Part shown: positions 1 to 64,000 of the stretch, in pieces
Layout of the letters: each line of letters starts with the position of its first letter
Position numbering within the stretch: position 1 is the first letter of the stretch
DNA from: Kiloniellales bacterium
Lineage (GTDB): Bacteria; Pseudomonadota; Alphaproteobacteria; Kiloniellales; JAKSDN01
Assembly: GCA_028280455.1 (NCBI GenBank)
Contig: JANQLT010000202.1
Location: 1 to 64,000 of the forward strand
Direction: 5' to 3'
DNA length: 64,000 nucleotides
Translations under genes and position numbers: made by a program
Notes under the pieces: model-generated
Databases searched by the model: none
What the model was told of the DNA's origin: nothing
The model's input: only the letters and a program-made list of their open reading frames with translations

Positions 1-143
1 CGGCCCCCCAGGCCCCAAAACCATGGCCGCCGGATGGCACAAATTCAAAACCATGAGCCAAGGATGGAGCCTCTCCCAAAATGTGTGAATCTGCTAGCCC
101 GGCGGGGAGAGGGTCCTATCGGATTCAGGGCTCGGCACTTTGA

Positions 144-201
144 CCCTCGCCCCTTGGGGGAGAGGGAGGGGCCCGCCGCGAAGCGGTGGGAGGGTGAGGG
201 G
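144..201. repeat. GC-rich palindromic repeat downstream of rpmB
   Basis: An imperfect palindrome with CCCTC-rich left arm and GGGTGAGGGG right arm around an inner CCCGCCGC-gaa-GCGGTGGG hairpin. It lies just past the rpmB stop codon on the minus strand and could act as a REP-like element or a terminator. There is no T tract. The rest of 1-229 shows no gene. Confidence 0.4.
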
Positions 202-229
202 TATTGTCGGCTTGTTTGCTGGGGCCGTC

Positions 230-526
230 TCAGGCGGCGGTGCGCTTGGCCTTGGCGCGCTTGACCCGGCGCTTGACGTCGCGGGCCTTCTTGCCGAGGT
301 GGGCGTCGGGCGTCGAGAGCAGGAAGGCGTCGAGCCCGCCGCGCTTCTCGATCGTCCGGATGGCGCTGGTCGAGAGGCGCAGGGGCACCATCTCCTCGAG
401 CGACTCGCTGAGCAGGGAGCAGTCCTGCATGTTGGGCAGGAAGCGACGGCGCGTCCTATTGTTGGCGTGACTGACGTTGTTGCCGGTCTGCACGCCCTTG
501 CCGGTGAAGTCGCAGCGTCGAGCCAT
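230..526 (-). CDS. rpmB: 50S ribosomal protein L28
   Basis: Ribosomal protein bL28 of the large subunit, 98 residues, the usual length in alphaproteobacteria. The N-terminus [11 protein letters not shown] followed by the [12 protein letters not shown] stretch is the family signature, and the tail is Lys/Arg-rich as expected for an rRNA-binding protein. The ATG at 526 fits the family start. It is a single gene transcribed leftward, with a GC-rich palindrome after its stop. High GC at third codon positions marks it as host core genome. The identification is by direct sequence recognition. Confidence 0.95.
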
Positions 527-671
527 GGCCTCTGCCCTCGCTCTTGAAGACGGTTCCTTGGAGATTTGCGCCCGGCCCCGCCGGAGGGCCCTGAGCGCGG
601 CAGTTTCTATGGCAGCCGGGCCGCCTCGTCAAGCCGCTTCGCGGCCCCCGCTCGTGCCCCGAAAGCCCGGC

Positions 672-1679
672 CTAGGGGCCCCCGCTGCCCCGAAAAGCCG
701 CCAGAATCCGCCGCGCGGCGGCGCCCGGGGCGAAGCGGTTGGCGGTGACCTCGGGCTCCAGCTCGGCCACCAGGCGGGCGACCGCCGGGTCGGCCAGCAG
801 GGCGGCCGTCAGGGACTCCTCGATCTCGCTCCACATCCAGGCCCGGGCCTGGTCGGCGCGCCGGGCGGCCAGCCGGTCGTTCGCCTCGACCGCCGCCCGA
901 AAGCGCCCGACCGCTTGCCAGGCCTCGGCGATGCCCTGGCCCTCGTGGGCCGAGCAGGTCAGCACCTCCGGCTGCCAGCCGCCGGCGGGCGGGCGCAGGA
1001 AGTGGAGCGCCGAGCGGTACTCCGCGGCGGCCTGGCCGGCGATCCTGGCCAGGGCGCCGTCGGCCTTGGTGACCAGCACCAGGTCGGCCAGCTCCATGAC
1101 GCCGCGCTTGATGCCCTGCAGCTCGTCGCCGCCGGCCGGCAGCAGCAGCAGCAGGAAGAGGTCGACCAGGTCGGCCACCGCGGTCTCCGACTGGCCGACC
1201 CCGACGGTCTCGACCAGGATCACGTCGAAGCCGGCGGCCTCGCAGAGCAGCAGGGCCTCGCGGCTGCGCCGGGCGACGCCGCCCAGGGTGCGGCCGGCGG
1301 GCGAGGGCCGGATGAAGGCGGCCGGGTGGCGCGACAGCTCCTCCATGCGGGTCTTGTCGCCGAGGATCGAGCCGCCGCTGCGCTTCGAGGAGGGATCGAC
1401 GGCGAGCACGGCGATCCGGTGGCCCGCGCCGATCAGGTGCAGCCCGAAGGCCTCGATGAAGCTCGACTTGCCGACGCCGGGCACGCCGGTGATGCCGAGT
1501 CGGATGGCGCGCCCGGTCTCGGGCAGCAGGCTGTCCAGCAGCCGGTCGGCGGCGGCGCGGTCGTCGGCATGGGTCGACTCGACGAGCGTGATGGCGCGGG
1601 CCAGGGCCCGCCGGTCGCCGGCCCGCAGCGCCTCGGCGAGCCGCGCCGTGGCGTCGGTCGCACTGGCCGCGTCGTTCAT
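672..1679 (-). CDS. meaB: Methylmalonyl-CoA mutase-associated GTPase MeaB (ArgK family)
   Basis: G3E-family P-loop GTPase of 335 residues that protects and reloads adenosylcobalamin-dependent methylmalonyl-CoA mutase. The Walker A loop GVPGVGKSS lies near residue 66, the DPSS motif near 95 and [11 protein letters not shown] near 157, followed by the TKAD nucleotide-specificity motif, all typical of MeaB/ArgK. Its ATG (1677-1679) overlaps the stop codon of the upstream VOC gene in an ATGA arrangement, so the two are translationally coupled. The mutase subunits are not in the window. Confidence 0.93.
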
Positions 1680-2110
1680 GCCGGCGCCTCGGGCGCCAGC
1701 GGCGGCGCGCCGGGGCCGAGCGGCTGGCCGTAGCTGAACTCGACGAAGTTGCCGTCCGGGTCCTTGAGACCGCAGTAGTAGCCGACCGGGTAGGGCTCCT
1801 CGCGCGGCGGCCAGGCGAGGCAGCCGGCGGCGTCGGCGCGCGCCGCCAGGGCGTCGACCGCGGCGCGGCTCTCCAGGGCGAAGCCGAAGTGGCTGAAGTC
1901 GCCCGCCGCCTGGTCGCGGCCCGGCCCGCCGGGCAGCAGCACGAAGATCAGCTCGCGCTCGCGTCCCGGCTCGGCCAGCCAGACGATCGCCTTGCCGTCG
2001 CTGCCGCTGCGCTGGTGCACCACCGCGAGGCCGCAGAAGTCGCGGTAAAAGGCGACGCAGGCCTCGAGGTCGCGGACGTGGAGCGCCAGGTGCGTGAAGT
2101 TGGCGGTCAT
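1676..2110 (-). CDS. VOC (glyoxalase/bleomycin resistance) family protein
   Basis: Vicinal-oxygen-chelate protein of about 144 residues. The opening [21 protein letters not shown] gives the first beta-alpha-beta unit with its metal-ligand His. The C-terminal [16 protein letters not shown] is the canonical VOC closing strand with a ligand Glu. The ATG at 2110 matches the family start; longer in-frame starts add a non-homologous Arg-rich stretch. The gene is the first of a two-gene unit with meaB. Methylmalonyl-CoA epimerase is also a VOC protein and would fit that neighbour, but the sequence looks more like a general glyoxalase-type member, so no substrate is assigned. Confidence 0.8.
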
Positions 2111-2300
2111 GGGCGCAAAGCTAGCCTGCGTGACGGCGGGGAGAAAGCTCGGGCAGACCGGGGCGTCGCCCGCACACAGTGACACAACCCTAACACGCGA
2201 TCTTAAGGTCCGGTTAACCGTATAAACCCAGGCTCGGTTCCGACGACGACGAGTCGAACGCGAGCATCTTTTCATTGGACCCGAGCGCAGGGGGGAGACT

Positions 2301-2615
2301 ATGGCGGCTGATATCGAGTGGATTGTCGGAACCTTGCGGGTCGGCGAGGACTTCGAGTCCCACGGCGACCCTTACGAGTTCTCTTGCACGATCAACGTGC
2401 GCGGCGACGAGGCCGAGCTGATCGGCGGCTGCGGCGAGATCACCCCGCAGATGGGCCGCGACATCAAGCGCGCCCTGCTGGCCCAGGGCATCACCAAGGC
2501 CCGCTGGATCCGCGCCCAGTCGGGGTCGCGCAACTTCACCGTCGACCCGGCGGACGAATGCCACTACCCGCTGGCGGCCAACGACATCATGCTCGGCAGT
2601 CGCGCGAGCAACTGA
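2301..2615 (+). CDS. Small conserved hypothetical protein
   Basis: A 104-residue soluble protein starting at an ATG preceded by a good ribosome binding site (GGGGGAGACT). It has mixed alpha/beta character, an acidic N-terminal half and a GGCGEITPQMGRDIKRAL segment suggesting a turn followed by a helix. There is no signal peptide, membrane segment or known catalytic motif. It diverges from the VOC-meaB pair, with about 190 bases between them holding both promoters. Codon use is that of the host core. Function unknown. Confidence 0.7.
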   Translation: MAADIEWIVGTLRVGEDFESHGDPYEFSCTINVRGDEAELIGGCGEITPQMGRDIKRALLAQGITKARWIRAQSGSRNFTVDPADECHYPLAANDIMLGSRASN

Positions 2616-3162
2616 CCCTATCCTCGCTTTCGCCCTCTCCGTTGCGGGAGGGCCCGGCTGTCTCCCCGATAGCCTGACCGACGCAGGGCCTGGCCCGGCC
2701 CTGCTCGCAGCCCCTGCCGACGGCCGAGAGGACCGAGCGCAGCCCCTCCATCCTCTCGGCCAGGCAGGCCCGGCTGCCGCCTGGCCCGCACAAACGCTCA
2801 CGTCACGCTGGAGTCACGCTCGCTCTGCCAGCTTTGCCCGTGTTGGGGCGATGTCACCTGGGCGCCGCCTGCGCGGTGCCGCGGCGCCGTCGCCCGGACG
2901 AGATGGCGAAGGAGGCGCCCGGCGCTGCGTCGCATCCCTGCGACCTCGGCCCGGCGCGAAGGAGAGCGTTGGCCGCGATGGCCCGGAACAGCATGAGACC
3001 GACGATCCTCCCTGTCACGGATGCCCACGACATCCGTGACCTTGACGCGCCCGCCGGCGCGGATTGGCTGGCACCGCCGAGCCGGCGGGCGTGCTTTTTC
3101 GGCCCTGGGAGCCGGTTCGGGCTCATGCGGCGGCAACCCACCGGAAAACAAGGAGACGGGAG
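2616..3162. other. Intergenic region without a convincing gene
   Basis: About 550 bases. The open frames on both strands are GC-driven, begin at weak sites and encode low-complexity Arg/Pro-rich sequence. No tRNA or clear terminator was seen. The AGGAGACGGG just before 3163 is the ribosome binding site of the next gene. Confidence 0.5.
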
Positions 3163-4254
3163 ATGTCACGACTGAGAATCACCGCCGTGCTGCTGGCCTC
3201 GGGCCTGCTGGCCGGCTGCACCAGCACGATCTTCAAGAGCTTCGATCTGGAAAGCGGTCAGAGCAAGAGCATCGACGCCAAGCAACGGCTGGTCCTGGTC
3301 AAGAAGAACGGCGGCCGGAGCGGCAAGGAGCTGGTGGTCTGCGCCGAGCCGAGCCCGGACGCCATCACGGCGCTGGGCACGGCCTTCGCCGGCTCCGGCG
3401 GCACGATCCAAGGCGGCGGCTCGCTGTCCTACTCGTCGAGCGAGGCGGCCGCATCGATCGGCCTGCGCACCCAGACGATCACGCTCCTGCGCGACGGCTA
3501 CTACCGGCTCTGCGAGGCCTACATGAACGGCGCGCTGTCGCGGGAGCAGTACAATCTGGCGCTGGTCAACATCGACGACGTCATGGTCAGGCTGCTGGTG
3601 GTCGATGCCGTCGCCGGCACGCCGCGGCCGCCCGCGGTCGCTATCACCTCGGGCGTTGCCGGCACCTCGGCTCGAACGAACCTAACCGCCAGCACCAGCG
3701 CGCCAGCGACCGGCGATGGCGGGGATGACGCCAACAGTTCCTCGAACGGTACGACAAACGCGCTCGACACCAGCGCGCAAGTGAACTCTCTGGAGCCCAA
3801 GATCGAGATCGAGGAGATCACCAATACGGGCGGCGGAATCGACCAGCACGCCGCGAGTGTGCTCAACACCGCGCTCAGACTGACAGAACCATCCAATATC
3901 GGTCCGCTTTGCACCTCTTTCCTGGCCGATCCGGATTTCCTTCCCACTGAGTGGCCAGCCATTGGCAGAGATTCGACCGACTACAAGAAGAGACTCCTCG
4001 ACCTCTGCAAAGACCATCTGGAACAGGACATGGTCACTGATCTCCCTGCACTAAGGCGCGCAAACGCTTCCCTGAGATCCACGGTTGACGGCCTAAATGG
4101 AACGGTCGGAATGCAGAATCAGCTACTTCAACAGAAAGAAATCTCCATCAAGGAGAACGCTGCCAAGGTCGATGCCCAGAAGGACATTGTCACGTTCTCC
4201 AAGGTTATCAGCACCAAGGCGCTCGAGAACCCGAAGCACGTTCATTCGAAGTAA
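3163..4254 (+). CDS. Putative outer-membrane lipoprotein with C-terminal coiled coil
   Basis: A 363-residue protein with a type II signal peptide: MSRLR, a hydrophobic stretch, then the lipobox LLAGC with the lipidated Cys near residue 17. The start at 3163 is chosen because AGGAGACGGG precedes it and it gives the correct signal peptide; a longer frame from 3064 adds a non-signal extension. Residues ~20-150 are a compact domain, ~165-235 a Ser/Thr/Ala/Asn-rich linker, and the last ~70 residues are charged and likely coiled coil. Several alphaproteobacterial lipoproteins of this layout are uncharacterised. Function unknown. Confidence 0.75.
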   Translation: MSRLRITAVLLASGLLAGCTSTIFKSFDLESGQSKSIDAKQRLVLVKKNGGRSGKELVVCAEPSPDAITALGTAFAGSGGTIQGGGSLSYSSSEAAASIGLRTQTITLLRDGYYRLCEAYMNGALSREQYNLALVNIDDVMVRLLVVDAVAGTPRPPAVAITSGVAGTSARTNLTASTSAPATGDGGDDANSSSNGTTNALDTSAQVNSLEPKIEIEEITNTGGGIDQHAASVLNTALRLTEPSNIGPLCTSFLADPDFLPTEWPAIGRDSTDYKKRLLDLCKDHLEQDMVTDLPALRRANASLRSTVDGLNGTVGMQNQLLQQKEISIKENAAKVDAQKDIVTFSKVISTKALENPKHVHSK

Positions 4255-4266
4255 GTCACCTGTCAG

Positions 4267-4303
4267 GCGCTCGCACCGGCCCGCGCCGGTTCGGTGCGAG
4301 CGC
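4267..4303. terminator. Bidirectional hairpin terminator
   Basis: A perfect 12-bp inverted repeat, GCGCTCGCACCG at 4267-4278 and its complement at 4292-4303, with a 13-base loop. It sits between the convergent stop codons of the lipoprotein and ABC transporter genes, 13 and 17 bases away. There is no T run, so it may need Rho or stalling, but position and stem strength support termination. Confidence 0.7.
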
Positions 4304-4319
4304 TGCAGATCTCAACCCC

Positions 4320-7300
4320 TCACTCCGCCGCCCGGGCCGGTCCGCCGGCGGCGAGCTGGCGGGCCACGAGGCGGGCGTAGAGCCCGCCTTTCGCCATCAG
4401 GTCTTCGTGGCTGCCTTGCTCGGCGAGGCGGCCCTGGTTCATCACCGCGATGGAGTCGGCGGCGCGCACGGTCGAGAGGCGGTGGGCGATGACCAGGGTC
4501 GTGCGGTCCTTCATCAGCTCGCGCAGGGCCTGGTGGACCAGTCGCTCGCTGGCGGCGTCGAGGTGCGAGGTCGCCTCGTCGAGCACCAGGACCGGGGCGT
4601 CGCGCAGGAAGGCGCGGGCGATGGCGACGCGCTGGCGCTGGCCGCCGGAGAGCGCCATGCCGCGCTCGCCGACCCTGGTCTCCAAGCCGTCCGGCAGGGA
4701 CGCGACGAAGGGCGCCAGCGCGGCGCGCTCGATGGCCGCCTCGAGGTCCGCCTCGCCGGCCTCGGGCCGGGCGATCAGGATGTTGGCGCGCAGCGTGTCG
4801 TTGAAGAGGTAGGTGTCCTGGGCGACCAGGGCGACCTGGCGGCGCAGGGCGTCGAGCTTGTAGTCGCGCAGGTCGTGGCCGTCGAGCATGACGCCGCCGG
4901 ACTCCGGGTCCCAGAAACGCAGCAGCAGGTGGGCGAGGGTGGTCTTGCCGGCGCCCGACGGGCCGACCAGGGCGACGGTGGCGCCGGCCGGCAGCTCCAG
5001 GTCGACCTCGCGCACCGCCGGCCGGTCGATGCCGGGGTAGCGGAAGGTGACGGACTCGAAGCGCAGGGCGAGGCCGCCCTCGCGCGCCGGCTCGGCCTCG
5101 CGCGGGCCGTCGAGCACCGGCACCGGCTCCTCGTGCACGGCATGCAGGCGCCGCGTCGCGCCGAGCGTGTCGGCGAGCTGCCGGCCGATGTCGGCGATCT
5201 CGGAGACCGGCAGGAAGGCCGCCATGGCCAGCAGGGTGAGCAGCGGCAGGTAGGTGGCGGTGATCGCGCCGTCGCGCACCAGCAGGCCGCCGACCAGCAC
5301 GACCGCCAGGCCGCCGAGGGTGGTCATGACCTCGACCAGGGCGGTCTGCAGCGTCAGGTCGCCGAAGAAGGGCAGGCGCACGGCCTGGTGCTTCTCGATC
5401 AGCGCGGTGAAGGACCGCTTGCGCGGCGCCTCCTGCTGGAAGGCGACGACCTCGGTCAGGCCCTGCACGGAGTCCACGGTGTGGGCGTTGAGCTCGCCGA
5501 GGGCTTCGCGGACCCGCGATGCCAGGCGGTCGATCCGCCGGCGCAGCACGAAGGGCGAGATGGCCACCGCCGCCAGGAAGGGCAGCAGGGCCAGCGCCAG
5601 GCCCCAGTGGAAGCTGGCCAGCACGGCGATGGCGACCGAGGGCACCAGCAGGGCGACGAAGGCCGGGGCGATGGTGTGGGCGAAGAAGTACTCGACCATC
5701 TCGACGTCCTCGGTGGCCATGGCCACCAGGTCGCCCGTGCGCCGCCGGACCAGGTAGGCCGGCGCCAGGCTGTCGATCTTGCGGAACAGCGCGATGCGCA
5801 TCTCCGACAGCAGCCGGAAGGCCATGTCGTGGGCGACCCAGGACTCCAGCCAGTGCAGCAGACCGGCCAGCGGCGCCAGGACGAAGAGCGCGGCGATCAA
5901 GGTGAAGGTCGGATCGCCGGTCTTGACCGCCGCGACCGCGAGGGCCGAGACCAGGCCGACGGCGATGAAGGCGGCGACGCGGGTGACGCCGAAGAAGAAG
6001 GTCAGTGCCAGCTTGCCGCGCCAGGGCCAGGCGAAGGTCATCAGCTTGGCGATCGCGCCGCCCCAGCCGAGCCCCTCGGCGCGCAGCACGGAGTGCTCCT
6101 CCGGTGCCGGCGCGGCCGGTCCCTCGGCGAAGAGCTCGGCGGACTCGAAGGCCGCGTCGTCGCCGCCGGCCTCCAGCTTCAGGCCGGCGTCGCGATCCTG
6201 CGCCTGCTCGGCCATCAGCTCCCAATAGGTGCTGCGCTTGGCCATCAGCGCGTCGTGCTTGCCGGACTCGACGATGCCGCCGTCGCCCAGGACCAGGATG
6301 CGGTCGGAGTCGATGACGCTCGACAGCCGGTGGGCCAGGACCAGGGTCGTGCGGCCCTCCATCAGGCGGTCGAGCGCCTCCTGGATCACCGCCTCGTTCT
6401 CGGCGTCGACCGCCGAGAGGGCCTCGTCGAGGATCAGGATCGGTGCGTCGCGCAGCAGGGCGCGGGCGATGGCGATACGCTGGCGCTGGCCGCCCGAGAG
6501 CTTGATGCCACGCTCGCCGACCAGGGTCCGATAGCCTTGCGGCAGGGCGGCGATGAAGTCGTGGGCGTTGGCGGCGCGCGCCGCGGCTTCCAGCTCGTCC
6601 TGGCTAGCCTCCGGCTTGCCGAGCCGCAGGTTCTCCTCGACCGTGCCGTGGAACAGGTAGGTGTCCTGGTTGACGATGGCGAGCTGGCGGCGGATCTGGT
6701 CGAAGCTCAGGTCGCGCAGGTCGTGGCCGCCGAGCCGCACGCGGCCCTCTTGCGGGTCGTAGAGCCGGAGCAGGAGCCTCACGATCGAGGACTTGCCGGC
6801 GCCGCTCTGGCCGACGATGCCGATGCGCTCGCCGGGCGCCACCGCGAAGTCGAGGCCGCGGTGGGTGCCGCCCCGGCCGCCGGGATAGGCGAAGCTGACC
6901 TGCTCGAAGGCGAGGGTGGCCGGCAGCCGCTCGGCCGCCACCGCCTGCGCCGGCTCGGCGAGCGTGGCCTCGGCGTCGAGCAGGCCGAAGATCTTCTTGG
7001 CCGCGGCCTGCGCCAGCATGCCGTCGTGCAGCATGCCGCGCAGGTCGCGCAGCGGCCGGAAGACCTCGATGCCCAGGAGCAGGATGACCAGCAGGACCTC
7101 CAAGCCGATCACGCCCTGGCTCAGGCGGTAGGCGCCGACGGCCAGGGCGGCCGCGGCACCGACTGCGATGCCGGTGTCGGTGATGCCGCGGGTCAGCGAG
7201 TTGGTCGCCAGCACCCACATGGTCGAGCGGAAGACCTCCTCGGCGCGCTGGGCCAGCAGCTTGGCGCGGGCGCCGCTCTGGCCGAAGGCCTTGAGCGTCG

Positions 7301-7916
7301 CCAGGCCCTGGATCGAATCGAGGAACTCGGCGGCGAAGTCGGCGTAGGCCCGGGCGCGGGCCATCGAGCTGCGCTCGTCCCAGCGGTGGAAGGCGGCCGG
7401 CGCCAGCAGGGTGAAGAGCGCGGCGGCGAGGAAGGCCAGGGCGACCATCGGGTCGAGCCAGGCGACGAAGGCGAAGATCAGGACCGGCGTGATGGCGGCG
7501 ACGAAGAGCTGCGGCAGGTATTGGCCGAAATAGATCTCCAGGTGCTCGATGGAGTGCACCAGGGTGACCACGATGTCGCCCGTGCGGGTCAGGCCGAGGT
7601 GGGCGGAGCCCAGCTCGATCAGCTTGTCGTAGAGGTGACGGCGCAGCGTGAGTTGGACCTTCGCGGCGGTCCTGTGCGCCACCATGATGCGGGCGTACTC
7701 GAGCAGGCCGCGCAGGGCGATGATGGCGGCGACCAGCAGGCCGGCCCGCAGCAGCTCGGCCAGGGGCGCGCCGAGGAAGACCTGGGCCAGCAGCCAGCCG
7801 AGCAGCGCCAGGCGCGCGATGCCCAAGGCGGAGGCCAGGACGCCGAGCGCCACGGCGCCCCAGATGCGCCCGCGCACGCCCGCGGTGAAGGTCCAAAGTC
7901 GGCGGTCGAAATACAT
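4320..7916 (-). CDS. Fused two-half ABC exporter (CydDC-like), both TMD-NBD units in one chain
   Basis: A 1198-residue full transporter made of two complete half-transporters in tandem. Half 1: six-helix membrane domain (~15-310), Walker A GQSGAGKSS (~370) and signature LSGGQRQRIAIAR (~475). A charged Glu/Ala-rich linker (~580-615) leads to half 2: membrane domain (~630-925), Walker A GPSGAGKTT (~985) and signature LSGGQRQRVAIAR (~1085). Both nucleotide sites keep Walker B with the catalytic Glu (ILDEALS and VLDEATS). The first membrane domain resembles CydD, whose CydDC complex exports cysteine/glutathione, but CydC and CydD are normally separate proteins. Substrate is not determined. No cytochrome bd genes are adjacent. 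It is divergent from the LysR gene. Confidence 0.85.
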   Translation of the reverse strand: MYFDRRLWTFTAGVRGRIWGAVALGVLASALGIARLALLGWLLAQVFLGAPLAELLRAGLLVAAIIALRGLLEYARIMVAHRTAAKVQLTLRRHLYDKLIELGSAHLGLTRTGDIVVTLVHSIEHLEIYFGQYLPQLFVAAITPVLIFAFVAWLDPMVALAFLAAALFTLLAPAAFHRWDERSSMARARAYADFAAEFLDSIQGLATLKAFGQSGARAKLLAQRAEEVFRSTMWVLATNSLTRGITDTGIAVGAAAALAVGAYRLSQGVIGLEVLLVILLLGIEVFRPLRDLRGMLHDGMLAQAAAKKIFGLLDAEATLAEPAQAVAAERLPATLAFEQVSFAYPGGRGGTHRGLDFAVAPGERIGIVGQSGAGKSSIVRLLLRLYDPQEGRVRLGGHDLRDLSFDQIRRQLAIVNQDTYLFHGTVEENLRLGKPEASQDELEAAARAANAHDFIAALPQGYRTLVGERGIKLSGGQRQRIAIARALLRDAPILILDEALSAVDAENEAVIQEALDRLMEGRTTLVLAHRLSSVIDSDRILVLGDGGIVESGKHDALMAKRSTYWELMAEQAQDRDAGLKLEAGGDDAAFESAELFAEGPAAPAPEEHSVLRAEGLGWGGAIAKLMTFAWPWRGKLALTFFFGVTRVAAFIAVGLVSALAVAAVKTGDPTFTLIAALFVLAPLAGLLHWLESWVAHDMAFRLLSEMRIALFRKIDSLAPAYLVRRRTGDLVAMATEDVEMVEYFFAHTIAPAFVALLVPSVAIAVLASFHWGLALALLPFLAAVAISPFVLRRRIDRLASRVREALGELNAHTVDSVQGLTEVVAFQQEAPRKRSFTALIEKHQAVRLPFFGDLTLQTALVEVMTTLGGLAVVLVGGLLVRDGAITATYLPLLTLLAMAAFLPVSEIADIGRQLADTLGATRRLHAVHEEPVPVLDGPREAEPAREGGLALRFESVTFRYPGIDRPAVREVDLELPAGATVALVGPSGAGKTTLAHLLLRFWDPESGGVMLDGHDLRDYKLDALRRQVALVAQDTYLFNDTLRANILIARPEAGEADLEAAIERAALAPFVASLPDGLETRVGERGMALSGGQRQRVAIARAFLRDAPVLVLDEATSHLDAASERLVHQALRELMKDRTTLVIAHRLSTVRAADSIAVMNQGRLAEQGSHEDLMAKGGLYARLVARQLAAGGPARAAE

Positions 7917-7983
7917 GGTCGCTTCCCCGAAATGACCGGACCGAAAGAGCGGCCCGAATGGCCGATGGCGCCCTTCGGCGCTT

Positions 7984-8042
7984 GCGAGTCATTCTCATTT
8001 AGATCATGCAGGATTTTTCCGCGCCTATCGAATTCGCATGAT
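7984..8042. promoter_or_regulatory. Divergent promoter region: Fur-like motif and inverted repeat
   Basis: The 180 bases between the ABC gene and the divergent lysR hold two possible operators. Read on the minus strand, 7984-8001 gives TAAATGAGAATGACTCGC, which resembles Fur-type iron boxes. ATCATGC (8003-8009) and GCATGAT (8036-8042) form a spaced inverted repeat that could be a LysR-type site. Both are by eye only. Confidence 0.35.
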
Positions 8043-8095
8043 GGCTAAACATTCTTGTTTGGACCCTCGTCCCACGGATCGGGCAGAATAGCGCC

Positions 8096-9031
8096 ATGAA
8101 CTGGGACGATCTCCGCGTTTTCCTCGCCGTGTCGCGGGCCGGCAGCCTCTCCGCCGCCGCCAAGACCCTGCGCGTGACTCAGCCGACCGTCGGCCGGCGC
8201 CTCCGGGCGCTGGAAGAGGGGCTCGGCGCGCAACTGTTCGAGCGCCTGCCGGACGGCCTGGTGCCGAGCGCCGCCGGCGCCGAGCTGCTGCCCCTGGCCG
8301 AGGCCATGGAGACCACGGCCCATGCCGTCGACCGGCGGCGGCCGGCCCTGGCCGCCAGCGCCAAGGGCTCGGTGCGGATCTCGGTCTGGGAGACCTTCGC
8401 GCAGCTCCTGACCGGCCACCTGGCGGAGATGCGCGAGCGCCTGCCCGAGATCGAGATCGAGATCGGTGTCAATCACATCTACGCCAATCTCTCGCGCCGC
8501 GAGGCCGACCTGCTGATCCAGGAATGCCTGCCGGAGAACCCGAGCCTGATCGTCCGGCGGCTCGGCTCCTACACCTTCGCGGTCTACGGCGCGCGCGACT
8601 ACGTCTCGGCGCATCCCCAGGCCCTGGGCGAGTCCCGCTACCAGGCCTGCCAGTGGGTCGGCTTCGACGAGGACCACGCCTACTTCCACAACCAGTCCTG
8701 GCTGCTGGACAAGCTCGAGGGCCAGCAGCCGGCGCTGCGCGTCAACAACGGCATCGTCATCTACCAGGCGGTGCGCGAGGGGGCCGGCCTCGGGGTGCTG
8801 CCCTGCTTCGCCGGCGACGCCGACGAGACGCTGGTCCGCCTGACCCCGCCGATCGATGCGCTGGTCCGCGACCTGCACCTGGTGGTGCACCGCGACGTGC
8901 GCCGCTCGCCCGCCGTGCGGGCGGTGATCGACGTGCTGGCGGAGATCTTCAAGGCCCAGGCCGAGCGCCTGCTCGGCCAGGACCGCGGCGCCATCCGGGC
9001 CGCCATCGCCAAGAAGCCGGCGGCGGCCTGA
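8096..9031 (+). CDS. LysR-family transcriptional regulator
   Basis: A 311-residue LysR-type regulator. The N-terminal winged helix-turn-helix (residues ~1-60) reads MNWDDLRVFLAVSRAGSLSA and then TLRVTQPTVGRRLRALEEGL, the canonical recognition helix. Residues ~90-295 are the effector-binding domain. It lies upstream of and in the same direction as the taurine/sulfoacetaldehyde genes and is divergent from the ABC exporter. LysR proteins usually control a divergent neighbour, so the exporter is one plausible target, and the oxidoreductase gene 260 bases downstream is the other. The known TauR of sulfonate clusters is a MocR-type protein, not LysR, so this is not TauR. Confidence 0.9.
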   Translation: MNWDDLRVFLAVSRAGSLSAAAKTLRVTQPTVGRRLRALEEGLGAQLFERLPDGLVPSAAGAELLPLAEAMETTAHAVDRRRPALAASAKGSVRISVWETFAQLLTGHLAEMRERLPEIEIEIGVNHIYANLSRREADLLIQECLPENPSLIVRRLGSYTFAVYGARDYVSAHPQALGESRYQACQWVGFDEDHAYFHNQSWLLDKLEGQQPALRVNNGIVIYQAVREGAGLGVLPCFAGDADETLVRLTPPIDALVRDLHLVVHRDVRRSPAVRAVIDVLAEIFKAQAERLLGQDRGAIRAAIAKKPAAA

Positions 9032-9290
9032 GAAGGCCGCCCGAGAGCTCAAGCGGCCGCGCGGCCCGGCCGGGATCCCGCCTTTCCGCCCATCTGGACC
9101 CACCTCAAGGTCCGATCTGGATATAGATGGGAAGCCAGGCTTCCTCTAGATATCGGGCGTCTCGGCAAGGGGCAGCGCGGGGCCGCGACGCGCCGGTTAT
9201 CGGCGCGGCCAGTCGGCCCGTCCGCCGCAGCATGTCATCGCCGTACCGCGCCGAGCCGTCGTCGACACCGCACTCGAGTGGACCGCGCGC

Positions 9291-10691
9291 ATGCCGCACG
9301 CCCTGCGCCCGAAGCACTGGCCGAAGGCCAGCTACGATCCGCGCTACGACCCGCTGGTCGATGCCGGACCCGGGCACAACCGCGACTACGCCCCGACCTA
9401 TTGGATCGGCACGGCCGGCCCTCCGCCCGAGGACGACGGCCCGATATCGGGCGACCGCGACGTCGACGTGGTCGTCGTCGGCTCCGGCTACACCGGCCTG
9501 TCTTGCGCCATCCATCTGGCCAAGGAGCACGGCATCAAGGCCTGCGTGCTGGAGGCCAACACCGTCGCCTGGGGCTGCTCGACGCGCAACGGCGGCCAGG
9601 CGCAGATCTCCTCCGGCCGGCTGAAGCGCTCGGAGTGGATCAAGCGCTGGGGAGTCGACGTCGCCAAGCGCATGCACCTCGAGGTCTGCGAGGCCTTCGA
9701 CCTGTTCCGCGACATCATCGGCTCCGGCGAGTTCGACTGCGAGCCGCAGGACGGCGGGCACTACTACATCGCCCACAAGCCCGGCGTCATGGCGAAGCTC
9801 GAGACGGAGTCGGCGCTGCTCAACGAGGTCTTCGGCTACGGCTCGCGCATCATGGGCCGCGAGGAGCTGCACGCCGAGCACGTCAAGGACCAGGAGGCCG
9901 CGGGCGCCATGCACGAGCCCGACGGCACCTGCATCCATGCCGCGAAGCTCGCCTTCGGCTACCAGATCCTCGCCCGCAAGCTGGGCGCCACGGTCCATCC
10001 GGCGAGCCCGGTCATGGGCTGGAAGATCAAGGACAAGGTCCACCACCTGACCACGCCGGGCGGCACCGTCCGGGCCCGGGCCGTCGCCTTGGCCACCGCC
10101 GGCTACACGCCGCCGGGGCTCGACAGCCGGACCAAGAACCGGCTGATGCCGATCCTCTCGAACTCCATCGTCACCCGGCCGCTGACCGACGAGGAGAAGC
10201 AGGCCTGCGGCTTTCGGACTCTCTCGCCGCTGACCGACACGCGCACCCTGCGGCACTACTACCGCCACCTGGCGGACGGCCGGGTGCAGATCGGCAGCCG
10301 CAGCGCGATCACCGGACGCGACGCCGAGAACCCGAGGCACCTGGCCCTGTTGCAGCGCAATCTCTATCGCAAGTTCCCGGCGCTGGAGGGCATCGAGCTC
10401 GACTACTCCTGGTGGGGCTGGGTCGACGTCAGCCACGACATGATGCCGCGGGTCTTCCAGCCCGACCCGGCGCAGACGATCTACTACGCCATGGGCTACG
10501 GCGGGAACGGCGTCATGTACTCCTGCCAGGCGGGGCGCCGCATGGCCCAGATGGTCGCCGGCAAGGGCCAGGGCCTCGACCTGCCGATCTTCACCTCGCC
10601 GCTGCCGAGCCACGGCGTCCTGACGCCCTTCCGCAGGCTGGGCCAGCGCTTCATGTACGTCTGGTACTACCTGAAAGACGAGCAATTCTGA
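9291..10691 (+). CDS. tauY: FAD-dependent amine oxidoreductase (DAO family), candidate taurine dehydrogenase large subunit
   Basis: A 466-residue DadA/PuuB-type flavoprotein. The Rossmann dinucleotide motif VVVVGSGYTGLSCAIHLAKE (~62-81) binds FAD. The following ANTVAWGCSTRNGGQ is characteristic of the gamma-glutamylputrescine oxidase/TauY branch, and the C-terminal YYAMGYGGNGVMYS closes the FAD site. It lies 35 bases upstream of xsc, so taurine to sulfoacetaldehyde is the reaction the context predicts. A TauXY enzyme also needs a small subunit, which is not obvious here; the cupin downstream is a possible partner. An oxidase for another amine is the alternative. The start has only a weak ribosome binding site. 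9032-9290 holds no other gene. Confidence 0.72.
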   Translation: MPHALRPKHWPKASYDPRYDPLVDAGPGHNRDYAPTYWIGTAGPPPEDDGPISGDRDVDVVVVGSGYTGLSCAIHLAKEHGIKACVLEANTVAWGCSTRNGGQAQISSGRLKRSEWIKRWGVDVAKRMHLEVCEAFDLFRDIIGSGEFDCEPQDGGHYYIAHKPGVMAKLETESALLNEVFGYGSRIMGREELHAEHVKDQEAAGAMHEPDGTCIHAAKLAFGYQILARKLGATVHPASPVMGWKIKDKVHHLTTPGGTVRARAVALATAGYTPPGLDSRTKNRLMPILSNSIVTRPLTDEEKQACGFRTLSPLTDTRTLRHYYRHLADGRVQIGSRSAITGRDAENPRHLALLQRNLYRKFPALEGIELDYSWWGWVDVSHDMMPRVFQPDPAQTIYYAMGYGGNGVMYSCQAGRRMAQMVAGKGQGLDLPIFTSPLPSHGVLTPFRRLGQRFMYVWYYLKDEQF

Positions 10692-10726
10692 TAGAAAAAC
10701 CCTCAATCTTGAGAGGAGACACGGCC

Positions 10727-12505
10727 ATGAAGATGACCACCGAAGAAGCCTTCATCAAAGTCCTGCAGATGCACGGTATCGAGCATGCCTTCGGGATCAT
10801 TGGATCGGCCATGATGCCGATCTCGGATCTCTTCCCGGCGGCCGGCATCAAGTTCTGGGACTGTGCCCACGAGGTCAACGCCGGCATGAGCGCCGACGGC
10901 TACACCCGCGCGACCGGCAAGATGTCCATGGCGATCGCGCAGAACGGCCCCGGCATCACCAACATGGTCACGCCGATCATCACCGCCTACTGGAACCACA
11001 CGCCGATGCTGCTGGTCACCCCGCAGGCCGCCAACAAGACCATCGGCCAGGGCGGCTTCCAGGAGGTCAAGCAGATGGCCCTCTTCGAGGACATGGTCTG
11101 CTACCAGGAAGAGGTTCGCGACCCCTCGCGCATGGCCGAAGTGCTGAACCGGGTGATCCTCAAGGCCTTCCGCGGCTCGGCGCCGGCGCAGATCAACGTC
11201 CCGCGCGACTTCTGGACACAGGTGATCGACATCGAGCTGCCGCAGATCGTCCGTATCGAGCATCCGCGCGGCAGCGAGACGGCGATCGCGGAGGCCGCCA
11301 GGCTGCTGTCGGAGGCGACGTTCCCGGTCATCCTGAACGGTGCCGGCGTGGTGCTCTCCGGCGCCATCCCGGCCTCCGCCGCACTGGCCGAGCGTCTCTC
11401 CGCGCCGGTCTGCTGCAACTATCAGCACAACGACGCCTTCCCGGGCTCGCACCCGCTGGCTTGCGGTCCGCTCGGCTACAACGGCTCCAAGGCGGCCATG
11501 AAGATGATCGCCAAGGCCGACGTGGTGCTGGCGCTCGGCACGCGCCTCAATCCCTTCTCCTCGCTGCCGGCCTATCAGACCGAGTACTGGCCCAAGGATG
11601 CCGCCCTGATCCAGGTCGACATCAATGCCGACCGCATCGGGCTGACCAAGAAGGTGAACGTCGGAATCCAGGGCGATGCGCGCATGGTGGCCGAGCAGAT
11701 CCTGGCCCAGCTTTCCGCCACGGCCGGCGATGCCGGCCGGGACGAGCGCCTGGGCCAGGTCGCGCAGGTCAAGTCGGCCTGGGCCCAGGAGCTCACCTCC
11801 ATGGACCACGAGGACGACGACCCGGGCATCACCTGGAACCAGCGTTCGCGCGATCGCCATCCGGATCGCATGAGCCCCCGGCAGGCTTGGCGCGCCATCC
11901 AGGCGGCCCTGCCCAGGGAGGCCATCATCTCCTCGGACATCGGCAACAACTGCGCCATCGGCAATGCCTATCCGAGCTTCGAGGAAGGCCGCAAATACCT
12001 GGCGCCGGGCCTCTTCGGGCCCTGCGGCTATGGCTTGCCGTCGATCCTGGGCGCCAAGATCGGCCGACCGGACGTGCCCTGCGTCGGCTTTGCCGGCGAC
12101 GGTGCCTTCGGTATCTCGATGAACGAGATGACCGCCTGCGGGCGCAACGACTGGCCGCCGATCACCATGGTGATCTTCCGCAACTACCAGTGGGGCGCCG
12201 AGAAGCGCAACACCACGCTGTGGTTCGAAGACAACTTCGTCGGCACCGAGCTCAACCTCGGCGTCGACTACGCCAAGGTGGCCGAGGCTTGCGGCCTCAA
12301 GGGCGTCAAGGTCGACAGCATGGAGAGCTTGACCGAAGGCTTGAAGACGGCGATCAAGGAGCAGATGGAAGACGGCGTCACCACCTTCATCGAGGTCGTC
12401 TTGAACCAGGAGCTGGGCGAGCCCTTCCGCCGCGACGCGATGAAGGCGCCCGTTGCGGTCGCCGGCATCGACCCGAACGACATGAGGCCCCAGCAGCCCC
12501 TCTAG
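10727..12505 (+). CDS. xsc: Sulfoacetaldehyde acetyltransferase
   Basis: A thiamine-diphosphate enzyme of 592 residues, the normal Xsc length, converting sulfoacetaldehyde and phosphate to acetyl phosphate and sulfite. The N-terminal pyrimidine-binding domain carries HAFGIIGSAMMPISDLF and the catalytic Glu in CAHEVNAGMSADGYTRATG. A central domain follows, and the C-terminal TPP-binding domain has GDGAFGISMNEMT and NYQWGAEKRN. These details separate Xsc from acetolactate synthase. The ATG at 10727 has AGGAGACACGGCC in front. It follows tauY and precedes the tauZ-like exporter, with a strong hairpin in between. A phosphotransacetylase gene (pta), often adjacent, is not present. Confidence 0.93.
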   Translation: MKMTTEEAFIKVLQMHGIEHAFGIIGSAMMPISDLFPAAGIKFWDCAHEVNAGMSADGYTRATGKMSMAIAQNGPGITNMVTPIITAYWNHTPMLLVTPQAANKTIGQGGFQEVKQMALFEDMVCYQEEVRDPSRMAEVLNRVILKAFRGSAPAQINVPRDFWTQVIDIELPQIVRIEHPRGSETAIAEAARLLSEATFPVILNGAGVVLSGAIPASAALAERLSAPVCCNYQHNDAFPGSHPLACGPLGYNGSKAAMKMIAKADVVLALGTRLNPFSSLPAYQTEYWPKDAALIQVDINADRIGLTKKVNVGIQGDARMVAEQILAQLSATAGDAGRDERLGQVAQVKSAWAQELTSMDHEDDDPGITWNQRSRDRHPDRMSPRQAWRAIQAALPREAIISSDIGNNCAIGNAYPSFEEGRKYLAPGLFGPCGYGLPSILGAKIGRPDVPCVGFAGDGAFGISMNEMTACGRNDWPPITMVIFRNYQWGAEKRNTTLWFEDNFVGTELNLGVDYAKVAEACGLKGVKVDSMESLTEGLKTAIKEQMEDGVTTFIEVVLNQELGEPFRRDAMKAPVAVAGIDPNDMRPQQPL

Positions 12506-12528
12506 TTCGCTGCGGCCGTTCGAGAGCA

Positions 12529-12553
12529 GGCGGAGGGACGGTGTCCCTCCGCC
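12529..12553. terminator. Strong hairpin between xsc and the tauZ-like gene
   Basis: A perfect 11-bp stem, GGCGGAGGGAC (12529-12539) and its complement (12543-12553), with a GGT loop, 24 bases after the xsc stop. There is no T run. It may limit readthrough into the exporter gene or protect the xsc mRNA 3' end. Confidence 0.6.
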
Positions 12554-12678
12554 GTCACTCACCTCGGGGCGCCATCGGCCGAAGGCTCGACGGCGCCTTT
12601 CGCTTCCCGACCGGGTGACGCGACCTCCGCGCTTCGCCTTTTCATCTGTTCTCGGCGTCAAGCCCGGAGAGTTTCACC

Positions 12679-13713
12679 ATGGCCATTCCCTCCGCGTTCC
12701 GCGGTGTCCTCTTCGATCGTCTCTCCCACTTTGCGGGTGGCGTCGGTCCCGGCTTCGCGGTCTCGCTGGTGCTGGCCGTGACGGCGCAGTTCCTCTCCGA
12801 GCACTACGGCGCGCCGGCCATGCTGATGGCACTGCTGCTCGGCATTGCCTTCCATTTCCTCGCGGAGGAGGGGCGCTGCGTTCAAGGGATCGAGTTCAGC
12901 GCCAAGATGGTGCTGCGTATCGGCGTCGCCCTGCTCGGCGCGCGGATCAGCCTGGAGCTCTTGGTCGGCCTCGGGCCGGAGCTGATCGCTCTGGTCGTGC
13001 TCGGCGTCGTCTTCACGATCATCTTCGGCTTTCTCGGCTCGAAGCTCTTGGGCCGCGGCTGGCGCCTGGCGCTGCTGACCGGTGGCTCGGTGGCGATCTG
13101 CGGCGCCTCGGCGGCGATGGCCATCGCCGCGGTCCTGCCGAAGAACGAGCACTCCGAGCGCAATCTGCTGTTCACGGTTCTGAGCGTGACGGTGCTCAGC
13201 ACCGTTGCCATGATCGCCTATCCGATCATCACCCAGATCCTGGAGCTGGACCACCGGGCCACGGGCGTGTTCCTGGGCGGCACGATCCACGACGTCGCAC
13301 AGGTGGTCGGCGCCGGCTTCTCCGTCTCCGAGGAGACCGGCGAGACCGCGACCCTCGTCAAGCTGATCCGCGTCACCATGCTGGCGCCGGTGGTGCTGGT
13401 CTTCTCGCTGGCGATCCGGGCCATGGGCCAGTCGGGCGATGGCGAGAGCAAGCGTCCGCCGCTGATCCCGGGCTTTGTCCTGGTCTTCCTGGCGCTGGCC
13501 ACGATCAACTCCTTCGGGGTGATCCCCGAGGTGGTGGCGACAGCGCTCGGCGACGTCTCCCGCTGGGCCCTGCTGGCGGCTATCGCCGCGGTCGGCATGA
13601 AGACCTCGCTGCGGCGCATGCTCGACGTCGGCGGTCAGGCCATCGCGCTGATCGTCGGCGAGACTCTCTTCATCGCCGCCTTCATCCTGATCGGCATCAA
13701 GCTCCTGGCCTAA
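12679..13713 (+). CDS. tauZ: YeiH/TauZ-family putative sulfate exporter
   Basis: A polytopic inner-membrane protein of 344 residues with about ten hydrophobic helices. It has the family hallmarks: KMVLRIGVALLGARISL (~75), GGSVAICGASAAMAIAAVLP (~135) and GGTIHDVAQVVGAGFSVS (~197). This family is predicted to export the sulfite or sulfate produced by Xsc, and its place directly after xsc fits. The ATG at 12679 is preceded by CCGGAGAG. Export activity is inferred from family and context, not from sequence-visible residues. Confidence 0.8.
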   Translation: MAIPSAFRGVLFDRLSHFAGGVGPGFAVSLVLAVTAQFLSEHYGAPAMLMALLLGIAFHFLAEEGRCVQGIEFSAKMVLRIGVALLGARISLELLVGLGPELIALVVLGVVFTIIFGFLGSKLLGRGWRLALLTGGSVAICGASAAMAIAAVLPKNEHSERNLLFTVLSVTVLSTVAMIAYPIITQILELDHRATGVFLGGTIHDVAQVVGAGFSVSEETGETATLVKLIRVTMLAPVVLVFSLAIRAMGQSGDGESKRPPLIPGFVLVFLALATINSFGVIPEVVATALGDVSRWALLAAIAAVGMKTSLRRMLDVGGQAIALIVGETLFIAAFILIGIKLLA

Positions 13714-13742
13714 CGGCCGGCCCGAGAGAAAGGACCAAAGCA

Positions 13743-14114
13743 ATGTCCGAGACCGCTGTCGTCTCCTTCGCCGATGCCCCGCTCAACGAAGCCGAGCGCC
13801 GCCTCGCCGACCTGCCGGACCGTGTGGTCGAGGGCGATCCGCAACATGTCACGCGGATGTTCTTCGAGAGCCCCGACGGGGCGCTGGTCGCCGGCACCTG
13901 GACCAGCACGCCGGGCCGCTGGCACGCCTTCACGGAGCGCGACGAGTTCTGCATGATCCTCTCCGGCCATTGCCGGCTGATCGACGAGGCGGGCCGGGCC
14001 CGGACCTTCAAGGCGGGCGACGCCTTCCTCGTTCCCAACGGCTTCCTCGGCTACTGGGAGGTGGTCGAGACCACCACCAAGCACTTCGTCATCCGGCACC
14101 ACCAAGGGGCCTGA
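13743..14114 (+). CDS. Small cupin-domain protein
   Basis: A 123-residue single-domain cupin. Residues ~60-85 contain GRWHAFTERDEFCMILSGH, cupin motif 1 with a partial His/Glu metal set, and KAGDAFLVPNGFLGYWEV is motif 2. It resembles the DUF861/EutQ-like cupins. It follows the tauZ-like gene by 29 bases with AGAAAGGACCAAAGC as ribosome binding site, so it is the fourth gene of the sulfonate operon. It could be the small subunit for the TauY-like enzyme or an accessory protein; I cannot decide from sequence. Confidence 0.75.
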   Translation: MSETAVVSFADAPLNEAERRLADLPDRVVEGDPQHVTRMFFESPDGALVAGTWTSTPGRWHAFTERDEFCMILSGHCRLIDEAGRARTFKAGDAFLVPNGFLGYWEVVETTTKHFVIRHHQGA

Positions 14115-14130
14115 GCAGGGCTCTCGCCAG

Positions 14131-15477
14131 TCACTCGGCCTTGCCGTGGATCAGCCGGCGGCGCAGCCAGCCGGAGAGGCTGTCCATGATGATGACCAGG
14201 AAGATCGTCAGGATGATGATATAGAGGGTGTTCTCCCAGTCGCGCGAGGTGCGCATGGTCTCGACCAGCATCAGGCCGATGCCGCCGGCGCCGAGGGCGC
14301 CGATCACCGTGGCCGAGCGGGTGTTGGATTCCAGATAGTAGAGCCCCTGGGAGACGAAGATCGGCAGGATCTGCGGGATGACGCCGAAGCGGTAGACCTG
14401 CAGCCGGCCGGCGCCGGTCGCCTTGACGCCCTCGACCTGCTTCTCGTCGATGTTCTCCAGCGCCTCGGAGAAGAGCTTGCCGAGGGTGCCGCTGTCGGTG
14501 AAGGCGATGGCCAGGGCGCCGGTCAGCGGCCCGAGGCCGAAGGCGCGGATGAAGATCAGCGACCAGATCAGCATGTCGATGCCGCGCAGCAGGTCGAAGA
14601 GGCGCCGCACCGCGAAGCGCAGGGCGCCCATCGGCGTGAAGTTGCGGGCCGCCAGGAAGGCCAGGGGCAAGCCGACGAAGGCCGCCGTGAAGGTGCCGAG
14701 CACCGCCATCAGCAGCGTCTCCAGCAGGGCGATGAAGACGTTGCCGTGCTGCCAGTCCGGGTTGCTCCAGAAGGTGTCGAAGACGTAGTCCCAGTTGGAC
14801 ATCTCCGGCTTGAGGCGATCGCCGCTGGTGACCAGTGCGACGATCTCGCCCATCGAGTATTGGCTGAGTTCCGACCGGAAGGGGAAGAAGAAGTTCTCCC
14901 AGCCTAGGAAGAAGCGATGCACTTCGATCTTGGCGCGCGAGACCTGGACGCGGCGGCCGAGGTCCGGCCGGGCGTCGAACTTCACCTTGGTGGCATTGAG
15001 CCAGGCCGGCGTCTCGCCTTCGGGCAGCGCCGTGACGATGCCGTCGGCCGTCGCGGTGACCGTGATGACGCCGTAGTCCGGCACGGTGAAGATCACGGAG
15101 CGCTCGACGATCTCCGCCAGGTAGCCTTCGCCGAGGTCGACGGCGACCCGCTCCGCGCTCAGCGCCACCCAGTCGGGCGGCGTCTCGTAGGTGGCGGTCC
15201 GTTCGCCCTCGATGGCGATCGAGACCTCATCGTCGCGCAGCGACTTGGTCACGTGGACCTTGTGCGCGACCGAGTCGGTGGCGAGCAGCGCGGCGCGCTC
15301 GGGCTGCGCGCTGGAGATCAGGCTGGTGACGTCGAAGGCGCCCCAGGTGTAGGTCAGGTAGGCCAGGACCGCGACCAGGATGCCGATCGGAATCAGCGCC
15401 TGGCGCCGGACGGTGCTGTAGACGAGGCGCCGCCTGTCGCCCTGTCCGGAGTCGAGACCGTTTGCCGTGATGTCCAT
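14131..15477 (-). CDS. phnE: PhnE-type ABC transporter permease with long periplasmic insertion
   Basis: A binding-protein-dependent permease of the phosphonate (PhnE) family, 448 residues, against roughly 260-290 for ordinary PhnE and 282 for its neighbour. TM1 lies near residues 28-46. An insertion of about 190 mostly soluble residues follows, then the permease core from ~240 with helices and the EAA-loop region near SEALENIDEKQVEGVKATGA. It is last in the leftward phnC-phnD-phnE-phnE order, 9 bases from the previous gene. It forms the heteromeric membrane channel with the second PhnE. Confidence 0.88.
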   Translation of the reverse strand: MDITANGLDSGQGDRRRLVYSTVRRQALIPIGILVAVLAYLTYTWGAFDVTSLISSAQPERAALLATDSVAHKVHVTKSLRDDEVSIAIEGERTATYETPPDWVALSAERVAVDLGEGYLAEIVERSVIFTVPDYGVITVTATADGIVTALPEGETPAWLNATKVKFDARPDLGRRVQVSRAKIEVHRFFLGWENFFFPFRSELSQYSMGEIVALVTSGDRLKPEMSNWDYVFDTFWSNPDWQHGNVFIALLETLLMAVLGTFTAAFVGLPLAFLAARNFTPMGALRFAVRRLFDLLRGIDMLIWSLIFIRAFGLGPLTGALAIAFTDSGTLGKLFSEALENIDEKQVEGVKATGAGRLQVYRFGVIPQILPIFVSQGLYYLESNTRSATVIGALGAGGIGLMLVETMRTSRDWENTLYIIILTIFLVIIMDSLSGWLRRRLIHGKAE

Positions 15478-15486
15478 GGCCGGCCC

Positions 15487-16335
15487 CTAGGCCCCGCGCT
15501 CGGTCTCGGTGATGCGCCGCCTCAGGGTGGAGGAGGCCTGGTCGATGATGAAGATCGAGACGATCAGCAGCACGAAGAGCGCGGCCGTCTCGTCGCCGGC
15601 GCCCTTGCCCCAGCCGATGGTGCGGCGCAGCTCGGCGCCGATGCCGCCGGCGCCGACGAAGCCGAGGATCGCCGAGGCGCGCACGTTGATCTCGAAGCGC
15701 AGCATGAAGTAGCTGAGATAGTTCGGGAGCACCTGCGGCAGCACCGCGAAGCGCATGCGCTGCAGCCAGTTGGCGCCGCAGGCGTGCAGGCCCTCGATAG
15801 GCTTGCGGTCGATGTTGTCGTTGACCTCGGAGAACTGCTTGCCCAGCGCGCCGGCGGTGTGGAAGGCGACGGCGATCATCGCCGGCACCGGGCTGGTGCC
15901 CAGCACGAAGATCAGGAAGAGCGCGATGATCAGCTCCGGGAAGGCGCGCATCAGATCCATGCAGCGGCGCACGACCGGCACCAGGGGCGGCCAGACGTCG
16001 AGGTTGCTGGTCGCCAGGAAGGCCAGCACCGTGGCCCCGACCCCGCCGAGAATGGTCGCCACGGCGGCGATGTTCAGGGTCTCGATCAGGGCCGGCAGGA
16101 ACTTGACCATCAAGGACAGGAGCCCGGTCTCGGACTGCCAGGCCTCGATGGCGATCTCGCCGGGGTATTCGAAGAACTTGGAGAGGCCGTCCAGGAAGCC
16201 GCCGGAGTTCATCGAGTTGGCCTGACCGTAGCCGGCGAAGATGACCGCGAAGACGATCAGGACAATGGCGAAGGAATAGATCTGCCGCCGCTTCTCGCTC
16301 CTGGCGATCTCGCTGGCAAGGGTCACGACGGCCAT
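15487..16335 (-). CDS. phnE: PhnE-type ABC transporter permease
   Basis: A 282-residue permease of the phosphonate transporter family with one N-terminal helix (~18-38), five further helices and the cytoplasmic EAA loop around SEVNDNIDRKPIEGLHACGA (~165-185), which docks on PhnC. The ATG at 16335 is preferred over a longer frame because GAGAGACC precedes it and the N-terminus then matches the family. It lies between phnD and the long phnE. The pair of different permeases implies a heterodimeric channel. Confidence 0.9.
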   Translation of the reverse strand: MAVVTLASEIARSEKRRQIYSFAIVLIVFAVIFAGYGQANSMNSGGFLDGLSKFFEYPGEIAIEAWQSETGLLSLMVKFLPALIETLNIAAVATILGGVGATVLAFLATSNLDVWPPLVPVVRRCMDLMRAFPELIIALFLIFVLGTSPVPAMIAVAFHTAGALGKQFSEVNDNIDRKPIEGLHACGANWLQRMRFAVLPQVLPNYLSYFMLRFEINVRASAILGFVGAGGIGAELRRTIGWGKGAGDETAALFVLLIVSIFIIDQASSTLRRRITETERGA

Positions 16336-16418
16336 GACGGTCTCTCGTCGGGGGTTCGATCCGGCGCGGACCGGCCCCACCCAATGGGGCCGGCCCGTCA
16401 CCTGCATCGACAATCTGC

Positions 16419-17330
16419 TTACTGCGACTTGCGCCGGCGGGCTTCGACGATGATCTCGTAGTCCTTGTGCGAGATCGGCGCGATGGCCTTGATCTTGCCG
16501 GCCATGAAGCCGTAGGCGCACTCCGGATCCATGGAGGGCAGGCTGGCCAGCATGCCGGTGACCTGCAGCTTGACCTGCTCCGGCAGGTCCTTGCGCAGCA
16601 CGATCGGGCCCTCGGGGATCACCTTGGAGCGCCAGATCTCGGTCAGCAGGGTCATGTCGACCAGGCCGGCGTCGACCGCCTTGCGGAAGGCGCCGCTGTT
16701 GAAGCCGTCTTCCCAGTCGCCCAGGCCGTCGGCCCAGCTCACGCCGGCGTCGATGTCGCCGTTGGAGACCGCGACGATGGTCTGCTCGTGGCCGCCGGTG
16801 AAGACGACGTCCTTGAAGTAGTTGCCGGGCTCCATGTCGTAGCCGGCCTCGGGGATCTCGATCGAGGGGATCAGGTAGCCCGAGGTCGAGTTCGGGTCGC
16901 CGAAGCCGAAGACCCTGCCCTTCATGTCGTCGAGGTTGCTGATGTTCTTGTCGAGGCGGGCGAAGCCGATCGAGTAGTAGCCGAAGGAGCCGTCCTCGTT
17001 GATCTTGGTCAGCACCGGCTCAACGGCGTCCGGATTGGTGATGTAGACCTTGGCGTAGCCCGAGGCGCCGAGCCAGGCCATGTCGAGGTTGCCGCCGAGC
17101 AGGCCCTCGATGACGCCGTTGTAGTCGGCCGGCGCGAAGAGCTTGGTCTCGACGCCGAGCAACTCGGCCGTCCGCTCCTTGATGCACTCGTTGCTGCGCA
17201 GGCGGTCGGAGGCGTTCTCGCCGCCCAGGATGCCGATGCGGAACTCCTTGATCCCAGGGTCGTCCGCCAGCGCGGCGCTCGAGACGAGCATCGTCGTGGC
17301 GGCGATGCCGATAAGCTTGGTCAGGTTCAT
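16419..17330 (-). CDS. phnD: Phosphonate/phosphite-type substrate-binding protein
   Basis: A 303-residue periplasmic binding protein with a cleavable signal peptide: MNLTK, hydrophobic core, AALA cut near residue 22. The mature protein begins with the FRIGILGGENASDR strand, and the binding cleft motifs LGASGYAKV and GFGDPNSTSGYLIPS are typical of PhnD. It delivers substrate to the PhnE channel. Substrate could be 2-aminoethylphosphonate or another C2 phosphonate or phosphite. Its place beside a C2-sulfonate cluster leaves sulfonate uptake as an untested possibility. Confidence 0.9.
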   Translation of the reverse strand: MNLTKLIGIAATTMLVSSAALADDPGIKEFRIGILGGENASDRLRSNECIKERTAELLGVETKLFAPADYNGVIEGLLGGNLDMAWLGASGYAKVYITNPDAVEPVLTKINEDGSFGYYSIGFARLDKNISNLDDMKGRVFGFGDPNSTSGYLIPSIEIPEAGYDMEPGNYFKDVVFTGGHEQTIVAVSNGDIDAGVSWADGLGDWEDGFNSGAFRKAVDAGLVDMTLLTEIWRSKVIPEGPIVLRKDLPEQVKLQVTGMLASLPSMDPECAYGFMAGKIKAIAPISHKDYEIIVEARRRKSQ

Positions 17331-17385
17331 CTTGTGCTCCCGGAAATGTGGAAAGAGTCGCGGCCCGGCGTCGCGCCGGGCGGTG

Positions 17386-18222
17386 TCAGGCCGTCAGCGC
17401 CGCCGGCTTGAGCGCCTCGGGGACCCCGGGTAGGGGGCTTTCCTTTTCGCTGCCGAGCGAGGTCGAGGTGGTCGACTCGTCGATTTCCTGTTCGGCGCCG
17501 TAGATGTCGCGCACGACCGGCGCCGTCAGGCCTGAAGCCGGGCCGTCGTAGACCAGCTTGCCGGCGAGCATGCCGATCACCCGGTCGCAGTAGGCGCGCG
17601 CCGTGTCTAGGGTGTGCAGGTTGCAGACGACGGTCATGTTGTCGCGCTCGTGGATCTCGCGCAGCGACTTCATGACGACCTCGGCGCTGAGCGGGTCGAG
17701 CGAGGCGATCGGCTCGTCGGCCAGGATCATCTTCGGCTGCTGGGTCAGCGCGCGGGCGATGGCGACGCGCTGCTGCTGACCGCCGGACAGGGTCTCGGCC
17801 CGCTGCAGCGCCTGGTCGGCGATGCCCAGGCGCTCGAGCGCGGCCAGCGCCGTCTCGATGGTGTCGCTGCCGAAGATGTTGAACATGGATTTCAGCGTGC
17901 CGTGGCCGTTCAGGCGGCCGAGCATGACGTTGGTGATGACGTTGAGGCGCGGCACCAGGTTGAACTGCTGGAAGATCATCGCGCAGTCGCGCTGCCAGGC
18001 GCGCTTGGCGCTGCCCTTCAGGGCCAGGATGTCCCGGCCGTCGATGATCACCTGGCCGCGGGTCGCCGGCGTCAGGCGGTTGATCATGCGCAGGAGCGTC
18101 GACTTGCCGGCGCCGGAGCGGCCGATGATCCCGACCATCTGCGGCTTCGGGACGCCGAACGACACGTCGTGCACGGCCGTGACGCCGCGCCCGAAGTCCT
18201 TCCGTAGCTCCATAACCTGCAT
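17386..18222 (-). CDS. phnC: Phosphonate-type ABC transporter ATP-binding protein
   Basis: A 278-residue ATPase subunit. Walker [19 protein letters not shown] lies near residue 33, the Q-loop in MIFQQFNLV, the signature [15 protein letters not shown] near 147 and Walker [13 protein letters not shown] near 168. The last ~40 residues are a Ser/Glu-rich extension. It is first in the leftward operon. A second ATG lies three codons downstream, so the start is open by three residues. 18223-18400 must hold the operon promoter; no clear operator was recognised. Confidence 0.92.
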
Positions 18223-18438
18223 GCAGGCACCCCCGAACCGCCCCGGTTGATAGCGAGGTGGGGTGACAGCTTGATGACGGTTCGGCTGCGCTTATTTGTC
18301 CGACTGTGTCGACAACTCGACGTCAAACCGCAAAGAAAGCGTCACAAGCGGCGGGGCTCAGGCCTTGCTAGTGTCTTCTGTGGCGTGCCTTGGCACCGCT
18401 AGGGCTTGGGCCGGGTGCCAGAATCGCCTCGGGAACGC

Positions 18439-18633
18439 CTAGCGCGGTCGGCGGAACCAACGTTTGAGCCAGCCGTTGCCGCTGCCGTCGGCGGCGACGG
18501 CCGTCCGTTTCAGGGCCGCGGCCTCGGACTGCCGCTCGAGGTCCCGGGTGCCGATGATCTGCTCGGCACAGCCGCAGCCTTCGTTCAGCGCGACTTTGCG
18601 CAGGTAGAAGCTCTCGAAGCTGCCGCGGGCCAT
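18439..18633 (-). CDS. Small hypothetical protein
   Basis: A 64-residue protein starting at 18633 after a good ribosome binding site (GGGGAGATC). It contains NEGCGCAEQIIGTRDLERQ, with two closely spaced Cys, and ends in a basic, Trp-rich tail (GWLKRWFRRPR) that could touch membrane or nucleic acid. A longer frame to 18789 runs through the 12-bp tandem repeat and is less likely. It lies downstream of the RTX gene on the same strand, but no functional link is visible. Confidence 0.5.
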   Translation of the reverse strand: MARGSFESFYLRKVALNEGCGCAEQIIGTRDLERQSEAAALKRTAVAADGSGNGWLKRWFRRPR

Positions 18634-18710
18634 GGCCGGATCTCCCCTGATGGACGGGGCAGTATAGACCAACTCGCGGTGAGGCGCCGGCCTGGAGCGC
18701 CGGGCCTCTG

Positions 18711-18758
18711 GCTGGGCCTCTCGCTGGGCTTCTCGCTGGGCTTCTCGCTGGGCTTCTC
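18711..18758. repeat. 12-bp tandem repeat, four copies
   Basis: Four head-to-tail copies of GCTGGGCTTCTC; the first copy has one change. The array ends exactly at the stop codon of the RTX gene, so it forms the start of that gene's 3' untranslated region. Copy number is likely to vary by slippage. Confidence 0.85.
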
Positions 18759-20734
18759 TAGGGCGCGATCTCCAGGCTGATCGCGGCATCCAGGGCGGTG
18801 AGGTCGTTGATCGTGTTGTTGCCGATGCCCTGGAGCGTGATGCTGCCGTTGCCGAGCGTCACGACGACGTCGCCGCCGAGGCCCGTGTCGGCCACGGTGA
18901 CGCCGGCGGCCAGTAGGTCGGCGATTGTCAGGCCCGCCGGCGCCACGGCGTCGATCACGTCGATGATCCGCAAGGTGTTGTTGCCGTTCGCAAAGTCGGT
19001 GACCAGGTTGCTGCCGACAGGGGCCGAGACGCTGACCCGGAAGATGTCGTCGCCGATGCCGCCGGTCAGGCTGTCCGTGCCGCTGCCGCCGTCCAGGGTG
19101 TCGTTGCCGCTGCCGCCGAACAGGCTGTCGTTGCCGCCGTTGCCGTTGTCGTCGTTGTCGGTGTCGCCGAAGAGCAGGTCGTTGCCGCTGCCGCCGAAGA
19201 GCGTGTCGCCGCCGCCGGTGGCCGCCGGCTCGATCTCGCGCCCGGCATCGCCGAAGATCGTGTCGTTGCCGCCCTCGCCGAACAGGGTGTCGGCACCGCC
19301 GTCCGAGGTCGACTCGATCTCGTCGCCGGCATCGCCGAAGATGGTGTCGTTGCCGCCGACCGCGGGGCCTTGCAGCTCGTTGTCGGAGTCGCCGTAGACG
19401 ATGTCCTCGCCGGGGCCGCCGATCAGCAGGTCGTTGCCGCCGACCGACGGGCCGATGAGATCGCGCCGGGCGTCGCCGACCAGTTCGTCGTTGCCGGCGC
19501 CGCCGAGCAGGGTGTCGTTGCCCTGGGTCGTCTGCACCGCGCCGACGACCAGGTTCAAGATGTAGCTCTGGGTCGCGTCGGGCATGTCGCCGACGGGGTT
19601 GAAGTTGCCGGCCACGCCGTCGTCCGTGGTGGGGAACTCGGCGACCACGATGAAGTAGGTCCCGGCGGGGAGCGTCCGGAAGAGCCGCGAGAGCACGTCG
19701 GGTCCGTCGGCATCGTCTTCGGCGATCAGGTTGCCGGCCGCGTCGTAGAGCAGGAGATTGCTGTCGAAGTTGCCGTCGGGCATGTCGATCAGGACCTGGG
19801 CGCCGCCGGCCGGCACGGTGAAGCTGTAGAAATCGAACTGGCCGCTGCCCGTGGCGCTGATCAGGAGATTGTTGCCCAAGCCGTCGAGGTTCTGCGCCGC
19901 GGCGGGCGTGCCGCCCGGCGCGCCGACAACCGCGGTCGACGGCGTTTCGGCAAAGTCGCTCTCCTCGTCGCCGACGATGCTGTCGTCGTCGTCGCCGCCG
20001 GTGATGCTGTCGTCGCCGAGGCCGCCGTAGAAGGTCTCGTTCGGGATCGTGCCGGCGCCGGCCAGGTCGTTCAGGTTGTTGATCTCGCCGGTATCGGCGA
20101 GCCGCACGACGTCATCGCTCGCCAGGGCGCGGCTGAGGTTGCCGTCGCTGGCGTAGCGGTTGCCGAAGGCGGGGCTGAAGGCGGAGATCGGCCCGCGCAG
20201 GTCGACCGGGTCGATGGCGGGCGTGAAGAGCAGGCCCGTGGGCGGCGGGCCGGGGAAGGCGCCGGGCAGGGTCAGGATCAGGTTCGGGTCGCTGTCTTCG
20301 GCGGCGCCGAGGTCGTCGCCGGGTCCGCTGCCGTCGAACAGGGGCACCAGGTCGCCGGTCGGGCTGATGCCGAAGAGGTTGCCGAAGCCGTCCTCGACGT
20401 AGGTGGCGACGGCGAGGGAGCTGCCGCCGGCGCCCTCCGGGCCAGCTCCGCCGCCGCCGGTGTCGTTCCCGGCGCCCGGCGCGATCTCTTCGACGCGCTC
20501 GGCCAGGATCACCTCGGTGCCGTCGGGAAAGCGGATGCGCAGACCGGCGGCGCTGACGCCGAGCACCTGCAGGTCCGCCGCGCCCCAGACCGGCCCCAAG
20601 CTGCCGTCCGCGCCGACGTCCTGAAACTGCAGCCGCCCGGGCCCGGCCGGGATGACGGGTGGCGCGCCCGATGAGGAGTCATAGCTGTAGCGCTCGACCC
20701 TGCCCGCCGGGCTGGTCGTCACCTGGACCGTCAT
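18758..20734 (-). CDS. RTX calcium-binding protein with PPC-like domain, probable type I secretion substrate
   Basis: A 658-residue acidic, Gly/Asp-rich protein without an N-terminal signal peptide. Residues ~1-100 resemble the N-terminal part of T1SS repeat proteins. Residues ~275-400 form a pre-peptidase C-terminal-like beta domain (SGQFDFYSFTVPAGG, then LPAGTYFIVV). From ~405 to 570 many GGxGxDxLxG-type nonapeptides (for example GGAGNDELVGDA, GGSGNDLLFGDT) predict calcium beta-rolls. The C-terminal ~80 residues (DIFRVS, VTDFANGNNTLRI) are typical of RTX export signals. No ABC/MFP secretion genes are adjacent. Enzymatic activity is not evident. Confidence 0.82.
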   Translation of the reverse strand: MTVQVTTSPAGRVERYSYDSSSGAPPVIPAGPGRLQFQDVGADGSLGPVWGAADLQVLGVSAAGLRIRFPDGTEVILAERVEEIAPGAGNDTGGGGAGPEGAGGSSLAVATYVEDGFGNLFGISPTGDLVPLFDGSGPGDDLGAAEDSDPNLILTLPGAFPGPPPTGLLFTPAIDPVDLRGPISAFSPAFGNRYASDGNLSRALASDDVVRLADTGEINNLNDLAGAGTIPNETFYGGLGDDSITGGDDDDSIVGDEESDFAETPSTAVVGAPGGTPAAAQNLDGLGNNLLISATGSGQFDFYSFTVPAGGAQVLIDMPDGNFDSNLLLYDAAGNLIAEDDADGPDVLSRLFRTLPAGTYFIVVAEFPTTDDGVAGNFNPVGDMPDATQSYILNLVVGAVQTTQGNDTLLGGAGNDELVGDARRDLIGPSVGGNDLLIGGPGEDIVYGDSDNELQGPAVGGNDTIFGDAGDEIESTSDGGADTLFGEGGNDTIFGDAGREIEPAATGGGDTLFGGSGNDLLFGDTDNDDNGNGGNDSLFGGSGNDTLDGGSGTDSLTGGIGDDIFRVSVSAPVGSNLVTDFANGNNTLRIIDVIDAVAPAGLTIADLLAAGVTVADTGLGGDVVVTLGNGSITLQGIGNNTINDLTALDAAISLEIAP

Positions 20735-20992
20735 GTGATTCCCGCTCCTCGCAACGCCGGCTTCAGCGCACCGCGGGGCGCGCCGACCCGCGACCTCTCG
20801 CTACCCATGCTGGGGGTCGGCGTAGGCCAGGGTCGAGTCGCTTCGCGCGGCCCCAGGGGCCGCACCCCAAAGTTGATTCAAGGGTTAAAGGCGGAGGGAT
20901 TTCAGGGCGTTAAAGACGCCCATCGCGTGCCTTGCCCGAATTTCATCCGAAGCCGGCGAAGGGAGCCTGGCGGGTTCGCTGTTCTGGAAGAG

Positions 20993-21036
20993 TGGCGTCC
21001 CCTAGGGGAGTCGAACCCCTGTTTTCGCCGTGAGAG
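20993..21036 (-). repeat. attL: Attachment-site copy 1 (3' end of tRNA-Glu)
   Basis: A 44-bp exact copy of the 3' part of tRNA-Glu(CUC), from the anticodon loop through CCA, in the same orientation as the intact gene at 62572. It has no 5' half, so it is an integration scar, not a gene. It marks the junction between host DNA and the first element. Confidence 0.93.
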
Positions 21037-21093
21037 AGGATCGGCTGCCGGTCAAGGAAGTTCAGTGGTCCTCGGAATCTGATATTCTTTTTC

Positions 21094-22752
21094 ATGAATT
21101 TATCCTTGATTCATCATTTTTCACAGGCTATAGGCGTATTTCAAGAGCGAGCGACAAACCGCCCCCTTTTTCAGATGAAGTCGCTGAGATTCATGGAATT
21201 CGAGCCTCTGCATCGGTTTTCAGGGCCAGTCACGGTATTTCACGATGTGCGCCTTCCTGAACGGGCCACCCCGGCCGGCTATGCCGCCCTTATAGACGCA
21301 TACGGATTGAGGGTTCCCCTCCCGCCAACGCTGTTCGCTACCGGCGAGCGGCACAGGATCCTCGAGAAAGCGGGTTGGCGAATCCTGACGCCGCGTCATG
21401 CCCCGCGCCCCACGCTGGAAGGCCACCTAACCTTCGCTCTCAAATACGAGGGGCTGGATCTTGCCGTCCTGAAGCGGCTGTTTCTCACCCTGGAGGCAGG
21501 TTCCCTCGAAACGATTGTGCAGGGCACGCCGACCGGCAGCTATGCCAGGCGCATCTGGTTTCTCTATGAATGGCTAACGGGACAGCGCCTCGATCTCGCG
21601 GGTGTTGGGCGCGGCAGCTATGTGCCGGCCGTCGATCCGAACCAGCAATGGGCGGTCCCCGGCGAGAATTCCCCCCGGCATCGGGTCAGAAATAACCTGC
21701 CGGGCACGCCGCTGTTTTGTCCTCTCGTCAGGCGGACGACTGCGCTCGAGGAGTTCGTGAAGCTCGATCTGGCCGCGCGGGCGCGCGCTGCCGCCGCCGC
21801 CGTGCCCGGTGATCTGCTGGCCCGCACGGCGGCCTTCCTGCTGCTCAAGGATTCGAAATCGAGCTACGCCATTGAAGGCGAGCGCCCACCGCAGGACCGG
21901 ATTCAGCGCTGGGGCCGCGCCATCGGCGAAGCGGGCCGTCATCCTATCGATCTCGACGAGTTGCTCCGCTTGCAGAGGCTCGTGATCGGCGATCGGCGAT
22001 TCGTGCATCTCGGTCTGCGCGCCGAAGGCGGCTTTGTCGGCGAGCATGATCGGGACACGGGCGCGCCCTTGCCCGATCACATCAGCGCCCGCCCGGAGGA
22101 TTTGTCCTCGCTTGTCGAGGGCATGGCGGCCTTCGACCGCCAGTCGGCGGGCGAGCTCGATCCCGTCATTGCGGCGGCCGCGCTGGCCTTCGGATTCGTC
22201 TACGCCCATCCGTTCGAGGACGGCAACGGCCGCATTCATCGCTACCTTGTTCATCACCTCTTGGCCAAGCGCGGATTCAATCCGCCGGGCGTCGTCTTTC
22301 CCATCTCCGCCGCCATCCTCGACCGGATCGATACCTACCGGGCCGTTCTGGAGAGCTACTCGCAGCGGCTCCTGCCGGTCGTCGAATGGCGGTCGACCGA
22401 GCGCGGTAACGTTCGGGTGCTGAACGATACGGCCGACTTCTACCGCTTCTTCGATGCGACCCGACAGGCGGAGTTCCTCTTTGGTTGTGTGCGCAGAACC
22501 ATCGAGGAAGACCTGCCGAAGGAGGCCGAATTTCTGCGGCGCTACGACCGATTCGCCCTACGCGTCCAGACCATCGTCGACATGCCTGACCGAACGAGCG
22601 ATCTGCTGTTCAGGTCTCTTCATCAGAATGATGGGCGCCTTTCCGGCCGGGCGCGCCGGGCCGAGTTTGAGGCGCTGACGGATCAAGAAGTGGGGCAAGT
22701 CGAGCGCCTCTACGCGGAGACGTTCGGGCCGCCGCCGGACATCACCGGGTAA
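21094..22752 (+). CDS. Fic-domain protein (probable AMP transferase)
   Basis: Up to 552 residues. The Fic motif HPFEDGNGRIHRYLVHH begins at His372 (numbered from 21094), with all core residues of the HPFx[D/E]GNGRxxR consensus, predicting transfer of AMP from ATP to hydroxyl side chains. An inhibitory-helix motif SYAIEG (S257xxxE261G262) lies before it, so the protein should be self-inhibited. The N-terminal ~200 residues look like the Fic-associated region; the C-terminal ~100 are helical. The start is unsure: ATGs at 21175 and 21193 are also possible and the first ATG lies inside an ATGAAT/ATTCAT inverted repeat. No antitoxin gene accompanies it. Confidence 0.88.
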   Translation: MNLSLIHHFSQAIGVFQERATNRPLFQMKSLRFMEFEPLHRFSGPVTVFHDVRLPERATPAGYAALIDAYGLRVPLPPTLFATGERHRILEKAGWRILTPRHAPRPTLEGHLTFALKYEGLDLAVLKRLFLTLEAGSLETIVQGTPTGSYARRIWFLYEWLTGQRLDLAGVGRGSYVPAVDPNQQWAVPGENSPRHRVRNNLPGTPLFCPLVRRTTALEEFVKLDLAARARAAAAAVPGDLLARTAAFLLLKDSKSSYAIEGERPPQDRIQRWGRAIGEAGRHPIDLDELLRLQRLVIGDRRFVHLGLRAEGGFVGEHDRDTGAPLPDHISARPEDLSSLVEGMAAFDRQSAGELDPVIAAAALAFGFVYAHPFEDGNGRIHRYLVHHLLAKRGFNPPGVVFPISAAILDRIDTYRAVLESYSQRLLPVVEWRSTERGNVRVLNDTADFYRFFDATRQAEFLFGCVRRTIEEDLPKEAEFLRRYDRFALRVQTIVDMPDRTSDLLFRSLHQNDGRLSGRARRAEFEALTDQEVGQVERLYAETFGPPPDITG

Positions 22753-22799
22753 GAGCCGGCAAAGCTGTGGGAGTGGGAGTGCTAACTGATTGAAACAAG

Positions 22800-22843
22800 T
22801 GGCGTCCCCTAGGGGAGTCGAACCCCTGTTTTCGCCGTGAGAG
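22800..22843 (-). repeat. Attachment-site copy 2 (3' end of tRNA-Glu), shared by both elements
   Basis: A second exact copy of the 44-bp tRNA-Glu 3' segment. It matches copy 1 for two more bases than it matches the intact tRNA. It separates the Fic mini-element from the large element and is the left attachment site of the latter. Confidence 0.93.
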
Positions 22844-22950
22844 AGACACATCTCGCACATCTATGGACGTCCGCGGACGGTAAAGTACATACAGTGAATC
22901 AATAAGTTAGTCCGCCCTTGTCCTTGCGGGTCTACCTCCATCCCTCTACA

Positions 22951-22976
22951 CTTATTGGGGAAAAGTTGGGGAAGTT
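22951..22976 (+). repeat. 26-bp direct repeat, left copy (candidate integrase arm site)
   Basis: Identical to 62514-62539. The sequence contains TTGGGGA twice with an 11-base period (TTGGGGAAAAGTTGGGGAAG), as expected for paired arm-type binding sites. It lies 108 bases inside att copy 2 and 12 bases upstream of the integrase ATG, so binding there could also repress the integrase gene. Confidence 0.8.
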
Positions 22977-22988
22977 TGGAGGCCTCGG

Positions 22989-24311
22989 ATGGCTCGCACT
23001 GTGCGAGATGCCAATCTCGAAACCCGGACAGCACGCTCGCGCCTCCTATCGAGAAAGAAGCCCTATTACCGGGTGATCGACCAAGGCTGTCACCTTGGCT
23101 ACTACAAGGGCGCCCGAGCCGCCTCTTGGAGTTCACGGTATTTCGTGGGTGGCGGGAGGTACGTCGAGATGACCCTCGGTTTGGCCGACGATGCTACGGA
23201 CGCCGATGGCATCAAAGTTCTTTCCTTCTCCCAGGCCCAGGCCAAGGCGCGGGAGTGGTTTGCGGAGCAGGCACGTGGGGCAGCCGGCGCCGAAAAGGTC
23301 GGGAAATACACGGTTAAGGACGCCTTGACCGACTATCAGGAGTGGCTCGATGTCGAGCGTCCGGACCGCAGCTTGCAGGTCAAGCGGGACATGCGGTGCC
23401 GGATTAAGGCGCTCATCGAGCCGGAGTTCGGCAAGACCGATGTTAGCAAGCTCACGACCCGAGCCATTCGGCGGTGGCATCTGAAGCTAGCTACGTCGCT
23501 GCCCCGTATGCGATCTCGCAGCGGTGCCCCTATCCGCTATCGGGATAACTCCAACGATCCGGAAGCTGAGCGAAAGCGAAGGCATAGCGCGAATCGCGTC
23601 CTGACCGTGCTGAAGGCCGCGCTGAACCATGCATGGCGCGAACGCAGAGTTCCAAATGATGACGCGTGGAGACGCGTTCGGCCGTTCCGGGAAGTGGATG
23701 CCGCCAGGATTCGCTACCTAACCGATGCAGAGAGCGTTCGGTTGGTGAATGCTTGCTCGTCAGATTTTCGTAAGCTTGTCCAAGCAGCCCTACTTACAGG
23801 GGGCCGGTACGGTGAGCTCATCTCGGCGCGCGCTTCCGATTTTGATGAGCGTGCTGGTTGCCTGCTTATCCGTCGCAGTAAGTCAGGAAAGCCTCGCCGC
23901 ATCGTATTGACGGAGGAGGGCATTGAGTTCTTCAGCCAGGTCTGTGCGGGCCGGTCTCCAGAAGAGCTAGCTCTCCTTCGCCACGACGGCAAAGCCTGGA
24001 ACCAATCCCATCAAATACGAAGGCTAAAAGATGCGTGCTCGGCGGCGAGGATAGAGCCCGCGGTTTCGTTCCATATCTTGCGGCACACCTACGCTTCGCG
24101 CCTTGCAATGAAAGGAACACCGCTCGCCGTCATAGCGGAACAGCTTGGCCACGCTGATACGAGAATGGTGGAGAAGCACTATGCGCATCTAGCTCCATCC
24201 TATGTAGCAGAAACTGTGCGTGCGAATTTCGGAAGGTTGGGAATTATCGAAACCGAGAACGTCGTGTCGCTGAGCGGCGAGGTCCATGCGCTCATAGGTC
24301 CGCCGCAGTGA
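22989..24311 (+). CDS. int: Tyrosine-type site-specific integrase
   Basis: A 440-residue phage-type integrase that should catalyse recombination at the tRNA-Glu att sites. The N-terminal ~105 residues form the arm-binding domain, ~110-190 the core-binding SAM-like domain, and the C-terminal catalytic domain holds Arg273 (TGGRYGELISAR), H362xxR365 (HILRHTY), the LGHADTRMVEKHY segment and nucleophile Tyr398. All catalytic residues are present, so it looks active. It is the first gene after the left att site and reads inward. Confidence 0.95.
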   Translation: MARTVRDANLETRTARSRLLSRKKPYYRVIDQGCHLGYYKGARAASWSSRYFVGGGRYVEMTLGLADDATDADGIKVLSFSQAQAKAREWFAEQARGAAGAEKVGKYTVKDALTDYQEWLDVERPDRSLQVKRDMRCRIKALIEPEFGKTDVSKLTTRAIRRWHLKLATSLPRMRSRSGAPIRYRDNSNDPEAERKRRHSANRVLTVLKAALNHAWRERRVPNDDAWRRVRPFREVDAARIRYLTDAESVRLVNACSSDFRKLVQAALLTGGRYGELISARASDFDERAGCLLIRRSKSGKPRRIVLTEEGIEFFSQVCAGRSPEELALLRHDGKAWNQSHQIRRLKDACSAARIEPAVSFHILRHTYASRLAMKGTPLAVIAEQLGHADTRMVEKHYAHLAPSYVAETVRANFGRLGIIETENVVSLSGEVHALIGPPQ

Positions 24312-24450
24312 CCCGGACCGGACGATTACGCCAATTTCCTCCACAGAAAATGGCCCTTCATTCTCCGTAGGGCGAGCACCCTTCAACACCTTTGGCCTTT
24401 ATGGTCTACTGAACCGCTTGCAGCCAAACCCACTCTGGAGATGCTGGGCA

Positions 24451-25245
24451 ATGAGATCGACTCCTCGGAATGTCTTGTCGGTTCTGCTCCTGGCTTCTTT
24501 ATCGCTTCTCGTAGCATGTAAGTCCGCTGCCGTTAGGCAGCCGGCTTTCAGGAGCAGCAGCATTAGCGACGCCCAAGCGATGCAGGAATTTGATCTCAAG
24601 GAATACCAAAGGCGCATTCGGCCGATTTATCCTTCTTCTTCCACTGCTCGAATTATCCCAGCAGGAAACATGGCCGACATTAGAGACTCTGCAAAATACG
24701 GCAGGCGTCCCCATACGGGATTGGATCTTGATTTGCGAGTGGGAGAAAGCGTGATTGCAGTGGTTCCTGGAAGGGCATGTGCCAATCACGACAAGCTGTT
24801 TGAGGAGACAGGTGGTAATTCGATCTGGCTGTTCCCGCGCATCACTCCCGAGGGCGGGCTGGAGAACGCTATTCAATGGGTCGAAAAACTGAAATTCGGG
24901 GAAGAGAGGACAACACTAGCGGTCAGGTATCTGCATCTATCACGGACTGTCATCCCTGAAGGCGAGTGTGAGTTTGTTCGAGTCGGGGACAAGCTGGGCG
25001 AAGTCGGGAACACGGGATATTCCGCCGGCCCTCATTTGCACTTTGACATCGTGCCATCTCAGAATTGGAAGAGAATTGAGGAAGGCCCAATGGAAGGAGC
25101 CATTAATCCACTCTTTGTGATGAGAAGGGAGCCAGGTCAACCGCTCGGAACGATCACGTGCTACGAACCTGGAATGACATATCGTCCGAATGCTGGTGAC
25201 CCACCCAATCAAATCAACATTGTTTGGCCAACAAGGAAGTGCTGA
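24451..25245 (+). CDS. M23-type metallopeptidase-like lipoprotein
   Basis: A 264-residue protein with a lipoprotein signal (VLLLASLSLLVAC, lipidated Cys near residue 23). The start at 24451 gives the signal peptide and has CTGGAG upstream. The M23 zinc-site motifs are present: RRPHTGLDLDL (HxxxD) near residue 88 and GPHLHFDIVP (HxH) near 195, plus RYLHLSR. It is predicted to cut peptidoglycan cross-bridges from a membrane-anchored position. Two further M23 homologues occur in this element. A tail of ~45 residues contains a Cys at the very end. Confidence 0.78.
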   Translation: MRSTPRNVLSVLLLASLSLLVACKSAAVRQPAFRSSSISDAQAMQEFDLKEYQRRIRPIYPSSSTARIIPAGNMADIRDSAKYGRRPHTGLDLDLRVGESVIAVVPGRACANHDKLFEETGGNSIWLFPRITPEGGLENAIQWVEKLKFGEERTTLAVRYLHLSRTVIPEGECEFVRVGDKLGEVGNTGYSAGPHLHFDIVPSQNWKRIEEGPMEGAINPLFVMRREPGQPLGTITCYEPGMTYRPNAGDPPNQINIVWPTRKC

Positions 25246-25313
25246 CTGCCCGTTGTGAGCGGGACTACGCATAGATTAGCTTGTTCTCTGCTCTCCAAAG
25301 GGGGCTAGTTTGA

Positions 25314-25553
25314 GTGCGGTCTATTCTGAGCAGGGGATCGCGCAAGGATTTTCCACTCCGGGTCATCAATCCTTATTTCCAGCCTGTCAAATCCACGGTG
25401 ATAATGCACCCGAATGCGGACGTTTGGGCAGGCACTTTTGTCGTAGTTTGGTGCAGGCTCCCAGCCAGGATTCAGAATCTCAACGGAACAGAGATTCTGT
25501 CCACTGAGGTGAGTTCAGGAGAGAGGGAGACGGGCAATGCAATCTCGCCGTAG
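25314..25553 (+). CDS. Possible small protein upstream of the Tat M23-like gene
   Basis: A possible 79-residue frame starting at GTG 25314, behind AAAGGGGG at about the right spacing. It overlaps the start of the next gene by 17 bases. The sequence has a plausible globular stretch (NPYFQPVKSTVIMHPNADVW) but no known domain. An alternative frame from TTG 25310 is also open. Low confidence; otherwise 25246-25536 holds only the promoter and leader of the next gene. Confidence 0.25.
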   Translation: MRSILSRGSRKDFPLRVINPYFQPVKSTVIMHPNADVWAGTFVVVWCRLPARIQNLNGTEILSTEVSSGERETGNAISP

Positions 25554-26268
25554 TTTCATCGTTTCGGGCGCTACGACCGTGCTCGCAATGCTGCTCGCTG
25601 CCGGCGCGAAGGCGAAAGACTACCACAATAAGGACGTGTTGCTCCCGCTGCTCAGAAGGGTCGTCCCAGTTTCCTATCCGACCGACGTCAAGATCGGTCG
25701 TATCCTTTCAGATTATCAGTCGATGGTAGGTGTAGATGGGAGAACTAGGCGTACGAAAACCGGTCCTAACCGTGGACCTGATTTTTCAGGAGATGTAGGT
25801 GATCCAGTGGTTGCTGCAGCTTCAGGACAAGCTGCATATAGATGGGCGAAGTATGGGGGACATACTGTTGACTTATTCCACAGCGCAAAATTCTTGTTTG
25901 AACCTGAACCTGGCAACGCCAGTTTGGTGATCCCTCTGACTATCGTTTCCATCTACAGTCACTTGGATACGAGTTTTGTGGATGTGGGGGAATTTCATGC
26001 TGATACTGGTAAGTTTAAATGGGTGAATCGAGGTGAACAGATTGGCACGGTAGGTTATTCCGGTAAGGGGGGAAACAGAAGGTATCCTCATGTCTCGTTT
26101 AGTGTGGGTACGAAGGGCCCAGATGATAGATGGGGTACTTGGTCTTACTTCAATCCACATCTACTTTGGGTAGATGGGCCGGGAAAGATCACGCCTTTCA
26201 TCGAGAGCAGAAGCTACGACGGTTGGAGACTGGTGTTCACGGCCCCAACGTTGCCAGTATCTCGATGA
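25537..26268 (+). CDS. Tat-exported M23-like protein with degenerate zinc site
   Basis: A 243-residue protein with a twin-arginine signal (QSRRSFIVSGA, hydrophobic run, cleavage near AKA at ~27). The remainder aligns by eye with the M23 protein at 42593: RRVVPVSYPTD, YSHLD, GTVGYSGKGG and FNPHLLWVDGPGKIT are shared. The metal site is lost, with NRGPD in place of HNGID and PHVSF in place of HLHF. It probably binds peptidoglycan or regulates a peptidase instead of hydrolysing. GGGAGACGGGC is a good ribosome binding site. Confidence 0.75.
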   Translation: MQSRRSFIVSGATTVLAMLLAAGAKAKDYHNKDVLLPLLRRVVPVSYPTDVKIGRILSDYQSMVGVDGRTRRTKTGPNRGPDFSGDVGDPVVAAASGQAAYRWAKYGGHTVDLFHSAKFLFEPEPGNASLVIPLTIVSIYSHLDTSFVDVGEFHADTGKFKWVNRGEQIGTVGYSGKGGNRRYPHVSFSVGTKGPDDRWGTWSYFNPHLLWVDGPGKITPFIESRSYDGWRLVFTAPTLPVSR

Positions 26269-26351
26269 ATCTCATGCGTTGAGGGGGGGGTGGATTTGAA
26301 GGAGGGGCTCAAGCCTCTAACCGGATCACATAAGATTGAGGATGAAATGTC

Positions 26352-26639
26352 ATGGCGGGAGTCTGGAGAATCGCCGGGTACAACAGCAATGAACTGGAGT
26401 TCGAGTGTCGGATTCCTGAAGGGACTCTATCTGAAGCGGAGGTAATCGTCCTTCTTCAGCGCCTTGCTGCCCGGCACCTCGATCCAGACGAGGTTGTTTC
26501 CTCATCCCTTCGAAAGAACGCCAAGAGCTATGTCGGTCACTTGGAGATCACTAAGAGCTACGGAAAGAAGAACGCTCTCATGACGAGGGGAAATCCGTTC
26601 TATACAGCGGCAGTCGAGGACGGTAATGATGGGAGTTAA
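26352..26639 (+). CDS. Hypothetical protein
   Basis: A 95-residue soluble protein starting at ATG 26352 with GAGGATG upstream. It has a beta-rich N-terminus, a helical middle (EAEVIVLLQRLAARHL) and a basic C-terminal third. No known motif. It converges on the excisionase-like gene, with only 17 bases between stop codons. Function unknown. Confidence 0.5.
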   Translation: MAGVWRIAGYNSNELEFECRIPEGTLSEAEVIVLLQRLAARHLDPDEVVSSSLRKNAKSYVGHLEITKSYGKKNALMTRGNPFYTAAVEDGNDGS

Positions 26640-26656
26640 GCGCCCGCGAGATAGTC

Positions 26657-26881
26657 CTATTCTCGCATTCCCTCAAGCCACGCGACAACATCATCTGCCA
26701 AGAACAGCGTCCTTCGGCCGGCCTTGGTAGCCCGCAACCTTCCCTGCCGAATCTCTTCATAGAGAAATGAACGTCCAATGGATGTGAGTTGCTGGAGCTC
26801 GGGAACACTGTACGCAGGCTTGGTGAGTAACTCCTGAAGGCCAGACCTCTCCTGGCGTACCGTTTGAGAGATTTCGATCAT
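26657..26881 (-). CDS. Excisionase-like helix-turn-helix protein
   Basis: A 74-residue winged-helix protein of the MerR/AlpA/excisionase class: AYSVPELQQLTSIGRSFLYEE forms the HTH, followed by GRLRATKAGRRTLFLADDV, the wing, and VVAWLEG. Such proteins direct integrase toward excision or repress element genes. A longer frame to 26998 overlaps the primase gene and is less likely. It is the last gene of the long leftward operon, 28 bases after the primase. It could be the recombination directionality factor for the integrase 2.3 kb away. Confidence 0.78.
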   Translation of the reverse strand: MIEISQTVRQERSGLQELLTKPAYSVPELQQLTSIGRSFLYEEIRQGRLRATKAGRRTLFLADDVVAWLEGMRE

Positions 26882-26909
26882 TGGCTTGCCTCTCAGGTTG
26901 AGCGCTGAT

Positions 26910-27959
26910 CTATCTGACGAGAGCATTCGCAATTGTCCGCCGAATGTAGAGTTCGCCTTTGCCGCTCGCGCGCACCGAACCCTTCGGAAACAGCGCAAGC
27001 ACCGTGGCTAATCCATCCAAATCCCGATATCCAATCTGCATTGCCCGCTTCACAAGGCTGTAGTCATATCCGGACCCGGACTGGTCGCTCCGCTCAGGCT
27101 TGCCCCGTCCCTCCCACAGTTCCTTGAGCTTACTGTCCCGGTGCAGGAGCCGCTGAAAGGACTCCGGAAGCTCGCCGCCAATGACTAGGCCTACCCTCCC
27201 GTACTGGCCACGAAGAGTGGCAGGGTACTCATCAGGCATCGCCATGTTCAGCAGGTAGTCGCGGAGCGCTTCATCCTCTACCCGCTCCCGACCGGGCCAT
27301 CGCGATACCGGACCATTTAGCTTTGCAGTCCCGTAAACCTTGAGCATTCTCCGGAGGTCCTGGGTCGTGTCCAGCTGCGCCTCAAGCCTGCTCAAGATGG
27401 CCTGGTGGTCCTGTCGCACCTCACTTGCGAACTTACTGAGCCTAGATGCTATGTCTGGAGCTTCGGACGTTGGTACCGCAGGATAGGCACACAGGACGTG
27501 CATTCCGTTGCCGCTATCCGCGATAGTTGGTTCTTCGAATCCAAGGTCAGAGAAGTAGCTCGGCATTTCGGTTTCGAGGTAGGTCGCAAGTTCGTTTTTC
27601 TGCTTCTGCCTGCTGCCGTCCCCAGGAATATCGAAGTCGAGAAGCAAGCTCTTGCTGACCACAATCTCATCCTCACGGGCTGCCCGTGCATACCCTCTCT
27701 CGTTCTTTAGGATTCCGGATCTCGGATTTAGTCCGATGCACACCATTCGTTCAGTTTGGTGCTTCTCAGCAAATCGGAGAACGTCAGCCTCTTGGCGTGC
27801 ATACCAAATGCGAGGGAACGCACTGTGCTCAAGATTATGCTCGTAGTTGTCCCGTCCCGCCTTGTAGGCGGGATGCACTGCAAGCAATTCTGAGTAGCAA
27901 TCACGGTGGTCTAGCCAGCGATAGCTTTCGCGCACATGTTGTTCGAGGAATCTTGCCAT
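26910..27959 (-). CDS. Archaeo-eukaryotic primase (PrimPol-like) protein
   Basis: A 349-residue protein with AEP-superfamily motifs: LLLDFDIPGD (metal-binding Asp108 and Asp110) and SGNGMHV (149-155, the sGxGxHh motif), then LKVYGTAKLNGPV, the third conserved region. The C-terminal ~80 residues are helical, as in primase C-terminal domains. Such proteins prime replication of plasmids and integrative elements. It lies between the PD-(D/E)XK-like gene and the excisionase-like gene in the operon. No separate helicase or origin was identified, although the HerA-type ATPase upstream might serve as translocase. Confidence 0.82.
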   Translation of the reverse strand: MARFLEQHVRESYRWLDHRDCYSELLAVHPAYKAGRDNYEHNLEHSAFPRIWYARQEADVLRFAEKHQTERMVCIGLNPRSGILKNERGYARAAREDEIVVSKSLLLDFDIPGDGSRQKQKNELATYLETEMPSYFSDLGFEEPTIADSGNGMHVLCAYPAVPTSEAPDIASRLSKFASEVRQDHQAILSRLEAQLDTTQDLRRMLKVYGTAKLNGPVSRWPGRERVEDEALRDYLLNMAMPDEYPATLRGQYGRVGLVIGGELPESFQRLLHRDSKLKELWEGRGKPERSDQSGSGYDYSLVKRAMQIGYRDLDGLATVLALFPKGSVRASGKGELYIRRTIANALVR

Positions 27960-27991
27960 CTTGCGATCTGGGAGATGTTGCCGCTCTAGCT

Positions 27992-28825
27992 TTAGAAATC
28001 TTGTAGTGCAGTCTTCCCTCGGCGCTTGCCAAAGAGACGTTTGACGAACGAGAACTCGGAAAGGAGGATGACCTTGACGCGTGCTCTTTGGATATGGCTA
28101 AGAACCTCGTCCAGCTGTGCTTCAATGGCTTGGCGTGCTCTCGCGTTCGTGCAGGCAACCAGCACATCAGAGAACCCGCTCATGAGGTCCTGCTGAACGT
28201 TCACTGCCGCGTTCTTCGGAGATAGCTCGACCTCCACCGCAATCGCGCGGCCACTCTTCAGAAAGCCAACGTCTGCCCGTTTTCCGTTGAGGGTCTTTTC
28301 AATCCGCGTTTCCAAACCCAGCGACCGGTAGTAGGCGCAGATGTTCCGCTGCCACCACCAATGTTCCGCGGAAACGTTCTCTGGCCTTGGCTGAGGCGCC
28401 AATCCCAGGACCCTACGTCCCGATGGGCTGAGGCCGAGAAGCTTCACCAGGCCCCCTGTCACTTGACCCAGATTAAGCGAGATTTCCTCCGCCAGACCGC
28501 GCTCTATCGCTTCTTTCTTCATCCGGTTGCTCTTGTCGGGCGAAAGAGCAAGGCGCTGCGCGCGTTGCGTCGTGGTGTCGTTCGGGAACTCCACAACGGA
28601 ATCAAGATAGAGGTGCAGGTCGTCGGACAGTGGTGAGGCGTCGGGTCCGGAAGTGCTACACCTCCGATCCGGGCCTACGTTCTCCTCGCTAGGCCTTCGC
28701 TCTTCGTTCTGCGCGCGATGGATCTCCGGAACTCGAGCAGGCACGACATGCCGCATCAGCTCAGCGATCGGCGCCTCGCGGACAACGGCCAGCTCCTCAT
28801 CGGTAACGTCTTTGCGGAACCGCAT
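27992..28825 (-). CDS. Protein with C-terminal PD-(D/E)XK-like domain
   Basis: A 277-residue protein. Residues 1-90 look mostly unstructured, ~95-150 are helical, and ~150-265 resemble a restriction-endonuclease fold: ETRIEKTLNGKRADVGFL then GRAIAVEVELSPKN, giving D-x(n)-ExE/K-like spacing, followed by alternating strands (DVLVACTN, VKVILLSEF). The final Lys of a classical ExK is not in place, so it may bind but not cut DNA. Replication-relaxation proteins that accompany HerA/VirD4-type ATPases in mobile elements have a comparable layout. It starts 2 bases after the membrane-protein gene. Confidence 0.55.
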   Translation of the reverse strand: MRFRKDVTDEELAVVREAPIAELMRHVVPARVPEIHRAQNEERRPSEENVGPDRRCSTSGPDASPLSDDLHLYLDSVVEFPNDTTTQRAQRLALSPDKSNRMKKEAIERGLAEEISLNLGQVTGGLVKLLGLSPSGRRVLGLAPQPRPENVSAEHWWWQRNICAYYRSLGLETRIEKTLNGKRADVGFLKSGRAIAVEVELSPKNAAVNVQQDLMSGFSDVLVACTNARARQAIEAQLDEVLSHIQRARVKVILLSEFSFVKRLFGKRRGKTALQDF

Positions 28826-28827
28826 GC

Positions 28828-29052
28828 CTAGTCTCTCTCTCCACGAGAGAAGAGAATCTTGATGATGCCCACCAAGGCGATGAGGTACGCGAGCCTCACG
28901 GCCAGATCGAACGCTGGCCTATTACCCGTACCCTCAAATTCTGGGATGTCTGCCAGACGAGAAAAGAGCTGCTCGACCGCGGGCACCAGGTTGAAGAAGT
29001 GCCCCAGCAAAATGATGACGATCCCAATGGCGATCACTCCGTAGGCATTCAT
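28828..29052 (-). CDS. Small two-helix membrane protein
   Basis: A 74-residue protein with two predicted transmembrane helices, GVIAIGIVIILLGHFF (~5-21) and LAVRLAYLIALVGIIKILF (~50-68), joined by an acidic loop. It lies 4 bases downstream of the HerA-type ATPase gene and 2 bases before the PD-(D/E)XK-like gene, so it is co-transcribed with both. It could anchor the ATPase at the membrane, as small partners do for VirD4-like proteins, but that is inference. Confidence 0.65.
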   Translation of the reverse strand: MNAYGVIAIGIVIILLGHFFNLVPAVEQLFSRLADIPEFEGTGNRPAFDLAVRLAYLIALVGIIKILFSRGERD

Positions 29053-29056
29053 TTCC

Positions 29057-30358
29057 CTACTCCAGCGGAATGCGTGGCGTGCGAATTAGGAAGGGATCCA
29101 CTTTTGGAATGCGGACGATTGCCTGGCCGACGTCCAGCTTCGGGATGTAGTCCGCTTGTTCCTTGGAGAGGGCCATCATCTTCCTTGCCCGGTCTATGTC
29201 GTTCCCGCTACCGAGCCGCATAACCATCTTGAGTCGCGAATTGACGAAGATGCTCTCGTTCACGTGCAAGGATTGGTTTGCGAATAGGATTCCTATTCCC
29301 GTCTCCCGAGCCATGCTGAGGATCGATGCGAGCGGAGGATGGCCAATGTTGTCATTGTAGCCCGGAGGAGCGGCCCACGCTCCTTCGTCGATCCCAATCA
29401 GGTTCCTTAACCCGGTGCCGCGTTGATTGGTTGCGATGCGGTAGAGGAACAAGAGATAAAGCAGGAATGTCATGACGAAGCGCGCGTGCCGTTCGCTCAG
29501 CCCCTTGACCTCCAAGACGAACGTCATCTCGGCAAGCTTGTCGATGGGAAAGCCGCGTCTGAATGAATAGGTTCGGGGGCTTGTGAGTAGATACGACTCA
29601 AGCCTAGTGATGATGGAATCCCGAAAGCCAGCAGGACGGCTACCGCCCTTGATGACGTATCCTTTGAGCTTCTCCAGAAGGTCAGCCAGTGTCGGATAGT
29701 CGGTGCCGCCGTCGAATATGCCCCGTTCCAGATAGAGTTCGTTCACAGCCTTCAGCAGGAGTGCTTCTGCACCGTCCAGGAGATTGTTGGTCTTACAGAA
29801 GATCGTTACGAACATGATGAGGTGCTGCTTCGGGCCGATGGGCGCATGCACCTCCAGCGGGTTCACGATGAGGTGGTCAACCGCATCCAGAACCATGATT
29901 TCCGGATTTATGCGATACAGGTGCCGATAGTCCTGCTTATCCCTATCGAATATCCAAACTGGAATGCCGTGGCGCATCGTTTGCAGGAATGTGCTCGTCA
30001 GGAAGTTAGACTTCCCAGAGCCGGACGCTCCTATATTGCAGCCATGCTGCATTAGCAGAGAGAGTGGGTAGGGCACGGGCACCTCAATGCGTTCAGCCTC
30101 TCCGAGAAGCAGGCATCTCCTGTCGTCGACAGGCAGCAGGTCAGCCGGCATTGGAGGCTTGAACGGTATCTGCTGTAGGAGTTGTCGTGTCGCCTCTGGC
30201 TGAAGAATCTGGACTATCTTGCTCGCCAGGCGTTCATCTCCAGCCACGGCTGCTGCGAGAATGGCTCGTTTGACCGCTGGGTCGCGGTCGAGGTTCGCGC
30301 TCTCGGCCAGTTCGAGCATCGTTTCAGCAGGAACTAGCGCTCTTGCCCGGGAGAGCAT
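29057..30358 (-). CDS. HerA/VirD4-type DNA-translocase ATPase
   Basis: A 433-residue P-loop ATPase of the HerA/FtsK superfamily. Walker A is GASGSGKSN (110-118), Walker B LIGIDEGAW near 320-330, followed by SMARETGIGILFANQSL, the sensor region typical of HerA and VirD4 coupling proteins. The N-terminal ~75 residues are helical. It probably forms a hexamer that moves DNA or protein. The ATG directly follows the stop of the zinc-ribbon gene, with AAGGAG nine bases ahead. Its place directly downstream of ubiquitin-like pathway genes is unusual and central to the interest of this operon. Confidence 0.82.
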   Translation of the reverse strand: MLSRARALVPAETMLELAESANLDRDPAVKRAILAAAVAGDERLASKIVQILQPEATRQLLQQIPFKPPMPADLLPVDDRRCLLLGEAERIEVPVPYPLSLLMQHGCNIGASGSGKSNFLTSTFLQTMRHGIPVWIFDRDKQDYRHLYRINPEIMVLDAVDHLIVNPLEVHAPIGPKQHLIMFVTIFCKTNNLLDGAEALLLKAVNELYLERGIFDGGTDYPTLADLLEKLKGYVIKGGSRPAGFRDSIITRLESYLLTSPRTYSFRRGFPIDKLAEMTFVLEVKGLSERHARFVMTFLLYLLFLYRIATNQRGTGLRNLIGIDEGAWAAPPGYNDNIGHPPLASILSMARETGIGILFANQSLHVNESIFVNSRLKMVMRLGSGNDIDRARKMMALSKEQADYIPKLDVGQAIVRIPKVDPFLIRTPRIPLE

Positions 30359-30781
30359 CTAGTTGAACTCCTTCGACAGCAGGCCATGCAGGGAGGCTAG
30401 TCCTCTCAGGATGCATCTCTGGCATGCCACGATGATGCGGCACCGCGGGCAGTAGGGAATGGCCTCGAAGACACGCGCGCGCTCCGGAGAAATGATGCGG
30501 AAGCAGCGACTGCACCGAACGTTACATTGCCAGCAGAGCCATTTTCCAGTGAGGGCGCAGCGTGCGGTTATCGCACCTGGCTGATAGACGAGGTGCCCGC
30601 AATCCGCATGGTGGACGGCATGTTCTGCAACCGTCTCTATGCCCTCCTCGTCGAACGTCTCCTCCGTGACCTCAAAGCTTGGGCCGCATTCATCCAGCGG
30701 ACGCTGCACGAAGCGCCTTCTCTCGCTGTGGAGCGGTCTGCGATATCTAGGAAAGGCAAAGAGTCCATCGTTCCACGACAT
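30359..30781 (-). CDS. Cysteine-rich zinc-ribbon protein in the Ubl operon
   Basis: A 140-residue protein. The C-terminal half contains repeated Cys pairs and one His-Cys set: HHADCGH, TARC, WLCWQCNVRCSRC, PYCPRC and ACQRC, enough for two or three zinc sites in a B-box/ribbon- or RING-like arrangement. The start at 30781 is preferred because GAGGGGG precedes it; a GTG at 30796 is in frame. RING- or ribbon-type proteins act as E3 or adaptors in ubiquitin pathways, but nothing in the sequence proves that here. Confidence 0.68.
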   Translation of the reverse strand: MSWNDGLFAFPRYRRPLHSERRRFVQRPLDECGPSFEVTEETFDEEGIETVAEHAVHHADCGHLVYQPGAITARCALTGKWLCWQCNVRCSRCFRIISPERARVFEAIPYCPRCRIIVACQRCILRGLASLHGLLSKEFN

Positions 30782-30792
30782 GGCAAGCCCCC

Positions 30793-31233
30793 TCACACTC
30801 CAGGAAAGCGAGGGAACATGGCACCGAGGCCTGGTACAGTGCTCATTGGATTGTTGTGGGGCTCGCGGAGTGGCGCGGGAGATGGCTGTTGGAGATTCGG
30901 CTGCTGCATTTCATGCGGCCCGCCGACTGGGTGCCCTGCCCCACTTGCCGCACGGGCAGCATCCACGTTTTGCTGGTCGGCTGCCGTGTTGATGCCTCCG
31001 CCACCCTGGAGGATGTCGATGCCTTCCGACACCTGATGGCGATGAAAAACCTCCTCAGCCCGCGCCAGGTCCAGGATCGGGTCAGTCACGAGGCATGCCA
31101 TCGGCTGCTGCACCGCCAAATCAGTTGGCTGCTTCTTGAGCGGTGCTGGTGATTTGAAATGGGCAAGCGGATCCAAAGCACGCTTTCTCGGCCGTCTCCG
31201 CCATTCCGGAAGGGCCTGCTCAAAGAGCTTCAT
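30793..31233 (-). CDS. Pro/Gln/Gly-rich, largely disordered protein in the Ubl operon
   Basis: A 146-residue protein whose ATG overlaps the stop of the E1-like gene (ATGA), so translation is coupled. The N-terminal 40 residues are basic, a short helical section (TDPILDLARAEEVFHRHQ) follows, and the last ~70 residues are low-complexity and rich in Pro, Gln, Asn and Gly. No domain is recognised. It could be a conjugation target, scaffold or adaptor. It is not an artefact: start coupling, strand and tight spacing to the next gene all fit the operon. Confidence 0.6.
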   Translation of the reverse strand: MKLFEQALPEWRRRPRKRALDPLAHFKSPAPLKKQPTDLAVQQPMACLVTDPILDLARAEEVFHRHQVSEGIDILQGGGGINTAADQQNVDAARAASGAGHPVGGPHEMQQPNLQQPSPAPLREPHNNPMSTVPGLGAMFPRFPGV

Positions 31234-32018
31234 TCTTTGCCTCCAACAGACTTCAAGTGGCTGCATAGTGGGCAGTCCGCCCTCCTCTCGATGGAGAGGC
31301 ACGCGTCCGGCACTGAGCCATCGAGGAACACCGAACGGAGGTTCCATTCGCGGTGCCTGTCGCAAAGGACGGTGTCGACGGCATAGACGACAAAGCCCGC
31401 GAGCACCTGCAGCACGTCAACAATTCCGGGCAGGTTGCACGGATAAGACTCATCGTTCAGCGCATGAGGGAACATGCAGCCGAAACACGCATTGCCGGAC
31501 TCTTGGATGGCGCAATAGAGCTGGTTCGCATCTCGGGAGACTGCCGCGTGCACGACGGGAATGCTATGAGTAAGCCCGTACTTCGCGACCGCAACCCGAG
31601 TCGGGTTGTTGTCCACGCCGCAGACAATGACGTCGCAATGCTCTAACGAGACCCCTTCCTCGAGGAGTTCTTGGAAACGGTACGGCCAGCATATGATTTT
31701 TGTTTCAAAGAGACATTCACGAGAAAGACGCCTGCCAAGCGCAACAGCCTTGTTCTTTCCGATGTCTCGTTTGACGAACTGCTGATGCGGCAGATTGCGC
31801 TCTTCAACGCTATCGTCATCCATTAGTCCGATTACACACGGTCCCTTCCATGCGAGAGCACAGGCAACATTGCTTCCAATCCCTCCCGCTCCGACTCCCA
31901 GAATAGTTGAGCCTTGATACCGGGCTAGATCAAAGCCACTGACCTTTCCCTGGGAGAAGTTGACCTGCTCCCACTGTGCCTTTGGCAGCGGCTTCGTCCT
32001 GAAAACTCTCGGCTTCAC
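31230..32018 (-). CDS. E1-like (ThiF/MoeB family) ubiquitin-like-activating enzyme
   Basis: A 262-residue adenylyltransferase. The Gly-rich nucleotide loop GVGAGGIGSNVA starts at 41, MDDDSVEERNLPHQQF (66-81) matches the ATP/Mg region, and DIGKNKA follows. CFGC (178-181) and CPLC (249-252) form the structural zinc site. Cys194 in PCNLPGIVDVLQVLAG lines up with the catalytic Cys of MoeB/ThiF-type proteins, so thioester formation is possible. The GTG start overlaps the JAB stop codon (GTGA). It would adenylate the C-terminus of the Ubl encoded two genes upstream and pass it to the E2-like protein. Confidence 0.85.
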   Translation of the reverse strand: MKPRVFRTKPLPKAQWEQVNFSQGKVSGFDLARYQGSTILGVGAGGIGSNVACALAWKGPCVIGLMDDDSVEERNLPHQQFVKRDIGKNKAVALGRRLSRECLFETKIICWPYRFQELLEEGVSLEHCDVIVCGVDNNPTRVAVAKYGLTHSIPVVHAAVSRDANQLYCAIQESGNACFGCMFPHALNDESYPCNLPGIVDVLQVLAGFVVYAVDTVLCDRHREWNLRSVFLDGSVPDACLSIERRADCPLCSHLKSVGGKE

Positions 32019-32767
32019 AGCTCTTCTCCGACGTCGAACACGCGAAAGAGCTTCTCCATGGGTTCGTCAAGGAGTGTTTCTGCCCCATTCCCGTACACGT
32101 CCAATTCGAAGGGCTTCCACGTCGAGAAGAGCCGCACATAGCCATCCAGCGAGAAGATTCCGCCAATCGCGTCGCAGCCAAGCTTCACAAAACGCTCCTG
32201 GTTGGCGATGTCTGTGCTGGAAGGCTTGGTAATCTCCGGACCGTCCCCCATGTGAGAATGAAACATCGCGAGCAGCTGGTGCCCATGGTGCTCTGTAAGG
32301 GAGACGATGGCGTAGTGCGCCTTCCTCTCATCGGCGCACACATAGGCAGCGCTCTGCTGCTCAAGAGGCACTTTCACCATGCGGCTCAAGATGCGCAGCC
32401 CATCCGCAGTTACCGAGCCAGTGATGAGGGCAAGGCGTTCTCTATTGTCGGGATCGGAAGGCAGGTATTCGAGGCACTCACGCAGGAACAGCGTGGAAAC
32501 TTGGCATCGAATAATCTCCTGTGCCGCGGTTGCTGCGTGTCCCCTTGTCTGGCCGCTAGCTATCTCTTTGAGAGCTTGCCTAGCCCGTGCGAGGATGATG
32601 AGCGAATCAATCTCTTCGTGAGCTCGCTTCCCACAATCCTCATTTGGCTCTTCCAGGTCAGAAACCAGATTCCGTAGCCGGTCGCGGAACTCCTCGTCTA
32701 AGCCCAGGCCGAGCCGCTTCACGAGTTCCGATGCATTGGGTTTCTTTTGGAAAGGAAGTAGACGCAT
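32015..32767 (-). CDS. JAB/MPN-domain metallopeptidase (deubiquitinase-like)
   Basis: A 250-residue protein. The N-terminal ~85 residues are helical; the C-terminal JAB domain has the JAMM zinc motif H170SH172 followed by PSSTD (Ser183/184, Asp186), with Glu110 upstream as candidate catalytic Glu. The spacing between HxH and SxxD is three residues longer than in classical JAMM, as in some bacterial JABs. It should process the Ubl precursor or remove conjugated Ubl. The ATG at 32767 has GGAG inside the end of the E2-like gene as its ribosome binding site. The E1-like gene overlaps its stop. Confidence 0.85.
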   Translation of the reverse strand: MRLLPFQKKPNASELVKRLGLGLDEEFRDRLRNLVSDLEEPNEDCGKRAHEEIDSLIILARARQALKEIASGQTRGHAATAAQEIIRCQVSTLFLRECLEYLPSDPDNRERLALITGSVTADGLRILSRMVKVPLEQQSAAYVCADERKAHYAIVSLTEHHGHQLLAMFHSHMGDGPEITKPSSTDIANQERFVKLGCDAIGGIFSLDGYVRLFSTWKPFELDVYGNGAETLLDEPMEKLFRVFDVGEEL

Positions 32768-32768
32768 G

Positions 32769-33158
32769 CTATCGCTCCATCTCGAAGCTCTCGCAGAGAA
32801 TCTGCTCGACATAGAAAATGATGGAATCGATGTCCTTGCCCCGTGGGTTTAGGGAGAGATTGATTTCGTAGATGCCTTTCCTCTTCCAGTAGAAGCAGAC
32901 CCAGCGGGAGTGCTGCTTGAGCTGGTCGGTCGGCGGATTATGGATGTAGACCCGAAATCGGTCGCCTCGCCGTTGGATGGAGCCCTTCCACGCTCCGTAG
33001 CGCGTGCGGTAGTAGCCGCTATAGCCCTTACCATCCTTCATCCAGCCCCGCTTGACGTGCAGGGGAGTGGTATTAGGCCGCACGACCGGCGCACGGAGAG
33101 AAGGCGGCCGTTGGTGTTGCCCCCGTCCTCTTCCGTGCAACCAGCTAAACACTGACAT
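32769..33158 (-). CDS. E2-like protein (candidate ubiquitin-like conjugating enzyme)
   Basis: A 129-residue protein. After a basic, Pro-rich N-terminal ~35 residues comes a compact region with the order expected of bacterial E2-like folds: strands (GYSGYYRTRYGAWKGSI, DRFRVYIHN), a PP turn, then QHSRWVCFYW with His83 and candidate catalytic Cys88, a final strand and a C-terminal helix (DSIIFYVEQILCESF). The identification rests on this pattern and on lying between Ubl and JAB genes. Start chosen at 33158 with GAGAGGTG upstream, right after the Ubl stop. Confidence 0.62.
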   Translation of the reverse strand: MSVFSWLHGRGRGQHQRPPSLRAPVVRPNTTPLHVKRGWMKDGKGYSGYYRTRYGAWKGSIQRRGDRFRVYIHNPPTDQLKQHSRWVCFYWKRKGIYEINLSLNPRGKDIDSIIFYVEQILCESFEMER

Positions 33159-33169
33159 AGCGACACCTC

Positions 33170-33439
33170 TCACACGCGGCCCGCGTCGACGCGGGAGGTG
33201 ACGAAGAGAAGGTCTCCATCCCGGATTTGGCCGTAAACGGGTTCGTCGTGCCCAAAGACAGAATCCGGGGTTCCGCGTGAGATTTGGAACTCATTAGTCA
33301 GCCCCAACCGGGTCAGGATGTCCGCTGCTGTCGTCCCCGGTGTGATGAAAGCTGACGAGGTATGGCCGCCACCCGCGGCCTTGATGCTAACAAGTTTGCC
33401 GGCGTGGGGTGCATTGCCCTGAACGATTTCGGCTTCCAT
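33170..33439 (-). CDS. Ubiquitin-like beta-grasp protein
   Basis: An 89-residue protein. The first ~15 residues are an extension; then KLVSIKAAGGGHTS (strands 1-2), TPGTTAADILTRLGL (helix 1) and QIRDGDLLFVTSRVDAGRV (last strand and tail) give the beta-grasp pattern with the typical DGD turn. The tail ends DAGRV, so two residues follow the last Gly, a candidate processing site for the JAB peptidase. The ATG at 33439 has AAGGAAG at ideal spacing; a GTG two codons earlier is in frame. It precedes the E2-like gene with an 11-base gap. Confidence 0.68.
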   Translation of the reverse strand: MEAEIVQGNAPHAGKLVSIKAAGGGHTSSAFITPGTTAADILTRLGLTNEFQISRGTPDSVFGHDEPVYGQIRDGDLLFVTSRVDAGRV

Positions 33440-33458
33440 ATCCACTTCCTTTCTCCGC

Positions 33459-33695
33459 CTAGAACGGCAAGCGCTCTTCCTCTTCTCGCTTCCGGTCGAG
33501 GACTCGCTTCCTGAACGCTTGCAGGTCGTCCTGAAACTCCGGAAACTCCTGCAGCTCGACCATGAGATCGTCTACGTGTCGTTTGGCGCTCGCGAGCACG
33601 TCCTCCGGCCGACGCCTTCTCTTAGTCCTCTTGGAAGTTGCCGATTGACCGCTGTTTCTGGTTAGTTCAGGCCCTGTTGTCTTCTGCGTATCCAA
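33459..33695 (-). CDS. Small helical protein, first gene of the Ubl operon
   Basis: A 78-residue protein starting at TTG 33695 behind a strong AAAGGAG site at six bases. The N-terminal third is Thr/Ser/Lys-rich, then RTKRRRRPEDV is strongly basic, and the rest is a charged amphipathic helix (HVDDLMVELQEF, FRKRVLDRKREEEER). No known domain. It may be a DNA-binding or scaffold protein for the module. It starts the 12-gene leftward run, 19 bases ahead of the Ubl gene. Confidence 0.6.
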   Translation of the reverse strand: MDTQKTTGPELTRNSGQSATSKRTKRRRRPEDVLASAKRHVDDLMVELQEFPEFQDDLQAFRKRVLDRKREEEERLPF

Positions 33696-34308
33696 CTTGA
33701 ACTCCTTTCGCTACTAATTGCTTTGGCAGACCACAGACCGAATGCACAACTTCGAGCAAATTGTGTGCATCAATGTGGGCAAACCCATGTCAACTCGTCG
33801 TCGTCGAGAAAGCCGTGACCATCAAAGAAATGGGCCGATCCTGGGCAGGGATACAGGACGGCCGTTGCCCATAAGGTGCTTCGATGAACTTGCTTGCTTT
33901 GAACCGTCGCCTCCAATCGGCTGCTTTTCCCGTAGTTGTGCTCACTTCCTGATTCTGTTTGCTTGCTCTGTGTTTCTTCTAGGGTCATGGCTCAACTCCC
34001 TCTTTGGTTGTGTAAAGTCATCGGTGGACGAAACAGGAGAGATCCAACCAAGTTGGTTTGGCTCAACACCGAGCGGGGCCAGAGGATTGTTGAGTAGTAG
34101 CGAAACTAGTCCTCCATCTGCCCTTGCTGGCTCAACCGGCTGCGACAAGACCGAAAGGCTTATGAATGCAGCTCCCGCTACCACTTAGTATATGACGCGG
34201 TCGTCCCCGCTATGATTGGAGTGACAGAGATGATCTGAATGACGAGCCGAGGCGAGAGAGATCGGAAAGATTAGGTCTTTAGACAAGAGAATTCAGGCCG
34301 CACTCTAC
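33696..34308. other. Promoter region of the Ubl operon; no convincing gene
   Basis: About 610 bases between divergent transcription units. Overlapping small frames on both strands (for example 33770-33988 and 33942-34184, minus) lack ribosome binding sites and start at GTG or weak sites. A partial inverted repeat, ATGCACAA (33742-33749) and TTGTGTGCAT (33761-33770), lies about 50 bases upstream of the operon start and could be an operator. Confidence 0.45.
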
Positions 34309-34587
34309 ATGTCTCCTGAAATCCTCTCTTGTATGGACAGCACAGAGATAAGAGGCTTGCTACAGGATTATCGGATCAAGTCACCGAACGACAAATACGT
34401 CACTAGACTTAGCCTTGTTGCGTTCTCAAGCACATATCACCCAGCCGCCGAGTTTCGGAACTATCTGCGATGCTGCCATAGAACTGGCATTGACTTCGGC
34501 AAAAGATCAAGGCTCTATGAAGTTAGTGGAGAAATTCTAGATGTGAAGAGTGAGGAGTTTGGCCCGGGGAGTGAGGAAAGCCGATAG
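34309..34587 (+). CDS. Hypothetical protein
   Basis: A 92-residue soluble protein, mostly alpha/beta, with no recognised motif. A segment with two adjacent Cys (YLRCCHRTG) lies near residue 50. There is no strong ribosome binding site at ATG 34309. It is the first of three small rightward genes (34.3-35.3 kb) divergent from the Ubl operon. Function unknown. Confidence 0.4.
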   Translation: MSPEILSCMDSTEIRGLLQDYRIKSPNDKYVTRLSLVAFSSTYHPAAEFRNYLRCCHRTGIDFGKRSRLYEVSGEILDVKSEEFGPGSEESR

Positions 34588-34638
34588 GCGACAGGTGGTC
34601 GGCGCGCAATTGATTTTAGAGGTCTTCTAGGTTGAGAG

Positions 34639-34950
34639 ATGGAGAATTGGCGCTTGAAATTTGTTAGAGATGCCCATGTGCTGATGGGGAAGCCGAGGGA
34701 CGTTACCCTTGTACTTGACGAGATTCGTGCAGGGTTCGATGAATTGTATGGTCATGGGAGCTTCCTTGATTGGGAAACCTCATATTGGGCCTTCGATTGC
34801 ATGGAGTGGGACGAAATTCATCAGGCGCTGAACAATCGATCTGAGGCTCCAATAAAGCGAAACACGATAAACGCTCGTGCTTACCGCGGAAGAAAGTACA
34901 TTCTGGAGCGCATTAAGACAAAGTACCAGAAGAGCGATGGAACTCGATAG
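34639..34950 (+). CDS. Hypothetical protein
   Basis: A 103-residue protein starting at ATG 34639 behind GGTTGAGAG. It is rich in Trp and Tyr in the middle (DWETSYWAFDCMEWDE) and ends in a basic helix. No domain recognised. Its 3' end overlaps the start of the next gene by 14 bases, so the two are probably co-translated. Confidence 0.5.
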   Translation: MENWRLKFVRDAHVLMGKPRDVTLVLDEIRAGFDELYGHGSFLDWETSYWAFDCMEWDEIHQALNNRSEAPIKRNTINARAYRGRKYILERIKTKYQKSDGTR

Positions 34951-35275
34951 AAAGAAGATCGAGAATCTCCGACGACAGCTCGAAGCTGACTACCTCGACC
35001 ATGCAAGAGCCGAGATTACCTCTGGTAACTTTGACAGGGCTGAACGATTGCTCGCAGTTTTTCAGTTCTTTCGGCCCTTCCACGACGACAGTCAAAAATT
35101 GCTAACTCTCCTGCGAGACCTTGAAACGCGTGATTTGCTTGGGTCACTATTTCCACAGGAAGATTCTCAACTGCCCAAGGTTATACGGAGGGTCGACCCT
35201 TCCGATTTCAAAGTCACAATCAAACTCTATCACCTCTCAGTACAACTTCTACTCCCTAGGCGGAAGGTCCGGTAG
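34937..35275 (+). CDS. Small helical (TPR-like) protein
   Basis: A 112-residue protein starting at ATG 34937 with AGAAGAG upstream, overlapping the previous gene. The first 70 residues are alpha-helical and contain a single TPR-like unit (RAEITSGNFDRAERLLAVF). The C-terminal ~35 residues are beta-prone and basic. No enzymatic motif. Function unknown. Confidence 0.5.
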   Translation: MELDRKKIENLRRQLEADYLDHARAEITSGNFDRAERLLAVFQFFRPFHDDSQKLLTLLRDLETRDLLGSLFPQEDSQLPKVIRRVDPSDFKVTIKLYHLSVQLLLPRRKVR

Positions 35276-35676
35276 GTAAGTAAGCTAGACTTGACAGATC
35301 TGCAGAAAGGGCAACATCAGAGATTGGTGCGCGGTTTGTGCGGCGATCAGCCCGATAGCTCCCAGCGCAATGTTATCGATGTCGGTCAGCACTCCATGTG
35401 CAGTGCTTTAACCATAGGTTAGACTTCCTAACTCGATCACCGTGGCGGCATCTCTCGGATTTTCAAATCCAATTCCCTTTGGCGCCTGAACGCAAGACAG
35501 GCGCGCTATCCTGAGAATACAATATCACGACGAGGACGAATTCCCGCCTGTCTTCGTATCGCCCATCCGTAATGTCCTTGATTGACTTAATGATGAGCAG
35601 AGATCAGCCAGGGTGTAGAAATACGCCTGATTCTTCCTACGAGATACAGCTTCGGAGTTTCTAGAACGGCCTTTCC
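35276..35676. other. Intergenic region, nothing recognised
   Basis: Four hundred bases without a credible frame, repeat or RNA gene. It presumably carries the promoter of the gene starting near 35677. Confidence 0.4.
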
Positions 35677-36291
35677 TTGTTGAGCTCACCGCCAACAAGT
35701 CTGACCGGTGGCATCAGATTTGATGCGAGAGGTCTCCACACTCATATCCCAATCTCAGGCGGCGACACAGGCATTGCACCAGATGGTTCCACTACCCTCA
35801 ACAGCCTTCTTAAACTCCCGAACTCGTCCATGCCGCATGGGGTGGCGAGTTTGTCAGCAGTTGACTTAGGTAAAGGAATCCCTCGAAGAGTGGAACGCAC
35901 AGAGGATACCATCACAGTCCGTCTGAAGAGTATTCAGGAGCAGCTCGACGCTGGCCTTGAAGGGATGCGGTTCCTTAGCAGTGCGCTGTCCGCCTATCGA
36001 GACGCATGCCTACGCGAAGCACAGCTTAGTATGGACCCCGTCTTGGCCTGGCTTGCAAGGATGCAGAAAGACAAGGAGCTGCGCCATCCACATCGCAAGA
36101 TCTTGGCGCGCTTGCTCGATGAGTTTGATTTTTTGGAAGGCCAATTCCAGGAGATCCACTTCTCCAAGCTCGTCAAAGAGGCTCACGTGGGGAAGAACGC
36201 GGCCCGCTCCTATCTTTCACTACTGGAAACGAAGGGATACATATCCGCACGAAACGATGGTTACAGGAAGTTTCTACGCATGCGTGGATAA
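35677..36291 (+). CDS. Protein with C-terminal winged-helix-like domain
   Basis: Up to 204 residues; the TTG at 35677 has no clear ribosome binding site and an ATG at 35830 would give a ~153-residue product. The C-terminal ~75 residues look like a winged helix: EFDFLEGQFQEIHFSKLVKE, then HVGKNAARSYLSLLETKGYI, then a wing ending in FLRMRG. The middle is helical (KSIQEQLDAGLEGMRFL). It is likely a DNA-binding protein. There is no link to known regulator families by eye. Confidence 0.5.
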   Translation: MLSSPPTSLTGGIRFDARGLHTHIPISGGDTGIAPDGSTTLNSLLKLPNSSMPHGVASLSAVDLGKGIPRRVERTEDTITVRLKSIQEQLDAGLEGMRFLSSALSAYRDACLREAQLSMDPVLAWLARMQKDKELRHPHRKILARLLDEFDFLEGQFQEIHFSKLVKEAHVGKNAARSYLSLLETKGYISARNDGYRKFLRMRG

Positions 36292-36349
36292 ACCTGCCAC
36301 GAGACTTATCCCGTTTGAACAGTGACGCATATAAACCGAGAAACTCAGG

Positions 36350-36736
36350 ATGGTAGGAAACGCACCGGCAACGATGAAGATTCTGAAACTAGAGAACGGC
36401 AGCAAGTCCTTTGGGGTCGAAATTCGGGCCGTCATGAGCGCGTTTGAGTTCGAGCAGCTTGCTGGAAATCTCGATAACCTGGGCGTCTTTGCGACAAAGA
36501 CCATTACCCACCCTACGACCTTCACCAAGACCGGAGCGCGGCACAACTTCGCCAAGTATCTTCTCCTTCCCTCGAAGCTCCGTAGGAAGTTTCGGCTCGA
36601 CGAATTCGATTTCAATCAGCTCAGATGCGGGACGGCGGAAATTGGCGACAGCTTGTACCTGATGTTCCAGGTACCGAAACAGGTGCATATCGCGAGACCG
36701 GCGGGGGCTACCGCCAGCAATAGCTCGAGCGTTTGA
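36350..36736 (+). CDS. Hypothetical protein
   Basis: A protein of 128 residues from ATG 36350, or 120 from ATG 36374. It has alpha/beta composition, with a central basic part (KYLLLPSKLRRKFRLDEFDF) and a Ser-rich tail. No recognised motif. A frame on the other strand (36389-36739) is similar in length but has poorer protein-like composition. It follows the winged-helix gene by 58 bases. Confidence 0.45.
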   Translation: MVGNAPATMKILKLENGSKSFGVEIRAVMSAFEFEQLAGNLDNLGVFATKTITHPTTFTKTGARHNFAKYLLLPSKLRRKFRLDEFDFNQLRCGTAEIGDSLYLMFQVPKQVHIARPAGATASNSSSV

Positions 36737-36787
36737 CATCCACGCTAGATTTGGTCGCAGCTATTGCGGCAGCTATCACTACGCTCT

Positions 36788-37081
36788 CTAAGGAGAATCG
36801 GCCTTCGGAGCATCGACCAGTTTTGAATTGAGAACAGTATCATCAATGGTGTCTACAACATCTCTTATGTTCCCCAGTATTTTGGCCACTCCGATGAATA
36901 CCGAGTTACTCATTGCCGCTCCCTGAGCACATCCCGCCCTCTTCATCGGTCGATTTGGGTCGCAGAATGCAAGACGGTCAATATCTCCAAGGTAAGACAT
37001 CCGCGGCCCTAGGTTTTGGAGCTGAAGCCAATTGTGCGTTGGTCCTGATTGCTGCAAGGCCTTTCGGCTCTTCTCCTGCAT
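36788..37081 (-). CDS. Possible small hypothetical protein
   Basis: A 97-residue frame; an internal ATG at 37000 gives 70 residues. The C-terminal part (SVFIGVAKILGNIRDVVDTI) looks like a real amphipathic helix, but no strong ribosome binding site precedes either start and no family is recognised. It lies downstream of the recombinase on the same strand. Confidence 0.3.
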   Translation of the reverse strand: MQEKSRKALQQSGPTHNWLQLQNLGPRMSYLGDIDRLAFCDPNRPMKRAGCAQGAAMSNSVFIGVAKILGNIRDVVDTIDDTVLNSKLVDAPKADSP

Positions 37082-37157
37082 AGCTCCACAGGAGAGAAAG
37101 GAATCTCGACGTCAGCCCCGACTTCCACACAACAAATGGCCAACGCGTGAATGCAAG

Positions 37158-38360
37158 CTACAGTCGAAGCAGCTCCTCTCCTAGACCGCTAGCTCGAATT
37201 CGCTGCGCCACATCCTTCAGGAAGGTTTCATCCTTGAGTAGCTCCGACAAGAACCTGTCTGTGTCACTGCGCTTGTGCAGCTGCTCCTGAAGGCTGTTGC
37301 ATTGGGACTCTAAACGGGAAACCGCAAGCTTCAGCTCTTGGTTCTCCTGCGTAGCCTGGCTCAAGCCATCGCCTCGTATGGATGCGATCGCGTCCTCTTC
37401 AACGACCCCAACCCGGTTGATGTAGCGGTCCGGCATGTCAGAGCTCATGGCCCAGCCCATGATCTTGCACATCTGATAGCGGCCAACCTTCTTGGAGGCT
37501 AGCCACGTAGCGAGACTGTCACGAATCAGTTGCGGACCGATCGGCTTTCCGAGGGCTCGCATGCCCACGCGCCTGAGGAACTTCAACAAGGCCTCATACC
37601 CCATCGGAAACAGCTGCTCCTCCGAGTTGTCAGGACTGGGATGCTGCGCCAGCCACTGTCGAAGGAGGTGAGCGCCCTCATGCACGGGTAAGCTCCTCCG
37701 GAAGGTTTTCGGGTGCTCGATGCCGACGATGAAATGGGAGCCCTTGTCTTCTGCATGGCCAACCCGGATGTTGAGAAACTCTTCGGCGCGAGCCCCCGTC
37801 TCGAACAGCGTCCATACGAGCGCTTTTCCTTTGGCCGTACTAGCGAACTCGCTGCACTTTCGGATTTCATCCACGGACAAGCTTCCAGGAGGCGGTTCCG
37901 TGATGCTCGTGTCAATCCATGCAACGAGGTCCGGGTACTGCTTCCCATTCCCGAGGAGCCATTTGTAGAACTTCTTCACGCAAACCTTGATGTCCCGGCG
38001 GGTCCACGCCGAGTAGGTTATCGATTGGCTGTCCGCGTCAGTCAGCGCATTCGCATCGATGTGAGATATGAACCGGTCCATGGCCGGCTGCGTCACCTTC
38101 TTCAGGTCCTCATTTCCGAGCCAGGACGAGACCCGCGGCAACAAATAGAGATACTTGAGAAGGCGCTTCTCCTGAATGCGCTTCCGTTGCCTGGTGAAGA
38201 TCGTCTTCCCCAGATGGCATGCGCGGACGAATTCGAGGATGTATCGCTTGTTGACCTCGGAGATGCTCTTGTCCTGCTCCAGGTTCTCCAGGCGGCGCAC
38301 GTAGGCCTGTGCGCAGCGATGCACATCGATCTTCGTTTGAGCGCGCGAGACCATAGCCAT
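37158..38360 (-). CDS. Second tyrosine recombinase, with C-terminal coiled coil
   Basis: A 400-residue tyrosine-recombinase-fold protein. Catalytic elements: Arg in FETGARAEEFLNIR (~190), QLIRDSLATWLASK (~275), where the Arg of HxxR is kept but the His is not, and DMPDRYINR with the candidate nucleophile Tyr (~312). The HxxR and LGH-type histidines are replaced, as in some archaeal-type and diverged bacterial members. The last ~65 residues form a coiled coil (ENQELKLAVSRLESQCNSL). GGAGGTATTGA precedes the ATG. It may resolve element dimers or control replication; it is unlike the integrase at 22989. Confidence 0.8.
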   Translation of the reverse strand: MAMVSRAQTKIDVHRCAQAYVRRLENLEQDKSISEVNKRYILEFVRACHLGKTIFTRQRKRIQEKRLLKYLYLLPRVSSWLGNEDLKKVTQPAMDRFISHIDANALTDADSQSITYSAWTRRDIKVCVKKFYKWLLGNGKQYPDLVAWIDTSITEPPPGSLSVDEIRKCSEFASTAKGKALVWTLFETGARAEEFLNIRVGHAEDKGSHFIVGIEHPKTFRRSLPVHEGAHLLRQWLAQHPSPDNSEEQLFPMGYEALLKFLRRVGMRALGKPIGPQLIRDSLATWLASKKVGRYQMCKIMGWAMSSDMPDRYINRVGVVEEDAIASIRGDGLSQATQENQELKLAVSRLESQCNSLQEQLHKRSDTDRFLSELLKDETFLKDVAQRIRASGLGEELLRL

Positions 38361-38591
38361 TCAATACCTCCAACAGTTTTAAGGTTTGTAGGGCTCTGGT
38401 ACTGAATGGTGGGAAAGCCCCTGGTGGGCCTCGTGATTTTCGTCACGAATCCCTCGAGTTGCAGAACCAAGAAGCACCTACGGAAAGCGGGAGGCATGAC
38501 TTCTATAAAATTCTTTCGGTTCCTTCCTCTTCCTGTAGACGCTGGTACTCGTCCTGAAGCCGCTTCAGCCATTCCGGTTTTTCATCCTGGT

Positions 38592-39098
38592 TCATCGTTT
38601 GCCGCCAGAAGCCAAGTCATCATGCTGCTGACCATGTTGCCCGCCCGACAGGAGTAGCTTCACCCGCTGATCGACGTCGGCATGTTGCTTGAACCACGTT
38701 CTCCACTCCCGCCGAAGCTCCGCCACGTCGTTCCAGCACTGTATTCTCTCCCGTCGACGCTCTTGGTTCAGCGCGTCGAGAGCCTCCTCCAGGCTCGACC
38801 GTCTGGCGTCGACGGTTCGGTTTCTCCCGAAGGCCCATTCGTAGAGCTCAAGCAGCTTGGATCGAAGGTAGGTGTAGTGGACTTGTAGGTGAGACAACAC
38901 GAGGCTTGATAGGAGAGTTCTCGATCTCTGATCATCCTCGATCTGCAGCAAGATCTCTGAGAGGGTACGCACCTTTGATGTCAGCATGTTGTCGATCGCG
39001 TTACCTTGATCGGGCCGGACTTTCTCAGACCTGTGCGGACTGCCTAGCTCAAATGTGGGGGCGTACGCTACTAGAGACTCCAATGTTCCGTAACGCAA
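38592..39098 (-). CDS. Hypothetical helical protein
   Basis: Up to 168 residues from a TTG at 39098, or 131 from ATG 38987. It is strongly helical and charged (SSLEEALDALNQERRRERIQ, then WRTWFKQHADVDQRVKLLLS), probably a coiled-coil or partner protein. It lies 20 bases downstream of the RHH gene, suggesting a two-gene unit, and 230 gene-free bases upstream of the recombinase. No family recognised. Confidence 0.5.
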   Translation of the reverse strand: MRYGTLESLVAYAPTFELGSPHRSEKVRPDQGNAIDNMLTSKVRTLSEILLQIEDDQRSRTLLSSLVLSHLQVHYTYLRSKLLELYEWAFGRNRTVDARRSSLEEALDALNQERRRERIQCWNDVAELRREWRTWFKQHADVDQRVKLLLSGGQHGQQHDDLASGGKR

Positions 39099-39118
39099 CG
39101 GTGCGTGCGAAGTGATCC

Positions 39119-39355
39119 TTAGGATTGGGCAGCAGGATTGACCTTGTGCGTCTGCGCCTTCCGTCCGCTCTTTAGAGTGCCAAGAAGATGAGCGTGTAGC
39201 TCATTCACTTTTCGGTGTAGTGATTCATCCTGATCGAGCGCCAGGTAGCGAAGGTAGGCCGACATTGAACTGAAGCCTTTGGCGCTCGTGTCATTCTTTA
39301 TGCGCTCATATTGATCGCGCTTGAGGCGGATTTGAATTGTTCGAACTCTGACCAT
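39119..39355 (-). CDS. Ribbon-helix-helix (MobC/CopG-like) DNA-binding protein
   Basis: A 78-residue protein. The N-terminal strand RVRTIQIRLKRDQYERIKND followed by KGFSSMSAYLRYLALDQD is the ribbon-helix-helix layout of MobC-type relaxosome proteins and CopG regulators. The C-terminal ~35 residues are helical and basic. In mobile elements such proteins bind the transfer origin or regulate copy number; no relaxase gene is nearby to support mobilisation. Confidence 0.65.
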   Translation of the reverse strand: MVRVRTIQIRLKRDQYERIKNDTSAKGFSSMSAYLRYLALDQDESLHRKVNELHAHLLGTLKSGRKAQTHKVNPAAQS

Positions 39356-39496
39356 CTTAGGTAACGCTTTGCAGGATGGTTCACGACTTTAGGTTTGCGC
39401 TCCTTTCTGTACCAAGCTTGGTTCTCATATGCGGCGCGTTGACAGCATAACCCCACACCGTTAGAAGGCCGCCATCTCAAGGAAGGAACGCTCAAC

Positions 39497-39787
39497 ATGC
39501 CCCGCAAATCGAAGAAGCTATTCAGCGCGAAAGATCTGACAAAGGGAGAGCAACGAAAGCTGACAGCACTCCGTAAATCTCTAGGCGACGAGATTGCTGA
39601 TCGAGCTTTTGCGGAGTGGCTAGAGACGCAGGCGGTTGCACCAGAGCCGGTCGATAAGAACGCTGAGATGATCGCGGACGCCGTTCAGAAGCTGCGTGAG
39701 TCGAAGGGACTGCGCATCCCACGGGGTGGCTATCGTGTTACATCCGGCAGAGGGAGGACCATTGTTGAGTTGCTGGATGGACAATGA
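39497..39787 (+). CDS. Small basic hypothetical protein
   Basis: A 96-residue protein with a good start (AAGGAAGGAACG before ATG 39497). The N-terminal 40 residues are Lys-rich and helical, and the C-terminus (LRIPRGGYRVTSGRGRTIVEL) is beta-prone and Gly/Arg-rich, suggesting nucleic-acid contact. It diverges from the RHH gene. No known family. Confidence 0.5.
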   Translation: MPRKSKKLFSAKDLTKGEQRKLTALRKSLGDEIADRAFAEWLETQAVAPEPVDKNAEMIADAVQKLRESKGLRIPRGGYRVTSGRGRTIVELLDGQ

Positions 39788-39892
39788 GAGAACGATCAGA
39801 TCAGTCCAACTCGCTACCTAGGTGAGATGACGTTTCAAGGTGGAATTGACGCCCTCGGTCCAGGGTGAGACTCATAGAGTTTCAATTAGCAG

Positions 39893-40393
39893 CTACGATA
39901 CGTCACCGTTTGCGTTCCGTGATCCGGCGGTAAACACTCGCGCTATAGATGCAATCAATATGATGTAGGAAAGTGCGGTGAGGATACCCAGGTTTACTAA
40001 CGTCACGATGACCTCAAGTATCTCCTGGCTAAGAATCTCTGTCACGAATTCAACATCAAGCAGAACTAGTACAAGCAAGAAACCAAATACGATATAGAGA
40101 AGAAAGACAACTCCGGCTATTGACGGCAGGAAGACTCGGACCTGTCGCGCATAGAGCGACGTGTGAACGTAGATGGCCTCCTGAATTTCTACTAGAGCGC
40201 TCCCATCTGCATCGACAGTACGTGGAACGCTGCGCATGCGCATGTCGTAGACGTCTTTTCCAAACGCTAGAACAATTGCGACCGCCGACAGCACGACTCC
40301 AATCTGAGCAAATATGCTGTCCCAGAATCCAAGTGAGACAAGGAAAGACGTGCCCGTCAGAGCTCCCTCAGAACTGACGATAAGAGACTGCAT
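39893..40393 (-). CDS. Multi-pass membrane protein
   Basis: A 166-residue protein with four predicted helices: FWDSIFAQIGVVLSAVAIVL (~23-43), FLPSIAGVVFLLYIVFGFLL (~88-112), EVIVTLVNLGIL and YIILIASIARVF. A soluble loop of ~40 residues separates helix 1 from helix 2. It is encoded 64 bases downstream of another membrane-anchored protein on the same strand; the two may act together. Function unknown. Confidence 0.55.
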   Translation of the reverse strand: MQSLIVSSEGALTGTSFLVSLGFWDSIFAQIGVVLSAVAIVLAFGKDVYDMRMRSVPRTVDADGSALVEIQEAIYVHTSLYARQVRVFLPSIAGVVFLLYIVFGFLLVLVLLDVEFVTEILSQEILEVIVTLVNLGILTALSYIILIASIARVFTAGSRNANGDVS

Positions 40394-40456
40394 GCCGCCT
40401 CCTCGACGATTTTGGAACGTACTTTCGAGAGTGCTTCTCTAGAAGATGAGGGGGAT

Positions 40457-41086
40457 CTAAGCGACCTTCTCGGAATGGTCCGAGCAAATCCGGTCTAAGA
40501 AACTGCGGTAGGCATCAAACCGCCTATCCTCATTTGCTGCGTCAGGAGGCAGGAATTCGCAATTGAAGGCGAGCACCGAATTTGACGGGTGGTATCCTTC
40601 AATCCACATAACTCTCCCTTTGGGGGTCTCCGCCAATGTGGGGTGGAATGTCTGTAGCTTCTCAACAAAGTTCTTCTCTTGGGGATCAGCAATTTCGCTC
40701 GGCTGCTTCGCGACATAAACAGACAGATTGGGATATCGCTCGGCCGCTTCACGAAAAGCCTCTCGTGTCACAGAAGGCGGGCTCGCGAGTATGTAGTGGA
40801 TGGTGCAACCCCTATCCAACCAGCTTTCTAGGCAATCTCGCTTCCATGGGTATCGTCTCTTGATCAAAGGGAAACCATCACCGCCGGTGATGTATATTGT
40901 GGTGTCCGCTGTGATGAATGGATCCATCAGCGGTCCGAGGTCTCTCGCGATTGTTGCTTCTGACAACCAGACATGGCCATCCGACCTCTTCCGGAAGAGG
41001 AATCGACGTACGATCAGCACTGCGGAAAACGTGAGAAGGAGAACGACGGCGAGGATTAGCACAAGCAATTGTCCTGACGTCAGCAT
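40457..41086 (-). CDS. Membrane-anchored protein with soluble C-terminal domain
   Basis: A 209-residue protein starting at ATG 41086 with a GGGGGGG-AGCG site. Residues 3-28 form one transmembrane helix followed by a basic stop (RRFLFRKR), so the ~175-residue domain is cytoplasmic. That domain is alpha/beta (TIYITGGDGFPLIKR, then CTIHYILASPP, then GRVMWIEGYHPSNSVLAFN), faintly like phospholipase D-type proteins, but no HKD motif is present. Partner of the membrane protein gene downstream. Function unknown; an effector-and-anchor pair is one idea. Confidence 0.55.
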   Translation of the reverse strand: MLTSGQLLVLILAVVLLLTFSAVLIVRRFLFRKRSDGHVWLSEATIARDLGPLMDPFITADTTIYITGGDGFPLIKRRYPWKRDCLESWLDRGCTIHYILASPPSVTREAFREAAERYPNLSVYVAKQPSEIADPQEKNFVEKLQTFHPTLAETPKGRVMWIEGYHPSNSVLAFNCEFLPPDAANEDRRFDAYRSFLDRICSDHSEKVA

Positions 41087-41734
41087 CGCTCCCCCCCTTC
41101 GCCTAGCGGTGGCTTGTTTGCAAACAGTGAATGGCATGCCACGCATGCATCCAAATGCCAATCACGCCACATTCGCCGTCTACCATGCAGGGGAGTTCTA
41201 AAGCAGCGAGAAGAAGTTCACGACGCCGGTGTATGCGTCGCCGATGATGATAGGACCGTAGATGGGCGCGTGATCAGGAATCACTGTCGCGTCGTCGATC
41301 GTCCACCGTTGCCCGGCCCTGGCGAAACCGACTTCACGTCGTCGCCTCGTTGCCATCCCTGCACTTATAGTTGTCTATTTTATTGCCTAATATCGTATTT
41401 GGGCGCGGAATCACCGTCAAGACAAAATTGACACTTTTCTGCAATAGTTATCAAAGGGTTAATAGGGAATCGGCGTAGGTCGCTTCGCATTGGGCTGGCG
41501 TGGCAGAGCCATGAATATACCGCTCGCCAACGGGCCGCCGCTCATTAATGTGAGCGGCACGTGCAACAAGTGCCGAACACCAGTGAACGGTATCCTTCAA
41601 GTTGGCCCATCCACTTCGTCTCGGCAGTAGGCATTCAGTCGTCCAGGGTCATGGGTGATCGAGGGGCCTTGGCTCCGAAAGAAAGATAAACTCCTCAAGC
41701 ATACAGAGAGCGTAGAGTTACATTGAGATACAGA
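41087..41734. other. Non-coding stretch with hairpins
   Basis: About 650 bases without a credible protein frame. GCCGCTCA (41537-41544) and TGAGCGGC (41551-41558) form an 8-bp hairpin with a TTAATG loop, followed at once by a smaller GCAC/GTGC hairpin. A TTGACA hexamer at 41428-41433 points toward them, but no good -10 was found. A small RNA is possible but unproven. Confidence 0.4.
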
Positions 41735-41998
41735 ATGGCGAAAAGACTTTACGAGGCCGTCTCTTGGAGTTTTGGCTTTGCAGTCGTCGCGATGCCGCTA
41801 GTCATAGCTGGGGCACTAACGGTCGCTTATGCGATCTCTTATCGTAGTCACTCCGCAATTCCTGACCGTGAGAACCTGAGCGGGATCGAGGTTCTCCGAC
41901 CCTACTATAGCTGCACGAAGGCCGCGAGCGAAACGCAACGACCACAAAATCGAGATGGCCGATTGACGCTGGAAGAACTCTGCGATTCCTATCGATAG
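41735..41998 (+). CDS. Small single-pass membrane protein
   Basis: An 87-residue protein with one long hydrophobic helix (FGFAVVAMPLVIAGALTVAY, ~13-34) after a short basic N-terminus, and a polar tail with two Cys. The start is taken at ATG 41735, four codons inside a longer frame. No family recognised. Confidence 0.45.
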   Translation: MAKRLYEAVSWSFGFAVVAMPLVIAGALTVAYAISYRSHSAIPDRENLSGIEVLRPYYSCTKAASETQRPQNRDGRLTLEELCDSYR

Positions 41999-42213
41999 GT
42001 CGGGATCGTAACGCCTGATCTGAATCGACCTGTCGTACCTAACCCTGACAGCAGCGTATTGGTTCGCAGGACTACATTGCCGTCAGCAATTTGTTCCGCT
42101 CCTCAGTTGGCACCTATCCGGCTTCTGAGCGTCGCATGATCTGATACGGGTCAACTCGTCTACTCGTTGAATCACGCAGGAACTCAACGACGTCTAGCAT
42201 TCGTTCTCTGTTC

Positions 42214-42438
42214 TCATTGAGACATTTCGCGCCTGAAGAGCGTAGACGGTTCAATCTCCAGGGCCCGGGCAAGCCGCTCTACCATATCGACAGTAGGCGA
42301 ATTCTCCCTCCGCTCGATCATTCCGACATAGTTGCGATTGATACCAACTAGGTCGGCCAGCGCCTCCTGGCTCAGGCCGCGCTCCTTGCGGGCCCGCCGC
42401 AGATTCTTCGCCACGACCTCGCCAAGCGACATAGCCAT
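42214..42438 (-). CDS. XRE-family helix-turn-helix regulator
   Basis: A 74-residue single-domain regulator like phage Cro/CI and controller proteins: KNLRRARKERGLSQEALADL and NRNYVGMIERRENSPTVDMV give the five-helix HTH_3 domain, ending ALEIEPSTLF. It diverges from the Tat M23 peptidase gene. A perfect 16-bp palindrome lies 36 bases upstream of its start, the expected place for an autoregulatory operator. It probably controls itself and the envelope genes that follow. Confidence 0.85.
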   Translation of the reverse strand: MAMSLGEVVAKNLRRARKERGLSQEALADLVGINRNYVGMIERRENSPTVDMVERLARALEIEPSTLFRREMSQ

Positions 42439-42473
42439 GGCGAGAAACGAAACCCGTTGAGGCGAAATCCACC

Positions 42474-42489
42474 ACCTAGTATACTAGGT
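42474..42489. promoter_or_regulatory. Perfect 16-bp palindrome, probable XRE operator
   Basis: ACCTAGTATACTAGGT, an exact palindrome in the 154-base gap between the divergent XRE regulator and M23 peptidase genes. Length, symmetry and position fit a dimeric XRE-type repressor site. Confidence 0.7.
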
Positions 42490-42592
42490 ATTTCGATAGA
42501 ACAGTCCTGGGCGCGGGGCCTTCTTGCCCTGAACAGGCGCTCGCGCCTCCCAAGAGACCGAAAGCCTTTTAAGGCGCGAGGGCCTCGCGTCG

Positions 42593-43381
42593 ATGATGGA
42601 GACCCCGTCCCTGGAAGCCAGATTGGAGCATGCAGACAGAAACCAGCGGCTGTCACGTCGCGAATTCCTAGCGGCGGGAGCTGCCGCTGCCTTAACCGCG
42701 GCAGCCGACTCGTCTATCGCCAATGCTGCCTCCGAACCCAGCAAAGAGGATATTCTCCGCTATCTGAGGCGCCGCGTTCCTGTTACCTATGTAGACAGCG
42801 AACTACCGCGGGTCGGTTCCGATTACCGGTCAACGCGTGCCCTCAACGGTAAGCGCCGATCAGGTGGGCTGCACAATGGCATCGATATGGCGCAGCCGTA
42901 TGGGACACCGGTAGTTGCTGCTGCTCCGGGTTGGGCTCGAAACGTTCGGACACCGCAAGGCGGGTTGCGCGTTGAGGTCTACCACGAGCAGAAACTCTAT
43001 CTGGACACCGATGGGGCGGGCGAGACCTACAGAGTTTCGGTACCGCTGTCGATTCTAACGACCTATGCCCATCTTTCCCGAAGTGAGATACCGCAGGACT
43101 ACGTCGGTAAGAAACACCTGTGGGTCAAGCGTGGCGACGTGATTGGCGCCGTCGGCCGCTCTGGCTCGTGGTCAGGCGATGTTACGCACCTGCATTTCGG
43201 CGCTCATACCAAGGGGCCCTATAGCCGCTGGGATGTATGGAAGGATATCAACCCGCACCTGCTGTGGGCGGATGGCCCCGGAAAGGTGACAAGGTACGAT
43301 CCATCACGCACCTACTCGGAACGAGCCGTAGAGCTTACGTACCCTCTGAACCCCATTCCGGCCAACGTGAGCAAAGTTTAG
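42593..43381 (+). CDS. Tat-exported M23-family metallopeptidase
   Basis: A 262-residue protein with a twin-arginine signal: a 19-residue polar lead, SRREFLAAGAAAALTAAA, cleavage near SIANA. The peptidase domain keeps both zinc motifs, GLHNGIDMA (HxxxD) and THLHFGAH (HxH), plus TYAHLS, so it should be an active periplasmic endopeptidase on peptidoglycan. It is a close relative of the degenerate copy at 25537 (shared RRVPVTY, HLLWADGPGKVT). Tat export is unusual for this family. It lies 45 bases before the TPR gene in the same direction, and shares a promoter region with the XRE gene. Confidence 0.83.
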   Translation: MMETPSLEARLEHADRNQRLSRREFLAAGAAAALTAAADSSIANAASEPSKEDILRYLRRRVPVTYVDSELPRVGSDYRSTRALNGKRRSGGLHNGIDMAQPYGTPVVAAAPGWARNVRTPQGGLRVEVYHEQKLYLDTDGAGETYRVSVPLSILTTYAHLSRSEIPQDYVGKKHLWVKRGDVIGAVGRSGSWSGDVTHLHFGAHTKGPYSRWDVWKDINPHLLWADGPGKVTRYDPSRTYSERAVELTYPLNPIPANVSKV

Positions 43382-43426
43382 GCACTGGAGCAAAGCCTTA
43401 TATATGAGCTGCTCCCATGATTGGGC

Positions 43427-44848
43427 ATGGATCGAGCAAAGTTTGTTGCTGGCATTCTCGCTATCTTCGTCATTGGTGTTCTCGCGGGCTATCTCGTCTC
43501 CTACCTTGGAGTATTGGATAGCGGTTCCTCGGCCACTGCCACCACAACAGGATGGTCACTCTATGCAGGAGAGCGACATGAAGAAGCATTGGAATGGTTC
43601 AATGCCGCGCTCATACACAATCGGAACGATGTTTCCGCGCGCACGGGATTGGGGTGGACCCTCTATCGCCTCAGACAGCTAGATGATGCAGTGGCAGCGT
43701 TTGAGGCTGCGCACAACCTCGCCCCACACTTTGCCGAGCCGCTCATCGGGCTGGGCTTCGCGAGGCTTGATCTGGGGGATTGGGACCTTGCGAAAAGGTC
43801 GTTCGAGCACGCACTTACCATTCAGGATGATAGTGCCCGCGCCCACAATGGCCTTGGTTGGGCAGCATTCTATAAGGCCCAAGAGCAGGAAGACCCGGAC
43901 AGTTTTGAACGGAGCCAACTCCTGAATGGCGCCAGGCAGAGCTTTCAGCGCTCGGTGCAGCTTGAACCAAATCACGTTGGCAGCCATCACGGGTTAGGAA
44001 GCAGCCTGTACTGGTTGGAGCTCGAGAAGCCGGCTGGCGCATGGGACTTTCTAGATGTCCGGGCAAGCATGCAGGCGGCAATCGACCTCGACCCAGACCT
44101 TATCAGTGCGCGGAATACCCTTGCTCGAACCTACTACTGGGACGATTACCAGAAGCCATACGGTAGTTCTAAGCGGACGTTCGAGACGGCAATTGCGGCC
44201 TTTGAATCGATCCTCGATCGCGAGCCGGACTACGCCCCGTCCTGGATCGGGTTGGGTTGGGCCCATCTTGGAGCAGACCAGCCGAAACAAGCGGCAGATG
44301 CGTTTGAGGAAGGGCTGCGGTTCGCACCCAATGATGTCAACGCGCACGCTGGCCTAGGGGAAGCGCTCTACGAACTGGGCAGCTACGAGGCTGCTCTCTC
44401 GGAGTTGAGAGCTGTACTAGAAAGCAAACCCGACAATCCTGAAGCTCAATCCAACGCCGGTTGGGCCATGCTCCGACTCGGCAAAACAGAGGAAGCAATA
44501 ACGGCATTCAACCGAGCGATCGAGATGGGGCCTTGGTTCTCCCCCTATCGCGGCCTCGGCTGGGCTTATCTCATGCAGGGACAGGACGAGCGCGCCCGAC
44601 AGAACTTCGAGAGGGCCATTGAGCTGAATCCTCAGATTGGAGAGAGCTACTTAGGCCTTGCATACCTGGAGGAACAACATGGCGACAATTCCGCTGCCGC
44701 CGAATGGATCGCACGGTACCAGAGCTCTTCCTACAAGCGCGGCTTTCTCTATCCAGAATTCGAGCAATGCACAGCTGCTGCCAATGGCATACTCCGGCCC
44801 CCACTCGTAGCTGATTGCGTGCGGAAGGCCACTGCAATTGCGACCTAG
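43427..44848 (+). CDS. Membrane-anchored tetratricopeptide-repeat protein
   Basis: A 473-residue protein with an N-terminal transmembrane helix (AGILAIFVIGVLAGYLVSYL, ~8-28) and about ten TPR units from residue ~40 to 440, with repeated patterns such as ARTGLGWTLYRLRQLDDAV and SWIGLGWAHLGADQPKQA. Each unit carries the GLGWA/L consensus, which suggests duplication inside the gene. The repeats should lie in the periplasm. It follows the M23 peptidase gene and is likely its partner or scaffold. The ATG at 43427 is preferred to a TTG two codons earlier. Confidence 0.8.
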   Translation: MDRAKFVAGILAIFVIGVLAGYLVSYLGVLDSGSSATATTTGWSLYAGERHEEALEWFNAALIHNRNDVSARTGLGWTLYRLRQLDDAVAAFEAAHNLAPHFAEPLIGLGFARLDLGDWDLAKRSFEHALTIQDDSARAHNGLGWAAFYKAQEQEDPDSFERSQLLNGARQSFQRSVQLEPNHVGSHHGLGSSLYWLELEKPAGAWDFLDVRASMQAAIDLDPDLISARNTLARTYYWDDYQKPYGSSKRTFETAIAAFESILDREPDYAPSWIGLGWAHLGADQPKQAADAFEEGLRFAPNDVNAHAGLGEALYELGSYEAALSELRAVLESKPDNPEAQSNAGWAMLRLGKTEEAITAFNRAIEMGPWFSPYRGLGWAYLMQGQDERARQNFERAIELNPQIGESYLGLAYLEEQHGDNSAAAEWIARYQSSSYKRGFLYPEFEQCTAAANGILRPPLVADCVRKATAIAT

Positions 44849-44859
44849 CACAATCCACA

Positions 44860-45639
44860 TCACTTCGTGTTGTGAACCACAGCTCCGTTGACAACGAAAT
44901 TCTGCGGCCCGCTTTCCATATGGAGATTGTAGACGACAGGACGGCTGGCGGCGATCTTTCGTGAGGCCGGTTCAAGAGACAGGACTGTACTGACCCCAGA
45001 AACAGTTCTGACACGCTCACCGGGAGCGAAAGTGGATATTGGACGATAGGTCGATGAATCCGGATCGTAGTATGGGTGGTTGGCCGTTACCTCTGTTTCA
45101 GTCAGAGTGCCACTGTCAGATACGACGAGAGAGAGGAGAGGATACGAATCGAAATCGTGGACCGGATTGTGCACTCCATCATGGACGTAGACCCGGCCGA
45201 CGACCGACGTAACGAACCGATCCGCCGTCTCATTGTAGGAGATGACCCTATCGCCGGCCTTGATGCCTGAGATTGGAGTAGGGCCGTCCGGCGTAAGCAC
45301 CTTCTCAGAGCCGACAAAGCATCCAACGCCGCCGCTCTCCCCACTACTGCCATCGGTGCCACCCTCAGTTCCTTCTCCTTCTCCAACTCCAGTATCTTGG
45401 CCCCATCCGCCACCGTCGTTCCCACCGTCAGCTCCGTCACCGCCGTCATCACTCCCCGGAAGGCAGCTGCCTTGGGCGAGAACGCCTGTCGCCAAGTAGG
45501 AAAGGACGAACGCGAGAAGGAGGACGGTGCCGATTGCAACGACCGAGCTCTTCGGAATGCGACTCGATTCGTCGTGGATGAATTGAACTATGGAGGCTTT
45601 GAAGTTCCTATAGGCTGCTAGAAAACTCTCACGCAACAT
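44860..45639 (-). CDS. Membrane-anchored stand-alone Hint (bacterial intein-like) protein
   Basis: A 259-residue protein: transmembrane helix ~32-52, a Gly/Asp/Glu-rich flexible linker (~60-106), then a Hint domain from Cys107 (GCFVGSEKVLTPDG). It shows all splicing blocks: the N-terminal nucleophile Cys, SGIKAGDRVISYNE, TANHPYYD (TxxH), VYNLHMESG and the terminal NGAVVHN followed by only Thr-Lys. The His256-Asn257-Thr258 ending is intact, so self-cleavage or ligation is chemically possible, but there is almost no C-extein. Such domains occur in secreted and polymorphic-toxin proteins. It converges on the TPR gene, with 11 bases between stops. Confidence 0.82.
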   Translation of the reverse strand: MLRESFLAAYRNFKASIVQFIHDESSRIPKSSVVAIGTVLLLAFVLSYLATGVLAQGSCLPGSDDGGDGADGGNDGGGWGQDTGVGEGEGTEGGTDGSSGESGGVGCFVGSEKVLTPDGPTPISGIKAGDRVISYNETADRFVTSVVGRVYVHDGVHNPVHDFDSYPLLSLVVSDSGTLTETEVTANHPYYDPDSSTYRPISTFAPGERVRTVSGVSTVLSLEPASRKIAASRPVVYNLHMESGPQNFVVNGAVVHNTK

Positions 45640-45881
45640 GCTTTGTCATGAGATGGCCGCCAATAAAAAGCTTTCGGTGAAGTTCGAGCAATAGAACGAT
45701 TTAGCTGTGCCTGCGTTCTACCTTTAGATTGTCACACCGTCACGTTGACCGAGAAGCGCGCTGAGACTGGCCCGCATGAATGCGCTTTGCCGGATTGTAG
45801 AGGATACCTCGCGGATGCGAGATCTCAGTGCACTGGAGCTATGACGGCTGGCCAACTCTGTGTACTCCTGTAGTGCGCAGC

Positions 45882-46121
45882 TCACTTGCTCGCGGAGTCC
45901 ATAACCATGTATTCATACGCCTTCTGCAGCGCCAGAATTGCCCTGGGGATGTCGTTGGCGCCAAACGAGTTACTATACTGAAACTTCCCCTCCTTGTCGC
46001 GGAACGTCCTCTGGAGAACGACCGTCCGAATCGGCACTTTTCCTTCTGTAGTCAGAAATTCATTCACAAAGATGCTCGCACTGCAGTTTCTAACTTTGAA
46101 TCGCTTCTCAGGCTGTGGCAT
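45882..46121 (-). CDS. Small conserved hypothetical protein
   Basis: A 79-residue protein with AGGTGATAAG before ATG 46121. The pattern KRFKVRNCSASIFVNE, VVLQRTFRDKEGKFQYSN and FGANDIPRAILALQKAYEYM is beta-beta-helix, and I recognise the shape of a widespread uncharacterised family, but not its name. It is last of three small leftward genes. 45640-45881 holds no other gene. Confidence 0.6.
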   Translation of the reverse strand: MPQPEKRFKVRNCSASIFVNEFLTTEGKVPIRTVVLQRTFRDKEGKFQYSNSFGANDIPRAILALQKAYEYMVMDSASK

Positions 46122-46208
46122 TTCTTATCACCTGGTGAGCTGCCTACCAGCACGGCTTTAACGTTTGTAGTGCACGGTGCATTGAATCATCCGCTAGACG
46201 ACTGCCAT

Positions 46209-46394
46209 CTAGTCGGTGCGCATGAGCTTCTTCAATCTCTTCCACTGTGTAGCATTCAACAGTGTAGGGCTGTCCAAGTTGCCCATGGACTCATCAATCT
46301 GTCTCCATGCATCTTCTTCGTCGCGTGCCGATATGTCTTCTAGCTCCACCCAGTCGTCGAGAGTAGACGTTATGACTACCTTGAATTTTTCCAT
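46209..46394 (-). CDS. Small acidic hypothetical protein
   Basis: A 61-residue protein from ATG 46394 behind GAGGTG. It reads MEKFKVVITSTLDDWVELED followed by a helical, acidic half, a strand-strand-helix layout. Its start overlaps the end of the gene upstream, so the two are coupled. Function unknown. Confidence 0.5.
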   Translation of the reverse strand: MEKFKVVITSTLDDWVELEDISARDEEDAWRQIDESMGNLDSPTLLNATQWKRLKKLMRTD

Positions 46395-46717
46395 GCTTTG
46401 CACCTCAATTTTGGCTTTTCTTGTCCTCTGACACAGCCTCGGTATCCAATCGAGCATTCCTCCGGACAGAGCCACGGCGCAGGACACTCGTCTATCTCAG
46501 ATTCCTTCATTGCTGCTGCGGCTTCTGGATTTGATGCCGTTCCGAATTCAGCCTCAGCTTCGAACTGATACTTGTTCTGCAACCACGGAAGCCAACTTCT
46601 CTGGAGCGAACGCAGAAAGAGACGAACCCAGTGAAGACGCCGCTGTGCTTGTTGTCGCCCACAGCCAGGCCTTCTGCCGAAGCTCGGATACACGATGACC
46701 GATGTTGTGTCTTTCAT
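46376..46717 (-). CDS. Hypothetical Cys-containing protein
   Basis: A protein of about 113 residues from ATG 46717. The N-terminal half is basic and aromatic (RRLHWVRLFLRSLQRSWLPW), and the C-terminal half has four Cys in DECPAPWLCPEECSIGYRGC, a possible metal site. Low similarity to anything I know. It overlaps the next gene by 19 bases. 46718-46997 shows nothing else. Confidence 0.4.
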   Translation of the reverse strand: MKDTTSVIVYPSFGRRPGCGRQQAQRRLHWVRLFLRSLQRSWLPWLQNKYQFEAEAEFGTASNPEAAAAMKESEIDECPAPWLCPEECSIGYRGCVRGQEKPKLRCKAWKNSR

Positions 46718-46997
46718 GGGCAGCTTATGCTGGTTGAGGAATCGATAAATCTTTAGGCCGTGTTTGAGGCAACCCACAAACCGGCCGACCCGGGAGCAGC
46801 GGAGCGTCGCGAAGGGGAACGATTTGCGAAGTCCTCAACGAATCCATGAAGGAAAGACACAACCTCGGTCGATCCGAGGTGACAAACAGAGTGGCATTTG
46901 ACTAGAAGTCAATCAGTTCGGCGATCGGGAAAACTGAGGAGATAGCATGCCTGGTGAGCGGGAAGATTCGCACCCAGATTGCCGTGTGCTGCGACAT

Positions 46998-47363
46998 TCA
47001 ATATTCTGATTTCAAGAGCACAACGCCTTGTATGCAGTAGAACTCGTATTCCCGCAGCTTGAAATCTGAGTAGGCTATCTCCTGCTGAACGAGCGGCTCC
47101 AATCCAGAGTCCTGTCGCATCTCCACGACAGCCGACTGGTCGTCATTGACCTGGATCCCCCACAGCTGGAACTCCTCACCACGTAGAAGGGGTTGGTAGC
47201 TCTCCACGATGTCAATCAGCCAGTAGCAGTTCAGGGTTTCGCGCAGATAGTGGACACCGTCCGTCAGGAGCAAGCTGCCAAAGCTTGACCGGTAGTGCCG
47301 CGTTGTTCCCGTGAATTGCTGAAGCTCCGTCAGGACCTGCTCGACCGTTTTGTCGTCTGTCAT
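46998..47363 (-). CDS. DUF6876-like hypothetical protein
   Basis: A 121-residue protein. FTGTTRHYR, LLLTDGVHYLRETLNCYWLI, the central FQLWGIQV and the C-terminal IQGVVLLKSEY match, by memory of the pattern, small DUF6876-type proteins found on plasmids and integrative elements. The start is taken at ATG 47363; an ATG at 47402 is also open. No function is known for the family. Confidence 0.5.
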   Translation of the reverse strand: MTDDKTVEQVLTELQQFTGTTRHYRSSFGSLLLTDGVHYLRETLNCYWLIDIVESYQPLLRGEEFQLWGIQVNDDQSAVVEMRQDSGLEPLVQQEIAYSDFKLREYEFYCIQGVVLLKSEY

Positions 47364-47769
47364 ACCTGGCAGAAAATGCCAGCTCCTTAAATAGGCCATC
47401 ACGGCTTTTGGAACCGGCTTCTAAAGGCTCCGTGCAATGATTCGATATCCCTTTTTACAATGTCCTTTCTATCACATTACTTTTCTTCGTTTACCTGACG
47501 TTGCTTTCAGGGATTTTCTCTTATCGTCCTTCTGTTGTCTCAATCACAGCAGATCCTATCCATCCCTTTCCTGTTACTTGCCTCTCGCGCTGGGAGTGCG
47601 ACCCCTTGCCTCTCGTTCTCCTCGTCTTTGCCTTTGGCTTTATAGACTGCCGAAGGAGCCGTAACAGCCTGATATAAAGGCGCGAATTAGCCGAACAAGG
47701 GCTCGGCTCGTGTGCCTGGCTCACGAATGCACTACAACCCTTATGAAGGCCACCCGCGCATAGCTCCCC
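47364..47769. other. Intergenic region between divergent units
   Basis: About 400 bases with several T-rich stretches and no credible frame. It presumably holds the promoters of the leftward small gene and of the rightward coiled-coil/HerA pair. No repeat or RNA recognised. Confidence 0.4.
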
Positions 47770-48081
47770 ATGAAGGACGAACTCACCGACGAAGACTTCT
47801 TCAAGAAATACGGAGCTTTCGAGAACCAGAGCGCGGAAGAGTTTCTGGCGAAGTTCAACTCCTCCAAGGCCGAGCTCCGCGAGCTGATCGACCACCTCAT
47901 TCAGCATCGTCAGCTCCTGCGGGACGCTGAGATAGAGTGTCTCGAGCGTGAGGCACAGCGGCTTGTAGAGCGCCTGAAGGAGAACAAGGTCGCTATCCTC
48001 GTCGAGGAGATTGACTGCCTGAAGGACATCCTGGCTCTGCAGAAAGAACGCTCACGCTCGAATGACGAACCGAGATACTGA
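47770..48081 (+). CDS. Coiled-coil partner of the second HerA-type ATPase
   Basis: A 103-residue, almost wholly helical protein (LTDEDFFKKYGAFENQSAEE, then long heptad-like helices through ALQKERSRS). Its last 20 bases overlap the start of the ATPase gene, so the two are translated together and probably form a complex. No enzymatic motif. Confidence 0.6.
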   Translation: MKDELTDEDFFKKYGAFENQSAEEFLAKFNSSKAELRELIDHLIQHRQLLRDAEIECLEREAQRLVERLKENKVAILVEEIDCLKDILALQKERSRSNDEPRY

Positions 48082-49408
48082 AGAGAAACTACGGAAGCTG
48101 GCCGCGGTAGATGCCGGCGCAGCTGAACGAGGCTGGCTTCTCTATCTCTCGGGGGAAGGCAAGGACCGGGAGCTGGCAGACGACATCATTGATGTCATTC
48201 TTTATCAGGACCTCAACAAGACTTTTGAGAAGGCTATCTTCCTCGACCCTCCGCCGCCCAGCATATGCAGTGGCCCCTACGGTCTCGGCAAGGCCCTCTA
48301 TCCAGGGCAGCATCCCTATTGCTCGTTTGGCCTCCGCGAGGATGAATGGATCAAGCATGTCCTCATCACTGGAATGACTGGAACGGGCAAGACGAACCTC
48401 ATGTTCCACGTTCTGCGAGAGTTTCGCAGGCACCGGAAACCCTTCCTCATTTTCGACTGGAAGCGAAACTACCGTGATGTTCTACAGCTGCCGGAGCTGA
48501 GTGACATGACCGTCTATACCGTCAGTCGGGACGTTCGGCCGTTCCATTTCAATCCTCTCATTCCTCCAGCAGGGACTGAAGTTGGTCATTGGCTGGTGAA
48601 GCTTGTCGATGTTCTGAAGCACGCGTACTTCGTGGGGGAGGGGGTTGAGCATCTCCTGAGAGAAGGCCTGTCTTGGATCTACGACCAGTGCGGCTTCCTG
48701 GACGGTTCCCGTCGAGAGACACCCACGTTCGGCCGCGTCATGGAATACGTAGCGAAGAAACCACTCCATGGGCGGATGTCCCTATGGAAGGCATCAACGA
48801 TGCGCGTCCTCGAAAGCCTCTGCTTCCGCCACGGTCTAGGGCCGGTCGTCAATGAATCGAATCAATCGAGGCTGGCTGACCTACTGACAAAGAACGTCGT
48901 CCTTGAACTGGATGCCTTGTCGGACGTCGATAAGGTCTTCCTAACGGAGGCTATCATCCTGTGGATCTATGAGTACCGCCGGCAGGAGGAGAGGCGCGAG
49001 CAGTTCAAGCACGCGATTGTCATCGAGGAGGGCCACCACATCCTGTCCCACAAGAAGGAGAACGTCGAAGGCGCGGAGACGATTATGGAGACGTGCCTGC
49101 GCCAGATTCGGGAGTTTGGAGAGGCCGTCGTGGTGATTGATCAGGAGCCAACGAAGCTAAGCAACTCCATAAAGGCCAACACCTATTGCAAGATCACGTT
49201 CAACCTTGGAAACGGGAAAGATATTCTAGAGATCGCGAACTGCATGGGCCTGAACACGGAAGAGAGCGAGTACCTGAACCTGTTGGAGATCGGCCACGCG
49301 ATTGTGTCTCTCAAAGGGCGCGTGTTCACACCACTGCATGTTGCTGTGCCGAAGGTGGTGCTACGGAAGGGAGTGATTCGTGATTCTGATCTTCGCGCAG
49401 GTCCGTGA
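48062..49408 (+). CDS. Second HerA/VirD4-type DNA-translocase ATPase
   Basis: A 448-residue P-loop ATPase. Walker A GMTGTGKTN (104-112), FLIFDWKRNYRDV, Walker B HAIVIEEGHHIL (~320) with the Glu-Glu catalytic pair, and the arginine-rich CLRQIREFGEAVVVIDQEP are typical of HerA/DUF87 proteins. It differs from the ATPase at 29057 in length and sequence. HerA-type ATPases are partners of nuclease or SIR2 effectors in several phage-defence systems; a SIR2 gene lies 7 kb downstream with a giant nuclease-like gene between. Confidence 0.82.
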   Translation: MTNRDTEEKLRKLAAVDAGAAERGWLLYLSGEGKDRELADDIIDVILYQDLNKTFEKAIFLDPPPPSICSGPYGLGKALYPGQHPYCSFGLREDEWIKHVLITGMTGTGKTNLMFHVLREFRRHRKPFLIFDWKRNYRDVLQLPELSDMTVYTVSRDVRPFHFNPLIPPAGTEVGHWLVKLVDVLKHAYFVGEGVEHLLREGLSWIYDQCGFLDGSRRETPTFGRVMEYVAKKPLHGRMSLWKASTMRVLESLCFRHGLGPVVNESNQSRLADLLTKNVVLELDALSDVDKVFLTEAIILWIYEYRRQEERREQFKHAIVIEEGHHILSHKKENVEGAETIMETCLRQIREFGEAVVVIDQEPTKLSNSIKANTYCKITFNLGNGKDILEIANCMGLNTEESEYLNLLEIGHAIVSLKGRVFTPLHVAVPKVVLRKGVIRDSDLRAGP

Positions 49409-49991
49409 ACAATAGACTTCCCGTCGCTCATTGACGCATGATGCGATTTGTGAGCTTTATGGTACGTCGGCATTGACACTTCATCCCCTCATCCTTCTTT
49501 CTGGGGTCTGCTTAGCCTTGCACTCCTGTTCATTGTCACATTTTCCATAGAGCGGCGCGTGCAATGAGCTTACTGTTCAGAATATGAATGAGTATTGGTG
49601 TCCCACTTCGCCGGCGGCCCACCCGCCCTTGGGATAGAATCTCGGAGCTTTAAGCCTTGTAGTGCAGGCGGAATCGCTATCTCCCCAGCATTTTGGCTGG
49701 AGATTCGATTTCTGAAAGTCCTCCCCAAATGCTAGCACTAGCCGATGGGGTTGCAGACTCTGGCGCGTTTAGCGAATCCTTGGTGGCAGTCCAATGCAAT
49801 ATAGGGGCCTCAATTCAAGCAACTCCAGGTTGAGGGTCGTATCTTCATTCAGAGACGAGCCGCTAGTCGTATAAGGCAGTGTACAGTCCTTCAACAGAGA
49901 TTGCGTCACTATCGTGACGTGTACATAGAGAGTCGAACATGCTCCATTTGTGTATAGAGAGAGTACCTGCTCGATAGCCTAAGACAAGCTG
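49409..49991. other. Intergenic region upstream of the giant gene
   Basis: About 580 bases of lower-GC DNA without a credible frame. It separates the HerA pair from the giant gene and must hold the latter's promoter. No repeat or RNA recognised. Confidence 0.45.
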
Positions 49992-52900
49992 ATGAAAAAT
50001 CGGCCTCTTATGATTAGTCCGAAGCGTTCGAAACCACCCCCGTTTCATGAACTTGACGGGGGTGAGTTCGAGGAGTTGTGCTGCGCGCTCCTAGACAAGC
50101 AACCAGGAATTCTGCAGGCAGACCTGCATGGTGTGCCGCGACAGACACAGTTCGGCGTCGACATCATAGCTAAGAGGGAAAGCCGGGAAGATATCGATGT
50201 TGCTTCTTGTAAGTGCAAAGACCGGCTCAGGAAGGGTGATCTGGCGAAATTCTCCGACGAGTTCCTCTCCCACTGGGATTCGTATTGGCACGACAAGAAT
50301 GTACAGCGCTTCGTGTTGTGTGTGGCCGTCGATGTCAAATCACACCAGCGCCAAGCCGAAATCAAGGCGGAAGAGAAGCGCTTTCGAGCAAAGGGCCTTG
50401 TCTACGAGGTGTGGGCCCCAAGGCAACTTCAGGAGCTGCTGCGTCCCCATCCTGGTATCGTCTCGCAATTCTTGGGAGAGCACTTCGTCCCTTTGCTTTG
50501 CGGAACAGTAAGGGCAGATGCCGCCCCGCCGCCGACAGCACAAGCGCTTATTGAAAGCGCCATGGTCGCCAATCTGGCGGCCGTTCAATCTGCATTGTCA
50601 GATGAGATCGACGCGAGACTGAGCAGCGCAAGGGATGCCTTGCGCCGGGGTAGAAGAGACGAGGTCGCTAGAGAGCTCTCAAGGATTAGGTCGGACGACG
50701 CCTATTGGCGCTCGCTTGCCCCGACCGTACAGGCGCGTCTTCTCCGGTTGCAGGCAATCGTCAACTTGGGTGGTGGCTTGGTAGAGGAGGCGGAGAAGCT
50801 AGCAGATGGCGCCGACGCGATTTCTCCGGCGGAGGACAATCGGCTTCGCGCCCTCCTTATGCATCAGCGCAGTGGTGCTCAGGCGGCACTTGACGTTCTT
50901 GGTGAACCGACCACACGGGACGGCACCAATCTTCGGGCGGCGCTCTTACTCGAAGTGCGGAATCCTAGTGGGGCACTCAACCTGCTGAAGGACACAGAAG
51001 AAGACGAGGACGCTGAAGCTTGGCGCCTTCGGGCATATGGACGCCTTATGGGCGGGGACTATGAGGAAGCACAGCAGGCCATAAGCAAGGCTGAACGGCT
51101 TGCCCCAGATTGGTTGGTAGTGCAGAAGGCCGCGGCCATCATCCGATATGCGTTTGCGCTATCTCCCTGCATAGCTTTCGTTCCGTCAGCTTGGCCAGAG
51201 CCAGTCCGACTGGATTTGGTGCGTCAAGATGACGACAGTCGGGAGGGCCTTAGGCAAGCTGAGCGGCTCTTTGCAGGGTTGGTCGATCGTGAATCCAATC
51301 AAGAAGAGCAGCATGGACTAGAAATCTGGAGGCTGGGGTGCTTGGCCAATGACCAAGAGCGATCGAGTGAAGCGCAGGACTACTGCAAGCACCTGATTAG
51401 AAACGACAGGACCAATCCAGGCGCCATCACATGGGCGTTGGCTCGTGGGTACCAGTTTGACCGCAGTCGTAGCGTCAAATCGCTTGAAAGCCTGTTAGAA
51501 AGTGGGACCGCAGGGGTTGAACATCTCCTTACGCTTGTCGGCATTCACCTGGATAGTGGCAATACAGAGAAAGCAGCCACCGCGCTGTCTCGCCATGAAG
51601 CAAAATTCGCTGAGGAGACAGAGAAGCCGCTTCTGACGCGCTGGCGTGTGCTGATTGCAGCGGAACAGAATGAACTACCTTCATCCAAGATCAGAGATAG
51701 TGTCGGGCCATGGGCGGAGCTCTTGGCGATCGGCAAGAGCAGCCAGGTAGATGGCCGGTGGGAACGCCTCGTCGAATTCATGGAGCGACATGCTAACGAC
51801 CCGGCACTGATCTATGCAGCGGCAACGATGCTGGCAAACGCAGGGCGACGGACGGAAATAGCACCATATACGTCTCTCCTCGTCGACAAAGTCAGTACGG
51901 CCGACGCCATCGGCCTAGCTGCGATTGCACTCTTTGAATCAGGTGACCCGACCGCATCTCTTGCCGTTCTCCAAGACCATTCTTCCGATTTCCCAAACGG
52001 GCAGCTACCACTCAATCTCCGTCGGTTACAGGTCGCCGCCAATCGCAAGGTCGGAGATCTTCGAGTTGCAGGTCGGCTTGCGAAAGAGATTGCCTCCGAG
52101 ACCCAGTCGGCCAGCGACCTCCTCACGTTGATTCACGCCAAAGTCGAGGCAGGAGACCTTAGGGGCACAATCCCACACATACGCAAGGCCATGGCAGGGC
52201 AGCTTTCAGTGGAAGACGCAGTACAGCTATCGGCTGTCGTTCGGCATGAAGATCCGAGTCTAGCAAAAACCCTCTTGGAAACCGCAGACATTCGCGCATT
52301 GCCGAGTGGTTTGACGCCACTTGCATTCCAGCTGTCGTTGGAGTTTGGACTGCACGAGAAAAGCAAACCCCTGCATTCAATGCTGGACGCGGTGGCCCGA
52401 GACAGTTCCGACCAGTCTGTCCAAAGGGTCAGTACAGAGGAAGTCGCCGAGTTCATGCGCCGCCACCGGGATCGAGAGGAGGAGCTAACCGAAATCTATC
52501 TCACGGGAAACGTGCCAGTACACCTAGTCATGTCGGCAGGGAACGCGAACTTAGGCTCGTTCTATTGGCGCTCATTTGAGTTGGCATCTAACCACCCAAC
52601 CCTCGCAATGCTTCCTGTCCTCGTTCAGCACGGCAGTCGAAGGATGCCGGAGGCCTTTTCCGTCCCGATTGATAACTGGGCACTGCACCTTGACGTGACA
52701 GCACTTCTCGTGTCGTCCCAGCTTGACTTGCTGGATGCCCTCGAAGCACTGCCCGAGCGCATCACTATACCTCACGCGCTACCGGCAGTGCTCCTCGAGA
52801 TGGAACACGATGCCAGACCTCGTCAGCCGCACCGCATAGCCGCACTCAAAGCAATCATGTCAGAATTGGACGCTAAGAGGATTTGGTCTGTTTCTGGTGT

Positions 52901-55900
52901 TGATCAAACTCAAACGGAAAACCGAGCCCATGACAAAGCGGCAGCTAGGCTCGCTAGACGCCTAGAATGGGCTGAAGAATTTGAGGGGCTCATCGTGGAT
53001 TTCGATGATAGCCCCAATCGGACGCCCGATGTCCACTCTGAACGTATAATAAACCTGCGAGCGGTAGCCGAGAGCGTTCGGGCACTCGACGCTCTGGATT
53101 TGGAACAATTCCAGCGAAGTCTCGGCAGACTGGGGATCTACGGACAACAGGCCCCTCGATGCCAGCTCCAAAAGGGACAAGCGCTTCTCTTCCACGCCAA
53201 TACGATAGAGTTGCTGACGGAGGCCGGCTTGCTGGTGCCCGCTATTCGCCAGTTCAATGTCTTCGTTGAGGACTGGTACATTGAACGCGAGAGGATACAT
53301 GTTGCGAATGCCGACGAGGGCGATCGCACTGCGGAATGGCTCAGGCAAATCCGGGTCCGCCTCGCGGAGGGTATTGAGAATGACATCTACACTGTCCTCC
53401 CGCATCGTCCTGAGTTGATAGAGGAGGTTCTTAACGGTTCTGATACGGCTCCAGGCATTGATCACTGCCTTCTGGAGCTGCTGGCAATCCCTCCCGAGAA
53501 GGAGGCTGTCGTATGGGCCGATGACCGCCATGTGACCGCCTTTTCAAATACGAACGGTCATCCGATTGTTGGCGTTGTTGAGGTTCTGGCAGCACTCGCA
53601 GCTAGCCAGCGGATCAGCAAAGACCAGTTTTTCAAGGCAAATCTTCGTCTGCGGGAGGCGCGTGCAGCGTTCCTTCCAATTCCCGCGGAGGAGGTGCTCT
53701 ATCACCTGGCCCGCGCCTCCATCGCCAAGAACGAGGTCGTGGAAACGTCAGCATTGCGGACTCTAAAGCGGTCAGCAAGTGAGTTGCTGCTCTTAGAGAA
53801 ACACCTCGATTTGCTTCCAGAGGAACAGCGCACGGACGGTCTTCACCCTGAGATGTGGTGTCTTGTCAGGGCTCATCGATTGGCGAGCGACACCATTCTC
53901 GCAATCTGGCAGCAGGACAGCCTCGGCCTGACACAAAAGAAGGCCCTTTCCAGGTGGGTCTGGAAGTCATTGCGTGTTGAGAGATTCAGTCGTCTGCCAA
54001 TTCAGCAGGACACCGTGGAAGGACGGAAATTCCTTTGGGCAGTGAACCTTGCAAGCCTCTTATCCAGTGCAATTCAGCTCTCGTCGAAGGGGGATGGCAA
54101 CGAGGAGCCCCTCCGGGTCAACTATCTCAATTGGGTCTTTGAAGACCTGTGTGGCGACGCGTTTGAAGTTGATCCGGGCCTCCTGAAAGCCGTCGGCGAT
54201 GCCTTGCGGCGGCTCCATATTTCACTCCTTGAGCCGGAGGAGGACGATGATGTACTTGACGACGACCTTGGCGTGCCGAGGCGCGAGGTAAAGAAGGCCT
54301 TGATTCAGGGGCTAGTGGAGACGTTGCCCGCTCCGGTCAAGGACGCTGTTCTGGATGACAGAAATTTTCGTCACGAACTTGGTATGGAAATCGTGTCGGT
54401 CGTGGAGATACAGGGACGCTCGTTTCGGCGCGACACCTTCTGGGGGGCGTTGGAAAGAGCTCTGACAAGCGGATACGAATCCGTGCCGAGCCATGACGGA
54501 TCACAGGACCTAGAGGTGTTCCGTCTCGGCGAAGATAAAGCGGCTCCTGCGTTCGAGTTTCGAGGCGCATTAAACGGGAAGTATACCGACCCTGAGTTGG
54601 GCCTGTTGGCACCCGGGGTTGAGTCGCGTGTTCATTGTTTGCGCGGGCATCCCTACTGGCTTGACTACCCTGCGCAGGAACTCGAGACGCACATCAAGAG
54701 GATTGCCCATATCGAATCGTCTTCTGAACGCATGACGGCACTTGCCATAGCGAGAAAGGAAAGCGCGGCCGAAGGATATTCAAGCCTAGCGAGTATGCTC
54801 GCGGCCGATGAAGGGCCGCCGTGGAGCGCATTTCGTCCAACTTCGGTGGATGCTCTCGTGAGATTTCTTCGGCTTGATCCTGATCCAGAGAAGGACTTCG
54901 AAACGACGCTTCGAGATAGTGCAGAATCACTGGTTCGGGAACTGGGTCCGATCGAAGCGTTCCGCAGATTGGCCGGCCTACCCATGGCAATGCCAAGACC
55001 GGTAGTCGATGCGCTTGGGAAGTTGGCAGGGATCAATGCCAACGCCGTCCGGCAGGAGCTGACATCTAGATCGGGAGGTCCACTGACCCGACTTCATCGA
55101 ATTTCTGTGGCCCGCTATTTGTTTGAAAACGCTGACCTCCCGCGCACAGAGACCGGAACGTCACTCGCTGATATCCGGCGGTCAGTCGAGTCATTGCTAC
55201 AAGAGTGGCCAGGCGCTGGAGAAGCGTTCCTGGCGGTGCTCAAGTGGACGAATCGAGTGCTCAAGAGAGATGCGAGCTGGAGGGAGCTGCCTGCGGCAGT
55301 TCGGCTTGGATTGGTGTGGACGCACTCGGAGCGCATAACGTCGACGCTGTTGGATGCCGGCGCAGCTTCCGAGACAATTCGGAAACGTTTTGATCGGCAA
55401 GACCCGTTACTAGTCGAGTACTCATTCCAAGTTGATACTCTGTACGAGTCCTCGGATGCCCATCCCCTTAGCATGTCAGCTGACGTGCTGCTCCTTCACA
55501 CACTCGGAATGGCAGTTGGGCCAAATGAGGAAAGAGTTCTGACGAAACGGCTGCGACGGCAGCTTCGCCATCTTGTCACAATGACGGCTGACGGAAAGCC
55601 GGTGCCATTGCCGCTCTTGTTCCAAGACCGGCGATCTGCTCAGACAAAGATGGGAACGGTGTTCGTCCAGCGGCCGATAGATCTGATGACAGCAGTGACC
55701 GATGCGGAAACGCCAAGCCAGCTCGGTTGGAACAAAGAGGATGAGTTCGTCGAGCATGCCATCAAGGCTGTGGAGGACTTCCCGAATCTGCAGGATGGCT
55801 GGCTCAGGCTTTTCATGCTTGATGTGCCCTGCATGACGAAGGACACCCTCAAACGGGCAGTCGAAGCTGGCCTTAAAGCAAGGCTGAAGGACGCATACGA

Positions 55901-56315
55901 GGCGGACAGCCGGGCCGGTCTGATGCTGTGCAGGATCCTTGCAGAGATTGCAGTTTGGTCAGGCGACGATCGGCTTCGCTCTCACGTGGAAGGCGGCTTC
56001 GAGGGAATTGCCGAGCATCTCGCTTCAAAGTACAGCCGGTCAATGCATCTTTCGCAACCTTCCAATGAAGACTCGGGCGTGTCAGCCGCCTTTGAACTGT
56101 TCGACGTTGCGTTGGTCCTCTCAAGACGTGCAGACGCAAAGGAAGGGGCAGATGTGTTTGCCGGGGTTATGGAGCGTATAGCCGATAAATGGCCGTCCAC
56201 GATCCCACTGATGGTGGACATGTTCGATAGCATCCTTCGCCAGTTGCCCTTTGAGTGCGGAGAATCAACTTGGAAATTGTTTGTGCTATTGCGTGCCAAC
56301 AGCGGTCCTGATTGA
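49992..56315 (+). CDS. Giant protein with Mrr-like nuclease, helical repeats and PIN-like domain
   Basis: A protein of 2107 residues. Residues ~18-170 look like an Mrr/PD-(D/E)XK domain: HELDGGEFEELCCALLDK, GVDIIAKR (Asp57), then DVASCKCKDR, where Ser72-x-Lys74 replaces the usual E/QxK. Residues ~180-880 are TPR-like helical repeats. Residues ~895-1230 have PIN features: LHLDVTALL (Asp901), LLEMEHD and WADDRHV (Asp1177, Asp1178). The C-terminal ~870 residues are mostly helical without a recognised domain. There is no P-loop. It is probably a large sensor-nuclease of a defence system, with the SIR2 gene downstream as possible partner. The ribosome binding site is weak. Confidence 0.68.
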   Translation: MKNRPLMISPKRSKPPPFHELDGGEFEELCCALLDKQPGILQADLHGVPRQTQFGVDIIAKRESREDIDVASCKCKDRLRKGDLAKFSDEFLSHWDSYWHDKNVQRFVLCVAVDVKSHQRQAEIKAEEKRFRAKGLVYEVWAPRQLQELLRPHPGIVSQFLGEHFVPLLCGTVRADAAPPPTAQALIESAMVANLAAVQSALSDEIDARLSSARDALRRGRRDEVARELSRIRSDDAYWRSLAPTVQARLLRLQAIVNLGGGLVEEAEKLADGADAISPAEDNRLRALLMHQRSGAQAALDVLGEPTTRDGTNLRAALLLEVRNPSGALNLLKDTEEDEDAEAWRLRAYGRLMGGDYEEAQQAISKAERLAPDWLVVQKAAAIIRYAFALSPCIAFVPSAWPEPVRLDLVRQDDDSREGLRQAERLFAGLVDRESNQEEQHGLEIWRLGCLANDQERSSEAQDYCKHLIRNDRTNPGAITWALARGYQFDRSRSVKSLESLLESGTAGVEHLLTLVGIHLDSGNTEKAATALSRHEAKFAEETEKPLLTRWRVLIAAEQNELPSSKIRDSVGPWAELLAIGKSSQVDGRWERLVEFMERHANDPALIYAAATMLANAGRRTEIAPYTSLLVDKVSTADAIGLAAIALFESGDPTASLAVLQDHSSDFPNGQLPLNLRRLQVAANRKVGDLRVAGRLAKEIASETQSASDLLTLIHAKVEAGDLRGTIPHIRKAMAGQLSVEDAVQLSAVVRHEDPSLAKTLLETADIRALPSGLTPLAFQLSLEFGLHEKSKPLHSMLDAVARDSSDQSVQRVSTEEVAEFMRRHRDREEELTEIYLTGNVPVHLVMSAGNANLGSFYWRSFELASNHPTLAMLPVLVQHGSRRMPEAFSVPIDNWALHLDVTALLVSSQLDLLDALEALPERITIPHALPAVLLEMEHDARPRQPHRIAALKAIMSELDAKRIWSVSGVDQTQTENRAHDKAAARLARRLEWAEEFEGLIVDFDDSPNRTPDVHSERIINLRAVAESVRALDALDLEQFQRSLGRLGIYGQQAPRCQLQKGQALLFHANTIELLTEAGLLVPAIRQFNVFVEDWYIERERIHVANADEGDRTAEWLRQIRVRLAEGIENDIYTVLPHRPELIEEVLNGSDTAPGIDHCLLELLAIPPEKEAVVWADDRHVTAFSNTNGHPIVGVVEVLAALAASQRISKDQFFKANLRLREARAAFLPIPAEEVLYHLARASIAKNEVVETSALRTLKRSASELLLLEKHLDLLPEEQRTDGLHPEMWCLVRAHRLASDTILAIWQQDSLGLTQKKALSRWVWKSLRVERFSRLPIQQDTVEGRKFLWAVNLASLLSSAIQLSSKGDGNEEPLRVNYLNWVFEDLCGDAFEVDPGLLKAVGDALRRLHISLLEPEEDDDVLDDDLGVPRREVKKALIQGLVETLPAPVKDAVLDDRNFRHELGMEIVSVVEIQGRSFRRDTFWGALERALTSGYESVPSHDGSQDLEVFRLGEDKAAPAFEFRGALNGKYTDPELGLLAPGVESRVHCLRGHPYWLDYPAQELETHIKRIAHIESSSERMTALAIARKESAAEGYSSLASMLAADEGPPWSAFRPTSVDALVRFLRLDPDPEKDFETTLRDSAESLVRELGPIEAFRRLAGLPMAMPRPVVDALGKLAGINANAVRQELTSRSGGPLTRLHRISVARYLFENADLPRTETGTSLADIRRSVESLLQEWPGAGEAFLAVLKWTNRVLKRDASWRELPAAVRLGLVWTHSERITSTLLDAGAASETIRKRFDRQDPLLVEYSFQVDTLYESSDAHPLSMSADVLLLHTLGMAVGPNEERVLTKRLRRQLRHLVTMTADGKPVPLPLLFQDRRSAQTKMGTVFVQRPIDLMTAVTDAETPSQLGWNKEDEFVEHAIKAVEDFPNLQDGWLRLFMLDVPCMTKDTLKRAVEAGLKARLKDAYEADSRAGLMLCRILAEIAVWSGDDRLRSHVEGGFEGIAEHLASKYSRSMHLSQPSNEDSGVSAAFELFDVALVLSRRADAKEGADVFAGVMERIADKWPSTIPLMVDMFDSILRQLPFECGESTWKLFVLLRANSGPD

Positions 56316-56618
56316 CAGAGCCTATGGTGCCGACCGGATCTGAGGGCCGATTTAAGACAAGGTCGCGGCCGGAGATATACCGGATTACTGTAACAGCATG
56401 AAACGCGATCATCTGCGGAAGACGACCTTTGACTAGCACAGTCTGATCTATTGTAATTTCAACAAGACTGGGATTTGAGGCCTCGTCATGCGCTACATCT
56501 ACAGGCGGCGTTTTCCGCTATCGCGTAGGGTTTCCTGATGTGCCAGTTCTGTTTTGGCGTAGCTAGTATGTGGTCTAGGAAGCACCCAATCTGGCGGCCT
56601 AAACACGAGTAGTGGCTC
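56316..56618. other. Gap between the giant gene and the SIR2 gene
   Basis: About 300 bases with no credible gene. It may contain a promoter for the SIR2 gene, so the two genes are not necessarily one transcript. Confidence 0.4.
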
Positions 56619-58856
56619 ATGCGCAGGCTAAGTCCAAACCAGTTAGCCAAACTGCTAGAGCAAGAGTCGAAGCCGACATGGTTCTTAGGCGCGGGCGCGT
56701 CGTGGCCGGTGCTACCAATCGCCAATAAAATCAAGACGGCGATAGTCTGCAACGTCTCACATCGACTGAGCGACAAAGGGAAGATGCGTTTTGGCGTTGA
56801 GTATTCTCATTTGTTGGAGTCACATCACCTGACCCTGGAGTTGCTATGCAGCATGTTTCTATACCGTTGTGTCAAGCAGGAGAAACATGGCCAGGGGCCT
56901 GCTGAGATGTTGCAGGCGATCTTTGATGTGCCACCCGACATCTCCGACACTGCATATGTCGAGTACTTCACGCTCTTGTCACAGATGGGTTTGCTCGGTC
57001 CAATTCTCACAACGAACTTCGACACCCTCCTCACATCGGCAGTGCCCGATGTGCGAGTCCTTACAGCCCGTCAGTTGGCTGACAACCGCTCAATATGCCC
57101 ATCAAGCCGAGATATCTTTGCGTTGCACGGTACATTCCACGATTGGCCCGGGCCGGGTCAGGATTCTGAGTTCACTGTGCCGAGCTCGACGACCTCACGC
57201 GGCTTTGCGCGCCCATTGAGTCTGGCCGTGGAAGACTATCTGATAAAGGCCATTAAGGGACGCACTGTCATATTTGTCGGATACAGTGGTGGGGATCATT
57301 TTGACATCAACCCTGTCTTAACTCGGCTCTTGCGCGAGGATACGAAGCAGTGTGCTGACTGGTACTGGCTCTGCCATTTTGGGCAACCAACTGATGTGAG
57401 CCCGTTAATCCGAAAGCGCTTTGGATGGGCTTTGCACAACGGAAAGGCAGACCGACTTCTCTATCAATATCTGTCGTGCAAAGGGCACGGTGTCGGAGAG
57501 CCAGACGAAACTGCCGACGAATCCTGGATAGAAAGGCTTGAGAGATTCTTTGAACAGTATGATCAGAATGCGGTGGAAGGATTCGAAGCGTTCTTGGAGG
57601 ATTTAGTCAAGAACGTTCATGGTGCATGGCTCACAACAGAACAGTACTACTTGGTAAGTGTGGGGCTTCAAGAGAAACACGCCTACGACATGGCGGGGAT
57701 TCCGTTAGAAGGTCGACGAGCGGAAGCATCGGCACTCGGAACCTTGAGCGTGCACAACCGTCGAGATTTTGCGTTGCTGTTTACGTCCATGCAGCAATAC
57801 GAGAGGGATCGCAGACGCCTGTGGCAACTCCATGATCGGACCTCTACTGCGAATAGTAGTGGCTCTCCTAGGCGCAATTTGCTTGCAGGCGCAAGGAATG
57901 TTGTTGCTCGAGCTGTTCCTGCGACCCTCCTACAGTATGTGATTCAATCGTTTTTCTATCGCCGGTCTGTTCGCATGTTTCAGCAATGTATGAGAGCGTT
58001 CGATTCCTCACTCACAATTGAATACAGCCGCCCAGAATACCGCGGGCTACGACTTGTGGGCAAAGCAATCGCGCTGAACTACCTGGGGCTGATTCGGTCG
58101 GATCAGCGGCGCGTGGCCGAGAGATTGCTTCTTGGAAACGATGGTATCGGGAGGAGCCTCTGCTCTCGTCTCGCCGTGAGAGACGCGCTGCAACAAACGC
58201 GGGAAGACATGAGGAATACCGCCTCCAAACACTTTGCGGAGTGCATCGAGTTTTGTGACCTGGCTGAGCGAGAATTGTCAAAGGCCAGTCGCGAATTAGG
58301 CCGAATTGATGAGCTGGTCCCGTATGAAGTAACACGGGTTCACGCTACCGAAAATGCAGCCCGAAACCTACCATTGGAGCAACGAACAGCGGCTCTAAAG
58401 AGCTGTGTTCGCGCGCGCGAGCAGAGAATTGAAAGGCATAGGTCTGCTCATGGGGAAAAGGAATTCTTTATGGCTGAGCTGCCGCAAAGCTGGCTGCGAG
58501 CTTCGGAGTGGATAAAGGCTGCTCTACACGTCGATCAGGACACCGACCTGCCGGTAAGATGGAACGATCTGGAGAATACGTCGGATGTGGAGAAGGCTGT
58601 CTCATTCTCTACGGAAGCGTTTAAGGAGTTTCACCTGTCTGTACGCTACAGCCGTCTATATCCGGGGTATTTTGAGGGTCAGCTCCTTGAGGCGCTTTCG
58701 CGCGGCGATGAGGTTCGAGCTAAGGGCGTGATCAGTAAACTGGACGAATATGAGAATTTGAGAAAGAGGTCAGGCGATACGGCTTGGCCTTCGGAATCAA
58801 GCGCATGGCAGCGAGTGCGGGGTCGGTATGAAGCTTGGCTTGGCCGTAAGGAATGA
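56619..58856 (+). CDS. SIR2-domain protein (probable NAD-consuming defence effector)
   Basis: A 745-residue protein. The N-terminal SIR2-like domain (~1-300) has FLGAGAS (22-28), TTNFDTLL (Asn133, Asp135), LHGT with His170, and IFVGYSGGD (218-226), so the NAD-binding and catalytic Asn/His are kept. Unlike protein deacetylase sirtuins it lacks the Cys4 zinc module, which is typical of defence NADases. The C-terminal ~440 residues are helical and probably sense the trigger or oligomerise. Its context (giant nuclease-like protein upstream, PHP-ATPase downstream on the other strand) supports an abortive-infection role. Partner assignment is open. Confidence 0.83.
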   Translation: MRRLSPNQLAKLLEQESKPTWFLGAGASWPVLPIANKIKTAIVCNVSHRLSDKGKMRFGVEYSHLLESHHLTLELLCSMFLYRCVKQEKHGQGPAEMLQAIFDVPPDISDTAYVEYFTLLSQMGLLGPILTTNFDTLLTSAVPDVRVLTARQLADNRSICPSSRDIFALHGTFHDWPGPGQDSEFTVPSSTTSRGFARPLSLAVEDYLIKAIKGRTVIFVGYSGGDHFDINPVLTRLLREDTKQCADWYWLCHFGQPTDVSPLIRKRFGWALHNGKADRLLYQYLSCKGHGVGEPDETADESWIERLERFFEQYDQNAVEGFEAFLEDLVKNVHGAWLTTEQYYLVSVGLQEKHAYDMAGIPLEGRRAEASALGTLSVHNRRDFALLFTSMQQYERDRRRLWQLHDRTSTANSSGSPRRNLLAGARNVVARAVPATLLQYVIQSFFYRRSVRMFQQCMRAFDSSLTIEYSRPEYRGLRLVGKAIALNYLGLIRSDQRRVAERLLLGNDGIGRSLCSRLAVRDALQQTREDMRNTASKHFAECIEFCDLAERELSKASRELGRIDELVPYEVTRVHATENAARNLPLEQRTAALKSCVRAREQRIERHRSAHGEKEFFMAELPQSWLRASEWIKAALHVDQDTDLPVRWNDLENTSDVEKAVSFSTEAFKEFHLSVRYSRLYPGYFEGQLLEALSRGDEVRAKGVISKLDEYENLRKRSGDTAWPSESSAWQRVRGRYEAWLGRKE

Positions 58857-58951
58857 TGGCAAATGCGGAGCCGGCATGCTGCCATTGTCCAATACCGCGT
58901 GGGTACGCTACTGGCACCGTAATCCGAATTGCGAGTTTTCAGTTCCGCTTC

Positions 58952-59503
58952 CTAAGAGCCAACACTCAATACGCGCTTGAAGTTCGCGATTCCGGCATGC
59001 GTTAGAGCTTCTATCGCGTTCCTTCGTGTCTCTCGCGCCAAACAAGAATCAGTCTCGAATGGTACTCGGCGCAATGCGGCGACATAGTCCTCGCCGAGAC
59101 CGTGCTCTTTCGCTCCAGCGATCACCAGGGCCAGATACCAGTCATATGGCCTGAGGCGGCTATCTGTTGCCGGGGAGATATAGGTCTTGGCGTGAACGAG
59201 AGCGCCACTGTCGACAAGCCGAACCGCAAACCTGTCGTTCCTCTCATAGCCGCTTCCGACACCTTCAGCTTGGTCAAGTCGTCCCAAGTCTGACTTTGCG
59301 ATCTCAAACAACACGCCGAGGGACCTGTGGCCGCCCAACGCACTGCAAAGGTTCGCCTTACCTGATTCATCTTTGCTTCGCTTGTTGAACTTCAGAACGA
59401 GATCTGCGGCCTCTGCCTTGCCGACAACGGCTGCGCTTTCGCAGCGCCGCTTGAGACGCTTCGTCAGCATGTTCGAACCGTATGCGAAGTAATAGAATCC
59501 CAT
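58952..59503 (-). CDS. Gamma-glutamylcyclotransferase-like protein
   Basis: A 183-residue protein of the GGCT/AIG2-like fold. The N-terminus YYFAYGSNMLTKRLKRRC carries the YGSN substrate-binding loop, and GVLFEIAKSDLGRLDQAEGV holds the catalytic-Glu region. It starts 20 bases after the PHP-ATPase gene with AAAGGG in front, so it is the second gene of that operon. The usual reaction makes 5-oxoproline from gamma-glutamyl groups; in a defence operon it might act on a protein or nucleotide modification. Function inferred from fold only. Confidence 0.8.
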   Translation of the reverse strand: MGFYYFAYGSNMLTKRLKRRCESAAVVGKAEAADLVLKFNKRSKDESGKANLCSALGGHRSLGVLFEIAKSDLGRLDQAEGVGSGYERNDRFAVRLVDSGALVHAKTYISPATDSRLRPYDWYLALVIAGAKEHGLGEDYVAALRRVPFETDSCLARETRRNAIEALTHAGIANFKRVLSVGS

Positions 59504-59523
59504 CGATGATCGTGGCCCTTTAT

Positions 59524-62322
59524 CTAGAATCCATATTTCTCCTTTCGGAGATTGAATGCCGCCTCGCCGCCCTCCATGATGCTTTTGATCGCATCGCGGA
59601 CGTTAGGCACGTCGATTGCACCTTCCCCTGCGATCTTGCCGCGCGACTGATCACCCGCGGTCCGGTGGTCACACCAGACAACGAGTTCCGCATCGCCGTT
59701 CACCACAAGGTTGGCATTGTGGCTTGAGAATACTAGCTGCCGCTTTTGCTTCGCGCGCCACGCCTGTTCGACGACCTCAAGGATTACCGGGTTGTCCAAG
59801 TCCTCTTCTGGCTGGTCGATAATGAGCGGAGGACCCGCCTGGTTAAGCAGTGTCTTGAGCAGCGCAGTCGCTTGCTGTCCTGCGGACGCATTGGCAAACG
59901 GAATGTACTCGCCTTCTCGGGAGCGAAACTCAAAGACCGGCACGCTATTTATCTGTGTGAGCGAGACCACCAGCCAGCTCTCGGCAGTCAGCGATCGGCT
60001 AATTCTCTCAAGGTCGCCGGGCGTGAAGCCGGCAGCGGACAAGCGGGCGGTCTCCGGCCGTCTGTCCGATCCGTCGCGTTCCGCATCAAAATAAGCTAGA
60101 AGCTCCAGCTCGGCCAAAATCGCATCCCAGCGTTCCCGTGGCTGATCCGCTTCGATTACAGATTCTCCCAGCCTCTCTATCTTCTCACGCCTGATGCCGG
60201 AGCCGGACAACGATCCTCGCAATCGATCAAGAAAGGCCGAGGCGTCAGCATAGCGCCGCACATGCGCGTTGATCGCTTTCCCCGAGCTCTCTGTCAGCTT
60301 CTGACACTGCGCGTCGATAAGCTCATCACGCCTGGCAATTAGCTCGTGCCAGCTTGCGCGCTCGGTCTGGTAATTCTCCTCGGCCCTGACAAGGCCCTTC
60401 AGTTCCTCGCGCAGACGGACGGTTTCGCGCTTGTGTTCGGCCTGTTTGCGCTCTATCTCACGGAGTTGTTCCATTTTCTCTGTATGAACGGATGAGCGCT
60501 GCACAGCAGCGTGATACGCCTTGCGGAACGCGCCGAGCTGCTCTGCCCACTTACCCCACGGACTGTCCGCAGTCTGGTTCTCGCTTGAGGTAATGATCTT
60601 CTCAGCATCGGCTATCAAGGCATCCAACACGCCTCGTGCATCAACCAGCAACGCCTGGTGCTCCTCATGTGCGGCCTTCAGAATGCCGCCTTCTGGCATT
60701 TCCGGCGGTTGTTCTGCCTGTTCGCGATTTAGCTCGACAGAGCCGCGCAACTCGGTCGCCTGCTCGGAAAGAGACCGGATGTCTGCGAGCCAGCTTTCGA
60801 CGGCTTGGTCTGCTGCTTCATAGTCAGGTCCCTGATCAAGGAGCTTGCGATCATTCTCGGATAAGCCGGTTAGAGACTTTCGTAGCGCATTCGCCTGCTC
60901 TGCGAGCGACTTCGCTTGGAGGTCGCGGTCGCCAATCAACTTCTCCAGCGATTTCTGGCGCTGCCTTTCAGCATATGTTTGGCGAACTCGATCACTCTTG
61001 TCGGAAAGGCTGCCCTCCAGTTGATTCAGCTCGGATCGTATTGGAGTGGTGATAAAGCGTGACAGCTCCTCGATGCGGACGCTTACATCGCTGAGCTGCT
61101 TCTGACTGTAGGCCTGGATTGGCAGCAGAGATCGCACCTCTTCCTCCGTACACGGGCGCATGTCACCGTCAGCAATCTTGATTTGGACCATGCCGTCTTT
61201 GCTGCTGCGTCGGATTAGATGCGGCACACCATTGATTTCGAACCGCACTTGCACGCTTGCATTGAGCGGCCTCAGTGTTTGCTCAATGAGGCGGCTTCGG
61301 CGCTGTTGATAGTTCGGCGCACCTTCCTCTTCGAGGCCGGGCGGCTGATCGCAAAGCGCCCAGCGAAGGTATTCTAGGATCGTCGACTTGCCGGTGCCCC
61401 GGCCGCCGATCAATGCGCTGTATTGCCTATTTAGCTCAAGGTCGAACGGTCCCAAGAAAGCGCTGTTGCTAACGCTAATAGCGCGAATGCAGACCGACGG
61501 AAGCTTCGGCTCGTCCTGCGACACGCGCGACTCTTGCGCAAGGCAGGCCTGTCGAAGCGCTTCGGCCGTCGGCGTGGCCCATTTGATCCAGGTCGTCGAT
61601 CGGCCAAGATCTTGGTGGTCTTCGCGGCGATTGTCGGATGTCTGAAAGCACGCGATTCGTTTGTTACCCCACTCCTTTGTCCTTCCCGCGATGATGTTGC
61701 GGTTGCCTTCACCCAACTTTCCTAGCTCTCCGTCCACATATCCGCCCACGCAGGGCATCTCGATGAACTTCCCAGCCTGACCTTTTCTGAGAAGGGAAGA
61801 GCCACTGTCGCTGACGTTTGGCAAGATGATGTAGCGGTCGCGGAGGTACTTGTGCTCGTCGAGTTTCTCTTTGAGTTGCTTTAGAGATTTGATCGCGTGC
61901 AGACGCTCAACTGGTGCTGTCTTCGCTTCGCCATCTGCGCTCGGCGAGATTGCTAGCGCGGTCTTGGCAAGCGGAAACATGTCGTCAGGGAAGTCAGCAT
62001 CGAAAATCAGCAATGCTTGGCAGGGCACGCCTAGGGTCAGTTCCATTCCTGGAAAGACGACAAGCCGCTTGTCGGGCGGAATCGGCTTACCCTCTTCATT
62101 CGTTTCTTCTTGGGCTGCGCGGCGCACATAGCCTGCGAAGGCCATGTCATGATGGTCTGTGATTGCGATCGCCTGCAGACACCTATCGCGGCATGCTTTA
62201 ACGAGGGACTCCGCGTAGGTCTTTCGCTCGTCTGCCGTCACACAATTGGTGCCCTTCCAATTCAGATCCCGTGGCGTGTGCACCTGCAGATCGGTTCGGA
62301 AAAAGTGCGCTCCCTTATCCAT
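59524..62322 (-). CDS. PHP-domain/SMC-like ATPase (TrlF-like)
   Basis: A 932-residue protein. Residues 1-~270 form a PHP phosphoesterase domain: RTDLQVHTPRD (Q13-x-H15 in place of HxH) and ITDHHDM (56-60). From ~285 an ABC/SMC-type ATPase follows: Walker A IGGRGTGKST (~300), a coiled-coil insertion (~430-690), signature-like ANASAGQQATALL, Walker B PLIIDQPEEDLDN and FSSHNANLV. This layout matches proteins named TrlF in databases, implicated in phage or plasmid defence. It is the tRNA-proximal gene of the island and forms an operon with the GGCT-like gene. 62323-62571 has no gene. Confidence 0.82.
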   Translation of the reverse strand: MDKGAHFFRTDLQVHTPRDLNWKGTNCVTADERKTYAESLVKACRDRCLQAIAITDHHDMAFAGYVRRAAQEETNEEGKPIPPDKRLVVFPGMELTLGVPCQALLIFDADFPDDMFPLAKTALAISPSADGEAKTAPVERLHAIKSLKQLKEKLDEHKYLRDRYIILPNVSDSGSSLLRKGQAGKFIEMPCVGGYVDGELGKLGEGNRNIIAGRTKEWGNKRIACFQTSDNRREDHQDLGRSTTWIKWATPTAEALRQACLAQESRVSQDEPKLPSVCIRAISVSNSAFLGPFDLELNRQYSALIGGRGTGKSTILEYLRWALCDQPPGLEEEGAPNYQQRRSRLIEQTLRPLNASVQVRFEINGVPHLIRRSSKDGMVQIKIADGDMRPCTEEEVRSLLPIQAYSQKQLSDVSVRIEELSRFITTPIRSELNQLEGSLSDKSDRVRQTYAERQRQKSLEKLIGDRDLQAKSLAEQANALRKSLTGLSENDRKLLDQGPDYEAADQAVESWLADIRSLSEQATELRGSVELNREQAEQPPEMPEGGILKAAHEEHQALLVDARGVLDALIADAEKIITSSENQTADSPWGKWAEQLGAFRKAYHAAVQRSSVHTEKMEQLREIERKQAEHKRETVRLREELKGLVRAEENYQTERASWHELIARRDELIDAQCQKLTESSGKAINAHVRRYADASAFLDRLRGSLSGSGIRREKIERLGESVIEADQPRERWDAILAELELLAYFDAERDGSDRRPETARLSAAGFTPGDLERISRSLTAESWLVVSLTQINSVPVFEFRSREGEYIPFANASAGQQATALLKTLLNQAGPPLIIDQPEEDLDNPVILEVVEQAWRAKQKRQLVFSSHNANLVVNGDAELVVWCDHRTAGDQSRGKIAGEGAIDVPNVRDAIKSIMEGGEAAFNLRKEKYGF

Positions 62323-62513
62323 ACCTTCACTGGCCTTTCCTGCTCACTCGGAACATGTAGAGATCGGAACAACGCTCAACGTCTTGTCACCTCAGAAAGC
62401 AGTCTCGAACTGGATCGCGCGCCCGACCGCGTGCAGCAAGGACGCCACGCCAGATGACGATGCCGCCAACCTTGCTGGAAATCCGGTCCAAAAAGGGAAC
62501 GTCGGAACGAATT

Positions 62514-62539
62514 CTTATTGGGGAAAAGTTGGGGAAGTT
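62514..62539 (+). repeat. 26-bp direct repeat, right copy (candidate integrase arm site)
   Basis: Exact copy of 22951-22976 in the same orientation, 32 bases inside the right att site. Pairing at the two ends of the large element fits P and P' arm sites of its integrase. Confidence 0.8.
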
Positions 62540-62571
62540 CTGGGCGACAACAACTAAATCTTTGAAATAAT

Positions 62572-62615
62572 TGGCGTCCCCTAGGGGAGTCGAACCCCTG
62601 TTTTCGCCGTGAGAG
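62572..62615 (-). repeat. attR: Attachment-site copy 3, inside the intact tRNA-Glu gene
   Basis: The 44-bp att core in its complete tRNA context. It covers the anticodon loop through the encoded CCA end, so integration kept the tRNA whole. Confidence 0.92.
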
Positions 62616-62647
62616 GGCGATGTCCTAGGCCACTAGACGAAGGGGAC
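62572..62647 (-). tRNA. tRNA-Glu (anticodon CUC)
   Basis: A 76-base gene including encoded CCA. Acceptor stem GTCCCCT pairs with AGGGGAC, the D arm is GTCT-AGTGGCCT-AGGAC, the anticodon stem TCGCC/GGCGA encloses loop CTCTCAC (anticodon CTC, reads GAG), and the T arm is AGGGG-TTCGACT-CCCCT. It is the integration target of both elements on its 3' side. Confidence 0.96.
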
Positions 62648-62781
62648 GCTGGGTGGCCGGAAGCCGGGTCTTTTAGCGAATGCGCCCGGCCGTGACAAGG
62701 GGATGAAAGCGGCGGGGACGGCCGGCCCGCCTTGCCGCGGACCGGCCCTTGCCCCCTGTCCGACCCCCCGGATGTGCCTTG

Positions 62782-64000
62782 TCAGGCGGCGCGCAGGCTC
62801 GCCAGGAACTCCTCGACCGCGCTTCGCAGGTCTTGGGACTGTCGGTCGAGCTCCGTGGAGGCCTGCACCATGTGGCCCGCCGAATCGCCGGACTCGGTGG
62901 CGGCTTCGGTGACGCCGGCGATGTTGCCGTCGACCTCCTGACTGCCCGCCGCGGCTTCCTGGACGCTGCGCGATATCTCCTGGGTCGCCGCGGACTGCTC
63001 CTCGACCGCCGAGGCGATGCCGGTGACGATCTGGTTCATGCCGTCGATGCTCTCGGCGATCTCCTTGATCGCCTTGACCGACGCTTCCGTGGCGCCCTGG
63101 ATCTCGGAGATCTGCGTGGCGATCTGCTCGGTCGCCTTGGCGGTCTCGTTGGCCAGGGCCTTGACCTCGCTGGCGACCACGGCGAAGCCCTTGCCGGCTT
63201 CGCCCGCGCGCGCCGCTTCGATGGTGGCGTTGAGCGCCAGCAGGTTGGTCTGCTCGGCGATGTCCTGAATCAGGTTCAGCACCTGGCCGATCTCGCGGGC
63301 CGCGCCGGACAGGCTCTCGACGATCTCGTTGGTCTGCTCGGCCTTGCTCGCGGCCGCCGCGGTGGCCTCGCTGCTGTTCTGGACTTGCCGGCCGATCTCC
63401 TGAATCGAGGTGGCGAGCTCCTCCGAGGCGCTGGCGACCGTCTGCACGTTGCCGCTGGTGCGCTGCGAGGCGCTGGCCACCGCGGAGGCCTGCCGGCTGG
63501 TCTGATCGGCCGCGGCCGAGAGCGTCTCCGCCGTGGCGCGCAGCTCCGTCGCGGCTGCGCCGACGCCGTCGACGACGCCTTTGACGCTGTCGTCGAAGGT
63601 TTGCGCGAGAGTCTCCAGGGTCTCCTTCTTCTCGCGCTTGCCTTCCTCGAGGTAGACCGAGATCGCGTAGTCCATGTCGAGCAGGGCGGCTTTCAGCACG
63701 GCCGTGAGGGCCTCGCCCCGCTGGACGCGCCGGGTCGTGCTCGGCCAGGCGCCATCGAAAGAATCGCTGATCAGCGCCAGGACCTCGCTGACGATGAAGC
63801 TGTAGCCGCCGATGTACCAACGGGGCTCGAGACCGATCCGGTTGTGGGCGAGGCCGATGCGGCGCACGGACTCGACATAGGCCGAATCGAAGCGGCCGTC
63901 GGCGATCAGCAGCCAGTGCTCGAGCTGCCGCTGCTTGGCCTTGGCCTTGACTTCCGCGCCCTGAAACAGGCCGTCGGGCACGGCATAGCCGCTGAGGTGA
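62782..64000 (-). CDS. Globin-coupled methyl-accepting chemotaxis protein (5' end outside window)
   Basis: At least 399 residues are visible and the frame stays open to the window edge, so the start is outside. The visible N-terminal ~110 residues are the end of a protoglobin sensor domain: [22 protein letters not shown] contains the candidate proximal haem His and the conserved IGLxPxWY motif. There is no membrane helix. The rest is a signalling domain with the hairpin motif [20 protein letters not shown] and adaptation helices. A soluble HemAT-like oxygen sensor acting on CheA is predicted. Codon use is host-like. Confidence 0.88.

Follow-up and report, generated by a model that had tools for sequence, protein, structure and literature searches.

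A ThiF-type E1 gene beside a JAMM-motif gene shares one operon with HerA, AEP-like and excisionase-like genes on an integrative element inserted in tRNA-Glu

Introduction

The bacterial ubiquitin-like (Ubl) pathways with a demonstrated role, Bil and CBASS, serve immunity, and we know of no settled role for either Bub or PRTRC, the latter being a plasmid cassette in which a ThiF-family protein and a JAB protein occur with small partners on mobile DNA. The E1 gene beside a JAB gene is the hallmark of bacterial operons of this kind, according to the excerpt of Iyer et al. 2006 (PMC1779556) on which we draw. The same excerpt describes type 6d (Iyer-Burroughs-Aravind), comprising a Ubl, a helical protein, an E2-like protein, a JAB protein and an E1, in which the JAB N-terminal domain carries a conserved Arg and Trp and the E2 has a His downstream of its Cys; Iyer et al. 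also call such clusters highly mobile. In Bil, the BilA protein is two-domain and ISG15-like (PMC11354881). On the DNA-handling side, the excerpt of PMC11291478 used here presents HerA-nuclease pairs, such as HerA-DUF4297, as established defence systems. Here we analyse a stretch of 64,000 nucleotides (hereafter, the window) in which genes reminiscent of both kinds of system are found in a single operon.

Results

The original prediction had claimed twelve leftward genes with overlaps or short gaps, and the ORF listing confirmed all of them at their coordinates: twelve minus-strand ORFs at 26657-33695 make up a single tightly packed operon (Table 1), with junctions mostly between -4 and +4 nt and two larger gaps of 13 and 32 nt. 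The E1, Pro-rich, zinc and HerA genes are joined by ATGA overlaps and a 0-nt gap. GC at the third codon position exceeded that at the second in each of the 12 genes (GC3 0.59-0.73, GC2 0.35-0.50), this signal being lowest for the Pro-rich and HTH genes. The start of the Pro-rich gene was moved from TTG 31365 to ATG 31233, which has GGAGG upstream and overlaps the E1 stop codon as ATGA; the JAB and zinc proteins probably begin at ATG 32767 and ATG 30781, respectively, while ATG 33158 (giving 129 aa) and ATG 26926 are possible starts of the E2-like and HTH genes. A promoter scan 5' of the first operon gene yielded no signal clearly exceeding chance.

Table 1. Coordinates of the operon genes and of the element features that surround them
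Feature	Position	Strand	Evidence
Charged, probably helical protein, 78 aa, operon gene 1	33459..33695	-	TTG start, AAGGAG upstream
Candidate Ubl, 91 aa, C-terminus VDAGRV	33170..33445	-	ORF; no family match
Candidate E2-like protein, 134 aa, Cys in HSRWVCF	32769..33173	-	ORF
JAB/JAMM metalloprotease-like protein, helical N-terminal extension, HSHMGDGPEITKPSSTD motif	32015..32812	-	Prok-JAB E=0.0048
E1-like adenylyltransferase, 262 aa	31230..32018	-	ThiF PF00899 5.1e-25
Pro/Gln-rich protein, 146 aa	30793..31233	-	corrected ATG start
Cys-rich protein, LIM/RING-like spacing	30359..30796	-	42% identical relative in JAEULB010000027.1
HerA/FtsK-type DNA-translocating ATPase (predicted), 433 aa	29057..30358	-	SsoHerA structure match
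Two-helix membrane protein, 74 aa, helices read from sequence	28828..29052	-	32% relative, equivalent position
PD-(D/E)XK-like nuclease candidate, 277 aa	27992..28825	-	D-x12-E-x5-K motif
AEP-like protein, 349 aa	26910..27959	-	motifs DFD, SGNGMH, DLRRM..YGT
HTH_17/excisionase-like DNA-binding protein, last gene	26657..26998	-	HTH_17 1.9e-10; phrog_66 excisionase 4.4e-8
Tyrosine integrase, left element end	22989..24311	+	Phage_integrase 4.3e-25
Left attachment repeat	22800..22843		44 bp identical to tRNA-Glu 3' end
Right attachment repeat	62572..62615		inside tRNA-Glu(CTC) 62572-62647 (-)

The operon sits within an integrative element inserted in tRNA-Glu. This element spans 22800-62615 (39.8 kb) and is bounded by 44-bp direct repeats of the tRNA-Glu(CTC) 3' end, with paired inner repeats of 26 bp at 22951 and 62514. 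Of those element proteins that were scanned, none was recognised as a relaxase or a type IV secretion component, and transfer of the element is therefore not evident. The element cargo includes defence-like TrlF/Ppl-like and SIR2 genes.

In the upstream half, the E1-like protein is firmly predicted as such: its alignment to E. coli ThiF (1zud) reveals GAGGIG, a Cys at the ThiF active-site position and zinc ligands in the form of CxxC and CPLC. The protein is unfused, with neither a rhodanese nor an E2 domain, and its gene immediately adjoins the JAMM-motif gene. The product of the latter contains an HxHx(10)SxxD motif, its Prok-JAB score of 17.2 bits is sub-threshold (cut-off 25), and we assign it to the JAB proteins with moderate confidence; its translation has no Trp within residues 16-130. 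The 91-aa and 134-aa candidates are plausible Ubl and E2-like proteins, respectively. The top PDB sequence match of the former was MoaD2/ThiS (E=1), a three-sequence MoaD/ThiS profile ranked it no higher than its own shuffles, and a low-confidence single-sequence AlphaFold2 model (mean pLDDT 44.6) gave the strand order b-b-a-b-b-b, as expected of a beta-grasp protein. The E2-like candidate matched no family, its PDB matches were not meaningful, and no UBC fold was among the matches listed for its single-sequence AlphaFold2 model (mean pLDDT 63.9); Foldseek/VIA returned low-scoring, unrelated folds for these low-confidence models of both candidates. No His lies C-terminal to the HSRWVCF Cys in the translation. 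Family searches gave no convincing match for the 78-aa, probably helical protein and no match for the Pro/Gln-rich one.

In the distal half, the HerA identity is likewise firmly predicted, the core matching the SsoHerA structure at E=3.3e-12 with a two-row profile; PADLOC mad8 (2.6e-13) and DUF87 (E=2.6e-4, just under the cut-off) also matched, and Walker A and Walker B read GASGSGKS and LIGIDE, respectively. The excisionase-like HTH identity of the last gene product is a firm prediction as well. The zinc protein shares nine invariant Cys/His residues in LIM-like spacing with its relative in the alphaproteobacterial MAG contig JAEULB010000027.1 and is probably binuclear; it weakly matched the RING domains of TRIM69 (0.021) and Arkadia (0.065), and Prok-RING_1 weakly matched the relative (0.66). 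The nuclease candidate had no family match, and the AEP-like protein had no profile, family or PDB match. Both are candidates assigned by motif only, with conservation in one relative: D185, E198 and K204 of the former are invariant in a 40% identical protein, and the key motif residues of the latter are invariant in the two sequences, which are 45% identical.

Compared with the original prediction, the E1, HerA and HTH/excisionase identities were upheld by their ThiF, SsoHerA, HTH_17 and phrog_66 matches. The JAB call stood by its motif but not by its Prok-JAB score, and the AEP and PD-(D/E)XK calls by conserved motifs but not by any profile. What survives of the "full Ubl conjugation" proposed for the locus is a ThiF-type E1 beside a JAMM gene, whereas the Ubl and E2-like proteins found no family or fold match. 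By the same token, the suggested union with replication and translocation genes is seen as E1-JAMM together with HerA, AEP-like and excisionase genes in a demonstrable integrative element, but it does not extend to the identity of the Ubl and E2.

Recurrence of the locus, which had been put forward as a check, was borne out for one half. The zinc-HerA-membrane-nuclease-like-AEP-like order is identical in JAEULB010000027.1 (32-45% identity; 40% over the full length for HerA), and, judged from this one relative, these genes are a conserved unit, whereas the join of the Ubl half and the DNA-handling half was observed in this window only. In the relative, too, the module adjoins an integrase, with the AEP gene near it. 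Searches with E1 and JAB found no counterpart in the 88%-complete genome that contains JAEULB010000027.1; the contig begins inside the zinc gene, however, and absence of the Ubl half there is thus not demonstrated.

The window alone was matched by the HerA profile among 61 genomes of the order and 398 of the phylum, and by JAB among 289 genomes of the class, while the AEP profile found only the window and the JAEULB010000027.1 genome among 385 class genomes. With E1, one additional weak match appeared in the 398 phylum genomes (26%, E=5.7e-20, one in-frame stop). Neither tblastn of the E2-like, JAB, AEP and nuclease-like proteins against 72,556 plasmids nor a search of phages with the E2-like protein produced a match; E1 matches in plasmids, phages and genomes were weak (26-35%) and, where annotated, were ThiF/MoeB. 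The operon context was found in none of the four plasmid regions inspected around E1 matches, and an annotated E1, JAB or E2 gene in none of the six inspected around HerA matches (E. coli, Acinetobacter, Rhodococcus, Streptomyces, Priestia, Lactococcus); some plasmid HerA relatives sit in defence-like dynamin/HNH operons. Viral contigs, queried for HerA, E1, AEP, nuclease-like, JAB, E2 and zinc proteins by short peptide patterns that mainly reach close relatives, contained no relative.

Discussion

We tentatively propose, at somewhat less than even confidence, that the operon unites the core translocation/replication module of an integrative element with a Ubl cassette resembling type 6d, that the two are transcribed together, and that DNA-handling proteins are the probable targets of the cassette. 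The excisionase and the integrase would excise the element, the AEP-like primase would initiate replication, and HerA, as a ring tethered to the membrane, would pump or process the DNA together with the partner nuclease. The JAB protein would trim the Ubl to its C-terminal Gly, whereupon the E1 would adenylate it and the E2-like protein would transfer it, and the JAB protein could also remove the resulting tag. The likeliest targets would be proteins encoded by the same operon, or host replication and repair proteins; the zinc protein, encoded at the junction of the two halves, could be an adaptor or an E3-like factor, and tagging would switch the element between a silent state and one of replicating or moving. 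The sequence data show the layout of the operon, the borders of the element, the E1, the HerA, the excisionase-type HTH, the integrase and the conservation of the distal half; we infer the identity and activity of the Ubl and E2-like proteins, the primase and nuclease activities, the target of the tag, what the zinc protein does and any control of replication or transfer. We regard it as rather doubtful that the core operon of the element has a complete Ubl pathway (Ubl, E1, E2, JAB and perhaps a zinc-finger E3) firmly built in, which by reversible protein tagging regulates HerA translocation, primase replication or excision.

The main rival, unlikely in our estimation, is that the entire operon serves anti-phage or anti-plasmid defence, with HerA and the nuclease-like protein as effector and with Ubl conjugation either activating this effector or tagging invader proteins. 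The defensive HerA-nuclease pairs (HerA-DUF4297, in the excerpt of PMC11291478), the mad8 match, the dynamin/HNH surroundings of some plasmid HerA relatives, the use of Ubl conjugation by Bil and CBASS, and the TrlF/Ppl-like and SIR2 genes on the same element are all consistent with it. However, the partners of known HerA defence systems were unmatched, and the AEP-like protein and the terminal excisionase are encoded beside an integrase, and the AEP gene of the relative is also near one, so that element maintenance fits better than defence. Slightly less likely still, in our view, is that two functionally independent modules simply lie side by side, the Ubl cassette being mobile, having targets of its own and having landed upstream of the core operon. 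Recurrence of the distal half only, the failure to recognise an E1 or JAB partner in the genome of the relative, and the high mobility that Iyer et al. ascribe to such clusters would all fit; against this, the E1, Pro-rich, zinc and HerA genes are tightly coupled by their ATGA overlaps and 0-nt gap, and the contig of the relative ends within the zinc gene. It is very improbable that the E1/Ubl pair is a ThiS/MoaD-like sulphur-carrier system rather than one for protein conjugation, since, for all that the best E1 alignments are ThiF and MoeB and the E2-like call is weak, the operon has no cofactor-biosynthesis genes, the JAB gene adjoins E1 and the Ubl lacks a terminal GG.

If confirmed, a core module of the element carrying its own Ubl cassette would suggest a ubiquitin-style switch controlling mobile DNA. 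It would open a non-immune role, namely control over mobile DNA, to direct testing, and it might account for the recurrent Ubl cassettes on plasmids and integrative elements.

Comparison with known systems

On the features tested, the locus is distinct from PRTRC, Bil and CBASS, as the original prediction had held for the first two. Its closest resemblance in gene content is to type 6d, with which it has in common that a rhodanese-free E1, an N-terminally extended JAB, a probably helical protein and candidates for the E2-like protein and for a small Ubl whose Gly lies near the C-terminus are all encoded by separate genes; unlike in 6d, however, the JAB extension is without the conserved Trp, the E2-like protein is without the downstream His reported for bacterial E2s, and HerA, AEP and excisionase genes are joined to the set, which the excerpt of PMC1779556 does not mention for 6d. 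With PRTRC it shares a location on mobile DNA and a ThiF-family protein accompanied by JAB and small partners, but the E1 scores 36.6 bits against the cut-off of 144.75 for PRTRC_ThiF (TIGR03736), the Ubl, E2-like, JAB and other proteins match no PRTRC model, and the operon has no recognised ParB-like gene. The logic of E1, E2-like protein, JAB and Ubl is also that of Bil and of type II CBASS Cap2/Cap3. Here, in contrast, the Ubl candidate is a single-domain protein of 91 aa and not a two-domain BilA, and the BilB CEHH motif is absent; the E1 is unfused, unlike the E1-E2 fusion Cap2, E1-E2 models match its adenylation domain only weakly, and no CD-NTase was recognised in the operon. Finally, a HerA gene adjoining that of a candidate nuclease recalls HerA-NurA and HerA-DUF4297/SIR2-HerA, but the partner here has no recognisable NurA, DUF4297 or SIR2 domain, and this operon includes a primase-like protein and an excisionase besides.

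Distal half of the operon and its relative

The distal half of the operon, whose final gene in the window encodes the excisionase-type HTH protein, has a relative on contig JAEULB010000027.1 (G236:C9), from a Rhodospirillaceae MAG of a different order in the same class. Counterparts of the zinc, HerA, small membrane, nuclease-like and AEP-like genes lie there in identical order and strand, their products being 42%, 39-40%, 32%, 40% and 45% identical, respectively. The D-x12-E-x5-K residues of the nuclease-like protein are invariant between the two, as are the key AEP-type residues (window/G236: DFD/DID, SGNGMH/TGRGYH, DLRRM..YGTAK), and HerA is securely identified, matching the SsoHerA structure at E=3.3e-12 (two-row profile) and mad8 at 2.6e-13. 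A tyrosine integrase, a distant relative of that in the window (24% identity), follows in G236:C9 about 1.2 kb beyond these genes. The zinc protein yields weak RING matches (TRIM69, 0.021; Arkadia, 0.065; for the G236 relative, Prok-RING_1, 0.66), which make an E3-like role possible; by appearance, its Cys spacing is nearer to LIM than to RING.

Conserved gene order, on which the original prediction hinged in part, holds for the distal half in this one relative and was not shown to recur for the Ubl half. Because G236:C9 begins within the zinc gene, whose reading frame stays open up to base 1 and whose alignment starts at residue 21 of the shorter form, the genes upstream of it are unreadable. 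In the G236 genome (88% complete), the E1 search gave a single weak hit (28%), a ThiF/MoeB-like gene, and the JAB search gave none; absence of the Ubl half from that genome is weakly favoured. No further relative was found in the class, order and phylum genome samples, plasmids, phages and viral contigs searched, and the unit is rare among these sequences.

Distant HerA relatives do occur on E. coli and Lactococcus plasmids, in regions sharing one gene order that looks like a defence operon: two genes of the dynamin family, one or more hypothetical genes, and genes for a ~1080-aa ATPase and an HNH nuclease.

Proximal half and gene starts

E1 is a ThiF-fold adenylyltransferase (PF00899, 5.1e-25). 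In its alignment with E. coli ThiF (1zud), both zinc CxxC pairs and the nucleotide-binding glycines are retained, and so is the Cys of the ThiF active site. The gene ahead of it, JAB, encodes a JAMM-type motif, HSHMGDGPEITKPSSTD, and its product scores 17.2 bits against Prok-JAB, under the cut-off of 25. The 91-aa and 134-aa proteins preceding JAB matched no Pfam, NCBIfam or PHROG family. For the former, the top PDB sequence match is MoaD2/ThiS at E=1 only, a small MoaD/ThiS profile did not pick it up, and a low-confidence structure model has the beta-grasp strand order. The latter has a Cys with a His ahead (in HSRWVCF) and is without the downstream His residues described for BilB (PMC11354881) and for 6d E2s (PMC1779556), those of the Ubl/E2-like/JAB/E1 operon type; its single-sequence model neither supports nor contradicts an E2 fold. 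By position, size and pattern, these two candidates are likely to be the Ubl and the E2.

All predicted minus-strand ORFs were found, and GC3 exceeds GC2 in 12 of 12, by the smallest margin in the Pro-rich and HTH genes. Most junctions span -4 to +4 nt. The Pro-rich ORF is present, but its start had been placed too early: ATG 31233, with GGAGG upstream and an ATGA overlap with the E1 stop, is preferred and gives a 146-aa product. Likelier starts are probably 32767 for JAB, 30781 for the zinc gene and 33158 for the E2-like gene. Read from TTG 26998, the HTH gene shares 89 nt with the AEP gene; a start at ATG 26926 would reduce this overlap.

The integrative element

GC is ~0.50-0.59 around the operon, against 0.61-0.74 leftward in the window. 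From the tRNA-Glu(CTC) repeats, the integrase and the paired inner repeats, which would fit integrase arm sites, we therefore delimit an element of 39.8 kb. Beyond its left end, a 1.8-kb segment is apparently a second, smaller tandem insertion at the tRNA-Glu site.

Features of the element and its borders
Feature	Position	Strand	Remarks
Element	22800-62615
tRNA-Glu(CTC) 3'-end segment	62572-62615		44 bp
Exact copies of this segment	22800-22843; 20993-21036
Perfect repeat	22951; 62514		26 bp; close to each inner end
Tandem insertion (apparent)	20993-22800
Fic-family gene	21094-22752		NCBIfam Fic, E=5e-5; between outer and middle repeats
Tyrosine integrase	22989-24311		immediately inside left repeat
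M23 peptidase paralogues	24418-25245; 25537-26268; 42593-43381	+	two are 37% identical
Second tyrosine recombinase	37158-38360	-	mid-element
Hint-domain gene	44860-45639	-	C-terminal, intein-like autoprocessing domain; end VVHNTK; match under cut-off
Second HerA-type ATPase	48062-49408	+	448 aa; close in size to operon HerA and 24-25% identical to it; PADLOC mad8, 6.9e-16; overlapped by preceding 103-aa gene
TPR and SIR2_2 genes	49992-58856	+	2107 aa, restriction-endonuclease-like start (by eye); 745 aa
TrlF-family AAA-like ATPase	59524-62322	-	NCBIfam 544 bits, above cut-off; beside tRNA end

The TPR and SIR2_2 genes are probably defence genes, and the TrlF-family ATPase is akin to the anti-phage protein Ppl. 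The M23 peptidases are unusual as cargo and could help in crossing the cell wall.

Proposed role and comparison with known systems

Since an integrase lies close to the distal half in both elements, and in the window this half ends in an excisionase-type gene, we regard it as the core that handles the element's DNA. Most economically, the proximal half would supply a reversible Ubl tag for proteins of the distal half or of the host; the zinc protein, encoded where the halves meet, is a possible adaptor. The main rival is that the operon is a defence system, because HerA-nuclease pairs act in anti-phage systems (PMC11291478), Ubl conjugation is likewise used by such systems, and the element carries defence-like cargo.

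The PRTRC cassette is ruled out by NCBIfam score, Bil by Ubl size and CBASS by gene content. In agreement with the original prediction, searches of open-licence literature found no described operon that links Ubl conjugation with HerA, primase and excisionase. Closest among known systems are the 6d operons of Iyer et al. 2006 (PMC1779556); because it differs from them in the N-terminal domain of JAB and in the His of the E2, we file the present operon not as a 6d member but only as one that works like them.

What the first reader, a model, noticed from the sequence alone, without database searches (positions are those of the whole stretch)
44860..45639. Membrane-anchored stand-alone Hint domain with almost no C-extein
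All Hint/intein blocks appear intact (Cys107, TxxH, His-Asn at 256-257), but only Thr-Lys follows. The N-extein is a membrane helix plus an acidic Gly-rich linker. It could release or lipid-modify its N-terminal part, or be a pretoxin-type processor without a toxin. It sits tail to tail with an envelope TPR gene.
Basis: partly seen in the sequence, partly recalled or inferred. Interest (0 to 1): 0.7.

Follow-up and report, generated by a model that had tools for sequence, protein, structure and literature searches.

The report
Exported protein ending in self-cutting Hint
A bacterial gene encodes a membrane-anchored protein whose last part is an intact intein-like (Hint) self-processing domain with almost nothing behind it; the layout turns up again in exported proteins of related bacteria, so it is an unstudied variant of a known kind rather than something wholly new.

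Summary
In detail: the minus-strand gene 44860-45639 encodes 259 aa with a hydrophobic helix (30-56), an acidic Gly-rich linker, and a Hint domain from Cys107 to Asn257 followed only by Thr-Lys. The AlphaFold model of residues 103-259 matches bacterial intein-like (BIL) domains best (2lwy, Z 19.3, rmsd 1.5, 135 residues). T185xxH188 and H256-N257 are present. No orthologue with this architecture was found, and no C-extein remnant downstream. The architecture is not unique: profile searches found five other Hints with 1-5 residue C-exteins (HN-K, HN-K, HN-KGG, HN-KGLW, HN-KCVQC) in five other families of the class; four have a visible signal peptide. One lies near a paralogue that shares its N-extein but lacks the Hint. 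C-terminal Hint domains on exported bacterial proteins are already in print (PMC2362128, passages). Best reading: an exported, intein/BIL-A-like Hint that severs itself from its membrane-bound acidic N-extein, by N-cleavage or by splicing onto Thr-Lys. Activity is inferred. The toxin-processor reading has little support; lipid modification has none.

The parts
44860..45639 (-). whole gene, 259 aa, ATG to TGA
45568..45639 (-). residues 1-24: N-terminal helix ahead of the hydrophobic segment
   Evidence: AlphaFold helix 2-24; residues 10-47 match the start of the NCBIfam HxsA3 profile weakly (24.1 bits, cut-off 65)
45472..45552 (-). residues 30-56: hydrophobic helix, signal anchor or long signal peptide; possible signal peptidase I site VLA|QG after residue 55
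   Evidence: Kyte-Doolittle up to 2.35, helix 30-56; cleavage site by eye, motif recalled
45322..45471 (-). residues 57-106: acidic Gly-rich linker, predicted disordered
   Evidence: composition; pLDDT under 50 at 56-103
44869..45321 (-). residues 107-257: Hint domain, 151 aa
45319..45321 (-). Cys107, first residue of the Hint (nucleophile of the N-S acyl shift)
   Evidence: invariant in A1 and A4
45076..45087 (-). T185-A-N-H188, block B TxxH
44869..44874 (-). His256-Asn257, block G
44863..44868 (-). Thr258-Lys259, the whole C-extein; Thr is a possible +1 nucleophile
43421..44848 (+). convergent TPR gene, 475 aa, N-terminal hydrophobic helix; ends 11 bases from the Hint stop codon
   Evidence: no match at E <= 1e-20 in the 20 relatives searched besides the own genome
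42593..43381 (+). M23 peptidase gene upstream of the TPR gene, N-terminal SRREF.. Tat-like signal by eye
   Evidence: Pfam PF01551, 50.2 bits

Best explanation
It is an exported, membrane-anchored precursor whose C-terminal Hint domain (intein/BIL-A-like) cuts itself off. Shown: the reading frame, hydrophobic helix, acidic linker predicted to be disordered, Hint fold (predicted model), Cys1, TxxH, His-Asn, a +1 Thr, a two-residue C-extein, and recurrence of the layout in other exported proteins. Inferred: the Hint faces the periplasm; Cys107 makes a thioester with Gly106; Asn257 cyclises; the thioester is then hydrolysed, or taken by Thr258 so that the N-extein is spliced onto Thr-Lys. Either way the outcome is nearly the same: a membrane-bound N-extein ending in an acidic Gly-rich tail, plus a free Hint. 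The N-extein, not a C-terminal cargo, would be the useful product.
For: Fold: 2lwy Z 19.3, 6y75 Z 19.1, many inteins Z 13-18. Catalytic residues in place. Short C-exteins in five other Hints: L110 HN-K, L113 HN-K, L109 HN-KGG, L107 HN-KGLW, L083 HN-KCVQC. Of the 48 distinct Hints, 41 have a closed C-end and 5 of these have 1-5 residues behind HN (window included); L109 was lost to that filter and seen. Signal peptides are visible by eye in L110, L113 (as L123), L109 (as L121) and L083 (as L098). In G700 a nearby gene has the same N-extein (72% over 146 aa) without a Hint, which fits the N-extein being the product.
Against: No activity was measured, and no orthologue shows the residues under selection. 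The window's N-extein has no folded domain. Gln replaces the usual block-F His. The domain is a long branch that cannot be tied to the other short-tailed Hints, so their example is an analogy. In those the +1 residue is Lys, not Thr. L107 shows no signal peptide.
Confidence: 0.5

Rival explanations
1. A relic: a Hint that once sat inside a larger exoprotein (RTX/EF-hand type, as in Kiloniella) or polymorphic toxin and lost its C-extein; no longer under selection.
For: Closest sequence relatives are Hints inside large RTX/EF-hand exoproteins of the same order or class (L003/L080 and L082). Long branch (2.15-2.44). Stop codons 11 bases apart leave no room for a C-extein. No orthologue: only one of the other 97 genomes (G022) matches at E <= 0.001, and that match is the RTX protein.
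Against: Frame and catalytic residues intact. No remnant found downstream: 49 tail queries, best E 0.029, on the TPR gene's own strand and through a stop. Other Hints with 1-5 residue C-exteins exist in five families, so the layout is viable.
Confidence: 0.25
2. Hedgehog-like conjugation: the thioester at Gly106-Cys107 is attacked by an outside nucleophile (envelope amine, lipid head group, peptidoglycan), so the acidic Gly-rich tether becomes covalently attached to the envelope.
For: Layout as in Hedgehog: exported N-part, C-terminal Hint, no cargo behind it. Hog Hints 1at0 and 6tyy match at Z 15.6-15.7. An M23 peptidase and an anchored TPR protein are the neighbours.
Against: His-Asn and +1 Thr are kept, so C-side chemistry is possible. 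There is no room for a sterol-recognition-like region. No acceptor is known.
Confidence: 0.09
3. Inactive structural Hint: the fold serves as a periplasmic binding module and does not process anything.
For: Gln at the block-F position that is usually His; lone gene.
Against: Cys1, TxxH and His-Asn all kept, without a need for them if inert.
Confidence: 0.1
4. Orphan pretoxin processor: a polymorphic-toxin Hint cassette without its toxin.
For: Hints with C-exteins of about 75-180 aa, as in polymorphic toxins, are common in the phylum; the tree does not reject grouping with them (p-AU 0.405).
Against: PT-HINT below cut-off (18.4 against 27.7); no RHS or adhesin N-part; no toxin or immunity-like gene recognised beside it.
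Confidence: 0.06

Closest known systems
Bacterial intein-like (BIL) domains, type A; solved example 2lwy of Clostridium thermocellum
   Same: Best structural match (Z 19.3, rmsd 1.5, 135 aligned, 26% identity); 151 aa long; ends in His-Asn; sits in a non-conserved exported protein.
   Different: Thr at +1 where A-type BILs usually lack a nucleophile; C-extein of only 2 residues.
Class 1 inteins, e.g. the SufB-like intein of an Anaerolineae genome (L081; host protein named by eye)
   Same: Cys1, TxxH, His-Asn and a +1 nucleophile; 32% identity over the first 95 of 156 query residues.
   Different: No host protein to be restored: the C-extein is 2 residues and the N-extein is an anchor plus a linker.
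Exported bacterial proteins with a C-terminal Hint-like domain (Burglin 2008, PMC2362128, passages read; alignments in its supplements not seen)
   Same: Export signal or anchor, Hint at the C-terminus.
   Different: That group has two conserved cysteines upstream and a Hint divergent from BILs; here there is one upstream cysteine (Cys59) and a BIL/intein-like Hint.
Hedgehog / Hog autoprocessing domain
   Same: Exported N-part followed by a C-terminal Hint; fold match Z 15.6 (1at0).
   Different: No sterol-recognition region behind the Hint; His-Asn kept.
Hints in RTX/EF-hand exoproteins of Kiloniella laminariae (L003/L080) and an uncultured Rhodospirillales bacterium (L082)
   Same: Nearest relatives by sequence search; Gly-rich stretch before the Hint in L080.
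   Different: Those carry C-exteins of more than 1,600 residues in the stretch read.

Membership tests
Hint superfamily (fold) | Horseshoe Hint fold over the whole domain | tested here: met
   residues 104-257 on 2lwy, rmsd 1.5, Z 19.3; model built from 4 sequences, two loops under pLDDT 50
Class 1 intein | Cys or Ser at position 1, TxxH in block B, His-Asn at the end, Cys/Ser/Thr at +1 | tested here: met
   C107, T185-H188, H256-N257, T258; intein_Cterm 15.9 bits against 15.6
Class 1 intein | Interrupts a host protein that splicing restores | tested here: not met
   C-extein Thr-Lys only; N-extein has no folded family match
BIL type A | About 130-155 aa, ends in His-Asn, lies in variable non-conserved proteins (criteria from passages of PMC7765530 and PMC9185962) | tested here: met
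   151 aa, HN end; no orthologue in relatives
BIL type A | No nucleophile at +1 | tested here: inconclusive
   Thr at +1; PMC9185962 (passage) says a +1 Cys/Ser/Thr is not obligatory, PMC7664689 (passage) says it is lacking
Pretoxin Hint (PF07591) | Score over the family's curated cut-off | tested here: not met
   18.4 against 27.7 bits
Pretoxin Hint (PF07591) | Toxin domain behind the Hint | tested here: not met
   two residues behind the Hint; no remnant downstream
Hedgehog / Hog | Sterol-recognition region behind the Hint (described in PMC2362128, passage) | tested here: not met
   Hint ends two residues before the stop
Burglin's exported bacterial C-terminal Hint group | Two conserved cysteines upstream of the Hint | tested here: not met
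   only Cys59 upstream
Any self-processing Hint | Cleavage or splicing activity | not testable with these tools
   needs the purified protein
HxsA3 (NF038309) | Score over cut-off | tested here: not met
   24.1 against 65 bits, N-terminal part only

The most novel reading that the evidence does not exclude
A bacterial counterpart of Hedgehog processing: an exported Hint that uses its thioester to join a membrane-anchored acidic Gly-rich tether to a nucleophile of the envelope (peptidoglycan amine, lipid or protein), i.e. a sortase-free self-anchoring device, of which the HN-K proteins found here would be further examples.
Probability: 0.06. Interest if true: 0.85.

Novelty: new variant of a known kind. 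Interest (0 to 1): 0.4.

Why it matters
What bacterial Hint domains outside inteins and toxins are for is largely open. Exported proteins that keep Cys1 and His-Asn with nothing to release behind the Hint make a clean test: any processing must serve the N-terminal part. One mass-spectrometry experiment would tell cleavage, splicing onto one or two residues, and conjugation apart.

Tried and rejected
Close relatives: the search for related loci with the whole protein found none in genome contigs or viral contigs. Alignment A3 found none in viral contigs and 3 loci in genome contigs. Plasmids gave one weak Leptospira hit and phages none.

HxsA3 lead: residues 10-47 match the start of NF038309 (24.1 bits). 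In 299 genomes of the phylum 12 have a match at E <= 0.001, none over the cut-off; the other 11 matches begin at profile position 18 or later. No useful paper. One of the two matches lay in a GroEL gene stretch. Left as a weak lead.

Lost C-extein: no credible remnant downstream. Common origin of the short-tailed Hints with the window's: unresolved. For one search I left out five of the 47 rows (L081, L066, L060, L101, L063) because of their long branches.

One search counts: rows were gathered by profiles (A1, A2, A5), so they are not a random sample; A5 contains L098, a short-tailed Hint, which enriches for that kind. Seven of the 48 frames run off the locus, one row (L116, first entry) is a fragment, and L109 was dropped by the filter.

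Papers: searches for BIL with Gly-rich secreted proteins and for PKHD hydroxylase with Hint gave 0 papers, and one for standalone bacterial autoprocessing Hint 0; the held library lacks most subscription journals, and the papers of Amitai 2003 and Dassa 2004 were not read. That the short-tailed layout with kept His-Asn is undescribed is therefore not shown.

Full report
What is there. The minus-strand frame 45639-44860 begins with ATG (an in-frame TGA lies three codons upstream, by eye) and ends with TGA. It encodes 259 residues: a 24-residue helix, a hydrophobic helix at 30-56, a linker (57-106) rich in Gly, Asp, Glu, Ser and Thr without a single Lys or Arg, a Hint domain (107-257), and Thr-Lys. 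The convergent gene on the plus strand is a TPR protein (43421-44848) whose stop codon lies 11 bases away, behind an M23 peptidase gene (42593-43381). Base composition at the three codon positions resembles that of the neighbouring genes.

Is it a Hint? By sequence it is divergent: three Pfam Hint models match below their cut-offs, NCBIfam's intein C-terminal model just passes, and phmmer's best PDB matches are a Tetrahymena BIL domain (6y75, E 0.003; its title is) and the C. thermocellum BIL domain (E 0.013). An AlphaFold model from the window protein and three related Hints settles the fold: the best matches are the C. thermocellum BIL domain 2lwy (Z 19.3, rmsd 1.5 over 135 residues, 26% identity) and the Tetrahymena BIL2 domain 6y75 (Z 19.1), then inteins, with Hedgehog's own Hint at Z 15.6. 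Cys107, T185-A-N-H188, His256-Asn257 and a nucleophilic +1 residue (Thr258) are all present. One usual feature is missing: the block-F position is Gln246, where 7 of 9 compared Hints have His and 2 have Asn.

Relatives. The window's order is that of Kiloniella: genome G022's contig (8083 bases) and the Kiloniella laminariae contig NZ_KB893150.1 (8083 bases) carry the same Hint. Of 98 genomes (own included), 2 have a match at E <= 0.001, the own genome and G022. Of 398 genomes of the phylum, 11 do, own included; those that I could read carry Hints in other architectures. With a profile, 15 of 61 genomes of the order (E <= 0.001) and 62 of 398 of the phylum (E <= 1e-4) have Hint matches: proteins with roughly 75-180 aa C-exteins of polymorphic-toxin type, RTX/EF-hand exoproteins, inteins (in a helicase, L061, and in a SufB-like protein, L081) and Hint_2-like proteins (the types are named by eye).

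The short C-extein recurs. A second profile (A5), run on 289 genomes of the class at E <= 1e-10, matched 10 genomes, own included. Reading those proteins and earlier ones gave five further Hints that stop 1-5 residues behind His-Asn: L110 (372 aa, HN-K), L113/L123 (821 aa, HN-K), L109/L121 (422 aa, FecR domain then a Gly-rich linker, HN-KGG), L107/L124 (251 aa, HN-KGLW) and L083/L098 (311 aa, HN-KCVQC). Four of them have a signal peptide visible by eye; L107 does not. They come from five families of the class, none of them the window's. In one search, 5 of the 41 Hints with a closed C-end (48 rows in all) have 1-5 residues behind HN, the window's included; L109 is extra. The sample was gathered by profile, one of them containing such a protein, so this is not a frequency. 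In G700, a gene about 670 bases beyond the Hint gene encodes the same N-extein (72% identity over 146 residues) without a Hint. Nematode hedgehog-related genes show the same pattern, N-terminal domains with and without the autoprocessing part (PMC2362128, passage).

Phylogeny. In both trees (47 and 42 rows) four of the five short-tailed Hints (L109 was not in the set) and the tailed Hints of the window's order fall in one supported group (100/96 and 99/99), with L083 (short tail) branching first. The window's Hint is a long branch outside it; neither joining that group (p-AU 0.193) nor joining the toxin rows (p-AU 0.405) is rejected. So its short C-extein may be an independent case.

A mirror-image family in the same order. 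Eleven Hint proteins of the order (in L090-L097) have hydrophobic N-terminus - Hint - VHNK - acidic Gly-rich tail, all ending in ..GWQ..GWE..GWK or ..GWQR. In composition the window's linker (Gly 0.43, Asp+Glu 0.22, Ser+Thr 0.16) resembles those tails (Gly 0.32-0.45, Asp+Glu 0.19-0.48; 8 of the 11 tails were measured). The order of parts is reversed in the window. Gly/acidic low-complexity sequence is common, so this is suggestive only.

How it most likely works. The N-extein is anchored or led out by the helix; the Hint folds in the periplasm; Cys107 takes over the Gly106 carbonyl as a thioester; Asn257 cyclises. With Thr at +1 the canonical route would splice the N-extein onto Thr-Lys; with imperfect chemistry the thioester is hydrolysed. 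Both free the Hint and leave an acidic Gly-rich tail on the membrane. Every step after folding is inferred from the chemistry of inteins and BIL domains (PMC7664689, PMC7765530; passages read).

Known or new. Hint domains, BIL domains and even exported bacterial proteins with a C-terminal Hint-like domain are in print (PMC2362128, passage: some with signal peptides, two conserved upstream cysteines, a Hint divergent from BILs). The window protein does not meet the two-cysteine criterion and has a BIL/intein-like Hint with kept His-Asn, so I file it as a new variant of a known kind. I did not find the retained-HN, 1-5 residue C-extein layout described, but my searches cover open-licence papers only.

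Noticed in passing
A hydroxylase gene is seen (by its start, by eye) in 7 of the 8 stretches inspected (not in L095, a 5.1 kb contig); Pfam was run on two hydroxylases (L090, L096), two 17 kDa-like proteins (L090, L096), one sigma factor (L094) and one anti-sigma-like protein (L096) only. Three genomes carry two Hint genes about 2 kb apart.
   Followed up: partly
L094 4949-5335 (-), L097 8152-8601 (-): Next to the Hint genes lie small signal-peptide proteins whose remainder is almost wholly Gly, Asp, Glu and Ser, i.e. like the Hint protein's tail without the Hint. The hydroxylase next door might act on such tails.
   Followed up: partly
L106 7863-8573 (Aeromonas caviae record NZ_AP026896.1): A member of the same exported Hint - Gly-rich tail family in a gammaproteobacterium, without the hydroxylase cluster nearby by eye.
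   Followed up: partly
L122 4489-7142 (genome G700): HN-K Hint protein followed, one gene further on, by a paralogue with the same N-extein but no Hint (72% over 146 aa).
   Followed up: yes
window 37158-62647: Possible island: tyrosine recombinase gene (37158-38360), lower-GC stretch, DUF6876, HerA-like ATPase, a 2107-aa protein with a restriction-like start by eye, SIR2-like protein, AAA/Ppl-like protein, and tRNA-Glu at 62572; it looks like a defence island holding the Hint gene.
   Followed up: partly
window 45502-45612 (-): Residues 10-47 match the start of the HxsA3 profile at E 2e-5 but far below its cut-off.
   Followed up: partly
L067 (genome G255): A Hint between two Gly-rich stretches inside a protein that looks like a phage tail protein by eye.
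   Followed up: no
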